Origin: Nevskiales bacterium
GTDB taxonomy: Bacteria; Pseudomonadota; Gammaproteobacteria; Nevskiales; DATLYR01
Direction: 5' to 3'
Assembly: GCA_035574475.1 (NCBI GenBank)
Contig: DATLYR010000122.1
Span: forward strand, 1-51,231
Length of the DNA: 51,231 bases
Made by a program: the position numbers and the translations under genes
Part shown: positions 1-51,231 of the stretch, in pieces
Numbering within the stretch: the first letter of the stretch is position 1
Layout of the letters: the number at the start of each line of letters is the position of its first letter
The notes under the pieces: generated by a model
Database searches by the model: none
Told to the model about the DNA's origin: nothing
Seen by the model: the letters and a program-made list of their open reading frames with translations, nothing else

Positions 1-298
1 CGAGCACTACACGCGCATTGCCGCCGGGCTGTACGCCGGTGCGCACGGTCTGGACCAGGCCTTTTCCTTCACGCGTGGCTTTCAGCGCCTCGACCCGGCG
101 CGTCTGGCTGATGTCGATGACCACGCGCTCGGGGTTGTCCAGCGTGAATACGCTGTACTCGACCGGTCCGCTGAGATCGAACACGATGCGGGTCTGCTCG
201 GGGCCGGCCCACAGCCGGATATCCTGCAGGCGCGCCAGTTCGGCCGCGCCCGCCGGCAATGCGCACAGCACCAGGACTGCCCACACTGCTCGCATCAT
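1..298 (-). CDS. N-acetylmuramoyl-L-alanine amidase, N-terminal part (cut by window edge)
   Basis: This is the beginning of an AmiB/AmiC-type cell-wall amidase, which cleaves the amide bond between N-acetylmuramic acid and the stem peptide during daughter-cell separation. About 99 codons are present. A signal peptide starts at ATG 298 (MMRAVWAVLVLCALPAGAA), followed by an AMIN-domain pattern (LQDIRLWAGPEQTRIVFDLS, then the VEYSVFTLDNPERVVIDI region), the septum and peptidoglycan targeting module of these amidases. GGAGG lies about 10 bases upstream of the ATG. The catalytic zinc domain is beyond the edge. Amidase next to tsaE is the usual gammaproteobacterial order (nnr-tsaE-ami-mutL), which supports the call. 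It is read from its own promoter, not from tsaE, since about 210 bases separate them. Confidence 0.85.
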   Translation of the reverse strand, partial: MMRAVWAVLVLCALPAGAAELARLQDIRLWAGPEQTRIVFDLSGPVEYSVFTLDNPERVVIDISQTRRVEALKATREGKGLVQTVRTGVQPGGNARVVL

Positions 299-389
299 CA
301 ATTGCCCGCCTCCACTTCGAGATAGAACCCGCGATGTCCGGTATCGCGACCGCCCCGTCGGTACCGTCGGCTCTGGGTCTATGCCGTGA

Positions 390-418
390 ACTGTAGTCCC
401 GCGAGCCGGGTTCTGCAA
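390..418 (-). promoter_or_regulatory. Probable sigma-70 promoter of the amidase gene
   Basis: On the minus strand there is TTGCAG (418-413), a 17-base spacer, then TACAGT (395-390). This gives a transcript start near 383 and a leader of roughly 85 bases before the amidase ATG at 298. The 299-508 gap between tsaE and the amidase shows no coding potential otherwise. Confidence 0.55.
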
Positions 419-508
419 GTATTTTTCGTTCAGAAACAGGGGGTCTTACAGCAATTCTGTAAACAAGCTTGAGAAGGCTTTCGTATCTTGCTACTAGATC
501 GGGTGTGC

Positions 509-969
509 TCAGGCCGATAAGCCACTAAGGATTGTGTTCCCCCGCAAGGAAACCCCAAGCAGACGGGCTTTGCGTCCCGCGGCCCAATGCTGCAGTTCGA
601 CCTGCAGATCGGCGGCCGGCAGACCCCCCTGCCCCCGTTCCGGCCATTCCACCAGGATCAGGTCCTGGTCCGGATCCAGATCCCGCAGCCCGAGGTACTC
701 GAGTTCCTCTGCACCCGTGAGCCGGTAAAGATCCAGGTGGAAAACGCGGCGGCCAGCGATTTCATAGGGCTCCACCAGTGTGTAGGTGGGGCTGCGTACC
801 CGCCCGGTATATCCGAGCGCCTGCAGCAGCGCGCGGGTCAGGGTGGTTTTGCCGGCACCCAGTTCGCCGCTGAGGTAGATCACTGCACCGCAGGGGCCCA
901 GTGCCCGCGCCAGCGCCGCGCCGAGATGCTCCGTGTCCGCGGCGTCGGCCAGCGTGAAGTCGCGCGCGT

Positions 970-973
<4 letters not shown>
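509..973 (-). CDS. tsaE: tRNA threonylcarbamoyladenosine biosynthesis ATPase TsaE
   Basis: TsaE is the small P-loop ATPase that works with TsaB and TsaD to put threonylcarbamoyl on A37 of ANN-decoding tRNAs. The 154-residue protein has the family's usual length. Its Walker A motif GELGAGKTT is at residues 36-44, followed by the SPTYTLVEPY segment and the HLDLYRL and EWPERG motifs typical of the family. The ATG at 973 overlaps the TGA of the preceding gene by four bases (ATGA), so translation is probably coupled to nnr. Cytoplasmic. Confidence 0.93.
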
Positions 974-2456
<1,483 letters not shown>

Positions 2457-2460
<4 letters not shown>

Positions 2461-4091
2461 CCGGCGGCCCGCAACCGTTCGAGCAGGGCCGGGAGGTCGG
2501 CGTCGGCCGGCCCGTCCAGCCCCGCTTGCATGCGGCCGGCCAGCTGCTTGCCCAGTTCCACGCCCCACTGGTCGAAGGCGCAGATGTTCCACACCAGGCT
2601 TTGCACATAGACCTTGTGCTCGTACAGCGCCAGCAGCGCACCCAGCGTGGCCGGCGACAGTTCGGGCATGAGCAGCAGGCTGCTCGGCCGGTTGCCCGGG
2701 AAAACGCGGTGCGGGATGGCGGTCTCCAGTTCGACACCGGCCAAGCCCCGTGCCGTCAGCTCGGCGCGGACCTCGCCGGCGGTCTTGCCGCGCATCAGCG
2801 CCTCGGCCTGCGCCAGGCAGTTGGCCACGCGTTGCCGCTCGCGCTCGTCATGGCGTCCCGAGAGCGGCAGGATGAAGTCCACCGGCTGCGGCTGCGGGCC
2901 CTGGTGCAGCAGCTGGAAGAAGGCGTGCTGCGCGTTGGTGCCGACATCGCCCCACACCACCGGCGCGGTGGCATAGTCCACCGGGTTGCCGTCGCGGTCC
3001 ACCGCCTTGCCGTTGCTCTCCATCTCCAGCTGCTGCAGCCAGCCCGGGAAATGGCGCAGCACCTGGCTGTACGGCACCACCACCTGCGTCGGCAGGCTGA
3101 GAAAGTTCACGTTCCAGATGCCCAGCAGCGCCAGGAGCACGGGCAGGTTCTGCGCCAGCGGCGCGTCGCGGAAATGCCGGTCCATGGCATGCGCGCCAGC
3201 CAGCAGTTCGCGGAACGCGTCCATGCCCAGCGCCAGCGCGATGGACAGGCCGACTGCCGACCACAGCGAGTAGCGCCCGCCGACCCAGTCCCAGAACCCG
3301 AAGCAGCTCTCCGTGGGGATGCCGAAGGTGGCGGCCGCATCGAGATTGGTCGTGACGGCCACGAAATGCCGCGCCACTGCCTGCTCGTCGCCGAAGCTTT
3401 CCAGCAGCCAGGCGCGCGCCGCACGCGCGTTGGCCAGGGTTTCGGCGGTGGTGAAGGTCTTGGAGGTGACGATGAACAGCGTGCTCGCGGGCTTGAGCCC
3501 CGCCAGCACGCGGTCCAGCTCGTCCGGGTCCACATTGGCGACGAAATGCGCGCGCAGCCCGCTGCCGGCCGGCGGCGCCAAGGCCTCGCAGACCAGGCGC
3601 GGGCCCAGGTCCGAGCCGCCGATGCCGATGTTGACCACGTCCCGGATCGGGCGCTCGGAATAGCCGCGCCAGCGGCCACCGCGCACCGCTTCGCTGAACG
3701 CCTGCAGGCGCGCGAGCACGGCGGCGATATCGTCCATGACCGGCCGGCCCTGTACCGCCAGCGGCCATTCCGGCCGCCCGTCTGCGCCGAAATTGCGCAG
3801 GGCGACATGCAGCGCGGCGCGATTTTCAGTCGGGTTGATCGTGTCGCCGGCAAACATGGCCGCGATGCCCGCCTCGACCTGGCGGCTGCGGGCCAGATCG
3901 AGCAGCAGATCGAGGCTGCGGTCGGTGAGGCGCTGGCGGGAATAGTCGAGCCGGATGTCGGCGGCCTCCAGAGACAGGCGCTGGCCGCGGCCGGCGTCCT
4001 GCGCAAACAGCTCGCGCAGGTGCAGTGCATCGATCTCGCGCCGATGCGCCTGCAACGCCCGCCACGCGGGCGACTCGGTCAGTGCGGACAT
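2457..4091 (-). CDS. pgi: Glucose-6-phosphate isomerase
   Basis: Pgi interconverts glucose-6-phosphate and fructose-6-phosphate in glycolysis and gluconeogenesis. The 544-residue length is normal. Visible signatures include GIGGSDLGP (residues 156-164), the SKTFTT phosphate-binding loop (210-215) and the GGRYSLWSAVGL region around the catalytic glutamate. The start is ATG 4091, preceded by GGGAGG four to five bases away. A longer in-frame extension to 4208 is rejected because it translates the palindromic repeat at 4151-4262. The stop overlaps the nnr start. Pgi leading the nnr-tsaE operon suggests shared transcription. Confidence 0.95.
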
Positions 4092-4150
4092 CATTCCTCC
4101 CGGAAGGATGCCCGACAGTCTAACCCAGTGAAGTCGGAAACCATCACGAA

Positions 4151-4262
4151 CGTCATTCCGGCGCAAGCCGGAATCCAGCGCCTTTAGCAGGCTGTTGAAA
4201 AACACCACTCAGTGCCACGTGACCGTGTGGCAGGCAAGGCCCCGGCTTGCGCCGGGGTAACA
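4151..4262. repeat. Composite palindromic intergenic repeat (REP/BIME-like)
   Basis: Two related hairpins face each other. ATTCCGGC-GCAA-GCCGGAAT (4155-4174) has perfect 8-base arms. CCCCGGC-TTGC-GCCGGGG (4240-4257) has perfect 7-base arms, and its loop is the reverse complement of the first. Between them is a smaller hairpin TGCCAC...GTGGCA (4213-4232) and the segment CAGGCTGTTGAAAAAC. The whole fills the gap between pgi and panD. The form resembles dispersed palindromic units such as REP/BIME or Neisseria dRS3 elements, but family membership cannot be proved from one copy. Confidence 0.7.
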
Positions 4263-4277
4263 GAAGGTCTGCAGTTC

Positions 4278-4658
4278 TCAGGCAGCCTGGACGGGAATGG
4301 CGTTGGTCGTGCGCACCACGTGGTTGTGCTGATCGAGGTAGATCAGCCGCGGCTTGTACACCGCCGCCTCGCCGGCCGGCATCTGGCCGTAGGCGCAGAT
4401 GATCACGCGGTCCCCGGGACGCGCCTTGTGCGCGGCGGCGCCGTTGACCGAGATGATGCGCGAGCCTTCCTCGGCGCGGATGGCATAGGTGGTGAAGCGC
4501 TCGCCGTTGGTGATGTTGTAGATGTCGATCTGCTCGAACTGCAGGATGCCGGCCGCGTCCAGCAGGCGCCCGTCGATGGCGCAGGAGCCGTCATAGTCGA
4601 GTTCGGCGTGGGTGACGCAAGCCTTGTGCAGCTTGGCCTTGAGCAAGGTCAGGAGCAT
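4278..4658 (-). CDS. panD: Aspartate 1-decarboxylase (pyruvoyl enzyme proprotein)
   Basis: PanD makes beta-alanine from aspartate for pantothenate and CoA synthesis. The 126-residue length equals the classical E. coli proenzyme. The self-cleavage site Gly24-Ser25 is present in the segment [10 protein letters not shown], where Ser25 becomes the pyruvoyl group. The start is ATG 4658 ([19 protein letters not shown]), which places the cleavage site at the expected position; upstream in-frame codons come from the leader repeats. The Shine-Dalgarno is weak (GAG about 9 bases upstream). It sits downstream of panB and panC but is separated from panC by 187 bases containing an unusual structured leader, so it may be controlled separately. 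Confidence 0.95.
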
Positions 4659-4683
4659 GGCGTATCTCGTCTTGACTAGTGGA

Positions 4684-4763
4684 GCGGGTGGCCCACCAAG
4701 ACATACACCCGGCATCCAAAGGTTTTAGTTAGGCGGGCGGCCCACTAAGACATACGCCCGGCA
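4684..4763 (-). repeat. Tandem stem-loop repeats in the panD leader
   Basis: Two 31-base units (4684-4714 and 4733-4763, 28 of 31 identical, 49-base period) lie just upstream of panD. Each folds into a 6-bp stem with a 15-base loop: CGGGTG/CACCCG at 4685-4690/4706-4711 and CGGGCG/CGCCCG at 4734-4739/4755-4760. Two of the three differences between the copies are compensatory (C-G to T-A in the same pair). The third is in the loop, whose GCCCAC(C/T)AAGACATA is otherwise identical. The structure therefore appears to be preserved. Function is unknown: it could be an RNA regulatory element or a DNA-binding site. Confidence 0.7.
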
Positions 4764-4794
4764 GACCACGGCCTTGCTGCGGTCTGGGACTCGG

Positions 4795-4822
4795 AGTTTA
4801 GCCGATTTTGCGATTGCACAAA
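4795..4822 (-). promoter_or_regulatory. Candidate promoter for panD
   Basis: On the minus strand TTTGTG (4822-4817), a 16-base spacer and TAAACT (4800-4795) lie in the AT-rich stretch just after panC. Transcription would start near 4788 and give a leader of about 130 bases containing both stem-loop repeats. The match to consensus is only moderate. Confidence 0.3.
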
Positions 4823-4845
4823 ACAATTTTTATTTTCCTGCAATA

Positions 4846-5691
4846 TCAGCGTAGTACGCGCAGATTGTCGATCAGCCGCGCACGGCCCAGCCAGGCCGCG
4901 ACCAGGATCACCCGCTCCGCATCCCCCGGCGCCGGCGGGGCCAATTCGGGGCCCAGGATGCGGTAGTAGTCGGGCCGGAAACCGGCCTGCCGCAGGACCT
5001 CGGCCCCCTGCGCCTCCAGGCCGGCGAAGTCCTGGCTGCCGGAGCGCAGCTGTGCAGCGGTCGCCTGCAGGGTGCGGTAGATCAACGGCGCCAGGCGGCG
5101 CTCGTCCGCGCCCAGGTACTGGTTGCGCGAGCTCAGCGCCAGCCCGTCGGCATCGCGCACCGTGGGCACGCCGATGATCTCGACCGGCAGGTGCAGGTCG
5201 CGCGTCATGCGCCGGATGACCAGCAGCTGCTGGTAGTCCTTCTCGCCGAACAGCGCGACATCCGGCTGCGCCATGTTGAACAGCATGTTCACCACCGTTG
5301 CCACGCCGCTGAAATGCCCGGGGCGGAAGGCGCCGCAGAGGATGTCGGAAATGCCCGGCACTTCGATGCGGGTCTGCGCCTCGATCCCCCGCGGATAGAC
5401 CTCGGCAACCGTAGGCATGAACAACAGGTCCGCGCCCGCGGCGCGCAGCCGGTCGGCGTCGGCCTCCGGCGTGCGCGGGTAGCGGTCGAAGTCCTCGTTC
5501 TTACCGAACTGCAGCGGGTTGACGAACACGCTGACCACGACGCGCGCCGCGTGCTGGCGCGCGCGGTTCACCAGATCGATATGACCGGCATGCAGGTTGC
5601 CCATGGTCGGCACCAGCGCCACGCGCTCGCCGGCGCGGCGCCAGGCGCCCACCTGCGCACGAAGTTCAGCGAGCGTGTCGAGAATCTGCAT
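4846..5691 (-). CDS. panC: Pantothenate synthetase (pantoate-beta-alanine ligase)
   Basis: PanC joins pantoate and beta-alanine using ATP, through a pantoyl-adenylate intermediate. The 281-residue protein is of normal length. The nucleotidyl-transferase HIGH-type motif GNLHAGH is at residues 31-37, followed by VFVNPLQF, the GEKDYQQL segment and [10 protein letters not shown], which are classic PanC signatures. It follows panB by about 50 bases on the same strand, forming the usual panBC unit. Confidence 0.96.
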
Positions 5692-5742
5692 GGCGGTGGA
5701 TTGTCGGGGAAAGGCGCGCGCCGCGCCAGACGCCGGGGGCGG

Positions 5743-6567
5743 TCAGCCGAAGCAGTGCTCCGGCGCGGGATAGCTGCGGTCCTTGACCGCGCGCACATAG
5801 GCCTGCACCGCGGCCTCGACACTCGCGGCGCCCTCCATGAAGTTGCGCACGAAGCGCGGCCGGCGACCGCCGCCGATGCCGGTCGGGATGCCGAGGATGT
5901 CGTACAGCACCAGGATCTGGCCGTCCACGTCCGGCCCGGCACCGATGCCGATCACCGGCACGCGCGCCTTGCGCGTGATCTCCGCGCCCAGGGCCGAGGG
6001 CACGCATTCCAGCAGCAGCATGTCGGCGCCCGCCTCCTGCAGTGCCTCGGCGTCGCGAAGCATGGCCCGGGCCGCGGCCTCTTCGCGCCCCTGCACCTTG
6101 AAGCCACCAGTCTTGTGCACCAGCTGGGGCTTGAGCCCGATATGCCCGCAGACCGGCACGCCGCGCTCGGTGAGGTAATGCACGATGTCGGCCTGGATCT
6201 CGCCGCCCTCGAGCTTGACCATCTTCGCCCCGCCCTCCTGCATCAGCCGCCCGGCATTCATCAGCGCCTGTTCGCGCGTGGCATAGCTCAGGAACGGCAT
6301 GTCGGCCATCAGGAAGGCGCGCGCCAGCCCGCGTGCGGTCACGCGCGTGTGATAGACCATGTCGTCCATGGTCACCGGCACGGTGGTGGTCAGACCGTGG
6401 ATCACCATGCCGAGCGAATCGCCCACCAGCACCACGTCCACACCGGCGCGGTCTTCCAGCGCCGCAAAGCTGGCGTCATAGGCGGTCAGGCAGGCGATCT
6501 TCTCACCCTGCGCGCGCTGGTTGCGCAGATCGCTCAGGGTGAGCGCCTTGGCGGTGTCAGTGGCCAT
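5743..6567 (-). CDS. panB: 3-methyl-2-oxobutanoate hydroxymethyltransferase
   Basis: PanB transfers a hydroxymethyl group from methylene-tetrahydrofolate to alpha-ketoisovalerate, the first committed step to pantoate. The protein has 274 residues. The signature LTAYDASFA, VLVGDSLGMV, the KLEGG motif, HIGLKPQ and IGIGAG segments are all visible. I chose ATG 6567 (MATDTAKALTLSDL); the longer frame from 6600 adds only 11 unconserved residues. First of the panBC pair; folate-pathway folK lies just upstream. Confidence 0.95.
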   Translation of the reverse strand: MATDTAKALTLSDLRNQRAQGEKIACLTAYDASFAALEDRAGVDVVLVGDSLGMVIHGLTTTVPVTMDDMVYHTRVTARGLARAFLMADMPFLSYATREQALMNAGRLMQEGGAKMVKLEGGEIQADIVHYLTERGVPVCGHIGLKPQLVHKTGGFKVQGREEAAARAMLRDAEALQEAGADMLLLECVPSALGAEITRKARVPVIGIGAGPDVDGQILVLYDILGIPTGIGGGRRPRFVRNFMEGAASVEAAVQAYVRAVKDRSYPAPEHCFG

Positions 6568-6654
6568 CGAGGGCGCACTATAACCGAAGCCGCGCAACAC
6601 AGCAGCCGGCGTTTTCAGCCCGCGATGCGCACGGGGGATGGGAACGGGGGTGCC

Positions 6655-7290
6655 TCAACCCGGCAGCTGGATCACGGGGTCGTCCGTGGCCAGCGCTTCC
6701 AGCAGTCGCTCGAAGTCGCACGGCGCGCTGACCAGGTCCATGCGCGCGCTGTCCACCGTGATCAGGCGCGCCGCGCGGTAACGGCCGAAGAACGCGGTAT
6801 AGGCGGTCGCCACCTGGTTGAGGTAGAGCAGCGACAGCGCGTGTTCCTCGGGCCGCGCGCGCTGGCGCACGCGCTGCATCAGCACCTCGATCGGCGCGTG
6901 CAGGTAGATCACGCAGTCGGGCTGCGGCGCCTCCCAGGCCAGGCGCTGCCAGATCTGCTCGTACAGGTCCATCTCGTGGCCGTCGAGGTTGAGCTGGGCG
7001 AAGATGCGGTCCTTCTCGAACAGGAAGTCGGCCACCCACTGGCGCTGGAACAGGTGGCCCTGGCGCAGCTGCTCGAGCTGGCGTGCGCGCTGCAGCAGGA
7101 AGCACAGCTGTGCCGGCAGCGCGTTGGCGCGGCGGTCCTGGTAGAAGCGCTCCAGGAACGGGTTGTGCTCGGGCTGTTCCAGCAGCGGCTCGACGCCCAG
7201 CGCCGCCCCGAGCCGGTGCGCCAGCGTGGTCTTGCCGGCGCCGATCGGCCCATCGATCGCGATATAGCGCAGCGACTCTAGTCCCGCCAT
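6655..7290 (-). CDS. Deoxynucleoside kinase family protein
   Basis: This is a P-loop kinase of the deoxyadenosine/deoxyguanosine kinase-like family, 211 residues. Walker A is GPIGAGKTT (about residues 14-22). The LEQPEHNPFLERFY segment, the DR in YQDRRAN and the RQRARPEE lid-type arginines fit the dNK fold. In many gammaproteobacteria this gene sits between folK and panB, exactly as here. Its ATG overlaps the folK 3' end by 13 bases. The nucleoside substrate cannot be assigned from sequence alone. Confidence 0.85.
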   Translation of the reverse strand: MAGLESLRYIAIDGPIGAGKTTLAHRLGAALGVEPLLEQPEHNPFLERFYQDRRANALPAQLCFLLQRARQLEQLRQGHLFQRQWVADFLFEKDRIFAQLNLDGHEMDLYEQIWQRLAWEAPQPDCVIYLHAPIEVLMQRVRQRARPEEHALSLLYLNQVATAYTAFFGRYRAARLITVDSARMDLVSAPCDFERLLEALATDDPVIQLPG

Positions 7291-7787
7291 GACTCAAGAC
7301 CCGTATCGTTCAGACGCTGTGTGAGCTCGCGCACCCGGCCGAGGCCGGGGATCTCGAGTTCCGGCGCGATGTCGCGCAGCGGATACAGCACGAAGTTGCG
7401 CTCGGCGAGACGCGGGTGTGGCAGCTTGAGTCCCGGCTCGTCCAGCACCGTGTCGCCATGGACCAGCAGGTCGAGATCCAGGCTGCGTGGCGCCCAGCGC
7501 GCGCCGCGCCGGCGGCCGTGCGCCGCCTCCAGCGCCTGCAGGGCCTGCAGCAGCTCGCGTGGGCTCAACCCAGTCTTCAAGAGCGCGACGGCGTTGCAGA
7601 AATCGGGTTGCGGCGCGGGACGGCCGTCCGGGCCGACGGCGACGCTGCGATACAGCGGTGAGCGGACCAGTAGCCGGGTGCGCGGCAACTGGCCGAGCTC
7701 GTCCAGCGCACGCCGGACGTGGATGGCGGGCTGGTCGAGATTGCTGCCCAAGGCAACCGCCGCGCGCGCAGCCTCAGCCGGGGGCAT
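7278..7787 (-). CDS. folK: 2-amino-4-hydroxy-6-hydroxymethyldihydropteridine pyrophosphokinase
   Basis: FolK pyrophosphorylates hydroxymethyl-dihydropterin in folate synthesis. The 169-residue protein carries the VALGSNL start motif, the RSPLYRS segment and the hallmark RWAPRSLDLDLL followed by LPHPRL. The start at ATG 7787 (MPPAEAARAAVALGSNL) has AGGGAG nine bases upstream; an earlier GTG-type start adds nine residues without homology. It overlaps pcnB by 14 bases upstream and the deoxynucleoside kinase by 13 bases downstream, so the three are probably translated as a coupled run. Confidence 0.94.
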   Translation of the reverse strand: MPPAEAARAAVALGSNLDQPAIHVRRALDELGQLPRTRLLVRSPLYRSVAVGPDGRPAPQPDFCNAVALLKTGLSPRELLQALQALEAAHGRRRGARWAPRSLDLDLLVHGDTVLDEPGLKLPHPRLAERNFVLYPLRDIAPELEIPGLGRVRELTQRLNDTGLESWRD

Positions 7788-9180
7788 TGGGCGTAGCTCC
7801 CTGCCCGCCACCACGACGCCGGCGGCGGCGTCGCCGTCCGCGCCGCTGCGGAGGCTCGCCGCCCGGCGCCTGCGCCGTCATGCGATCGCGCACCTCGGGC
7901 GTGGCGGTCTGGAACTCGGTCCACCACTGCGCCAGCGCTGGATCGGCCTCGCCGGACTCGGCGCGCAGCAGCAGGAAGTCGTAGGCGGCGCGGAAACGCG
8001 GATGTGCCATCAGCCGGTGCGGGTTACGGCCGCGGCGGTTGTCGAAGCGCAGCTGCTGCTGCCAGATCTCGCGCATCGGCACGCTGAAGCGCTTGGGCAG
8101 CGCAATGACGGCGTTCTGCTGCTCGACCACGTCCTGCGCCGCCTGGGCCAGCGCCGCGTGCGGGTGCTGCCCGGCGGCGATGGCGCCCTCCATGCGCAGG
8201 CGCACCGGCTCCCACAGCAGCGCCGCGAACAGGAAGGTGGGCGTGACCGGTTTGTCCTCGGCGATGCGCTGCTCGGTATTGCGCAATGCACGGGTCAGCA
8301 GCGTCAGCGGGAAATCGCCGAGCTGCTGGGTCAGCGCCGCCTCGGTGAGCGGGAACAGCTGAGCGAACAGGCCGTAGTGCCGCAGCTTCTCGAAGGCCTC
8401 GAGGGCGTAGCGCGACAGCAGCAGCTTGAGGATCTCGTCGAACAGCCGCGCCGGCGGCACCTCGGCCAGCAGGGGGCCGAGCCGGAACAGGGGTGCCTCG
8501 GTGTCCGGGTGGATGTTGAAGCCGAGCTTGGCCATGAAGCGCACCGCGCGCAGCATGCGCACCGGGTCCTCGCGGTAACGGGTCTCGGCGTCGCCGATCA
8601 GGCGCAGCACGCCGGCCCGGATGTCGGCCATGCCGCCGACATAGTCCACGATCGAATAGTCCGCGATGTTGTAGAACAGCGCGTTGATGGTGAAGTCGCG
8701 GCGGAAGGCGTCGTCCTCGCGCGTGCCATAGACGTTGTCGCGCAGGATGCGCCCGCCCTGGTCGAGCTCGGCGTCGTCGTCCGGTGTGCGCGGCGCGGCG
8801 CGAAAGGTGGCCACCTCGATGATCTCGGGCCCCATGCGCACATGCGCCAGCACGAAGCGCCGGCCGATCAGCCGGCAGTTGCGCTTGAACAGCGCCTGCA
8901 CCTCCTCGGGCCGCGCCGAGGTGGCGACGTCGAAGTCCTTGGGCTCATGGCCGAGCAGCAGGTCGCGCAGGCCACCGCCGACCAGATAGGCCTCGAAACC
9001 GGCGTCCTTGAGCGTGTACAGCACCTTCAGCGCGCCGCGCGAGATGCTGGCGCGCGAGATCGGGTGATCCGGGCGCGCGATGACGGTAGGCAGGGTAATG
9101 GCTGGAAATCCGAGTGTTGTGAGCGGCTTGTGCCCCCGCGGGGCGACGGTATAATACACGGCCGCCGCAATCCGGCGCAT
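7774..9180 (-). CDS. pcnB: Poly(A) polymerase I
   Basis: PcnB adds 3' poly(A) tails that promote RNA decay. The nucleotidyltransferase core is clear: ISRASISRGALKVLY, LVGGGLRDLLLGHEPKDFDV with the catalytic aspartates, RRDFTINALFYN, and the REDPVRMLRA segment. The C-terminus is an arginine-rich tail with eight consecutive arginines, expected for RNA binding. The start is uncertain. ATG 9180 has GGGAG nearby and just avoids the oppositely oriented tRNA gene; ATG 9192 lies inside it. No other ATG, GTG or TTG precedes the conserved ISR block. An ATT at 9099 is possible, since E. coli pcnB is reported to use AUU. Confidence 0.92.
   Translation of the reverse strand: MRRIAAAVYYTVAPRGHKPLTTLGFPAITLPTVIARPDHPISRASISRGALKVLYTLKDAGFEAYLVGGGLRDLLLGHEPKDFDVATSARPEEVQALFKRNCRLIGRRFVLAHVRMGPEIIEVATFRAAPRTPDDDAELDQGGRILRDNVYGTREDDAFRRDFTINALFYNIADYSIVDYVGGMADIRAGVLRLIGDAETRYREDPVRMLRAVRFMAKLGFNIHPDTEAPLFRLGPLLAEVPPARLFDEILKLLLSRYALEAFEKLRHYGLFAQLFPLTEAALTQQLGDFPLTLLTRALRNTEQRIAEDKPVTPTFLFAALLWEPVRLRMEGAIAAGQHPHAALAQAAQDVVEQQNAVIALPKRFSVPMREIWQQQLRFDNRRGRNPHRLMAHPRFRAAYDFLLLRAESGEADPALAQWWTEFQTATPEVRDRMTAQAPGGEPPQRRGRRRRRRRRGGGQGATPNAPG
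9128..9155 (+). promoter_or_regulatory. Promoter of tRNA-Glu
   Basis: TTGTGC (9128-9133), a 16-base spacer and a perfect TATAAT (9150-9155) are followed by a GC-rich discriminator, typical of stable-RNA promoters. The tRNA begins about 30 bases after the -10 box. The promoter lies inside the presumed 5' coding end of pcnB on the other strand. Confidence 0.8.
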
Positions 9181-9184
9181 CCTC

Positions 9185-9260
9185 GCTCCCATCGTCTAGA
9201 GGCCTAGGACGGAGCCCTCTCAAGGCTTAAACCGGGGTTCGAATCCCCGTGGGAGCGCCA
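9185..9260 (+). tRNA. tRNA-Glu, anticodon CUC
   Basis: The 76-base gene has a perfect 7-bp acceptor stem (GCTCCCA with TGGGAGC), a GTCTAGAGGCCTAGGAC D-arm as in E. coli tRNA-Glu, and an anticodon stem GAGCC/GGCTT with loop CTCTCAA (anticodon CTC, reading GAG). The T-arm is CGGGG-TTCGAAT-CCCCG and the CCA is encoded. It borders the accessory island, so it is a plausible insertion landmark. Confidence 0.97.
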
Positions 9261-9304
9261 TCTTCATGACGCAATCTGCCGCACAACCGCCTGTCCTTTG
9301 TAGC

Positions 9305-9331
9305 AAAAGCCTTCAGAAATTGAAGGCTTTT
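9305..9331 (+). terminator. Rho-independent terminator after tRNA-Glu
   Basis: An 11-base perfect inverted repeat, AAAAGCCTTCA / TGAAGGCTTTT, with a 5-base loop (GAAAT) ends in a run of T and lies 45 bases after the tRNA. It should stop transcription in both directions. It may mark the last core sequence before the island. Confidence 0.85.
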
Positions 9332-9433
9332 CGTTCAATTCGCTTGATGCAGACTTTACGTTCTGTGCCCCTTCAGGTCGCGGGAATCCCGTAGTACGGC
9401 ACGCTGTGCTTGCACAATTTCATTGGAGATCTC

Positions 9434-9952
9434 ATGGCACTGCAGTACGACCCACATACCTCAGAGATCAGCTACGAAGGCAAGGTTATCGGGAAATACG
9501 TATATATCGAGGGGGTTGCCAGGGTACAGTTCGACATCACCTACGAATGCGGCCAGGACGAGTGGGTTGTCCCATTGTCATGGTTCGACTACGGGCTTAA
9601 TCAGCTGGAGAAGCACAAGCCGCGGAACCCGGTCATTGCACTGGTAGTAGAAACGTCGTCCAGTGACATCGAGGAGGAGTTTGAGGTAGTCCGCTTCCTG
9701 ACAGAAAAGACGGTGAAGCAGGATGGATACGTCTGGCGCTTTCACAAGACGGACTCGGATACTTGGCCTTCTCTGCTTCATGCACACGACTACGATCAGA
9801 AACTTGTCCTTGATGCTCTGACCGGCGACATATACGACACAATGACGCGTCAACGTTGCAAACGTCTCAGCCAGAAAGGTCTCGAACAGATCTATCAGAA
9901 ACTGCGGGCCTCCCGTGACTTTGCTGACAAACTTAATAAACTCGTCACTTAG
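9434..9952 (+). CDS. Conserved-looking protein of unknown function, 172 aa
   Basis: The start is ATG 9434, with GGAG six bases upstream (an earlier in-frame start at 9410 lacks one). The protein is soluble, with no signal peptide or membrane segment. An N-terminal beta-rich part (YEGKVIGKYVYIEGVARVQF) is followed by a C-terminal part with WPSLLHAHDY, DALTGDIYD and an alpha-helical tail. The PS-x-x-H-x-H stretch followed by a DxxTGxIYD pattern looks like a functional core, but I cannot name the family. Its stop overlaps the stop of the convergent tniQ-like gene, and it is the only gene between the transposition module and the tRNA. It could be cargo or part of the transposon. Confidence 0.7.
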   Translation: MALQYDPHTSEISYEGKVIGKYVYIEGVARVQFDITYECGQDEWVVPLSWFDYGLNQLEKHKPRNPVIALVVETSSSDIEEEFEVVRFLTEKTVKQDGYVWRFHKTDSDTWPSLLHAHDYDQKLVLDALTGDIYDTMTRQRCKRLSQKGLEQIYQKLRASRDFADKLNKLVT

Positions 9953-11334
9953 CTGATCCGCTTCCGCTGTGTGTCGCTGGCACTGCGAGCAGCATTGACC
10001 GCCTCACGCCAGATGCCAAGATGCTCTTGCCGCCACCAAGTTTGAATTCCTTGTTTATGAAGTAAACGTTCTACCTTCCGTCTCGTGGGGGAGGCTCCGA
10101 CCTTCACTAGTTCTCGAACTACACGGTTGATTACGGTCACGAAACGTTGATGCTTCTCGCGACGGCTCCTCTCGGTGAAATCTACATATCTTTTTCTCAG
10201 TAGTTCGTATTGGGCGGGAAATCGCGCTTTCAAAGATCCTGCGTCCACTTGCAGCAATCGCGCGATACGGCCTGGTGCGATACAGGCATCTGGACTTTCG
10301 CTATTGCAGAGTCGCAGCAACTTCACCGAGACATCGTTCCAATCCTTGAATTCGCGCGTGTCTCGCTGGGACCATACCCCTTTCGGTGCGGTTGCAGCAC
10401 CAATATGGGGCTCCTCCGCCTCAATTAGCAAACTGTGTAGCGGTGTTCCGGAAACCCAGGCCAAGCGCGACAGATACTCCAAGGTGGGGACGATGTCAGA
10501 TCGGAACCACATCCATACTGTATTCTTGGGTGCACCGATTAGCCTAGCCAGTTGAGTAATGTTTCCATCCGTCAGCTGTTCCAGGACGCGTTCAAGACAC
10601 CTGAGCAAGCTGCTTGCCGTGCGCAATTGCGCCCCTGCGCTTGTCAATTGAATCGTTTTTGCCATCTCCTTCGCAGTCCAAATCTCCCACTCAGTAGCCC
10701 GCTCAACCCCGGCGCGAGTCCCTAGGAACGCCCCGCAGACAGAACAGTGGCCTGGCCTGTAGGAAGCTCCCAGCGGCCTCATCTGGGTCCCGCACCTGTG
10801 GCACGCCGTTGACAGAAGAACACCGTGATCTGGGCATGCGAAGACTGAACCCACCGACCATAGCAACTGCTCGTACAATGGTTCTTTGCGCTTCTCAACA
10901 TCGTCCAAACAAAGAGCGCACCATGCTCGTTTCCGCCTGGATATACTTCCTGGCTGCATCATCACGTAGAGTCCGATCGTTGTACTCCGCAGATTAGCCT
11001 GCCCCGTTAGCTGAGTAAGGACGTCGAGCACGTCCGCAGTTACCCCGTTTCCAATGTTGATGGTGTTGTTGAGCAGCTTCGCACGCAGCGTTGGATAACG
11101 CGTTCCCTGATTCACCCTAGTTGAGCGCTTACCTACAGCGAGGCTCATGAGGTTGGTAACTGTTACATGGTGCGCTTCAGCGAGCCGCGCCACATAGCTC
11201 GCAAGACTCTCGACACGAGTGGTACCAAGGCCAAAGGGCCTCAGCCCGTACAATACGGTGCGAGGAGGCACTATCGGCTCATCGATTCTGGCTGCGAGAA
11301 CAGCGGGTTTACGCGCCAAGTGCAGCCACCCCAA
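9949..11334 (-). CDS. tniQ: TniQ/TnsD-family target-selection protein
   Basis: TniQ/TnsD proteins choose the insertion site and recruit TnsC. The 461-residue product has the N-terminal TniQ pattern (YGLRPFGLGTTRVESLASYVARLAEAH, residues 29-55) and a zinc-binding block with C139/C142, C167-P-D-H170, C178/C181 and C197/C200. A long C-terminal part (about 205-461) contains helix-turn-helix-like segments (for example ITQLARLIGAPKNTVWMWF). The length and C-terminal region are more TnsD-like than the short TniQ of CRISPR-guided elements. There is no ATG. TTG 11334 or 11319 overlaps tnsC; GTG 11271 would also keep the conserved block. Translation is probably coupled to tnsC. Confidence 0.85.
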   Translation of the reverse strand: MGWLHLARKPAVLAARIDEPIVPPRTVLYGLRPFGLGTTRVESLASYVARLAEAHHVTVTNLMSLAVGKRSTRVNQGTRYPTLRAKLLNNTINIGNGVTADVLDVLTQLTGQANLRSTTIGLYVMMQPGSISRRKRAWCALCLDDVEKRKEPLYEQLLWSVGSVFACPDHGVLLSTACHRCGTQMRPLGASYRPGHCSVCGAFLGTRAGVERATEWEIWTAKEMAKTIQLTSAGAQLRTASSLLRCLERVLEQLTDGNITQLARLIGAPKNTVWMWFRSDIVPTLEYLSRLAWVSGTPLHSLLIEAEEPHIGAATAPKGVWSQRDTREFKDWNDVSVKLLRLCNSESPDACIAPGRIARLLQVDAGSLKARFPAQYELLRKRYVDFTERSRREKHQRFVTVINRVVRELVKVGASPTRRKVERLLHKQGIQTWWRQEHLGIWREAVNAARSASDTQRKRIS

Positions 11335-12448
11335 CGGGATCGCGAACCGGATTTCGCGTGCCTGGACGCCTCCGGTCGCGTCTACGTGACTGCTTCACCG
11401 CTGATTCAACTGGCGCTGGTTGCGGGACTTTGACAGCTGACATCTCCTTCAGTAAAACATCGTTCGACGGTCCACCCAGACTCGATTCCCCCTGCGAAAT
11501 CTCTTCCAGCATCATCGCAAGCTGGCGGTTGGTTAGCGCCCGGTTTTCAAGCACGGATTGGCCAATACTGCGGTCCCCCCTCTCGAGTGCTGTTCGCAAT
11601 GCGTCACAAAGCCAGTCTTTGAGTACGCCTACGCAGCCGAGAGTCTTTAAAAACACCAAGTCCAGGTCCTGTAGGAAGCGTGCTGGCAGCTTCAGAGGCA
11701 GGTCAGCCGCCAGTGTGTCGAGAGCAGATGCAAAGGCGTCACGGTCGTCCGCAAGATCCGGAAAGTATCGAGGAATGTGAACAAGGTTGCGCCGCCGACT
11801 CAACTGGCCACTCAGATCAAGACCATCGAGCAGCTCATATGTACCGGACAGCACATGCTTGACGCCCGTAAGAGAAGCGCGAGTCTTGATGGTGTCAAGC
11901 TGACCGCGTAGACCGCGATTACTCGCAACCCGCAGAACATGCTGCGCTTCGTCAATAAACAATGCCTGGAGGCGACGGTGGGTCATGGCACTGTCGGCCG
12001 AATCCCTGAAGATGCTCAATGCCGGCGTCTTCGCCGTGCAGTTAGCCAGCAGAAAACGCGTTTGCGGGTCGAGCTCCACCTTCCGCTTCTTGTCGAGCAT
12101 CGGTTCATTAAGCGCTTTAAGGATGTCCCGATAGAAGAGAACCCAATCGAAGATTCCGCGCTCCGGATGACGTAGCTCGACAAACACCACGGGTACGTAT
12201 GACGGATCGGCTTTCATGGCTGCCAACTCTTGTTTCAGAATATTGGCGATGCAGATACGAATTAAACGTGTCTTACCGACACCGGTGGGTCCAACGAGAT
12301 AGGTGATGGGCTTGTTCGGTGTGCCGCAAAGGATCGACATCAACTCGTCTTCGGCATCAGCCATGCGCGCATGCCGCACTATCTGACGACGAAATTCCTC
12401 AACAACATCGTCAATCTCTTTGCGCGAGCGTGACTTAGGATTTCTCAT
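11309..12448 (-). CDS. tnsC: TnsC/TniB-family transposition regulator ATPase
   Basis: This AAA+ ATPase links target selector and transposase in Tn7-like elements. The 379-residue protein has Walker A GPTGVGKT (residues 53-60), Walker B ALFIDEAQH (162-170) and a sensor-type LSGTYELLDGL segment. ATG 12448 overlaps the tnsAB stop by four bases (ATGA). A long upstream in-frame extension is only the antisense-free 3' end of tnsAB. The basic C-terminal tail (QSRRRDRRRPGTRNP) may contact DNA or the transposase. Homologous to TnsC of Tn7 and TniB of Tn5053-type elements; I favour TnsC because of the fused TnsA domain upstream. Confidence 0.88.
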   Translation of the reverse strand: MRNPKSRSRKEIDDVVEEFRRQIVRHARMADAEDELMSILCGTPNKPITYLVGPTGVGKTRLIRICIANILKQELAAMKADPSYVPVVFVELRHPERGIFDWVLFYRDILKALNEPMLDKKRKVELDPQTRFLLANCTAKTPALSIFRDSADSAMTHRRLQALFIDEAQHVLRVASNRGLRGQLDTIKTRASLTGVKHVLSGTYELLDGLDLSGQLSRRRNLVHIPRYFPDLADDRDAFASALDTLAADLPLKLPARFLQDLDLVFLKTLGCVGVLKDWLCDALRTALERGDRSIGQSVLENRALTNRQLAMMLEEISQGESSLGGPSNDVLLKEMSAVKVPQPAPVESAVKQSRRRDRRRPGTRNPVRDPVGVAALGA

Positions 12449-15135
12449 ACACCCGCATCCTGATAATGTTGAAGCGGCTTGCGCTTCCGGCGTTGGATGC
12501 GAATAGATGGCGTGGCATCCACCTTCGCTGCTACAGCTATCGGCGGATTCAGATGACTCGCCCGATGCTCGCCATCGCGGAGTTGCTCCAGCGATTTCAC
12601 TTCCGTCTGTTCGGCCTTGAGCAGGAACTGACCAAGTCGTGCGGCACTGGCAGACCTCGACTTCTCGACAACCTGACGACCCCGCATTAGCTCCTGACTG
12701 GCGCGCTGAACCTCGGATACCGTGCGGCCGTTGAAGACGTGGTAATACTCCGATCGACAAGTAAGCCACTGCCCCTCCACATAGGCATAGGCGACACCGG
12801 CGTTATAGGGGTCGTAGCGCACGGCGACGCGCTTATTGACGACTCCCGGTCGACGGAAGGCATCATTCCAATAATGCAGGTAATTCACCTTGATCCCTCG
12901 ACTAGGGAGGACTTTTGCTCGTCCATTCCTAGTCGAAGGACAAGTGAGTAGCTCGAACATGCTGTCGTAGGGAATCAAAGTGAATTTGCGATAGCCCGAC
13001 AACCGCAAGCCGTCCTCGAGTGCCTGCTTTGGGGTCATCCGCAGAGCCGGGTGAAGACTGGCTTCGTAGCACTCACGCAACCACCCATCAAATAGGCCGA
13101 TGAAATCTGGAAGGGTCCATACGGCGAGCGACTTTGGGTTTACCATCTTCGTAACAGTCCGAACGTTACGCATGAGTTTGGTGTTCCCGCGGAGGTTGTG
13201 AATAAGCTGGCTTTGGCTGACTCCAAAGTGTCGCTCAACCACCGAGCCATTCCGCGACTGAGCCGCTGGCCGAATCTTCTGTGACCGCCTGAATGCAGCG
13301 AGTAGCGTTTGGAAATAGGCGCCCAGGAATTCTGCGCCGCGATCGGTCACGACGAACTGAGGAAGACGTCCATATCTGCGCACACAGTCGCGGAGCACCA
13401 TCATGCAAGCGCGATGACTCGGCTTCTCGAACGAAATGCAGAACGCGATAACCATTCGCGTATGGGCATCAATCATGAGCGTCAGCCACGGTCGCCCGAG
13501 GTTGAGCCCTGATTTTGAGGCTACAAGCTCGATCTCCAGTTGCGTGTGGTCGATATGCGCAATCTCGAAAGGCCGGGACCCATGACGAGGCGTGCTCTGC
13601 TCCAGCAACCAGAAAAACTCTTCTACCTGATAGGCAGCGCGGTCACCTTCGCGCTTGCGCACCTGAGCAGCCCGAGGCCGCGCTCGAATCCTGGCGAGAA
13701 ACGTCTTGAAGCTGGTTGTCGGTATCCCACGCTGCTCGGCGAGCTCCAAAAACTTCCCGTACACAGCCCAAGGTGTGGATGAGCGCAGGTCTTCGTACTT
13801 GGTCTCGGCAACCTCATTGATCAGGTCGAGGACGCTGGCCGGAAGGCGTTCGCCGCGCCGACCCTTGCGCTTGTGCTGAGGCAGCAACCCGACATAACCA
13901 TTGCCATAGGTCTGCTCCGCGCTGCGGTACGCTGCAAGGTAACTGAACAACGTGCGGGCAGAGACATCTCCGCCCTGAACCTTTTGGCCTGCCAGATATG
14001 GCTCAATCAATGCTGATCGGCGGTTGGCTTCCTGCAGATCCTGTTTGCTGGCTCCGCGCAACAGAGCGTCGGCCGGATTTTCCCGTATCGCGATACTACG
14101 TATCGGCTGAATTCGCCCTTCAGCAATGCAACGCTCGAAATCGCCACGAGATAGTGTCGCAACCTTGCCGTCTTCGTTCTTCAGCGAGACCTCGTTGACA
14201 CCCGTATTCACTACCTCCCAGTCCTTACCATCCCATGCCAGAGCAGTTCCTGTCTCAAAAACGATCTCGAGGTTGACCACCTCATGGGTCGTTTGCCTGC
14301 TTTTAAAAGCGCGATGGGCAGTAGCCGCATGTACATCACGGAACACTCGTACGTGTTCGCAGCTGGTCAGAGTTTCGTCATCCAGATTACAGATCAGGAT
14401 ATGCCTGGCGATCATCGCGTAAATTAGATCAGGGCCTGTATCACCTGCTTGCTGGAGCAGATCGCTGAGCATCAGGAAGCTCTGTCCCCTAAACAGCCGG
14501 ACGATGCGAGCAACCTCCTCCGGATCCGGCGCCGGGGATCGTTCCGAAAGATAGTCCTCCAGGAACACCAGGTTCTGGTGCAGGACGAGGTCGATCTCGG
14601 CAGATGTGCGGACCCGGTAACCTAGTTGATACTGATTGGCATATTCCTCACCAGGAGGACACCTCCACCGCCCATCGGCGTCGCGCGCGTAGCGATGTGG
14701 TTGCTGCTTGGCGAGCCTTTCAAGTTCATCTTCGTACTTCCACTCTTCCCACCACATGCCATCTCGGCATATGACAAAGAAATCCGGGGTGTGCCATGTG
14801 CCAGTCTTACGCCCACCGCGGCCTTGCCAGCGCAAGATTATGCGCGGCGGTTGGTCGTAGAACTCGAGAACGTTGTCTTCGTATTCCTTCCGGTAGATGG
14901 CCGGGAGCTCAAGTGTATGGCTCTCGGCCTGAATCGTGAGTCCCATCTTCACACTGGGATAGCGGACGCAGACGTTCCCGCGTCCACCTTGTACGTTCCG
15001 TGACGGCGGCGAAGACCGAATCTGCTCAACGACCGAGCGCGCTGCCGCACTAAGGCTAAGTTTGTCGTAGAGAGCTGTAAGCTGTTCAGGTGCCAGCATG
15101 GATTTTTGTGCCCGGCGGGGCATGCGCCCCGCCAT
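12445..15135 (-). CDS. tnsAB: Fused TnsA-TnsB transposase
   Basis: The 896-residue protein joins a TnsA-type endonuclease to a TnsB-type DDE transposase. The N-terminal half has the restriction-fold triad E76 (in ESHTLE), D118 (in HTPDF) and E131-x-K133 (in WWEEWK), which in Tn7 cuts the 5' ends. A DUF-like linker with helix-turn-helix segments follows. The DDE catalytic core is D529 (AHIDHT), D598 (VVTDRGAEF) and E634 (SVVERHFG), giving a DD(35)E spacing. The C-terminus has a Mu-transposase-like beta-barrel (VAVRYDPYNAGVAYAYV). With both active sites intact, cut-and-paste transposition is predicted. The start is ATG 15135, with AAGG upstream; ATG 15099 is an alternative. Confidence 0.9.
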   Translation of the reverse strand: MAGRMPRRAQKSMLAPEQLTALYDKLSLSAAARSVVEQIRSSPPSRNVQGGRGNVCVRYPSVKMGLTIQAESHTLELPAIYRKEYEDNVLEFYDQPPRIILRWQGRGGRKTGTWHTPDFFVICRDGMWWEEWKYEDELERLAKQQPHRYARDADGRWRCPPGEEYANQYQLGYRVRTSAEIDLVLHQNLVFLEDYLSERSPAPDPEEVARIVRLFRGQSFLMLSDLLQQAGDTGPDLIYAMIARHILICNLDDETLTSCEHVRVFRDVHAATAHRAFKSRQTTHEVVNLEIVFETGTALAWDGKDWEVVNTGVNEVSLKNEDGKVATLSRGDFERCIAEGRIQPIRSIAIRENPADALLRGASKQDLQEANRRSALIEPYLAGQKVQGGDVSARTLFSYLAAYRSAEQTYGNGYVGLLPQHKRKGRRGERLPASVLDLINEVAETKYEDLRSSTPWAVYGKFLELAEQRGIPTTSFKTFLARIRARPRAAQVRKREGDRAAYQVEEFFWLLEQSTPRHGSRPFEIAHIDHTQLEIELVASKSGLNLGRPWLTLMIDAHTRMVIAFCISFEKPSHRACMMVLRDCVRRYGRLPQFVVTDRGAEFLGAYFQTLLAAFRRSQKIRPAAQSRNGSVVERHFGVSQSQLIHNLRGNTKLMRNVRTVTKMVNPKSLAVWTLPDFIGLFDGWLRECYEASLHPALRMTPKQALEDGLRLSGYRKFTLIPYDSMFELLTCPSTRNGRAKVLPSRGIKVNYLHYWNDAFRRPGVVNKRVAVRYDPYNAGVAYAYVEGQWLTCRSEYYHVFNGRTVSEVQRASQELMRGRQVVEKSRSASAARLGQFLLKAEQTEVKSLEQLRDGEHRASHLNPPIAVAAKVDATPSIRIQRRKRKPLQHYQDAGV

Positions 15136-15156
15136 GGCACCCTTAGGTTACTGGAG

Positions 15157-15492
15157 CTATTTAAGCTGCTCGTTGCACACGGGTTTCCACTTCGCAATGA
15201 GGTCGGCTTCCTCCCTCTTGCGCGCTGCCTCATCACTCGATGAGACGTGTGCGTGGATGTGTGTAGCGCCGTTACGCCTGGCACAGGCCTCTTTCTCGTG
15301 ATCAGCAAGCCTGTCTGCGAGGTTCTTGGTCTGGCCAATGTAAATGGGCACCCATCTGCCACTGCCAGGGGAGGTTTCCTTGGCATATATGTAATTACCC
15401 GAGGCCTCCTTCCAGGCCGTATTGAAGCCATGAATCCAATAGCCGTACTTCTGGCCAGATGCGCCTTCCCAATAAATATCCGGTTGACTCAT
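15157..15492 (-). CDS. GIY-YIG nuclease-domain protein
   Basis: This is a 111-residue single-domain protein. The GIY-YIG hallmarks are present: NYIYAKE, then VPIYIGQTKNLADRL, with a conserved-position glutamate in REEADLIAKWKP. Such domains cleave DNA using a tyrosine and one metal ion. I chose ATG 15492 (MSQPDIYWEG). The gene ends 21 bases before the tnsAB start and is on the same strand, so the two are likely co-transcribed. A GIY-YIG protein is not a standard Tn7 component. It could be a homing-type helper, an accessory nuclease, or simply cargo. Confidence 0.85.
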   Translation of the reverse strand: MSQPDIYWEGASGQKYGYWIHGFNTAWKEASGNYIYAKETSPGSGRWVPIYIGQTKNLADRLADHEKEACARRNGATHIHAHVSSSDEAARKREEADLIAKWKPVCNEQLK

Positions 15493-15598
15493 TTCATTTC
15501 TCCACAATCCAAATATTCGACAGATCGAGCCAGATCAGGGCCGGTGGATCAGTTAAAATCTCCTTCAATGAAGCAGATGAATCAGTAGACAAAAAAAC

Positions 15599-16159
15599 TC
15601 ATGCGATTCGTAGATACGCGTATTCCACCCCACCGGTGGGGGCTGACATTTCCTGTCGCAGCAGATAACCCTTCTCCCACAGTGCCTTGAGCTTGGTGCT
15701 TGCGTTCTGGGCGGTCAGCTTCAGGGCCTTACACACTTCCGAGGTAAACACCGGGCTGGTTCGTCCGGAAACGTAGTCCAGTACGTCCCGTGTGCCGCGT
15801 GAAGCCTGAGGTCCAATCCAATCCACACGATTCTCATCCCAGATACAAAGCGGCTGGTCTTTCTTCAAGGCCGCTGCGTCCCAGTTCTCACGTAAGTCAG
15901 GATGCTGCACATGCACCAAGCAGAACCCCTTGTCCTTGCGATAGCGGCGCGCCAACTCGACTACCGATTCGCGAGGTGCCGAAGCATCTGTACGCTTCAC
16001 TCGCTTCAACGAAATCTGAAACACCTTCACACCAGGATTAGCCTCGACAACCTGGAGCAGCCTAGCGTGGATTTCACGACCCTCATCTACGCCCCAGGCG
16101 TCATCACGCTCCATATAGTCACGCAAATCGATAAGGACATTCTGCTTCATTGAGATCAT
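15599..16159 (-). CDS. STAS-like (DUF4325-type) protein with C-terminal winged helix
   Basis: The protein has 186 residues from ATG 16159; ATG 16150 is also possible and neither has a strong Shine-Dalgarno. Residues about 1-110 resemble the STAS-like DUF4325 fold (VLIDLRDYME, then the EIHARLLQVVEANPGVKVFQISL strand-helix unit). Residues about 120-186 form a helix-turn-helix/winged-helix region (SEVCKALKLTAQNASTKLKAL, VEYAYLRI). It starts four bases after the stop of the HATPase gene, so the two are translationally linked. STAS plus HATPase pairs usually act as a switch controlling a partner by phosphorylation or binding. No sigma factor is present here. Confidence 0.7.
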   Translation of the reverse strand: MISMKQNVLIDLRDYMERDDAWGVDEGREIHARLLQVVEANPGVKVFQISLKRVKRTDASAPRESVVELARRYRKDKGFCLVHVQHPDLRENWDAAALKKDQPLCIWDENRVDWIGPQASRGTRDVLDYVSGRTSPVFTSEVCKALKLTAQNASTKLKALWEKGYLLRQEMSAPTGGVEYAYLRIA

Positions 16160-16163
16160 TGAA

Positions 16164-17105
16164 TCAGATTCTTGGCCATTCGTCAAGCCGGAACATGAAA
16201 CCAATATGAGTACCCGGCAATGAGGGGCGTCCTTCCAAGCACTGGGCGCGGTGCGGGCGATAGCCGTCCTGTGAAGGCAGAAGGTGCACCATGGAACGTT
16301 CCAGCCGGACGTTAAGTTCAGCATGTAAGCGAATCGCACAATCTGCGCTGCGCTTGAGTCCGGCCCCACGCCCACGTCCGTGACGCGATAGACCCTGCCG
16401 GAAGAGTTCGACCATCAGGTCGGTATCACTCAGCCGCACTAGCGTCGGGAACTCGCTCATCAAAGCGGGCCGCAGAGTATTCAGGACACCACGTCCGCTA
16501 TCTGACACGGCAACCATGACAGAATTGGACTGCGCGTAAGTCTGTAGCGCGGCAAAACCATCAAGCCGCGTTTCACTGTGCTGGTAAATATTGTCGACTA
16601 GCTCAGCAAAAGCGGTAAAAATAGTGGTGTGGATCCTATCGCCTGCGCCGGCCTGCTGATGCTCGGCCCAGTGTGCAACCGAATCTGCGAGCCTGCCGGG
16701 CAGGCTACGGTCAATCGCTCCACCCGGCTGATATTTGATTGGCGCAATCTCAACCAGCGCGACACTGGACCCCCCATACTTTTTTGCACCGGAAATACTT
16801 GGTCTTTGTGGGATAACGTCAATGCCAGGATTCAAATGATCAAAGAAGCCCAGCCGATTAAGGTAAGTATAGGCGTTGCTACGCGTACTGCTAAAGTTCA
16901 AAGCAACAGCTCGTCCGGAGTCGGCAAGCTGATTGACGTAACTCAAGAGTCGTATCCCGGCATCCACCATCACTTTGCAGTCGTTGGCGACGTGAATCTC
17001 AACAGCATCGCATTCCTCGCCAAACGCGCGTGTGCAGCCTGATAACGAGCGCTCAAGACCTTCCCACCCGAGCCACCCAGCCCGGAATACGACTGAAAGC
17101 TTCAT
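16164..17105 (-). CDS. HATPase (GHKL) protein with N-terminal STAS-like region
   Basis: The protein has 313 residues from ATG 17105, which has GAGGAAGG just upstream. The C-terminal half is a GHKL ATPase: N-box E168-LVD-N172, G1 box D202-SGRG and G2-like GRGAGL (245-250). No phospho-accepting histidine domain or membrane segment is seen, so it is closer to anti-sigma-factor kinases than to sensor kinases. The N-terminal part (ALNFSSTRSNAYTYLNRLGF) is STAS-like. It is the first gene of a two-gene unit with the STAS/winged-helix protein. Its target is unknown. The operon is island-borne and AT-richer than the core. Confidence 0.75.
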   Translation of the reverse strand: MKLSVVFRAGWLGWEGLERSLSGCTRAFGEECDAVEIHVANDCKVMVDAGIRLLSYVNQLADSGRAVALNFSSTRSNAYTYLNRLGFFDHLNPGIDVIPQRPSISGAKKYGGSSVALVEIAPIKYQPGGAIDRSLPGRLADSVAHWAEHQQAGAGDRIHTTIFTAFAELVDNIYQHSETRLDGFAALQTYAQSNSVMVAVSDSGRGVLNTLRPALMSEFPTLVRLSDTDLMVELFRQGLSRHGRGRGAGLKRSADCAIRLHAELNVRLERSMVHLLPSQDGYRPHRAQCLEGRPSLPGTHIGFMFRLDEWPRI

Positions 17106-17172
17106 GGCCTTCCTCGCATTCCTACTACCCCATTGTTGTGAGCCTAGCCGCCTTCGATATGGCGTCAATCAA

Positions 17173-17652
17173 CTAATCTTTGCCCCTTGAACCCCTAGTC
17201 CTGCGAGTATGCACTCCGAGCGACTGGACACGACTCACCCGAGACACGCTGGACCGGCTCAACTCTCTGAGAATCCCGCAATTCTCCGATGTTTGGACTT
17301 GGTGACATAAGTGCCGCAGCTGTTCCAGTTGGTCCTTCAGCCGTCGAAGATCGCGAATACGCTCGCTTACGTGCCCAACATGCGCGTCCAGCAACTCATT
17401 GACCCCGGCGCAGTTCCGACCAGGCGCGTCGCGAAACCTCAGCAGGGTGCGGATCTCGTCATGGGTCATGTCCAGAGAGCGGCAATGGCGGATAAAGGAC
17501 AGTCGCTCGAGATGATTTCTTCCGTAGAGGCGATAGTTCCCAGCGGTACGCTTGGGTTTCGGCAACAAGCCCTCGCGTTCGTAATAGCGAATGGTTTCAA
17601 CTTGGCAATCGGCCTGTTTTGCTAACTGTCCGATCCTGAGACCTGCGTTCAT
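17173..17652 (-). CDS. cadR: MerR-family Cd(II)/Pb(II)-responsive regulator (CadR/PbrR type)
   Basis: The N-terminal MerR helix-turn-helix is clear (IGQLAKQADCQVETIRYYEREGLL). Three cysteines at 81, 116 and 125, in the contexts NCAGVNELLDAH, HLCHQ and NCGIL, match the metal-binding set of CadR/PbrR proteins. The 159-residue length includes a short basic tail. It is divergent from the CDF-like exporter gene. The operator between them sits in the long spacer of the exporter promoter, the classic MerR arrangement where the metal-bound activator untwists DNA. It probably senses Cd, Pb or Zn. Confidence 0.88.
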   Translation of the reverse strand: MNAGLRIGQLAKQADCQVETIRYYEREGLLPKPKRTAGNYRLYGRNHLERLSFIRHCRSLDMTHDEIRTLLRFRDAPGRNCAGVNELLDAHVGHVSERIRDLRRLKDQLEQLRHLCHQVQTSENCGILRELSRSSVSRVSRVQSLGVHTRRTRGSRGKD

Positions 17653-17672
17653 CTATCTGCTCACTTGCTTGC

Positions 17673-17703
17673 TTGACCCTATAGTAGCTACAGGGTGTTC
17701 AAT
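17673..17703 (+). promoter_or_regulatory. MerR-type promoter with operator dyad for the metal-resistance genes
   Basis: TTGACC (17673-17678) and TTCAAT (17698-17703) are separated by 19 bases, the overlong spacer typical of MerR-activated promoters. The dyad at 17676-17696 has arms ACCCT and AGGGT plus inner TAG/CTA, closely resembling PbrR, CadR and ZntR operators. Transcription starting near 17710 excludes the earlier ATG at 17702 as the exporter start. Confidence 0.85.
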
Positions 17704-17731
17704 GCTGCAATCAAGGCCATGTCCGACGCTC

Positions 17732-18361
17732 ATGAACGATTCTTGCAGCGATAATTGCGCCACACGGCGAATCCCGGTTTCGCCGCGATTCCGGCGCGCG
17801 CTGTGGATCGCGCTGGTCGTCAACGCAGTCATGTTCGGGGTGGAATTCACCGCCGGCCTGAGCGCCGGGTCGGTATCGCTCTTGGCAGACGCGGTAGATT
17901 TCCTTGGCGATGCTGGCAACTACGGGCTATCCCTGTTTGTGCTGTCCATGCTGCCGGTCTGGCGTTCGCGCGCGGCCCTGCTCAAGGGTCTGACAATGGG
18001 TAGCTACGGCATTTACGTGCTGGGTCAGGCGGCCTGGAACGCCGCCGCCGGCGTCGTGCCGGAGGCGATGACCATGGGCGCCGTCGCTTTTCTGGCTTTG
18101 GCCGCCAACGTCTCCGTAGCGGCCCTGCTGTATGCTTTCCGCGAGGGCGATGCCAACATGCGCTCGGTGTGGCTGTGCTCGCGCAACGACGCCATCGGCA
18201 ATGTCGCGGTCATGCTGGCGGCGGTGGGTGTGTTCGGCACCGGCAGCGCATGGCCCGACCTCACCGTCGCGATCGCGATGGGTCTGCTGGGCTTAACTGC
18301 CGCCTACAGCGTCATTCGTCATGCCCGCGCTGAACTCAAGGAAGAAACCTCGTCTGCATGA
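17732..18361 (+). CDS. Cation transporter, CDF-like, short form
   Basis: This 209-residue membrane protein has about six predicted transmembrane segments. The first metal-site motif is LLADAVDFLGDAGNYG, with D53, D56 and D60, where typical CDF proteins have H/D-xxx-D. The second, in helix 5, is CSRNDAIGNVAVM. It lacks the C-terminal cytoplasmic domain of classical CzcD/YiiP. It lies under the MerR-type promoter and is the first gene of the metal cassette, so it probably exports Cd, Zn, Pb or Co from the cytoplasm. The start at ATG 17732 is set by the promoter position; the Shine-Dalgarno is weak. Confidence 0.82.
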   Translation: MNDSCSDNCATRRIPVSPRFRRALWIALVVNAVMFGVEFTAGLSAGSVSLLADAVDFLGDAGNYGLSLFVLSMLPVWRSRAALLKGLTMGSYGIYVLGQAAWNAAAGVVPEAMTMGAVAFLALAANVSVAALLYAFREGDANMRSVWLCSRNDAIGNVAVMLAAVGVFGTGSAWPDLTVAIAMGLLGLTAAYSVIRHARAELKEETSSA

Positions 18362-18424
18362 ACAAAACTAGACCTAAGTGGTCCTACCTGCCTGGTTGAC
18401 CGGAAACCACAAGCTGATAGCCTG

Positions 18425-18808
18425 ATGCGCATGAATCGGTTTCGTACCAAGCACCATTGGCTGATGCTGTTGTGTATCGCCGTCATCGCACTGCGTGTGA
18501 CTGGCATGCACCTGCACCTGTGCCTTGACGGCCAGGAACCGGCGCAGACTCTGCACTTGACAGATTCCGGCGTACATGACGACGAAGGGCACGCCGCCGG
18601 CGGGCATGCGGACGTGGACCTCAGCCTGCCCGGTGATGGCCTGGTCAAGAAACTGTCCGGCTTCGATTTGCCAGTTCTGCTGGCGTTCCTGGTCACGCTG
18701 GTAACGATTGTCCGCGCACCCATACCCTTGCGACCTGGTCCGGCCCGGATCCGATCGACTGCTTCGATACGCTTCTTCCAGCCGCCCCTGCGCGCACCGC
18801 CCATCTAA
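18425..18808 (+). CDS. Small His-rich membrane/secreted protein preceding czcC
   Basis: The product has 127 residues with an N-terminal hydrophobic helix (LMLLCIAVIALRVTG), then HLHLCLDG, several histidine/acidic clusters (VHDDEGHAAGGHADVD) and a second hydrophobic stretch (LPVLLAFLVTLVTIV). I cannot assign a family with confidence. The position just upstream of czcCBA and the histidine/cysteine content suggest a periplasmic metal-handling or regulatory role comparable to CzcI-type proteins, which is inference. Confidence 0.65.
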   Translation: MRMNRFRTKHHWLMLLCIAVIALRVTGMHLHLCLDGQEPAQTLHLTDSGVHDDEGHAAGGHADVDLSLPGDGLVKKLSGFDLPVLLAFLVTLVTIVRAPIPLRPGPARIRSTASIRFFQPPLRAPPI

Positions 18809-18879
18809 GCCTCCTCCGACGTTCATCCGATCGTTGACCGTCATGCCTGGAAGGCATGGCTGTGCCATTGGAGGCATTC

Positions 18880-20157
18880 ATGCTATTCGCTCATACACGC
18901 GCAGCGTGCGCGAGTTTTCTGTTTTTGGGGCTGCTCGTCTGTACCGCAGCCCGGGCCGAAGCGCCACCGGCGGGACCGCCGCTGAGCTTGCGCGAGGCGG
19001 TGCAATTGACGCTGCAGCGCAATCCCGACCTGCAGGTCTTTGCCTTTGCATTGCGTGCCCAGGACGCGCGTACCCAGCAGGCCGGACTACGGCCGCCCCC
19101 AGAATTGTCGGCCGAGATCGAAAACGCCCTGGGCAGTGGCGAGACGAAGGGCTTCGATACCGCCGAAGCCACGTTCGCGCTATCCCAGGTGATCGAACTG
19201 GGCGGTAAACGCAGCCGCCGCATCGCCGCCTCCCAGCTTGGCCGTGAGGCACTGAGCGTCGAGCAGCAGGCGGCGCAGCTCGACGTCCTGGCCGAAGTGA
19301 CCCGTCGCTTCGTACACGTGGCCTCGGATCAAGAACAGCTCGCGCTGACCCGACGCGCCACCGAACTCACCCGGACCACCGTCGCCGCCGTGCAACGGCG
19401 CGTCGAGGCCGCCAAGTCACCGGATGTCGAGCTGTACCGCGCCCGCGCATCGCTGACGCGCGCGGAGATCGACCTGAGGCATGCCGAACACGAGCTGCTC
19501 GCCTCGCGCCGCAAGCTGGCCGCGATGTGGGGAGAGCGGGAGGCGAGGTTCGGCACGGTAGAGGCCGACTTATACGCCATGCCAGCGCCCACCCCGTACG
19601 AGCAGCTGGTCGCACGCATGGCCGCGAACCCCGACTTCGTCCGCTTCGCGAGCGAGGCGCGGCTGCGTGACGCCGAGATCCGCCTCGCCGAGGCCCGCCG
19701 CCGGCCGGATGTCACGTTGACTGGCGGCATAAGGCGCCTGCAGGAAACCAGTGATACCGCCTTCGTTGTTGGATTCTCCGTGCCGCTGTTCGCCGGCCGC
19801 CAGGCGGCGCCTGCCATCGCCGAGGCGCAGGCACTGCGTGGGCAGACCGATGCCGAACGCGAGGCCGCTTTCGTCAAGGCCCAGGCGCAAGTCTACGAGC
19901 TGTACCAGGAACTGGCGCATGCCATCAACGAAACCGGCACGCTCAAGCAAGACGTGCTGCCACAAATGGAAGAAGCGCTCAAGCAGACCGAGTATGCCTA
20001 CGACCGCGGGCGCTACAGCTATCTCGAGCTGGTGGACGGCCAGCGCGCCTATCTCGACAGTCAGCGCGCCTTGATCGAAGCCGCCACCACCGCCCAGACC
20101 CTCCAGGCCGAAATCGAGCGCCTGACCGGCGAACCACTCGCCGCCGGCGCGTACTGA
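18880..20157 (+). CDS. czcC: Outer-membrane channel of a heavy-metal efflux system (CzcC-like, TolC superfamily)
   Basis: This 425-residue TolC-family protein forms the outer-membrane exit duct of the tripartite metal pump. The signal peptide ends near ARA-EAPP, followed by the first OEP repeat (LSLREAVQLTLQRNPDL) and the second repeat (ARMAANPDFVRFA...EARRRPDVTLTGG). A conserved ending, YDRGRYSYLELVDGQRAYLDSQ, is also present. ATG 18880 is chosen because GGAGG lies seven bases upstream. czcB follows after 12 bases. Confidence 0.9.
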   Translation: MLFAHTRAACASFLFLGLLVCTAARAEAPPAGPPLSLREAVQLTLQRNPDLQVFAFALRAQDARTQQAGLRPPPELSAEIENALGSGETKGFDTAEATFALSQVIELGGKRSRRIAASQLGREALSVEQQAAQLDVLAEVTRRFVHVASDQEQLALTRRATELTRTTVAAVQRRVEAAKSPDVELYRARASLTRAEIDLRHAEHELLASRRKLAAMWGEREARFGTVEADLYAMPAPTPYEQLVARMAANPDFVRFASEARLRDAEIRLAEARRRPDVTLTGGIRRLQETSDTAFVVGFSVPLFAGRQAAPAIAEAQALRGQTDAEREAAFVKAQAQVYELYQELAHAINETGTLKQDVLPQMEEALKQTEYAYDRGRYSYLELVDGQRAYLDSQRALIEAATTAQTLQAEIERLTGEPLAAGAY

Positions 20158-20169
20158 CGGAAATTACCC

Positions 20170-21141
20170 ATGAAAAACTACAAACTGATTGTTCTCCTGG
20201 GTCTCACCCTGAGCCTCGGCGCCTGCGATACGTCCGGGCCCACGGCCACCAACGCAGAACCGACAGAAGCCTCTCACGCCGAGTCTGGACATGACGCACA
20301 CGAGGGCGAAGAACCCCAGGAGTCCGAGGGACTCATCAAGCTGAGTGCCGGGCAGGCCACCGCCGCAGGTATCGAGATGGCGATGGCTGGTCCCGCCAGG
20401 ATCCGCGAAGTCCTGACACTCTACGGCACGGTCCGGCCGAATGCCGAGCGCGTGCGTGACGTGACGGCGCGCTATCCCGGCATCATCCGCAGCGTGGCGC
20501 GGCGGGTGGGTGATGCGGTGCGCGAGGGCGAAACCCTGGCCATGGTGGAATCCAACGAGAGCCTGCGCACCTACCCCGTCGTCTCGCCACTGTCCGGTGT
20601 GATCACCGAGCGCCGCGCCAACCCCGGCGAGTACACCGGCGAAGGACCGCTGTTTGTCGTAACAGACCTGTCCAGCGTCTGGGTCGAGCTGTCGCTGTTC
20701 CCGCGTGATCTCGCCAAGGTGCACGTGGGCCAGCCGGTGCGCGTGCGCAATGTGGACGGCGGCATCGAAGCCAACGGCCAGATCGTCTATGTCGCACCAC
20801 TCGGACAAGCCGAAAGCCAGACTTTGACCGCACGTGTGCTGATCGCCAATCCCGAGCGGCACTGGGCGCCTGGGCTGTATGTCACCGCCGAGGTCACCCT
20901 GGCCGAGTCTGAGGTGGCGGTGGCGGTCAAAAGTACCGCCCTGCAAACGGTTGAAAACCGCAGCGTGGTGTTTGTGGCCGAGGCTCGAGGTTTCCGCCTC
21001 CAGCCGGTCTCAACCGGGCGCAGCGACGGCGAATTCACCGAGATTACCCAAGGGCTCGCCTCCGGCAGCCGCTACGCCGCCGCCAACAGCTTCGTGCTCA
21101 AGTCGGAGCTGGGCAAGGGCGAAGCGGATCACGAGCACTGA
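20170..21141 (+). CDS. czcB: Periplasmic adaptor of heavy-metal efflux (CzcB-like, lipoprotein)
   Basis: This 323-residue membrane-fusion protein connects the RND pump with the outer-membrane channel. It has a lipoprotein signal (LSLGAC, Cys at 19). A His/Glu-rich linker (HAESGHDAHEGEE) is likely to bind metal. The adaptor domains follow: biotinyl-lipoyl half-motifs around GDAVREGETLAMVES and PVVSPLSGVITERRANPGEY, then the beta-barrel region. The C-terminus ends in HEH. It is nine bases before czcA. Confidence 0.92.
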   Translation: MKNYKLIVLLGLTLSLGACDTSGPTATNAEPTEASHAESGHDAHEGEEPQESEGLIKLSAGQATAAGIEMAMAGPARIREVLTLYGTVRPNAERVRDVTARYPGIIRSVARRVGDAVREGETLAMVESNESLRTYPVVSPLSGVITERRANPGEYTGEGPLFVVTDLSSVWVELSLFPRDLAKVHVGQPVRVRNVDGGIEANGQIVYVAPLGQAESQTLTARVLIANPERHWAPGLYVTAEVTLAESEVAVAVKSTALQTVENRSVVFVAEARGFRLQPVSTGRSDGEFTEITQGLASGSRYAAANSFVLKSELGKGEADHEH

Positions 21142-24258
<3,117 letters not shown>

Positions 24259-24488
24259 CTGGTCAAAGGACCGTCATACTGCGGGCATTCTTTGCCGGTT
24301 GGTGGCATCTCGTCCCAGCCCGGCGCGCGGATTGGCCTGGGGGAGCCACGGATCAATGCCTCCAGCGTCAGGCGCCTGGTACTACGGCGAGCATCTCGCT
24401 TGATGCGGCGCAGTTTTCTCATCTGGATATTACGAGCGTGCGGGTTGGTGCGCATACGATCGGGGGGCTGGCTTTTCCACGACCGCAT

Positions 24489-24728
24489 CTACAAGTATGA
24501 GCCACTCTCGATTGCCCCGAGAACTTTTGCGACCGCACCAAGACCAGCGGGTGTTCCAAGCAGATCAATTGGTCTTTTCCCACCGAGCGCCGGTTGCGGC
24601 CGCCTAAGCCATTTAGCGAGCCACTTCTCCGTGTCGAAATCCTTCGCGCTGCTGGACGCGATCTCCTGCGCCATCGCTAGGAGCCGGGCCTTCGCGAGCA
24701 CTGAATGGTCATGGACTTGGCTGCGCAT
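24489..24728 (-). CDS. Orphan Xre/MbcA/ParS-type antitoxin toxin-binding domain protein (DUF2384)
   Basis: The product has 79 residues from ATG 24728, with GAAGGG just upstream. The C-terminal 50 residues match the DUF2384 toxin-binding pattern: WLAKWLRRPQPALGGKRPID, LLGTPAGLGAVAKVLGAIESG and a terminal tyrosine. The normal partner would be a RES-domain toxin, but none is encoded next to it, and the usual N-terminal Xre helix-turn-helix is missing or very short. It may be a remnant or a solitary antitoxin. A longer frame to 25016 would overlap the LexA-like gene and lacks conservation. The 230 bases between this gene and czcA show nothing recognisable. Confidence 0.6.
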   Translation of the reverse strand: MRSQVHDHSVLAKARLLAMAQEIASSSAKDFDTEKWLAKWLRRPQPALGGKRPIDLLGTPAGLGAVAKVLGAIESGSYL

Positions 24729-24776
24729 GGCCCTTCGATGCTTGCTCGATTTTAGTCTTGGCTTTTTCACACGGCG

Positions 24777-24782
24777 ATTATA
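24777..24782 (-). promoter_or_regulatory. Candidate -10 box for the DUF2384 gene
   Basis: A perfect TATAAT on the minus strand lies about 50 bases before ATG 24728. No good -35 element is present at 16-18 bases, so strength is uncertain. It supports the short start chosen for the gene. Confidence 0.35.
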
Positions 24783-24927
24783 CGCACACCCGACGCAGAC
24801 AAGACCCCGAACTCCTGATGTTGAACCTGCCCCTAGACATATGGACTCACGCGACTCTGGCTCTTGCTGGTTTAGCAGCGAAATCACGGACGGCACATAT
24901 TCCTCACTCCGACCAACCTCAGGCGGC

Positions 24928-25566
24928 TTACCGAGGCTTAGCTGGGTGTAAATGGCCACAATATATTCCTTCAATTTCAAACTGTTCCCGTCGCAAGTCA
25001 ATGACAATGGGCGCATTGTCAGGATTCCGAGAAACCAGTGACACCAATGGTCCGCTCTGCTGGAACACTTTTATTGTGATCTCTGGACCAGACGCTGGAA
25101 ATAATTTGGCCACAACAATCTGGCCGTTGTCGGCGCTGGTAGTCGCGCGCACTCCTACCCAGTCGCCATCCTGTATACCCATGTCCTTCATGCTGTCACC
25201 AACGATGCGACGCAGATACTGCGCCTTGGGACGGAAGAGTCGTGTATCTACGCGGTAGTAATCATCGATGTCAGTAGTAGCCAATAGCGGCGGACCTGCG
25301 GCGACTCGTCCAACTAAGGGGAGCAGATCCTCAAACGGCGCATGGGTCACATCGCGCATGAGCTGAATGCCCCTATATTCGCCGGTCAGCTTCAGATAAC
25401 CCTTCGCCTCCAGTGCGCGCAAATGTTGCTGTACTGTGGCGCGATTACATTTTCTGAAATGTGCAATCTCCGCTCTGGTCGGGGGCATTTGGTTACGTGC
25501 CATGAACCGCTGTATCAGGTCCAAGACCTTTTCCTGAGCGATTGAAAGCGGTGGTCGATCTTGCAT
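24928..25566 (-). CDS. LexA-family S24 autocleaving repressor
   Basis: The 212-residue protein has full LexA architecture. The N-terminal winged helix is MPPTRAEIAHFRKCNRATVQQH..., the cleavage site lies in GRVAAGPP (Ala-Gly), the serine is in GDSMKDMGIQDGD and the lysine is in IVVAKLF. It should therefore cleave itself when RecA is activated. The recognition helix (NRATVQQHLRAL) differs from E. coli LexA, so a different operator is expected. The start is ATG 25566 by alignment to LexA, though ATG 25575 and 25593 are in frame. It diverges from DUF5131, with a 22-bp palindrome between them. This may be the host's second LexA or an island-specific repressor. Confidence 0.9.
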   Translation of the reverse strand: MQDRPPLSIAQEKVLDLIQRFMARNQMPPTRAEIAHFRKCNRATVQQHLRALEAKGYLKLTGEYRGIQLMRDVTHAPFEDLLPLVGRVAAGPPLLATTDIDDYYRVDTRLFRPKAQYLRRIVGDSMKDMGIQDGDWVGVRATTSADNGQIVVAKLFPASGPEITIKVFQQSGPLVSLVSRNPDNAPIVIDLRREQFEIEGIYCGHLHPAKPR

Positions 25567-25568
25567 TA

Positions 25569-25590
25569 ATACCATACAGTTGTATGGTAT
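25569..25590. promoter_or_regulatory. 22-bp palindromic operator candidate for the LexA-like repressor
   Basis: Perfect 10-base arms, ATACCATACA and TGTATGGTAT, are separated by GT. The palindrome overlaps a plus-strand promoter candidate (TTGCAT at 25561, 16-base spacer, TATGGT at 25583) and the start region of the lexA-like gene. Binding would therefore repress both directions, the usual autoregulated divergent layout. Confidence 0.7.
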
Positions 25591-25633
25591 CATTATTTAT
25601 GAGGCACTACCTACAATCCGCATGGGAGGTCTG

Positions 25634-26380
25634 ATGTCGCAGGCAAGCCGAATTGAATGGACGGAAGCAACCTGGAACCCAACCGTCGGTTGCACCAAAG
25701 TCTCGCCCGGCTGCAAGCACTGCTATGCAGAGACCTTGGCGAAGCGGCTGAAGGCGATGCAAACACCAGGCTATGAAAATGGCTTCAATCTCACCCTGCT
25801 AGCACAGCGCCTTGAGGAACCGCTCAAGCGAAAGCGACCGACGGTTTACTTTGTCAATTCAATGTCCGACTTATTCCATGCCGGCGTCCCCGACGCCTAT
25901 ATTGACCAAGTCATGGATGTCATTGCCCGGTCACCACGTCATACGTTTCAGATACTCACCAAACGAGCCGATCGCATGGCGAGCTATTTCAAGCACAGGC
26001 CGGTCCCGACCAATGCCTGGCTTGGCGTATCGGTAGAAAACAGAAAACATGGTGTACCTCGTATCGCTTACCTGCGTCAGGTGGCCGCACGCATCAGATT
26101 TCTATCGGTAGAACCTCTCCTTGAAGACGTGGGGGAGCTTGATCTAACTGATATTCACTGGGTCATCGTGGGCGGTGAATCGGGGCCTAAGGCAAGACCC
26201 ATGAACCGTACCTGGGTGCTGGACATAAAGCGCCAATGCCGCGCTCACGGTGTACAGTTCTTCTTCAAACAATGGGGCGGATGGGGGGCCGATGGTAAAC
26301 GTCGATCGAAAAAGGCCAATGGACGACTGCTTCGCGGACGCACCTGGGACGAAATGCCGAGGTTATCGGCAGACGCGTAA
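25634..26380 (+). CDS. DUF5131 (phage Gp37/Gp68) family protein, three-Cys radical-SAM-like
   Basis: This is a 248-residue protein of the phage Gp37/Gp68 family. It has a cysteine cluster C20-x6-C27-x2-C30 (TVGCTKVSPGCKHCYAE), reminiscent of radical SAM iron-sulfur sites. The core segments YFVNSMSDLFH, FQILTKRADRM, WLGVSVEN and VGGESGPKARPM are present, and it ends with the family tail WDEMP. ATG 25634 has GGGAGG four bases upstream. It is the first gene of a three-gene unit with tcmP and a nuclease-like gene, divergent from the LexA-like repressor. The enzymatic substrate is unknown; a damage-repair or modification role is inference from the LexA control. Confidence 0.88.
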   Translation: MSQASRIEWTEATWNPTVGCTKVSPGCKHCYAETLAKRLKAMQTPGYENGFNLTLLAQRLEEPLKRKRPTVYFVNSMSDLFHAGVPDAYIDQVMDVIARSPRHTFQILTKRADRMASYFKHRPVPTNAWLGVSVENRKHGVPRIAYLRQVAARIRFLSVEPLLEDVGELDLTDIHWVIVGGESGPKARPMNRTWVLDIKRQCRAHGVQFFFKQWGGWGADGKRRSKKANGRLLRGRTWDEMPRLSADA

Positions 26381-26386
26381 GCACGT

Positions 26387-27658
26387 ATGACCCGCCGGCC
26401 ATACAGTTGGAAGAATGGCCCGGACGAGATCCAGCAACATAGCATCGCGAAACACGAGGTGCTTCGTGCATACCTCGCCCGCTACTTCGCAACCCTTGTA
26501 AGCTACCCGCATCAGGATAGCCTGCGTCTAACCTTGGTTGACGGCTTCGCTGGCGGTGGTCTCTATATACACAGCGATACGCGGCAACCGGTGCTTGGCA
26601 GCCCCTTTATCTGCCTTGATGCAGTACGAGAGGCTGAAGCGCTCATCAATCTAGAGCGGCGCAAGCCCGTAAAACTCGATGTCAGTTACTTCTTCATCGA
26701 GAAGGACAGGCACGCCCATAAGCATCTCGACAAAGTGTTGCGGGATCACCAGTTCGGGAACAGGATCGGCGTCGATATTCATCTCCGTCATGCGCGTTTC
26801 CAGGATCAGGCGCAGGATATTATTAATTTCATCAGGGAGCGCAGTCCGCGAAACGGACGCTCGATATTTATCCTTGATCAATACGGGTATTCGGACGTTC
26901 CACGACCGCTGATCCACAGTATCTTCTCCAGCCTGCCGCGCGCCGAGGTCATACTGACCTTCGCAGTCGACTCGTTCCTGAACTATGCCAGCGACGGCGC
27001 TCTGACGAAGCAGTTGTTAGACGACATAGGCATTCCAGAAATCTTGAGAGGGCGAAGCATCGATGAGATCAAGAACTCAGAAGCGGATTGGCGCCTCTTC
27101 ATTCAGAGCGGTCTCTACCATGGCCTAGTCACAGGCTGTGGCGCTCGCTACTTCACGCCATTCTTCATACGTAACAAGCGTGGGCACGGCGACTACTGGC
27201 TACTACATCTCTCGCAGCATGCGCGGGCCCGTGACGTGATGACCGAAGTACATTGGGCCAACCAGAACTACTTCATTCATTACGGCGGTGCGGGTCTGGA
27301 CATGTTCCAGATGGTGGGATATGACCCTGATCATGACGCAAAATTCAGGGGACAGCATGGGCTGGGCTTCGAGTTTGATGATGTCGCGCGCGGGCGCAGC
27401 CTGCAGGCGTTAAAGGAGCAAATACCCACCTGTATCTATGCGAATGACGAGGGATTGACGTTTGGTGAGCTATTTGCAGCCACCTGCAACGGCTCACCAG
27501 CATCCGCAGAGATATACAAAGAAGCGGTGCAAACGCTAATCCAGGAAAGGATCATCGAAGTGGTCAGTGAAGATGGCACGGTCCGCCGATCTGCGCAACA
27601 GATTCGGTATTCCGACCGGCTTATAGCGCCAGACCAACGGAGCCTGTTCCTCCCCTGA
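26387..27658 (+). CDS. tcmP: Three-Cys-motif partner protein TcmP
   Basis: This 423-residue protein belongs to the family defined by adjacency to three-Cys-motif (DUF5131-type) proteins, exactly the arrangement here (6 bases apart). Residues 50-60 (LVDGFAGGGLY) and 163-170 (LDQYGYSD) look like the SAM-binding and catalytic-loop positions of a Rossmann methyltransferase fold, with WSTPK-type WKNGPDEIQQHSIAKHE at the N-terminus. The C-terminal about 90 residues contain a winged-helix-like segment. The biochemical role is not established in anything I can derive from the sequence. Confidence 0.88.
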   Translation: MTRRPYSWKNGPDEIQQHSIAKHEVLRAYLARYFATLVSYPHQDSLRLTLVDGFAGGGLYIHSDTRQPVLGSPFICLDAVREAEALINLERRKPVKLDVSYFFIEKDRHAHKHLDKVLRDHQFGNRIGVDIHLRHARFQDQAQDIINFIRERSPRNGRSIFILDQYGYSDVPRPLIHSIFSSLPRAEVILTFAVDSFLNYASDGALTKQLLDDIGIPEILRGRSIDEIKNSEADWRLFIQSGLYHGLVTGCGARYFTPFFIRNKRGHGDYWLLHLSQHARARDVMTEVHWANQNYFIHYGGAGLDMFQMVGYDPDHDAKFRGQHGLGFEFDDVARGRSLQALKEQIPTCIYANDEGLTFGELFAATCNGSPASAEIYKEAVQTLIQERIIEVVSEDGTVRRSAQQIRYSDRLIAPDQRSLFLP

Positions 27659-27677
27659 CTGGTCGCGGATCGAGGCA

Positions 27678-29057
27678 GTGGCAATCACATCGATTTCTCA
27701 GGAGCGATTCAGCGCACTTGCCATGTTCGCTCGCCATCCGACTCTGATACTGATTTCAGAGGAACTGGAATGGTTCGCCGATGACCATGAACGAGTGCTT
27801 GGCGTTGTCACGAAACATCGTGAGGACCAAGATTACATGTTCGCCATACTGGGGCGGGACGAGAACCGGCGCTTTCGTTGCATAGATGTCTGTACCGAGT
27901 GTTACCCGACCCCAGGGCGTGCGCGTAGTGCGTTGATCGCCGCCATGGAACGAAATGCCAAGCTTTCGGACGAAGCCTATTGGCAGGGCGACGCTGGGCC
28001 GCGTGGTGTCGATCTATTTGAACCAGTGGCGCGTGAAGAGGAAATGCACCCGGGGTTCAGGGCAGCTGCCAAATCCGAGCATTTTTCGCCAGCTAGGGAA
28101 CTTCTGTCGGAGCTAATGCACCACTGGCGCGACGTGGACGGTAATTTCGTTCAGCAGTTTCAGACGACGGGCTTTGACGCCAGGATATGGGAACTGTACC
28201 TGCACGCAATGCTTGTTGAGCAGTTTCTGCTCGTTGAGCGACCACAGCCATCCCCAGACTTCTTTGCGCACCGCGGCCCTAATGGAGGGTTCTTTCTTGA
28301 GGCCGTGACAGTGGGTGGTAATCCATCGGATGAGCAGCCTTCACTAGTCGATCCAATGACGTTACGTCCCACGAAGTCTCCGGAAGAGGTGCGGGCAATC
28401 CTCAGTCATGAGATGCCTATTCGCTACGGCAGCCCATTGTTTTCAAAACTCAAGAAGGCCTATTGGGAGCGACCCGAGGTCGCAGGCCATCCGTTGGTAT
28501 TCGCTATAGCTGACTTCCACGAGCCATTCGCCATGACTTGGAGCGGCACTGCTCTCTTTGAATACCTATACGGGGTACGCCACGACTTTAGTTATTCAGA
28601 GGATGGAAAACTGCTTATTTCAGCAATGAAGATCGATACACATAAGCACGGGCAAAAGAAGGTGCCATCTGGGTACTTCTTCCAGCCATACGCCGAGAAT
28701 GTCAGTGCAGTGCTCTTTTCCGCGACTGGGACAATCAGCAAATTCAACAGGATGGGCAAACTTGCTGGCTTCGGTTCACCGCGTGTCACGCTCCACCGGA
28801 TTGGGACCTGCCAGGATCACGACCCCGATGCGTCAATGCCAAGACAGTTCGCCTTCGAAGTGGTGCCCGGCCAAATCAGGGAAACATGGGTTGAGGGGGT
28901 ATCCGTGTTCCATAATCCAAATAGCAGGCACCCATTGGATCCAAACTTTCTGCCTGGCGCTGGGCACCATTTCTTTCGAAATGGCCGGATAGAGAGCATC
29001 GTTCCAGATTTTCACCCGTTCTCGTCGGTTACCCTTAATACCATTGTCGGCAAGTGA
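27678..29057 (+). CDS. Unknown protein with PD-(D/E)XK-like motif, third gene of the TcmP unit
   Basis: This 459-residue soluble protein starts at GTG 27678, with GAGG close by; ATG 27723 is an alternative. I do not recognise the family. A restriction-endonuclease-like signature can be seen: E172 in a helix (WELYLHAMLVEQ), P193-D194 (PSPDFF), then E208-A-V (FFLEAVTV) across a strand. The usual lysine after the glutamate is replaced by valine, so activity is doubtful or uses another residue. It follows tcmP by 19 bases on the same strand and is probably co-expressed. A DNA-processing role in the module is inference. Confidence 0.65.
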   Translation: MAITSISQERFSALAMFARHPTLILISEELEWFADDHERVLGVVTKHREDQDYMFAILGRDENRRFRCIDVCTECYPTPGRARSALIAAMERNAKLSDEAYWQGDAGPRGVDLFEPVAREEEMHPGFRAAAKSEHFSPARELLSELMHHWRDVDGNFVQQFQTTGFDARIWELYLHAMLVEQFLLVERPQPSPDFFAHRGPNGGFFLEAVTVGGNPSDEQPSLVDPMTLRPTKSPEEVRAILSHEMPIRYGSPLFSKLKKAYWERPEVAGHPLVFAIADFHEPFAMTWSGTALFEYLYGVRHDFSYSEDGKLLISAMKIDTHKHGQKKVPSGYFFQPYAENVSAVLFSATGTISKFNRMGKLAGFGSPRVTLHRIGTCQDHDPDASMPRQFAFEVVPGQIRETWVEGVSVFHNPNSRHPLDPNFLPGAGHHFFRNGRIESIVPDFHPFSSVTLNTIVGK

Positions 29058-29220
29058 TGCCGGACAAACCAGACCATAAACTGCGTCTACTGAAGTTTAC
29101 TCGTACAAATCTGTTGGTATATGAAGACTATTAGGTAAATAGAAGTGCCTCGCGCCACCAGAACCTTCGCTTTCTTTGACGTTTGGCTGCAAGCTATAGG
29201 TAAAAAATGCCTGAGCACTT

Positions 29221-29646
29221 ATGGGGAAAACCACACCGCCCGCCTCGCCCGCCGGCCTGCTGCCGCGCCTGGGCGCCGCGCTGTACGACCTGCTCTTGCT
29301 GCTGGCCTTGTTCTTCCTGGCCACCGCCCTGGTCGATCCGCTCATGCCACAGGATCACGTACCGGCGGGTTCGCTCTGGTTCCAGCTGTATCTGCTGCTG
29401 GTCGCCTTCCTCTTCTACGGCTGGTTCTGGACCCACGGCGGACAGACTCTGGGAATGCGTGCCTGGCGCCTGCGCGTGGTCACCCGCGACGGTGCCGCGC
29501 TGCGCTGGCCGCGCGCGGCCTTGCGCTTCCTGGTCGCGGTGCCCTCATGGCTCAGTCTGCTCGGGCTGCTGTGCTGCGCAATCGATGGCCACGCGCTGCA
29601 CGACCGGCTCAGCGGCACACAGACGCTCAGGCTGCCGAAACCTTAG
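29221..29646 (+). CDS. RDD family membrane protein
   Basis: The 141-residue protein has three predicted transmembrane segments and the RDD-type pattern PRLGAALYDLLLLLALFF, then GGQTLGMRAWRLRVV and DGHALHDRLSGT. The function of the family is largely unknown; some members are linked to ion or osmotic homeostasis. It is convergent with lptG, the stops overlapping by four bases. The island ends just upstream, so its original promoter may have been displaced; the 29058-29220 gap shows no gene. Confidence 0.85.
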   Translation: MGKTTPPASPAGLLPRLGAALYDLLLLLALFFLATALVDPLMPQDHVPAGSLWFQLYLLLVAFLFYGWFWTHGGQTLGMRAWRLRVVTRDGAALRWPRAALRFLVAVPSWLSLLGLLCCAIDGHALHDRLSGTQTLRLPKP

Positions 29647-30749
29647 TCGCGCAGCGGGCGCAACACCCGCAACACCGGCGCAGGCCAATTGAGATAGCTC
29701 AGCCAGGCCAGTGCGGTCGCAGCCAGTACGGCGGTCGGCAGCCAGGCGCAGAGTAGCGGCGACAGGCCGTACACGAGGCCGGTACTCAGGGTAAGCTCAT
29801 TGAGCAGGAAGAACAGCACGCCGACCACCATGCCGACGAACATGCGCTGCCCGGCGCCGGTGCTGCGCAACGGCCCGACCACGAAGGGGATCGCCAGCAC
29901 CGCCATGACCAGTACCATGATCGGCACCGCTGCCTTGTTCCACAGCGCCATCTGGTACTGGCTGGTGTCCAGCCGGTACCGCTCCATGTAGCGTGTGTAT
30001 TCGTACAGGGTGCGCATCGTCTGGCGTTCCGGCGGCAGCACGGACACCTGCAGCAGCGCCGGGTTGAGATTGGTGTTCCAGTCCATGCGCGGCAGCTGGT
30101 AGGAATGCAGGCGTTCGCCGCCGAACTCGGTGTAGCGCACCTCGAGCAGCTCCCAGCGTCCCTCCGCATAACGCGCGTTGGCCGCCTCGACGGCGATCTG
30201 CAGATCCCGTTGCGGGCCGAAGCGATACAGGCTGATGTCCTCCAGCAGCTGCGTGCTGACCACCTTGCCGACCCGGATGAAGCTGTCACCGTCGCGCAGC
30301 CACAGGCCACCCTCGAGCGTGATCCATTCGCCCTCGATGTTGTGCAGCGCCCGCAGGCGGTGCTCCAGCGCCTCGGCGCGGGGCGCCAGCCATTCACTGA
30401 TGAACACGCACAGCAGCGCGAACAACAGTCCTGCGCGCAGCATGGAAGTCGCCAGCCGCATCAGCGACACGCCGGCTGCGCGCATCGCCACCAGCTCGCT
30501 GCCGCTGGCCAGCGCACCCAGGCCCAGCACCGAGCCGAGCAGCACGATGATCGGGAACAGCTCGTAAACGCCTCGCGGCAACTGCAGCACCACGAACTGC
30601 AGCGCCAGCAACAGGCCGTAGTTGCCCTTGCCCACCTCGGCCAGCTCGTCCACCAGGCTCAGGACGGTCGAGGTGGCCACGATCGCCAGAGCCACGATCA
30701 GCGTCGCACCGACCACCGAGGTCAAGATATAGCGGTGAACCAGATTCAT
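29643..30749 (-). CDS. lptG: LPS export ABC transporter permease LptG
   Basis: LptG pairs with LptF in the LptB2FG ATP-driven machine that extracts lipopolysaccharide from the inner membrane. The 368-residue protein starts at ATG 30749 (MNLVHRYILTSVVGATLIV), overlapping the lptF stop by four bases. It has the expected six-helix layout with a central periplasmic beta-jellyroll (about 100-260) and the VPIMVLVMAVLAIPFV segment. Longer upstream frames lie within lptF. Confidence 0.95.
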   Translation of the reverse strand: MNLVHRYILTSVVGATLIVALAIVATSTVLSLVDELAEVGKGNYGLLLALQFVVLQLPRGVYELFPIIVLLGSVLGLGALASGSELVAMRAAGVSLMRLATSMLRAGLLFALLCVFISEWLAPRAEALEHRLRALHNIEGEWITLEGGLWLRDGDSFIRVGKVVSTQLLEDISLYRFGPQRDLQIAVEAANARYAEGRWELLEVRYTEFGGERLHSYQLPRMDWNTNLNPALLQVSVLPPERQTMRTLYEYTRYMERYRLDTSQYQMALWNKAAVPIMVLVMAVLAIPFVVGPLRSTGAGQRMFVGMVVGVLFFLLNELTLSTGLVYGLSPLLCAWLPTAVLAATALAWLSYLNWPAPVLRVLRPLRD

Positions 30750-31840
30750 GCGCGCTGCGCCTGGCGCCGGAGAGACGGCCACAGCTGCCCGGGCCAGAAC
30801 ACCCAGGCGATGAGCCCCAGCGCCAGGGCATGGATCCACCAGATGCCGATGGACGCGGGCAGCTCCTCCTGCGCCACCCACACTGCCGCCGCGGCGAGCA
30901 GGTTGGAATACAGCAGGTAACACAGCATGCCGACCACCAGCCGACCGTAACGGCCCTGACGCGGCGAAACCTGCGCCAGCGGAACGGCCAGCAGCACCAG
31001 GATGATGACCATCAGCGGCAGTGAGACGCGCCGCTGGATCTCGGCCTTGTCCGCCGCGGCGTCCGAGGCCAGCAAGACTGGGGTCGGCGTCGAATTGCGA
31101 TTCAGGTTGAATTCGGACCGGGGCACGGGCAGGTGCAGGCCGTGCTGGCGGAAGCGTGTGATCTGGTAGTCGCTCTCGCCGGCATTGCCTTCGTAGCGCG
31201 TGCCCTCCACTAGCAGCAGGTCGCCCTCGCTGGTGGCCATGTCCAGGCGCTGGAAACCCTGCTCCGCGCGGATCAGCTTGACGCCGTCGCGACCCCGGAA
31301 CCAGACCAGCACGTTACGCATCTCCCGCTGGTCGGCGGACACGTGTTCCGCCCACACGGCACCGCGACCACCGGCCAGGATCTGGAACTGGCCGGAACCG
31401 GTCGCGGCCAGGTTGGTGGCGAAGCGCGCATCCGCGCGCAGCTGGCTGGCCCGGCGCTTGGCCGCGGGCTCCAGCGTGAGGCTGAGCCAGGCGGTCAGCA
31501 GCGCCAGCACCAAGCCGAACAGCAGGAACGGCCGGTACAGTCGCGCCAAGCCGATGCCGCAGGCGTTGATGACCGCCATCTCGTTGTCGCGGTACAGACG
31601 GCCCAGCGACAGCAGGATCGCCAGGAGCAGCGAGATGGGGATCAGCGTCTTGAAGTAACTGGCACTGGTCGCGCCGACCAGGCTCAGGAGCAGTGCCCGC
31701 TCGAACTCGCCGCTGGCGGTGCGCGCCAGCAGCTGCGAAAAGGTGTTGCCGAGCATGATCGCCGCCAACACGACCGTGACCGCCAGCCAGGTCTTGAAGG
31801 TCTCGGACAGCAGGTAGCGGTCGATCAGGGTCAGGCGCAT
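30746..31840 (-). CDS. lptF: LPS export ABC transporter permease LptF
   Basis: The 364-residue partner of LptG begins MRLTLIDRYLLSETFKTWLAV, with helices at both ends around a periplasmic jellyroll domain. Conserved features are LIPISLLLAILLSLGRLYRDNEM and RRVSLPLMVIILVLLAVPL. It is the first gene of the lptFG operon, divergent from pepA across 171 bases that should carry promoters for both. Confidence 0.95.
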   Translation of the reverse strand: MRLTLIDRYLLSETFKTWLAVTVVLAAIMLGNTFSQLLARTASGEFERALLLSLVGATSASYFKTLIPISLLLAILLSLGRLYRDNEMAVINACGIGLARLYRPFLLFGLVLALLTAWLSLTLEPAAKRRASQLRADARFATNLAATGSGQFQILAGGRGAVWAEHVSADQREMRNVLVWFRGRDGVKLIRAEQGFQRLDMATSEGDLLLVEGTRYEGNAGESDYQITRFRQHGLHLPVPRSEFNLNRNSTPTPVLLASDAAADKAEIQRRVSLPLMVIILVLLAVPLAQVSPRQGRYGRLVVGMLCYLLYSNLLAAAAVWVAQEELPASIGIWWIHALALGLIAWVFWPGQLWPSLRRQAQRA

Positions 31841-32011
31841 GGGGTGTATTTTCTCACCATATCCGTAAAATAGTCTCGTCCTGCGAAACGCACGCGTTTT
31901 TTCCGGTTTTGACCCGAGTGCAGCGGCGGTTCGTCCATGTTTTCAAGCCGCTGGCGTACCCGAGGGCGGCGGCAACCTCTCCACCAACCCCTGGGCCCGA
32001 GGAAGCGAGCG

Positions 32012-33526
32012 ATGGAGTATTTTGTCAAGAGCGGTCATGCGGAAAAGCAGCGCGCAGCCTGCGTCGTGGTCGGCATTTTCTCACGGCGGCGTCTCTCGTC
32101 ATCGGCCAGCGCCCTGGACAAAGCCAGCGATGGCGCGATCGCTGGCGTCATGCGGCGCGGCGACATGGACGGCGACCTCGGCCAGACACTGCTGCTGCAC
32201 GGACTGCCGGGCCTGCTGTGCGATCGTGTCCTGCTGGTGGGCTGCGGGCGCGAGCGCGATTTCGACGAAGCCGCCTTCCGTAAGGCCAATGGCGCCGCGG
32301 CCCGGGCACTGCAGTCGACCGGCGCTCTCGATGCCGCAAGCTTTCTCACCGAGCTCGAAGTCAAGGGCCGCAACCCGCGCCGGAAAGTCGCCCAGGCCCT
32401 GCTCGCGACCGCCGAGCGTCTCTACCGCTTCGACGCCTGTAAGGGCGACTCCTCTGCGCGTGCCCGCACTCGCCTGGAGCGGCTGACCCTTCACGTCGAG
32501 CGACGCAGCGATCTGCCGGCGGGTGAAGCGGGACTGCGCGAAGCCGTGGCGATCAGCCGTGGAGTGAACTTGGCCAAGGATCTCGGCAATCTGCCCGGCA
32601 ACATCTGCACGCCGGCCTATCTGGCCGAGCAGGCGCGCGAGTTGGGCAAGCGCCACGGCAAGATCCGGGTCAAAGTGCTGGAGCAGGCCGAGATGGAAAA
32701 ACTCGGGATGGGCGCGCTGCTGTCGGTCGCCAAGGGCAGCCGCCAGCCGCCCAAGCTGATCGTCATGGAATACCACGGCGGCAAGAAAGGTGACAAACCA
32801 CTGGCACTGGTCGGCAAGGGCCTGACCTTCGACGCCGGCGGCATCAGCCTCAAGCCCGCGGCCAAGATGGACGAGATGAAGTACGACATGTGCGGCGGCG
32901 CGGCCACGATCGCCGTGATACAGGTCGCCGCCGAGCTGGCCCTGCCACTCAATCTGGTGGGCGTGGTGCCGGCCTCGGAGAACCTGCCGGACGGCGCCGC
33001 CAACAAGCCCGGCGACATCGTCAAGTCCATGGCTGGTATCACCATCGAGGTGCTCAACACCGACGCCGAGGGTCGCCTGATCCTGTGCGATGCGCTGACC
33101 TATGTCGAGCGCAACTATGAACCCGAACTCGTGATCGACATGGCCACACTCACGGGTGCCTGTGTAGTGGCGTTGGGTCCGCATGCCAGTGGCCTGTTCA
33201 GCAACACGCCGGCGCTGACACGCAAGCTGCTCGCTGCCGGCGAGGACATCGGCGACCGCGCCTGGGAACTGCCGCTGTGGGAAGACTACCAGGAGATGCT
33301 CAAGAGCCCGTTCGCGGACGTGGCCAACGTCGGCGGTCGCGACGCCGGCGCCATTACCGCCGCCTGCTTCCTGCACCGTTTCACGCGCAAGCTGCGCTGG
33401 GCGCATCTGGACATCGCCGGCAGCGCCTGGGTCAGCAGCGGTGCGAACAAAGGTGCCACCGGGCGCCCGGTGCCGCTGCTGGCGCAGTTCCTGCTCGATC
33501 ACGCAGCCCGCACCGGCCATGACTAA
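32012..33526 (+). CDS. pepA: Cytosol (leucyl) aminopeptidase PepA
   Basis: This M17 di-metal aminopeptidase of 504 residues (E. coli 503) is also known as the Xer-recombination accessory protein. Signature metal and catalytic segments are GKGLTFDAGGISLKPAAKMD, KYDMCGGAATI and the family motif NTDAEGRLILCDAL. ATG 32012 has GAGGAAG upstream and gives the normal length; the upstream frame extension to 31937 is non-conserved. It overlaps holC by eight bases. Confidence 0.96.
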   Translation: MEYFVKSGHAEKQRAACVVVGIFSRRRLSSSASALDKASDGAIAGVMRRGDMDGDLGQTLLLHGLPGLLCDRVLLVGCGRERDFDEAAFRKANGAAARALQSTGALDAASFLTELEVKGRNPRRKVAQALLATAERLYRFDACKGDSSARARTRLERLTLHVERRSDLPAGEAGLREAVAISRGVNLAKDLGNLPGNICTPAYLAEQARELGKRHGKIRVKVLEQAEMEKLGMGALLSVAKGSRQPPKLIVMEYHGGKKGDKPLALVGKGLTFDAGGISLKPAAKMDEMKYDMCGGAATIAVIQVAAELALPLNLVGVVPASENLPDGAANKPGDIVKSMAGITIEVLNTDAEGRLILCDALTYVERNYEPELVIDMATLTGACVVALGPHASGLFSNTPALTRKLLAAGEDIGDRAWELPLWEDYQEMLKSPFADVANVGGRDAGAITAACFLHRFTRKLRWAHLDIAGSAWVSSGANKGATGRPVPLLAQFLLDHAARTGHD

Positions 33527-33971
33527 GATCGGTTTCTACGTGCTGCAGTCCGAAACCGCGGAGGGCAACGGGCGGCTCGGCTTGGCCTGCCGCATCGCCG
33601 AGAAAGCCCTGCGGGCCGGCAGCGGCGATGGCCAGCGTACCTACATTCACTGTCCCGATGAGGCCACGCTCGATGTGCTGGACGATCTGCTCTGGACCTT
33701 CCGCCAGGGCAGCTTCGTGGCGCACGAGCGGCTGGACCAGGTGCGCGACTGGCAGGACACCGCGCCGGTCATCCTCGGCTGTACCGAGCCGCCGTCGACG
33801 CTGAGCCAGGTGCTGATCAACCTCGCCGACCAGGTGCCGCTGTTCTTCAGCCGCTTCGAACGCGTGGCGGAGATCGTCGACCCCGCCGGGCGCGAAGCGG
33901 GGCGGCAGCGTTACCAGTTCTACAAGGATCGCGGCTACCCGCTGGAAACGCACAAGATCGAGTCCGACTGA
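33519..33971 (+). CDS. holC: DNA polymerase III chi subunit
   Basis: HolC links the clamp loader to single-stranded DNA-binding protein. The 150-residue length is typical. The N-terminal [10 protein letters not shown] and the [20 protein letters not shown] and [22 protein letters not shown] segments match the family. ATG 33519 overlaps the pepA stop by eight bases, and valS starts six bases after holC, the common pepA-holC-valS operon. Confidence 0.94.
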
Positions 33972-33976
33972 CGCGC

Positions 33977-36745
33977 ATGGACAAAACCTTCGAACCGAAA
34001 TCCATCGAGGCGAGATGGTACCCCCTGTGGGAGAGCCGCGGCTGGTTCGCGCCCCGGGGCGGTCCGAACGCTCCGGCTTACTGCATTATGATTCCGCCGC
34101 CCAACGTGACCGGCAGCCTGCACATGGGCCATGCGTTCCAGGACACGCTCATGGACGCGCTCACGCGCTACCACCGCATGCGGGGCGAGGCCACGCTGTG
34201 GCAGCCGGGCACCGACCATGCCGGCATCGCCACGCAGATGGTGGTGGAGCGGCAGCTCGCCGCGCAGGGCGTCACGCGCCATGACCTCGGCCGCGAGAAG
34301 TTCATCGAGCGCGTGTGGCAGTGGAAGGCCGAGTCCGGTGGCACCATCACGCGCCAGCTGCGCCGCCTCGGCGCCTCGGTGGACTGGTCGCGCGAGCGCT
34401 TCACCATGGACGAGGGCCTGTCGCGGGCCGTGACCGAAGTGTTCGTGCGCCTGTACGAGAAGGGGCTGATCTACCGCGGCCAGCGGCTGGTGAACTGGGA
34501 CCCGGTCCTGCACACCGCGGTGTCCGACCTCGAAGTGATGTCGGAGGAAGAATCCGGGCAGTTGTGGCATCTGCGCTACCCGCTGGCCGATGGCAGCGGT
34601 CACCTCATCGTCGCCACGACGCGCCCGGAGACGATGCTCGGCGATACCGCCGTGGCCGTGCATCCGGAAGACGAGCGCTATCGGCATCTCATCGGCAGGA
34701 CCATTCGCCTGCCGCTCGCCGACCGCGAGATCCCGATCATCGGCGACGCATACGTGGACCCGGCCTTCGGCTCCGGTTGCGTGAAGATCACGCCGGCGCA
34801 CGACTTCAACGACTATGCCGTAGGCCAGCGCCACGGCCTGCCGATGATCAACATCTTCACGCCGGATGCGTCGCTCAACGACAGCGTACCGCCGACCTAC
34901 CGCGGCCTGGACCGCTTTGTCGCGCGCAAGCGGATCATTGCCGATCTCGAGGCGGCTGGGCTGCTGGACAAGGTCGAGCCGCACAAGCTGATGGTGCCGC
35001 GTGGCGACCGCACGCACGCGGTCATCGAGCCCTATCTCACCGACCAATGGTACGTGAGGGTCGGCCCGCTGGCGGCACCGGCCATCCGGGCCGTGGAGGA
35101 CGGCCGCATCCGCTTCGTGCCGGAGAACTGGAAAAAGACCTACTTCGAGTGGATGCGCAACATCCAGGACTGGTGCATCAGCCGTCAGATCTGGTGGGGC
35201 CATCGCATCCCTGCGTGGTACGACGAGCAAGGCAACATTTACGTCGGCCGCAGCGAAGGCGAGGTGCGCATCAAGCACCGGCTGGCGGCGGAAGTGAAGC
35301 TCAGCCAGGACGAGGACGTGCTCGATACCTGGTTCTCCTCCGCCCTGTGGCCGTTCTCGACGCTCGGCTGGCCGGAGCAAACACCGGAGCTCAAGACCTT
35401 CTACCCGACCAGCGTGCTGGTCACCGGCTTCGACATCATCTTCTTCTGGGTTGCCCGCATGATCATGATGGGCCTGGAATTCGCGGGCGAGGTACCGTTC
35501 CGCGAGGTTTATATCCACGGCCTGGTGCGCGATGCCGAGGGCCAGAAGATGTCGAAGTCCAAGGGCAACGTGCTCGACCCGCTGGACCTCATCGATGGCA
35601 TCGACCTGGAATCGCTGGTCGCCAAGCGTACCAGCGGCCTGATGCAACCGCAGCTGGCGCAGAAGATCGAAAAGGCCACGCGCAAGGAGTTCCCCGAAGG
35701 CATCGCCGCCTACGGCGCGGATGCGCTGCGCTTCACCTTCGCCGCGCTGGCCACCAGCGGCCGCGACATCCGCTTCGACACCGGCCGGGTTGCCGGCTAC
35801 CGCAACTTCTGCAACAAGCTGTGGAATGCGGCGCGTTACGTGCTCATGCAGTGCGAAGGCAAGGACTGCGGACAGGATACTGCGGCGCCCGTCGAGCCAT
35901 CGCTGGCCGACCGCTGGATCGTCTCACGCCTGCAGCATGCCGAGGCCGAGGTGTGCAAGCATTTCGACAGCTATCGTTTCGATCTTGCTGCGCAGACCAT
36001 CTATGAATTCGCCTGGTATGAGTTTTGCGACTGGTACCTGGAACTGTCCAAGCCTGTGCTGCAGCAGGGTAGTGAATCCCAGCAGCGTGGTACCCGTCGC
36101 ACACTGGTACGCGTACTGGAAACGTTACTGCGTCTTGCGCACCCGCTGATGCCCTTCATCACCGAAGAGATCTGGCAGCGCATAGCGCCACTGGCCGGAC
36201 GCAGGGGCGAGACCATCATGCTGCAGCCCTACCCGCGGGCGGATGCGTCGAAACGTGACCCGCAGGCCGAGTCGGAAATGGCCTGGCTGCAGGGTTTCAT
36301 CCTCGGCATCCGCCAGATCCGCGGCGAGATGGACATCGCGCCCGGCAAGCCGCTGCCGGTGCTGGCCATGAACGCCAGTGCGGAGGATCGCGAGCGTACG
36401 GTACGGCATCGTGCGCTGATCGATTTCCTCGCGCGCGTGCAGGACATCCGCTTCCTCGCCGACGGCGAGCCCGTCCCCGAATCGGCCACGGCCCTGCTCG
36501 GTGAGATGAAATTGCTGGTGCCGATGGCCGGGCTGATCGACAAGACCGCGGAGATCGCACGCCTGCAGAAGCTGATCGAAGGCAAGCGCAAGGTCATCGA
36601 TGGCAGCGAGCAGCGTCTGGCCAACCCGCAGTTCGTCCGCAATGCGCCGGCGGCGGTAGTGGAGAAGGAGCGCACCACCTTGGCCGAACAGCAGCGCGCG
36701 GTCAACGAGCTGGAGGTCCAGCTCGCCCGCATCCGGAATTTGTAA
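33977..36745 (+). CDS. valS: Valyl-tRNA synthetase
   Basis: This class I synthetase charges tRNA-Val. The 922-residue length is normal. HIGH motif HMGH is at 49-52 in [13 protein letters not shown], and KMSKS is at 524-528. The editing (CP1) domain has [16 protein letters not shown], and the C-terminal coiled coil ([21 protein letters not shown]) is present. The convergent patatin gene begins 62 bases after its stop. Confidence 0.97.
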
Positions 36746-36807
36746 GCGCTGCACACAGGGACACGGTCGCGCCGCGCCCCCATGTCCCGGATACAAGACG
36801 GCGGTGG

Positions 36808-38313
36808 CTACCTTACGAGGCGCAGTTGCAGACGGCGCCTGGGCTTGCGCGGCGACTCCTCCGGCTGCGGCTTGCCGGCCGCAGCGGCGGCACGGGCCGC
36901 GATGCGGTCCAGACAGCCGTCCAGCGTCTGGCTGATCATGGTCTGGTTGCGGATCATGGCCAGCTTGGGCCAGGTCGAACGCTCACCCTCGAGAATGTAG
37001 TCCTCCACCTCGGCCACGCTCGGGTTGGCCGCCAAACGCAGGTAATTGATCAGCTTGAAACGCGGCAGGATGGTGACGTTGCCGCGGTAGTCCTGATCCA
37101 GCAGTGCATGCGCGTCACTCAGACGCCGGCGTACAGGCTCGATGGGTGCATACCTGCCACCGACCTTGGCCGCGTACTGCAGCTGCGAGCGGACGTTCGA
37201 CAGCAGGAAGTTGCGTGGCTCGTACAGGAAGGTGTCCTGCTCGCTGCCCTTGAGCTGCATGAATGGGAGCACCAGCGGATTGGTCTGGCTGACGATGGTG
37301 TGGTTCACGTTGTGCAGCCGGCGCAGGCGCAGGATCGGCAGGTCCGACTTCATGCTGCCGTCCACCCATTTCTGGGTCGGCATGAACGGCACCTTCTTGC
37401 CGTCGTCGTCACGCGTCATCAGCATCTGCGGCGGGAACACGAACGGCACTGCGCAGGACGCCAGTACCGCCTCGCGAATGTATAGGTGCGGAAAAGTCAG
37501 GTAGTTGAGCAGGCGCGGGATCTGGTTGGTGTGCGCCGGCGACACGGTGATGTTGACGATGCAGCGCGTGTGCTCGTAGGCCTCGGCGAAGGTCATGTCG
37601 GGGATGATGCTCTCGATCGCCGCGCGCAGCTGGTTGTCGTCCATGATCACGCCGCGACGCACCGCGGCACTCATGCGCAGCAGCGCCCAGAACTTCACGC
37701 TGAAGCGGCGCGGGTCGAAGACCTTGTCCAGCTCGTCGTCCTTCACCGTGCCCAGGCCGGCAGCCACCATGGCGCCGGCGCTGGAGCCGGAGATCACCCG
37801 CGGCAGCAGCCCCTGCTCGCGCAGCGCCTTGATCACGCCGATGTGGAAAAACCCCATGGTCGCGCCGCCCGAAAGCACCAGCGCGGAGCGGCCGAAGGAG
37901 AGCGCCACGTCCTGGAAGAATTTGTTCTTCTCTTCCGTGGACAACTCGGGGAAATCCGTGTCGCAGAGGTAGTTGAGGGTGGAGGCCAGCGTGTCGAGAT
38001 AGTCCTGCACCAGGTACTTGGTCCCGACGCGGCTGTGGTGATAGAGCTCGGGATTGCTGATGTTGCCGAGATTCCAGTGCATGCCCTGGCGAAGGTAATG
38101 CACCAGCTTGAGCACGTCGTCGCGGTTGCGATACTTGCGCAACGTCTGCAGGCGGTCTCGGATCAGCGCGTAATCGTAATCGGGGGAGACCTCGTCCTCG
38201 CGCCAGGTCTCCATGCCTTCCCAGCGGTCGAGCTCCTGGGCAGCCTCGAACCAGGTCTGGTAATCGCGGGCCTGGGCCATGGCCTGCTTGAGTTCGGTGA
38301 CAACGGAAGACAT
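36808..38313 (-). CDS. Patatin-like phospholipase with DUF3336 domain
   Basis: The 501-residue protein has an N-terminal DUF3336 domain (about 1-140) and a patatin lipase domain. The oxyanion loop is GGATMG (149-154), the nucleophile is Ser178 in GSSAG (176-180) and the catalytic aspartate is D318 in WVDGS. The C-terminus is basic (SPRKPRRRLQLRLVR). This class is related to SDP1/Tgl-type triacylglycerol lipases and likely acts on membrane or storage lipid, substrate unproven. It is monocistronic and convergent with valS. Confidence 0.9.
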   Translation of the reverse strand: MSSVVTELKQAMAQARDYQTWFEAAQELDRWEGMETWREDEVSPDYDYALIRDRLQTLRKYRNRDDVLKLVHYLRQGMHWNLGNISNPELYHHSRVGTKYLVQDYLDTLASTLNYLCDTDFPELSTEEKNKFFQDVALSFGRSALVLSGGATMGFFHIGVIKALREQGLLPRVISGSSAGAMVAAGLGTVKDDELDKVFDPRRFSVKFWALLRMSAAVRRGVIMDDNQLRAAIESIIPDMTFAEAYEHTRCIVNITVSPAHTNQIPRLLNYLTFPHLYIREAVLASCAVPFVFPPQMLMTRDDDGKKVPFMPTQKWVDGSMKSDLPILRLRRLHNVNHTIVSQTNPLVLPFMQLKGSEQDTFLYEPRNFLLSNVRSQLQYAAKVGGRYAPIEPVRRRLSDAHALLDQDYRGNVTILPRFKLINYLRLAANPSVAEVEDYILEGERSTWPKLAMIRNQTMISQTLDGCLDRIAARAAAAAGKPQPEESPRKPRRRLQLRLVR

Positions 38314-38331
38314 GGGGGTCAGACTCCTGAA

Positions 38332-38347
38332 ACCGTCACGTGACGGT
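38332..38347. promoter_or_regulatory. 16-bp perfect palindrome upstream of the patatin gene
   Basis: ACCGTCACGTGACGGT lies about 19 bases before the patatin ATG (38313), in the 168-base divergent gap with moxR. It could be an operator or a small hairpin in the 5' leader; no regulator is assigned. Confidence 0.4.
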
Positions 38348-38481
38348 CACGGCCGATTCTAACCGGCGCTAACCCCTGCTGCCAGCGTAAAAATCATCCA
38401 TAAGGCTGCGCGCGCGCCGGCAGACTGTTACCGTATGCACTGATTCAGCCGTCGGCAATACAATAGGAGAATCCGTCAGTT

Positions 38482-39399
38482 ATGAAGCAAGCGCTGGATC
38501 TTGCCCTGACCCAGGCCGGGCGCGTCATTCTGGGTAAGTCGCGGCAGCTCCGGCTGGCGGTCGCCTGCCTGCTCGCACGCGGTCACCTGCTGATCGAGGA
38601 CATTCCCGGCGTGGGCAAGACCACGCTGGCCCAGACCCTCGCGCGAGTGCTGGGTCTGCAGTTCCAGCGTATCCAGTTCACCAGCGACCTGCTGCCGGCC
38701 GACATCCTGGGCGTCTCGGTCTATGAGCAGGCGCGCGGCGGCTTCCAGTTCCACCCGGGCCCGATCTTCGCCCAGCTGGTGCTGGCCGACGAGGTCAACC
38801 GCGCCAGCCCGAAAACCCAGAGCGCATTGCTGGAGGCGATGGAAGAACGCCAGGTCACCATCGATGGCCAGACGCGCATCCTGCCGAATCCTTTTTTCGT
38901 CGTCGCCACGCAGAATCCGAATTACCAGATCGGCACCTTTCCGCTGCCGGAATCGCAGCTGGACCGCTTCCTGATGCGCGTGGAGCTGGGTTACCCGCCG
39001 GCAGAGGCCGAACACGCCCTGCTCAGGGAACAGGACCGGCGCGAGCTGCTGGCGACGCTGTCGCCGGCACTGTCGCCGGCCGACCTGCTGGAGCTGCAGG
39101 CGGCAGCGGGCCGCATCACGGTCAGTGACGCTCTGGTCGAGTACCTGCTGGCGATCGTACGGCACACACGCGAAAATCCGCGCTTCCGCGAGGGCCTGTC
39201 GCCGCGCGCGGGGCTTGCGCTGCGGCGCAGTGCCCAGGCCTGGGCACTGATGGACGGCCGCGGCAGCGTGCTGCCCGAGGACGTGCAGGCCGTGCTGCCC
39301 GCGGTGGTCACGCATCGCCTGCTGCCGGAGGATGGGGCCGAGCAAGCCGATGGCGCGCAGCTGGCGCAACAGCTGCTGGAATCGGTACCGATCCCGTAA
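38482..39399 (+). CDS. MoxR-family AAA+ ATPase
   Basis: The 305-residue chaperone-like ATPase has Walker A GVGKTT (43-48) and Walker B LVLADEVNR (99-107). The typical ATQNPNYQIGTFPLPESQLDRF segment follows. AGGAGA lies about 12 bases upstream. It is the first gene of the three-gene operon with DUF58 and a transglutaminase-like membrane protein, a combination found widely and thought to act in maturation or cell-envelope processes. Confidence 0.93.
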   Translation: MKQALDLALTQAGRVILGKSRQLRLAVACLLARGHLLIEDIPGVGKTTLAQTLARVLGLQFQRIQFTSDLLPADILGVSVYEQARGGFQFHPGPIFAQLVLADEVNRASPKTQSALLEAMEERQVTIDGQTRILPNPFFVVATQNPNYQIGTFPLPESQLDRFLMRVELGYPPAEAEHALLREQDRRELLATLSPALSPADLLELQAAAGRITVSDALVEYLLAIVRHTRENPRFREGLSPRAGLALRRSAQAWALMDGRGSVLPEDVQAVLPAVVTHRLLPEDGAEQADGAQLAQQLLESVPIP

Positions 39400-39400
39400 C

Positions 39401-40384
39401 GTGCGCCTGTCACCGCGCCAATACCTCCGTCGCCGGATCCGCGAATACATCTTCCGCCGCATCCGGCGCGTGCCGGGGCCGGTGACCGTCCGCCGGCAGC
39501 GCATCTATATCGTGCCGACGCGCTTCGGCTACGTCTTCGGGCTGATGCTGTTCGTGATGCTGCTGGGCGCGATGAACTACAGCAACAGCATGGCCTTCGC
39601 GCTGACCTTCCTGCTGGCGGGACTCGGCCTGGTATGCATGCACCACACCCATCGCAACCTCGTGCACCTGTCGGTGCGCGCAGGACGCCATGCACCCGTG
39701 TTTGCGGGCCATGACGCCCAGTTCCAGCTGGTGCTCGACAATCCGGCTGCCGCGCACCGCTATGCACTGGTCGCCAGTCCGGTCGATGACGAGCAGAACC
39801 CACTGCACTTCGACGTGCCGGCCCACGGCAGCGCCCTGGCGCGGCTGCTGTTGCCCGCGCCGCGACGCGGGCTGCTGCCGGCACCGCCCTTTCGGCTCTA
39901 CACCGAGTATCCGCTCGGGCTGTTCCATGCCTGGACCTGGATCGAGCTGGACATGCAGTGCGTGGTCTATCCTGCGCCGGCGGACAGCCGCCTGCAGCCG
40001 CCGCCGGCGCCAGGCGGCGACAGCGGCATCCCCGACCGCATCGGCGGCAAGGAGGATTTCATCGGCCTGCGCAACTACCAGCGGGGCGATGCCTCGCGCC
40101 TGATCCACTGGAAAACACTGCCGCGCACGGGGCAGCTGATGGTCAAGCAGTTCGCCGACCCGGTACAGCGCGAGCTGTGGCTGGACTGGGACAGCCTGGC
40201 CGGCATGGACACCGAGGCGCGCCTGTCGCAGCTGTGCCGCTGGGTACTCGATGCGCACCGGGCCGGCAAGAGCTACGGGCTGGCGCTGCCGGGAACCCGA
40301 CTGCCGCCCGCCAGCAGCGAACAGCACCGGCATGCCTGCCTCGAGGCGCTGGCGCTGTTCCAGGGCGGGACGGTCGCGACATGA
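39401..40384 (+). CDS. DUF58 domain membrane protein
   Basis: The 327-residue protein starts at GTG 39401, one base after the moxR stop. Two N-terminal transmembrane helices (FGYVFGLMLFVMLLGAM, FALTFLLAGLGLVCM) are followed by an Ig-like region. The DUF58 core is GGKEDFIGLRNYQRGDASRLIHWK, then LMVKQF. It is usually partnered with MoxR and may serve as its substrate-binding or vWA-like adaptor. The stop overlaps the next gene by ATGA. Confidence 0.9.
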   Translation: MRLSPRQYLRRRIREYIFRRIRRVPGPVTVRRQRIYIVPTRFGYVFGLMLFVMLLGAMNYSNSMAFALTFLLAGLGLVCMHHTHRNLVHLSVRAGRHAPVFAGHDAQFQLVLDNPAAAHRYALVASPVDDEQNPLHFDVPAHGSALARLLLPAPRRGLLPAPPFRLYTEYPLGLFHAWTWIELDMQCVVYPAPADSRLQPPPAPGGDSGIPDRIGGKEDFIGLRNYQRGDASRLIHWKTLPRTGQLMVKQFADPVQRELWLDWDSLAGMDTEARLSQLCRWVLDAHRAGKSYGLALPGTRLPPASSEQHRHACLEALALFQGGTVAT

Positions 40385-42405
40385 GCGCAACGCCCAACCT
40401 GATCGCGCATCGGCTCGCAGCGCACCTGTCGCCGGATCCCTCGCCGCCAGGCGAGGCCGCGCTGCCGAACTGGACGTTGCTGCGCCTGCTGGCCTGCCTG
40501 GCGGTCGTCATCCTGCCGCATTTCCAGCGCCTGCCGGTGTGGGCCTCGGTGCTGGTGACGGCGGTGCTTGTCTGGCGCGGCCTGGCTGCGCTGCGGCGCT
40601 GGCCGCTGCCACCCGCCTGGTTGCGCAGCATACTGGCCTTTGCGGCGTTCGCCGGCCTGTTCCTGAGCTATGGCCGGATCAACAGCAGTGAGGCCGGGGC
40701 CGGGCTGCTGGTGGTCATGGTCGCACTCAAGCTGACCGAGATGAACCGCCTGCGCGACTGTGCCATCGTGCTGATGCTCGCCTATTTCATCCTGGTCACG
40801 CATTTTCTGGCCTCGCAGGAAATCGGCACCACGGCTTATGTCTTCGCCAGCGCCTGGCTGGTCACTGCCCTGCTGCTCGAGGCCAGCCACCCGCAGGGGC
40901 CGCTGCCTCCGCGCGCGACGTTGCGCGAGGGCGCTACGCTGCTGCTGCAGGCCGTGCCGCTGATGCTGCTGATGTTCGTGCTGTTCCCGCGCATCCCGGG
41001 CCCCTTATGGGGCGTGCCGGCCGACACGCACAGTGCACGCATGGGCCTCAGCGGCTCGATGGAGCCCGGAACGATCAGCCAGCTCAGCCGCTCCGACGAG
41101 ATCGCCTTCCGCGTGGTGTTTCTCGACCCGGTGCCGCCGCCGAACCAGCGCTACTGGCGCGGCCCAGTGTTGTGGAACTACGATGGGCGCGCCTGGGGCG
41201 CCGGCCATGAAACGCCCGCGGCGACGGCCCTGCCGGCGCCACAATCCTTGGGCGGCGGCGTACGCCAGGAAATCATGCTCGAACCACACGACCAGAACTG
41301 GCTGCTGGCGCTCGACCTGCCGGCACAGGGCCCGCCACAGTCCATTCAGGGCAGCGGCTATCAACTGCTGAGCAGCCGACCGCTGCGCGAGCGGCAGCTG
41401 TACCAGGTGCTCTCCTATCCGCGTTACCGGCTGCAGCCGGAGCTGCCGGAGCCCACGCGCCAGCGCGCCCTGCAGCTGCCGCGCTACGGCAATGCGCGGT
41501 TGCGCGCCCTGGCGCAGGAATGGCGTGCGCGATCCCGCAGCGACCGCGACGTGGTCAACGCCGCCCTGCGCATGTTCAACCAGGAAGCGTTCGTGTACAC
41601 GCTGCAGCCGCCGCTGCTCTCGCGCACCAGCGCCATGGACGATTTTCTGTTCAACACGCGACGCGGCTTCTGCGAGCACTACGCCAGTGCCTTCACCCTG
41701 CTGATGCGCGCGGCCGGCATCCCGGCGCGCGTGGTGACCGGCTATCTGGGCGGTGAGTTGAATGCCGCCGGCGGGCATTTCACCGTACGGCAGTCGGATG
41801 CGCACGCCTGGAGCGAGGTCTGGCTGCCGGGCGAAGGCTGGGTGCGCGTGGACCCGACCGCCGCGGTGGCGCCGCAGCGCGTCGAATCGGGACTCGCCGC
41901 CGCCCTGCCCGACAGTGAGGCGGCACTCGTCCGGCGCGGCAGCGACATCTACTGGGTGTACCAGCTCGAGAGCTACTGGGAATGGACCAACGCCATCTGG
42001 AACCGTTCGATCCTGGCCTATGGCCCCGAGCTGCAGCAGCAGTTCCTCGAACGCTTCGGCATCCGCGACTGGTACCGGATGACGCTGGTGCTGACCGCAC
42101 TGGTGGTCGGCTTTCTCGCGCTGCTGGGCGCGGTGCTGCTGTGGCAGGCACGGCCGCGCGGCATCGACGACCCGGCGCTGCGCGAATGGGCGCGCGTCGG
42201 CCGGGCGCTGGCGCGCCGCAATCTGCCCCGGCTGCCGCACGAGGGCCCGCGCGATTACGCCGAGCGCGTGGCCCGCGCACGGCCGGATCTCGCCGCCGAC
42301 ATGGATCGCATCAGCGGCCTGTACATCGGCCTGCGTTATGCCGGCGTGGACGACAGGGCCGCCTTGCGGCAGCTGCGGGACTACGCGCGCCGCTTCAAGC
42401 CTTAG
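40381..42405 (+). CDS. tgpA: Transglutaminase-like membrane protein (TgpA family)
   Basis: The 674-residue protein has an N-terminal DUF3488 membrane region (about six helices, residues 30-200), a periplasmic transglutaminase domain and a final helix near 570 followed by a cytoplasmic DUF4129-like tail. The catalytic triad is C431 (GFCEHYAS), H475 (DAHAWSEVW) and D491 (RVDPTAAV). In Pseudomonas aeruginosa TgpA is essential and envelope-associated. ATG 40381 overlaps the DUF58 stop by four bases. The TAG stop at 42403-42405 coincides with the insertion point of the MITE that follows, so its last base belongs to that element. Confidence 0.93.
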   Translation: MSATPNLIAHRLAAHLSPDPSPPGEAALPNWTLLRLLACLAVVILPHFQRLPVWASVLVTAVLVWRGLAALRRWPLPPAWLRSILAFAAFAGLFLSYGRINSSEAGAGLLVVMVALKLTEMNRLRDCAIVLMLAYFILVTHFLASQEIGTTAYVFASAWLVTALLLEASHPQGPLPPRATLREGATLLLQAVPLMLLMFVLFPRIPGPLWGVPADTHSARMGLSGSMEPGTISQLSRSDEIAFRVVFLDPVPPPNQRYWRGPVLWNYDGRAWGAGHETPAATALPAPQSLGGGVRQEIMLEPHDQNWLLALDLPAQGPPQSIQGSGYQLLSSRPLRERQLYQVLSYPRYRLQPELPEPTRQRALQLPRYGNARLRALAQEWRARSRSDRDVVNAALRMFNQEAFVYTLQPPLLSRTSAMDDFLFNTRRGFCEHYASAFTLLMRAAGIPARVVTGYLGGELNAAGGHFTVRQSDAHAWSEVWLPGEGWVRVDPTAAVAPQRVESGLAAALPDSEAALVRRGSDIYWVYQLESYWEWTNAIWNRSILAYGPELQQQFLERFGIRDWYRMTLVLTALVVGFLALLGAVLLWQARPRGIDDPALREWARVGRALARRNLPRLPHEGPRDYAERVARARPDLAADMDRISGLYIGLRYAGVDDRAALRQLRDYARRFKP

Positions 42406-42672
42406 AACCCATCTCATAATCCCCCGCGAGCCGCGTTACGGGTCGAAATGCGCGGATGCAAGGCGCGCGGCGCAGCCCATACTGGAAGGGTCTGGGCAAG
42501 CCGCGCAACACAGCAGCCGCGCATTTCGGCCGTAACCCTTCGGGACCGGGCGCTTTTGGCCCATGGCTTTGTTGCGACTCGCTCGTGTACAGTCAGTACA
42601 CCACGCTCGTCGCGCCGCGCCCTGGGCCAAAAGCACCACGGTCGCGGCCGCGCGGGATTATGAGATGGGTTC
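42405..42672. mobile_element. 268-bp MITE with perfect terminal inverted repeats and TA flanks
   Basis: The element begins GAACCCATCTCATAATCCC and ends with its exact reverse complement, each end flanked by TA. Inside are further inverted repeats: CGAAATGCGCGG/CCGCGCATTTCG (42444-42455, 42517-42528), GCTTTTGGCCCA/TGGGCCAAAAGC (42552-42563, 42623-42634) and GTGTAC/GTACAC (42586-42602). No open frame for a transposase is present. The TA flanks fit an IS630/Tc1-mariner type mobiliser, which must be encoded elsewhere. The remaining 112 bases to 42784 show nothing. Confidence 0.88.
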
Positions 42673-42784
42673 TAGTCACGTCCTTCTGGCAGACATACTG
42701 AACAGCCCGTCAAACGGCATGTCCCTCGAAGTGCGCACTATTTGGCAACCTGATCAGTAAGACCCCAGCAAGCAAGAACGCAAC

Positions 42785-43576
42785 TCACGCCGCCTGGGGC
42801 GCGGTATGGCGCTGGTGCAGGAAGCGCAGCACCTCGGCGCGGCAGTGGTTGTACCGCGCGTCGTCGGCCAGTTGTACGCGCCGGCGGGGACGGTCCAGCG
42901 CCACTTCCAGAACCTGCCCGACCGAGGCGGCCGGGCCGTTGGTCATCATGACGATGCGGTCCGACAGCAGCACCGCCTCATCCACGTCGTGCGTCACCAT
43001 GATCACGGTGCTGCCGAGCCGCTGCTGGATCTCCATCAGCGAATCCTGCAGGCTGGCACGGGTGAGCGCGTCCAGCGCACCGAAGGGCTCGTCCATCAGC
43101 AGCAGCTTGGGTTCCATGGCCAGCGCACGCGCGATGCCTACGCGCTGCTTCATGCCGCCGGACAACTCGTGCGGATGCCGATTGCGCGCGTGGGCAAGGC
43201 CCACCAGTTCCAGCGCCGCCTCGCTGCGCCGGCGCAGCTGCGCCCGGCGCTCGCGGCCGCCAAACACCCGCTCCACCGCCAGGTGCACGTTGCCGTAGGC
43301 CGTCAGCCAGGGCAGCAGCGAGTGGTTCTGGAACACGACCGCACGATCCGGTCCCGGGCCATGAATCTCGCGGCCGTTGAGTATGGCGCCGCCCTGCGTC
43401 GCCTCGACCAGCCCGGCGACGAGGTTCAGCAGGGTGGACTTGCCACAGCCGGAGTGGCCGATGATCGAGACGAATTCGCCCTGCGCGACCGCAAGGTTAA
43501 TGTTCTCGATGGCACGGAAGCTGCCCTTGCGGGTCTTGAACTCGACCGTCGCGTGATCGATCTGAAGAAACGTCAT
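42785..43576 (-). CDS. nrtD: Nitrate/nitrite ABC transporter ATP-binding protein
   Basis: The 263-residue ATPase has Walker A GHSGCGKST, the signature LSGGMKQR, Walker B LLLMDEP and the switch MVTHDVDEAV. It resembles NrtD/NrtC/TauB-type ATPases; the nitrate assignment rests on the neighbouring NrtA-like binding protein and NrtB-like permease. It is the last gene of the operon. Confidence 0.9.
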   Translation of the reverse strand: MTFLQIDHATVEFKTRKGSFRAIENINLAVAQGEFVSIIGHSGCGKSTLLNLVAGLVEATQGGAILNGREIHGPGPDRAVVFQNHSLLPWLTAYGNVHLAVERVFGGRERRAQLRRRSEAALELVGLAHARNRHPHELSGGMKQRVGIARALAMEPKLLLMDEPFGALDALTRASLQDSLMEIQQRLGSTVIMVTHDVDEAVLLSDRIVMMTNGPAASVGQVLEVALDRPRRRVQLADDARYNHCRAEVLRFLHQRHTAPQAA

Positions 43577-43622
43577 TTCAGGCTCCCGCTCGCCCGTTCT
43601 GGAAATTGCGCGTCACGCATGA

Positions 43623-44546
43623 CTAACGGCCCCGGTAATCGAAGCGCGCGGCCATGCGGCTCATGCCGGTCTCCAAGAGCAGGCCGATGCTGCCGATGAC
43701 AAAGATCGCGATGATGATGTGTTCCATGTTCAGGTTATTCCACTCATCCCAGACCCAGAAGCCGATGCCGGTGCCACCGGTCAGCATCTCGCTGGCCACG
43801 ATCACCAGCCAGGCGATGCCCAGCGCCAGCCGCGCGCCGGTCAGCACGTAGGGCACGGTGGCCGGCAGCAGGATGCGGATAAAGACCTTCCACTCCGGCA
43901 GCTTCAGGACGCGGGCGACGTTGAGGTAATCCTGCGGCACGCTGGCCACGCCGGCTGCGGTATTCATCACCATCGGCCAGATACTGCAGATGAAGATCAC
44001 GAAGATCGCCGCCGGGTCCGCGGCCTTGAACACCGCCAGCCCGATCGGCAGCCAGGCCAGCGGCGATACCGGCCGCAGCAGACTGATGATCGGATTGAAG
44101 GCGCGGCTCAGCATCAGAAAGCGCCCCAGCAGGAAGCCCAGCGGAATGCCGGCCAGGGCCGCGAGGCCGAAACCGAGCGCGACGCGCTTGAGCGAGTTGT
44201 AAACATTCCAGCCGATACCCTGGTCGTTCGGCCCGTTCCGATAGAACGGATCGCTGAACAGCAGTTTCGCCGCCTCCCAGGTCTTCGTCGGGCCCGGCAG
44301 ATAGTCGGTACCCGAGGCCACCGCCGACCAAACTGCCGCAAAGACCACCAGCCCGAGCAGGGGCGGCAGCAGGCGCGCGAACGCGCCCTGCAGCCACGCC
44401 TGTACTTCGGGGCGCTGCAGCAAGGGCACGAAGGCCGCCCGTTCTGAGGCGGCTTCCGTTGCCGATTGCGCGGCTGCGGTGTCGGCACGTACCCGATCGC
44501 CGGTATAGCCGGCCATCGCGACGACTTTGGGGCTCAAGGCATGCAT
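43623..44546 (-). CDS. nrtB: Nitrate/nitrite ABC transporter permease
   Basis: The 307-residue inner-membrane protein has about six helices and the permease EAA-type loop around DYLNVARVLKLPEWKVFIRILLPATVPYVLTG. The N-terminal about 75 residues are hydrophilic. ATG 44546 (MHALSPKVVAMAG) has GGAG upstream. It lies between the binding protein and the ATPase, with 22 and 46 base gaps, as in nrtABD operons. Confidence 0.9.
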   Translation of the reverse strand: MHALSPKVVAMAGYTGDRVRADTAAAQSATEAASERAAFVPLLQRPEVQAWLQGAFARLLPPLLGLVVFAAVWSAVASGTDYLPGPTKTWEAAKLLFSDPFYRNGPNDQGIGWNVYNSLKRVALGFGLAALAGIPLGFLLGRFLMLSRAFNPIISLLRPVSPLAWLPIGLAVFKAADPAAIFVIFICSIWPMVMNTAAGVASVPQDYLNVARVLKLPEWKVFIRILLPATVPYVLTGARLALGIAWLVIVASEMLTGGTGIGFWVWDEWNNLNMEHIIIAIFVIGSIGLLLETGMSRMAARFDYRGR

Positions 44547-44568
44547 GGTGCAATCTCCGCGGGTGCGT

Positions 44569-45837
44569 TCATGCCCGGAGCTTGAAACCGGCGGCATACT
44601 CGGCCGGTCTGGCCGGATCGAAGGTCACGCCGTCGAACAGCGTTTCGGTTTTCAGCGGGCTGGCCGGCACCGAGATGCCCATCGCCTTCGCCACCTCGGT
44701 ATAGATCGCCACCTGGTTGACCTGCCTGGCGACCGCGAGATAGTCCACGTCTTCCTTGAGCAGGCCCCAGCGCCGGTGCTGGGTCATGAACCAGATGCCG
44801 TGCGACAGATAGGGGAAGTTCACCTCGCCGTCATTGTGGAACTTCATGAAGTCCGGGTCTTTCCAGGACTTGCCCGCGCCGTCTTCGTACTCGCCCAGCA
44901 TGCGGCCGAGGATCACCGGCGGCGGCGCGTTGACATAGGACTTGCCGGCGATGATCTCGGACACCCTGGCGCGGTTCGCCAAGGTGTCGATGTGCCGCGA
45001 GGCCTCCAGCACGGCCCGCATCATCGCGCGGGTGGTGTTGGGGTACTGGTCCACGAACGCCCGGGTCGTGCCCAGCACCTTCTCCGGGTGATTCTTCCAG
45101 ATCGCCTGCGTAGTGGTCGCAGTGAAGCCGATCTTGTCGAAGATGGCGCGCGCGTTCCACGGCTCGCCCACGCAATAGCCATCCATGTTGCCGACGCGCA
45201 TATTGGCCACCATCTGCGGCGGCGGGATGGTGATGTTCTTGACGTCGACGAAGGGATCGATGCCATGCGCTGCCAGCCAGTAGTACAGCCACATGGCATG
45301 CGTGCCAGTCGGGAAGGTTTGCGCAAAGGTGTATTCGCGCCCCTTCTTGTCGATGGCCGCCTTGAGGCTGGTGCCATCCTTCACACCCATGTCGCGCAGC
45401 TTGTTCGACAGGGTGATGGCCTGGCCGTTGTGGTTGAGGCCCATCAGAATGGCCATGTCCTTCTTTTGCGAGCCGATGCCCAGGTGCGCGCCGTAGATCA
45501 GGCCGTACAGTACGTGCGCGGCATCCAGCTGGCCGAGGATCAGCTTGTCGCGTACCGCCGCCCAGCTCGCTTCCTTCGAAACCGTGACGTTGAGCCCGTA
45601 CTTCTTGTACAGGCCGAGCTCACCCGCCATCACCACGCTGGCGCAGTCGGTCAGCGGGATGAAGCCGATCGCCAGATCGGTCTTCTCCGGTGCATCGGAG
45701 CCGGCCGCCCAGGCCACGCTCTGCAGCCAGCCCGGCACCAGGCCGGACAGCCCAGTGCCGCCCGCCGCCACTGCGGCGCCCTTGAGGAAGCGGCGGCGCG
45801 AACCACTGGCCGGCTTCTGGGTATCTTTGTCGCTCAT
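44569..45837 (-). CDS. nrtA: Nitrate/nitrite ABC transporter substrate-binding protein (Tat-exported)
   Basis: The 422-residue periplasmic protein has a twin-arginine signal (SRRRFLKGAAVAAGG, residues 13-27) and the NrtA/SsuA/CmpA-type fold. The family-type segments IGFIPLTDCASVVMAGELGLYKKYGLNV and VGEPWNARAIFDKIGF are visible. GGGAG lies upstream of the ATG. Discrimination from bicarbonate (CmpA) homologues rests on the neighbouring ANTAR regulator, which is typical of nitrate assimilation. Confidence 0.9.
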   Translation of the reverse strand: MSDKDTQKPASGSRRRFLKGAAVAAGGTGLSGLVPGWLQSVAWAAGSDAPEKTDLAIGFIPLTDCASVVMAGELGLYKKYGLNVTVSKEASWAAVRDKLILGQLDAAHVLYGLIYGAHLGIGSQKKDMAILMGLNHNGQAITLSNKLRDMGVKDGTSLKAAIDKKGREYTFAQTFPTGTHAMWLYYWLAAHGIDPFVDVKNITIPPPQMVANMRVGNMDGYCVGEPWNARAIFDKIGFTATTTQAIWKNHPEKVLGTTRAFVDQYPNTTRAMMRAVLEASRHIDTLANRARVSEIIAGKSYVNAPPPVILGRMLGEYEDGAGKSWKDPDFMKFHNDGEVNFPYLSHGIWFMTQHRRWGLLKEDVDYLAVARQVNQVAIYTEVAKAMGISVPASPLKTETLFDGVTFDPARPAEYAAGFKLRA

Positions 45838-45894
45838 GGCATAACTCCCGTCCTGAAGGTGTTCGTGCTGATACGGCCGCGGAAGCGACCCTCG

Positions 45895-47124
45895 TCAGAA
45901 CTTGTACTCGGCCTGGACCCAGAGCTTCTCCGTGTCCACGGCGAAGTCCTTTGCGCTGTAGTCGGCATACTTGAGCATCACGCTCAGGTTGTCGTTGATC
46001 GGCCGCGACAGGCTCGCGTCCCACTCGTCGCCGAAATCCGCACCGCCGCTGTCGGCAGAGAAATCGTGGTACACGGCGAGGAAGCTGAACTTCTCCACCA
46101 CGGCACCCAGGCTCAGATAGGCGTCCTGCACGCCGGCGGCGGGCGTGTTGAGGAACACGTCCGCCCAGCCCTGGAAGGCGTGCAGGGTCGCGAGCGGGGT
46201 CTGGAAGCCGTACACGCCGTCACCGCCGAGCACTTCGTAGCCCAGCTTGCCGGTCACCGCCTGGTAAGCCGCACCCAGCTCGACCAGCCGGTAGTCGGCC
46301 TCCACGCTGTCGGGCGAATCCTTGTGGCGGTCCTGGCTGGCGTACTCGAGCGCGTACAGGAACTTCACCGGCGCCAGCGGTACCGCGCCGGTGGCGCGCA
46401 GGCCGTAGGTCCGGGTGTCACGCCGCGCCGCCAGGTCCTGGTCGAAGTCCACGAAATAGGCGTAGCCCGCCAGATTGAGCGCTTCCGAGCGCGCCCAGGC
46501 CAGGTTCAGCAGGTCGCCCTGCAGCTGGAAGTCGCCGCCGAAGATGTTGTTGGCGTTGGTCAGGTGGGCATAGTGGATCGTGAGTTTCGGCAGCGCGGTA
46601 TTCACCACCGACAGGCCGTCATAAGTCATCTCGTTCTGCCGCCAGCCGACGTTGCCGATGAAGCGGTGGTTGTCCAGCACCAGCCGCTGGCGGCCATACT
46701 TGAGCACGGTCTTCGGGATGCCGGCATAGCGCAGCCAGAACTGGTTGAGCTCGGTGTCTTCCGGATCCGCGATCAGCGAGAAGCCCGTCTTGCCGTTGCA
46801 GCCATCGCCAAAGAACGGCGCGCCGGCGCCGGGGCAGCTGTTGTAGTCTTCGCCGCCCAGGGCATGCACATCCTCGAGCTCGACCATCAGGTCCAGGTCA
46901 TTCCACTTGGCGGTCGTATAGCCCAGGCGCGTGCGCAGGGTCAGCGCATCGGCGTTCTCCAGCGCGTTGTCCTGCTCGACGTCTTCGTAGCGCAGGCGCA
47001 GATCGAGGTTCGGCGTGCCGCCGGACAGCGCGTAGCGCAGCATGTCCAGCGATTCCGCCGCCGTGCCCATGCCGGTGCCGGCCAGCAACAGCAAGCCCAT
47101 GGTCCATCGGCTCCCGTTCAACAT
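45895..47124 (-). CDS. Outer-membrane porin (alginate-export/OprD-like), first gene of the nitrate operon
   Basis: The 409-residue protein has a signal peptide (TMGLLLLAGTGMGTAAES) and many amphipathic beta strands ending in a C-terminal aromatic residue (VQAEYKF), the beta-barrel assembly signal. Strand patterns fit the alginate_exp-type porin family. ATG 47124 has GGGAG upstream. It follows the ANTAR gene leader and precedes nrtA by 57 bases, so it probably provides anion entry for the uptake system. Substrate unproven. Confidence 0.82.
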   Translation of the reverse strand: MLNGSRWTMGLLLLAGTGMGTAAESLDMLRYALSGGTPNLDLRLRYEDVEQDNALENADALTLRTRLGYTTAKWNDLDLMVELEDVHALGGEDYNSCPGAGAPFFGDGCNGKTGFSLIADPEDTELNQFWLRYAGIPKTVLKYGRQRLVLDNHRFIGNVGWRQNEMTYDGLSVVNTALPKLTIHYAHLTNANNIFGGDFQLQGDLLNLAWARSEALNLAGYAYFVDFDQDLAARRDTRTYGLRATGAVPLAPVKFLYALEYASQDRHKDSPDSVEADYRLVELGAAYQAVTGKLGYEVLGGDGVYGFQTPLATLHAFQGWADVFLNTPAAGVQDAYLSLGAVVEKFSFLAVYHDFSADSGGADFGDEWDASLSRPINDNLSVMLKYADYSAKDFAVDTEKLWVQAEYKF

Positions 47125-47159
47125 CGTGTTCTCCCGTCGTTGCCCAAACTGATGCCCAT

Positions 47160-47205
47160 AAAAAAGGCGCCCCGCGCGGTCTTCAGCCGCAAGCGAGGCG
47201 CCTTT
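47160..47205 (-). terminator. Intrinsic terminator / attenuator in the leader of the nitrate operon
   Basis: On the minus strand AAAGGCGCC pairs perfectly with GGCGCCTTT, the hairpin ending in six T residues. It lies 36 bases before the porin ATG and after the ANTAR gene. Two more hairpins precede it in the leader: CAACT/AGTTG (47268-47282) and GGGCCG/CGGCCC with a six-base loop (47225-47242). This is the layout of ANTAR-controlled attenuators; it could also simply terminate the ANTAR gene. Confidence 0.8.
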
Positions 47206-47305
47206 GCCCGGATCGGTTGTTTCAGGGCCGGATTGCCGGCCCGGCTCTGCTAAAGCAATTGCGATGCCAACTTCTCGAGTTGCCCCCCAAGGACACCGGC
47301 CCTCC

Positions 47306-47878
47306 TCAGCCAATCGCCTGATTGAGCAGGGCTTGTGCCACGTCCGCCAGCTTCAGCCTGCGGTCCATCGCCAGACGGCGCAGCCGTGCGTAAGCCTCGC
47401 GCTCACTCAGCGCCTGACGCTCCATCAGCAGGCATTTGGCGCGATCGACGATCCGACTTTCTTCCAGCGAGTCCTGCATCCGCGCCAGTTCGGCCTGCAG
47501 GCGACCGTGGGCGCGGAAATGGCTGACCGAGACCTCAACCAGTGAACGCACCAGCGCTGGCGAGGCGCCGGTCACGGTGTAGGTGCTGATCCCCGCTTCG
47601 AGTGCGGCATGCGCCAGGCGCTGATCGTCCTGCTCGCTGAGCAGCACCGTCGGCCGCGGAAAACGCTGGTTGAGCAAGGCCAGGCCTTCCAGCGTATCGC
47701 GCCGCGGCGAATCGGCATCGATGAGGATGGCGTCGGGCAGGTGCCGTTTCACGGCCTCGACCATATCATCGCCGTCCGTGACCACGGCCACCACGCGGAA
47801 GCCGCTGGCCTCGAGCACGGACGGCAGCCGTGACCCACCCACGCGGCGCGCATCGACCAACAATACCCTGAGCGGCAT
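47306..47878 (-). CDS. nasT: ANTAR-domain response regulator (NasT-like antiterminator)
   Basis: This 190-residue protein has a receiver domain (VLLVDARR at the acidic pocket, AILIDADSPRRD with the putative phospho-aspartate) and a C-terminal ANTAR RNA-binding domain (RAKCLLMERQALSEREAYARLRRLAMD). NasT-type proteins bind hexaloop hairpins in nitrate-operon leaders and prevent termination. ATG 47878 is chosen (MPLRVLLVDARRVGG); longer frames are non-conserved. The hairpins and terminator just downstream are its likely target. The partner sensor NasS would resemble nrtA; none is seen besides NrtA. Confidence 0.9.
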   Translation of the reverse strand: MPLRVLLVDARRVGGSRLPSVLEASGFRVVAVVTDGDDMVEAVKRHLPDAILIDADSPRRDTLEGLALLNQRFPRPTVLLSEQDDQRLAHAALEAGISTYTVTGASPALVRSLVEVSVSHFRAHGRLQAELARMQDSLEESRIVDRAKCLLMERQALSEREAYARLRRLAMDRRLKLADVAQALLNQAIG

Positions 47879-47969
47879 GGCACACCCGGAGCCTTTGCGC
47901 TCCCGGAACAACTGCCAGCTGCCAGAGCAATTTGCGTGCCGGGCACGTTTTGCAAAGGGGGACAGCGGC

Positions 47970-49226
47970 TTAGCGCTGTTCGATGCGCTCCGGCTCGGGC
48001 ACTTTCCAGAGCAGCCATGCACCACTGACGAACAGCAGCAGCACGGCCAGGATCGACAGCCGCGAGCTGCCGGTGAGGACGGCGGTCCAGCCGACCAGCA
48101 GCGGCCCGATGATCGCCGCGAACTTGCCGAGCATGTTGTAGAAGCCGAAGAACTCGCCGGACTTGCCCGGCGGGATCAGGCGCGCGTAATAGGAGCGGCT
48201 GAGCGACTGCACCCCGCCCTGCACCAGCCCGATGGTAATCGCCATCAGGTAGAACTGGCGCTCGTTCTCGAGGAAATACCCCCAGACCGTCACGCCCATG
48301 TAGACCGCGATGCCCAGCAGCAGCGCGCGCTTGGTGCCGATCGCGCCCCCCAGCCAGCCGAAGGCGATGGCCGCGGGGAAGCCGACGAACTGCACGATGA
48401 GCAGTGCGACGATCAGGCTGGTCGGCTCGAAGCCGAGCGCCATGCCGTAATCCACCGCCATGCGGATGATGGTGTCGACGCCGTCGATGTACAGCCAGTA
48501 GGCGCACAGGAACAGCAGCACCGTGCGCAGCTTGCGGATCTCGGCAAAGGTGTCCGCCAGCTGCCGGAACCCGCCACGCACCGCCTCCAGCCAGCCGGCC
48601 GGCCTGTCCGTCACCTGCTCGCGCACGTTCACGAACAGCGGCAGCGAGAACAGCAGCCACCAGACCGCCACCGTGAGAAAGGACAGGCGCACGGCCGCAG
48701 CGGCGTCGGCCAGCCCGAACCACTGTGGCTTGAGCGTCATCAGCACGTTCACAGCGAACAGCAGGCCGCCGCCGAGATAGCCCAGGCCGTAGCCGAGCGC
48801 CGATACGCGGTCGTAGTCGCGCGGGCGCGCGACATCCACCAGCAGCGAGTCGTAGAACACGATACTGCCGGAAAAACCGATGGCGCCGAGCACGAACAGC
48901 AGCGCCGCCTCGAACCACATGCCCTTGCCGACCAGGTACAGCCCGGCGGTGGCCAGCACGCCGAGAATCATGAAACAGGCCAGCAACCGCTTGCGCGCCC
49001 CGCCACGGTCGGCGATCGCGCCGAGCGTCGGCGCCAGCAACAGGATCACCAGGCTCGAGGCGGAATTGGCAATGCCGAGGTGGAAGGTGCTGGTGGTGGC
49101 CTCCTGGCCGGCGCTCCAGTACTGCTTGAAGAACAGCGGGAAGAAACCCGCCAGCACGGTGGTGGCAAAGGCCGAGTTGGCCCAGTCGTAGAAGGCCCAG
49201 GACAGAATCTGGCGGCGTTCGCTCAC
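47970..49226 (-). CDS. MFS transporter, UMF1 (Atg22-like) family
   Basis: The 418-residue inner-membrane protein has about twelve helices and the UMF1/Atg22-type N-terminus (ILSWAFYDWANSAFATTVLAGFFPLFF) with DRGGARKR at the loop 2-3 position. The start is GTG 49226, overlapping the rimI stop (GTGA). Substrate is unknown; family members are often annotated as amino-acid exporters. Earlier in-frame codons lie inside rimI. Confidence 0.85.
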   Translation of the reverse strand: MSERRQILSWAFYDWANSAFATTVLAGFFPLFFKQYWSAGQEATTSTFHLGIANSASSLVILLLAPTLGAIADRGGARKRLLACFMILGVLATAGLYLVGKGMWFEAALLFVLGAIGFSGSIVFYDSLLVDVARPRDYDRVSALGYGLGYLGGGLLFAVNVLMTLKPQWFGLADAAAAVRLSFLTVAVWWLLFSLPLFVNVREQVTDRPAGWLEAVRGGFRQLADTFAEIRKLRTVLLFLCAYWLYIDGVDTIIRMAVDYGMALGFEPTSLIVALLIVQFVGFPAAIAFGWLGGAIGTKRALLLGIAVYMGVTVWGYFLENERQFYLMAITIGLVQGGVQSLSRSYYARLIPPGKSGEFFGFYNMLGKFAAIIGPLLVGWTAVLTGSSRLSILAVLLLFVSGAWLLWKVPEPERIEQR

Positions 49227-49687
49227 AGGCGCTGGCCCAGCACCAGCGCGTCTTCGCGGCCGCCGATCGCAGGATAGTAGTTGCGCCGCTCGCCGATCTC
49301 GTGGAAGCCGGCATTCTGGTACAGGGCGATCGCCGCCTGGTTCGACTTGCGCACCTCCAGCAGCACCCATTCCACCGCGTGCTGGCGCGCCTGGGCCAGC
49401 AGGTGCTCGAGCAGGTATTCGCCGACCCCGCGCCGGCGACAGTCGGGGCTGACGCAAAGATTGAGGATATGCGCCTCGTCCATGGCGTAGGACATCAGCG
49501 CATAGCCCTGGATCTCGCCCAGGGTGTTGGTCGCCACCCAGCTGCTGTAGCCCATGCGCAGGCAGTCGCGGAAGATGCCCTCGGACCAGGGGAAATCATA
49601 GGAACGGCCCTCGATCGCCAGCACTGCGGGCAGGTCGCTGCGGTGCATCTCCCGGCAGCGCAGCAGGCTTTTCGGCTGCGCGCTCAT
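49223..49687 (-). CDS. rimI: Ribosomal-protein S18-alanine N-acetyltransferase
   Basis: The 154-residue GNAT protein has the acetyl-CoA binding segment CRRRGVGEYLLEHLL and the RimI-type LEVRKSNQAAIALYQNAGFHEIGERRNYYP. ATG 49687 overlaps the stop of the uracil-DNA glycosylase gene by four bases. RimI next to a uracil-DNA glycosylase is common. Confidence 0.92.
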   Translation of the reverse strand: MSAQPKSLLRCREMHRSDLPAVLAIEGRSYDFPWSEGIFRDCLRMGYSSWVATNTLGEIQGYALMSYAMDEAHILNLCVSPDCRRRGVGEYLLEHLLAQARQHAVEWVLLEVRKSNQAAIALYQNAGFHEIGERRNYYPAIGGREDALVLGQRL

Positions 49688-50409
49688 GCGACTTCCCTCA
49701 GCAACGCCCGCGCGCGCTTGAGGTCGTCCCAGGCGCGCCCCTTCTCGCGCGGGCTGCGCAGCAGGTAGGCCGGGTGATAAGTCACGATGACCGGGATGCC
49801 CTGCGCCCCGTAGCGGTGCACGGGCCCGCGCAGCTTGCCGATCGGCGCGTCGGTCATGAGCAGGTTCTGCGCGGCGATGCGGCCGACGGCGATGATGAGC
49901 CGCGGCTGCAACAGCTCGATCTGGCGCTCCAGATAGGGCCGGCAGGCGGCGGCCTCGTCCGGCTGCGGATCGCGATTCTCCGGCGGACGGCACTTGACGA
50001 TATTGGCGATGTACACGCCCTGCGCCGCCGTATCCGACTTGCGGTCCCGGCCGATGGCCAGCAGCATGCTGTCGAGCAGCTTGCCGGCGCGGCCGACGAA
50101 GGGCTCGCCGAGGCGATCCTCGTCCGCGCCCGGCCCTTCGCCCACCACCAGCAGCGGCGCCGTGCGCGAGCCGACGCCGAACACGGTCTGGGTGCAGCCG
50201 GCGCGCAGGCGGCATTTCGTGCAGACCTTGACCGTGGCGGCCAGGGCTTCCCAGTCCATGCCGGCCGTCGCGCCCGTCGCCTGCCCGCCCGCCGGCGTGG
50301 ATGTCATGGGCGCCGCCTCGACCTCGGGTTCGGGTGCCGGCTGGCCACGCAACTGCCAGACCGGGATACCCAGGGCATCGAGATACTGCTTGCGGCGCTG
50401 CGCATCCAT
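49684..50409 (-). CDS. Uracil-DNA glycosylase, family 4/5 (iron-sulfur)
   Basis: The 241-residue protein excises uracil from DNA. The cluster cysteines C63, C66, C140 and C156 fit the 4Fe-4S spacing, and the motifs [27 protein letters not shown] and HPAYLLRSP are present. The N-terminal about 50 residues are a disordered linker. Sometimes annotated as DNA polymerase-like SPO1 protein. It is upstream of and coupled to rimI. Confidence 0.92.
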
Positions 50410-50427
50410 GCCGCAAATACTATCGCC

Positions 50428-51231
50428 TTACACCGTTTCGTACATCTGCGGATGCATGCGCTCGGCCGGCTGCTGCAGCCGGTTCAGGGCATTGATATAG
50501 GCCTTGGCCGAGGCGATGACGATATCGGTGTCGGCACCCTGCCCGTTGACCACCCGCCCGCCTTTCTGCAGCCGCACCGTGACCTCGCCCTGGGCGTCGA
50601 TGCCGCGGGTGACGTTGCTCACCGAGTACAGCAGCAATTCGGCGCCGCTGCCGATGATCTTCTCGATCGCGCCGTAGGTGGCGTCCACCGGCCCGCCGCC
50701 CTCGGCCTCGGCCGTGTGTTCCACGCCGTCCACGCTCACGCAGACCTGGGCGACGGGTTTGGTGCCGGTCTCGATGCCGACCTTCAGGTATTGCAGTGCG
50801 AACCGATCGGCCACGTGCGCGGCGCCGGTTTCGCTCATCAGCGCCTGCAGGTCCTCGTCGAAGATCTCGTGCTTCTTGTCGGCCAGCTCCTTGAAGCGCG
50901 CGAAGGCCTCGTTCAGCTCGGCCTGGCTGTGGATCTTGATGCCCAGCTCCTCCAGCCGCTGCTTGAACGCGGTGCGACCCGAGTGCTTGCCCAGCACCAG
51001 CTTGTTGGCGGCCCAGCCCACGTCCTCGGCACGCATGATCTCGTAGGTCTCGCGGTGCTTGATCACGCCGTCCTGGTGGATGCCGGACTCGTGCGCGAAG
51101 GCGTTGGCCCCGACGATGGCCTTGTTTGGCTGCACCGGATAACCCGTAATCGTCGAGACCAGCTTGGAGGTCGGCACGATCTGGGTGGTGTCGATGCGCG
51201 TGTCCAGGCCGAACTGAACGAGGCCTTCGCG
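50428..51231 (-). CDS. leuA: 2-isopropylmalate synthase, C-terminal part (cut by window edge)
   Basis: The last 267 codons of LeuA, which condenses 2-ketoisovalerate with acetyl-CoA in leucine synthesis. Visible are the end of the catalytic barrel ([17 protein letters not shown]), the [10 protein letters not shown] linker region and the regulatory domain (EDLQALMSE onward, ending [14 protein letters not shown]) that binds leucine. The frame runs open to the window edge, where it continues ([18 protein letters not shown]). 18 bases separate it from the uracil-DNA glycosylase gene. Confidence 0.93.

Follow-up and report, generated by a model that had tools for sequence, protein, structure and literature searches.

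The 51,231-nucleotide stretch of Nevskiales bacterium DNA analyzed here (the window) almost certainly carries a complete, stand-alone Tn7-like transposon, predicted to move by cut and paste, of the TnsAB-fused subfamily that gave rise to the type I-B2 and I-D CASTs. The element belongs to an already known group of Tn7-like transposons that insert just after tRNA genes (2024 review, PMC11406308). It has TGT/ACA termini with TnsB-type sites (three at the left end and the terminal one at the right end), a 5-bp target-site duplication (CCGCC), and a set of TnsA, TnsB, TnsC, and TniQ with intact catalytic residues, all of which are hallmarks of Tn7-like elements. A first-pass annotation had proposed that a Tn7-like transposon without CRISPR-Cas is guided by protein to the 3' region of tRNA-Glu, and this proposal is supported by the ends, the duplication, the synteny of the empty site, the distance to the tRNA, and the homology to the TnsABCD proteins of PmcCAST. 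The extent of 9949-15135 that it gave holds for the tns genes but not for the element, which spans 9292-29235 (Table 1).

A scan for TGT...ACA pairs with identical flanking 5-bp words returned a single pair near both flanks, at 9292 and 29235 with CCGCC on each side, and no other CCGCC/ACA partner for the left end was found between 10,000 and 32,000. The ends, the 5-bp duplication, and the TnsB-type repeats that the first-pass annotation had suggested looking for are thus all present. Scored against a matrix of the relatives' ends, the right end of the window ranks third best of about 102,000 positions; the left end is divergent and ranks 75th of about 102,000. The layout of the left end, with sites 1 and 2 inverted and site 3 following after 27 bp, is common to the window and its relatives. 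A hairpin just 3' of the tRNA (AAAGCCTTC...GAAGGCTTT) was considered as a chromosomal terminator and rejected, as it consists of the inverted TnsB-type sites 1 and 2, which the relatives have as well. The GC content is 58% in the element and 67% in the flanks. An Rfam search of 9000-29700 found the tRNA alone, and the tRNA-Glu(CTC) gene has one further match elsewhere in the genome, with 81% identity.

In order-level relatives, the locus consists of pcnB, tRNA-Glu(CTC), and an RDD-family gene, with lptG next in several of them, while in the window the tRNA-Glu (9185-9260) and RDD/lptG (29221 onwards) lie 20 kb apart. When the flanks are joined across one CCGCC, they read ATGACGCAATCTGCCGCACAACCGCCCGCCTCG..., and the open frame MTQSAAQPPASPAGLLPRLGAALYDLLLL continues into RDD; the restored RDD frame starts 5 nt after the tRNA. 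The uninterrupted tRNA-Glu/RDD junction is accordingly predicted to read ...ACAACCGCCCGCCTCG..., and one relative (L018) has the open frame MPAVPYPASLWRRLAAAVYDLFLL, translated by eye, in the corresponding place, from 57 nt past its tRNA. The comparison with loci lacking the element, also suggested by the first-pass annotation, therefore came out as expected for an insertion, with tRNA-Glu and RDD as neighbors in relatives and an RDD frame that is restored by joining the flanks. Together, the single TGT/ACA pair, the synteny of the empty site, and the joined RDD frame define an element of 19,944 bp that begins 31 nt beyond the 3' end of tRNA-Glu(CTC) and interrupts RDD near codon 9. The current ATG of RDD falls within the right end of the transposon (MGKTTPPASPAG...), 15 nt from its edge, with the frame unchanged. 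In the left ends of 11 of 12 relatives, the conserved terminus (TGTGACTTTACCCAT) likewise has an ATG that points outward at exactly 15 nt from the edge and is followed by no in-frame stop. The interrupted RDD gene of the window seems to have obtained its new start codon from the transposon end in this way.

Table 1. Features of the element and its flanks (positions in the window)
Feature	Position	Strand	Remarks
tRNA-Glu(CTC), attachment-site gene	9185..9260	+	Intact; ARAGORN and Rfam
Target-site duplication, left copy	9287..9291		CCGCC
Left end (LE), terminal TnsB-type site	9292..9316	+	TGTCCTTTGTAG...; TGT/ACA pair with 5-bp duplication
LE repeat 2	9322..9341	+	GAAGGCTTTTCGTTCAATTC; inverted repeat with terminal site; layout as in relatives
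LE repeat 3	9349..9368	+	GCAGACTTTACGTTCTGTGC; 27 bp from repeat 2, spacing also 27 bp in L053
180-aa ORF between LE and tniQ	9410..9952	+	
tniQ/tnsD, target selector	9949..11334	-	461 aa; TniQ core, zinc finger, CI/XRE-type HTH, further C-terminal helices
tnsC, AAA+ regulator	11309..12448	-	379 aa; Pfam and PDB match
tnsAB, fusion transposase	12445..15135	-	896 aa; Pfam and catalytic residues
GIY-YIG-like small protein	15157..15507	-	Weak match (3.3e-4, under family cutoff)
Winged-helix/MarR-like cargo protein	15599..16375	-	Weak Pfam match
HATPase_c-like cargo protein	16164..17168	-	Weak Pfam match
CadR/PbrR regulator, cargo	17173..17652	-	TIGR02047 above cutoff
Cation diffusion facilitator, cargo	17591..18361	+	PF01545; start putative
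CzcCBA/IhpABC-type RND metal efflux, cargo	18856..24258	+	18856-20157, 20170-21141, 21151-24258
LexA-type repressor, cargo	24928..25593	-	TIGR00498 above cutoff
DUF5131 and TcmP pair	25580..27658	+	25580-26380, 26387-27658; candidate defense pair PDC-M30
PD-T7-1 phage defense protein, cargo	27678..29057	+	PADLOC 2.5e-174
Right end (RE)	29211..29235	-	TGTGGTTTTCCCCATAAGTGCTCAG read inward; matches relatives' end matrix
Target-site duplication, right copy	29236..29240		CCGCC
RDD-family host gene	29221..29646	+	Present ATG within RE; inferred original start ATG 9266, on opposite flank

The transposition genes appear to be intact. TnsAB matches the Pfam families Tn7_TnsA-like_N (2.7e-7), rve (1.4e-8), and Mu-transpos_C (1.6e-6), and the TnsA triad E76/D118/E131-W-K133 and the DDE triad D529/D598/E634 lie in this one protein exactly as numbered in the first-pass annotation, with E76, D529, D598, and E634 invariant in seven aligned TnsAB proteins. 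TnsC matches TniB (7e-12) and AAA_22 (4e-13) and has the Walker motifs noted earlier (Walker A GPTGVGKT, Walker B ALFIDE). Its start is probably ATG 12448 and not GTG 12769, which gives an ATGA overlap with the tnsAB stop, and the non-ATG start of tniQ, putatively TTG, overlaps the end of tnsC, in line with the overlapping genes originally described. TniQ matches PF06527 (1.7e-16), and the eight zinc-type ligands reported for it (C139, C142, C167, H170, C178, C181, C197, and C200) are all invariant. It is unlikely that the element is a decayed, immobile remnant: the weak match of the left end to those of relatives and the TTG start of tniQ would fit such a state, but the catalytic residues are intact, the ORFs are open, and the 5-bp duplication is perfect.

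The closest solved structures place these proteins next to a homing system. Among solved structures, TnsAB is closest to the I-B2 TnsAB (9bw1_M, 4e-220; next family, 3e-13), and TnsC matches 8fcu/9bw1 at 6e-55. TniQ matches the TnsD of 8v32/9bw1 at 6.7e-41 and, more weakly, the Cascade-coupled TniQ of a type I-B CAST (2e-19). The best fold match of its AlphaFold model (mean pLDDT, 81; pTM, 0.67), built from an alignment that left out the plasmid-collection row L043, is 8v32_J, the TnsD of a TnsD-TnsC-DNA complex (E, 4e-24). Since both the PDB matches and the best fold match favor TnsD, the data support the view that the TniQ of the window is a homing TnsD and not a Cascade adaptor. We take 9bw1 and 8v32 to be PmcCAST proteins, in keeping with the match of their TnsD to that of L070 ("Peltigera membranacea cyanobiont" 210A), the two agreeing over the stretch compared by eye; the geometry of L070 is as in the window.

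The absence of a Cas gene or CRISPR array was borne out by the family and repeat searches, which revealed no Cas family among the ORFs of the element and no array-like repeats, and the genome has one TniQ. The features that characterize I-B2 and I-D CASTs, namely genes for Cascade, a CRISPR array, and a TniQ coupled to Cascade, are thus not seen here. These CASTs descend from TnsAB-fused Tn7-like elements in which TnsD homes to tRNA genes (PMC11406308), and the same TnsABCD machinery as in PmcCAST would also be seen if the element were an I-B2 or I-D CAST that had lost its Cascade instead of a lineage that was always without one. We consider such a loss highly improbable, as the searches found neither remnants of cas genes nor a CRISPR or a further TniQ, and TnsAB falls outside the cyanobacterial I-B2 clade, although on a long branch whose place is unsure.

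Defense and resistance cargo is typical of Tn7-like elements (PMC8649781), and the metal efflux system, PD-T7-1, and the candidate defense pair presumably benefit the host. The 180-aa ORF at 9410-9952 had no Pfam (one subthreshold match), NCBIfam, or PADLOC family. That the element is a small one ending near 15.5-17 kb, with the metal and defense genes as a separate island at the same spot, is scarcely credible: the right end of Tn7 does sit just upstream of tnsA, and the GC content goes up in the metal block at 18-24 kb, but the single valid end pair, whose joining restores the RDD frame, largely refutes it.

A single-sequence TnsAB scan of genome contigs gave no confirmed relative, and a TnsAB alignment query returned 80 loci from Cyanobacteria, Acidobacteria, Chloroflexi, Bacillota, Planctomycetes, Nitrospirae, and others. 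In 11 of these and in a Caballeronia element (L043), tniQ is followed downstream by an ordinary tRNA (Ala, Val, Pro, Thr, Gln, or Met) whose 3' end faces the element. The tns genes point toward the tRNA 3' end in all 12, which include the host of PmcCAST, the left-end TGT is found 28-32 nt beyond the tRNA, and the gene order is likewise shared with the window, where the distance of 31 nt agrees with the insertion about 30 nt downstream of the tRNA that is typical of the subfamily. The geometry of the window, first described as unusual because its genes read toward the tRNA, is therefore normal for the subfamily, and in Tn7-like elements the att site may be on either side (PMC11406308). Three further relatives (L062, L063, and L072) have left ends that adjoin an intron-containing tRNA, which the search with default settings did not pick up; Rfam reports a group I intron at this place, and ARAGORN with introns allowed finds the tRNA, Leu(TAA) in L063. 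For another relative (L052), which is complete, both ends and a 5-bp duplication were found. Three short elements (L086, L093, and L095; about 5.5-6.3 kb, with tnsAB-tnsC-tniQ only) have both ends and matching 5-bp duplications, and a search for a tRNA at their left ends found none. The 16S of the host has its nearest match among plasmid-collection records in Methylomagnum (87%), which is consistent with Gammaproteobacteria. Relatives of the element are rare around the host: one other genome among 369 of the class has a TnsAB relative, and one other among 399 of the phylum has a TniQ relative; TniQ relatives within the same order are partial matches of 26-37% identity. In a TnsAB tree of 82 rows, the window sits beside the Caballeronia row, a join flagged as long branches meeting, so that the placement is unsure. 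No second copy at a tRNA-Glu site was found, and the specificity for tRNA-Glu therefore rests on one insertion and the behavior of the family.

By analogy with PmcCAST-type and other known systems, TniQ/TnsD would use its C-terminal HTH domains to bind the tRNA-Glu(CTC) gene in the 3' part and would recruit TnsC, which would in turn activate TnsAB. The TnsA half would cut the 5' strands, and the TnsB half would cut and join the 3' strands. As a result of these proposed steps, the left end would land about 30 nt past the tRNA, which is kept intact.

The CI/XRE-type HTH of the window TniQ reads PKNTVWMW from residue 269 (residues 269-276). A pattern of the form [KR]N[TSK]...W, which was picked after the data had been seen, occurs in 19 of 76 TniQ sequences, 16 of them with a facing downstream tRNA, in counts that ignore shared ancestry; the remaining three sit on short contigs (L065 twice and L082). 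The only TniQs next to a facing tRNA that are without the pattern are second TniQs in four elements that also bear a pattern-carrying TniQ. In L053, the pattern matched another stretch, yet the HTH reads PRNTVWLW. As a lead, the PKNTVWxW motif appears to track with adjacency to tRNA genes (Glu, Met, Ala, Val, Pro, Thr, Gln, and Leu). It is conceivable, though rather doubtful, that this helix motif reads a feature common to many tRNA genes while other TniQ/TnsD domains pick the particular tRNA, and that the outward ATG of the conserved terminus can restart the interrupted downstream gene. If true, the reading of the motif would explain how one family moves among these eight kinds of tRNA genes.

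The element analyzed here is a Cas-free member, with exactly defined limits, of the transposon group ancestral to two CAST types. Its host is proteobacterial, a setting in which this group is rare, and phage defense and metal resistance genes are documented together on one element. The Caballeronia sp. M1242 element (NZ_CP071130.1) shares with the window the tnsAB-tnsC-tniQ order, a 461-aa TniQ, and genes that point toward the 3' end of a tRNA, here tRNA-Met, with the left end 28 nt away. Its TnsAB (16255-18969) is 32% identical to that of the window, and the TnsA half is without equivalents of D118 and K133, so that, judged from the residues, cutting of the 5' strand may be altered or lost. 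Its right end was not found by a search for its duplication. A second tnsC-tniQ pair lies at 5162-7520, about 11 kb from the first, and may belong to a further Tn7-like element of that island.

Tn7 itself has the same TnsABCD logic, TGT/ACA ends, and 5-bp duplication, but it differs in its separate TnsA and TnsB, its glmS target, its att site at the right end, and its TnsE. CyCAST and McCAST (type I-D) belong to the same TnsAB-fused subfamily as the window element but carry an I-D Cascade, and for CyCAST the homing site lies 30-33 nt beyond tRNA-Leu, on its downstream side (PMC10293859). PmcCAST (type I-B2, Tn7744; PDB 9bw1, 8v32, and 8fcu) has a TnsAB fusion, TnsC, and a tRNA-targeting TnsD that match those of the window over most of their length, tns genes that point toward the tRNA, and a left end about 30 nt past it. 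In contrast to PmcCAST, the window element is without Cascade, a second TniQ, and CRISPR, bears metal and defense cargo, and sits at tRNA-Glu instead of tRNA-Val. The TniQ of the window is 25% identical to the TnsD of PmcCAST, for which a DNA-bound structure exists, and a comparison of the two could reveal how tRNA identity is recognized and how this recognition changes, a point that bears on programmable integration.
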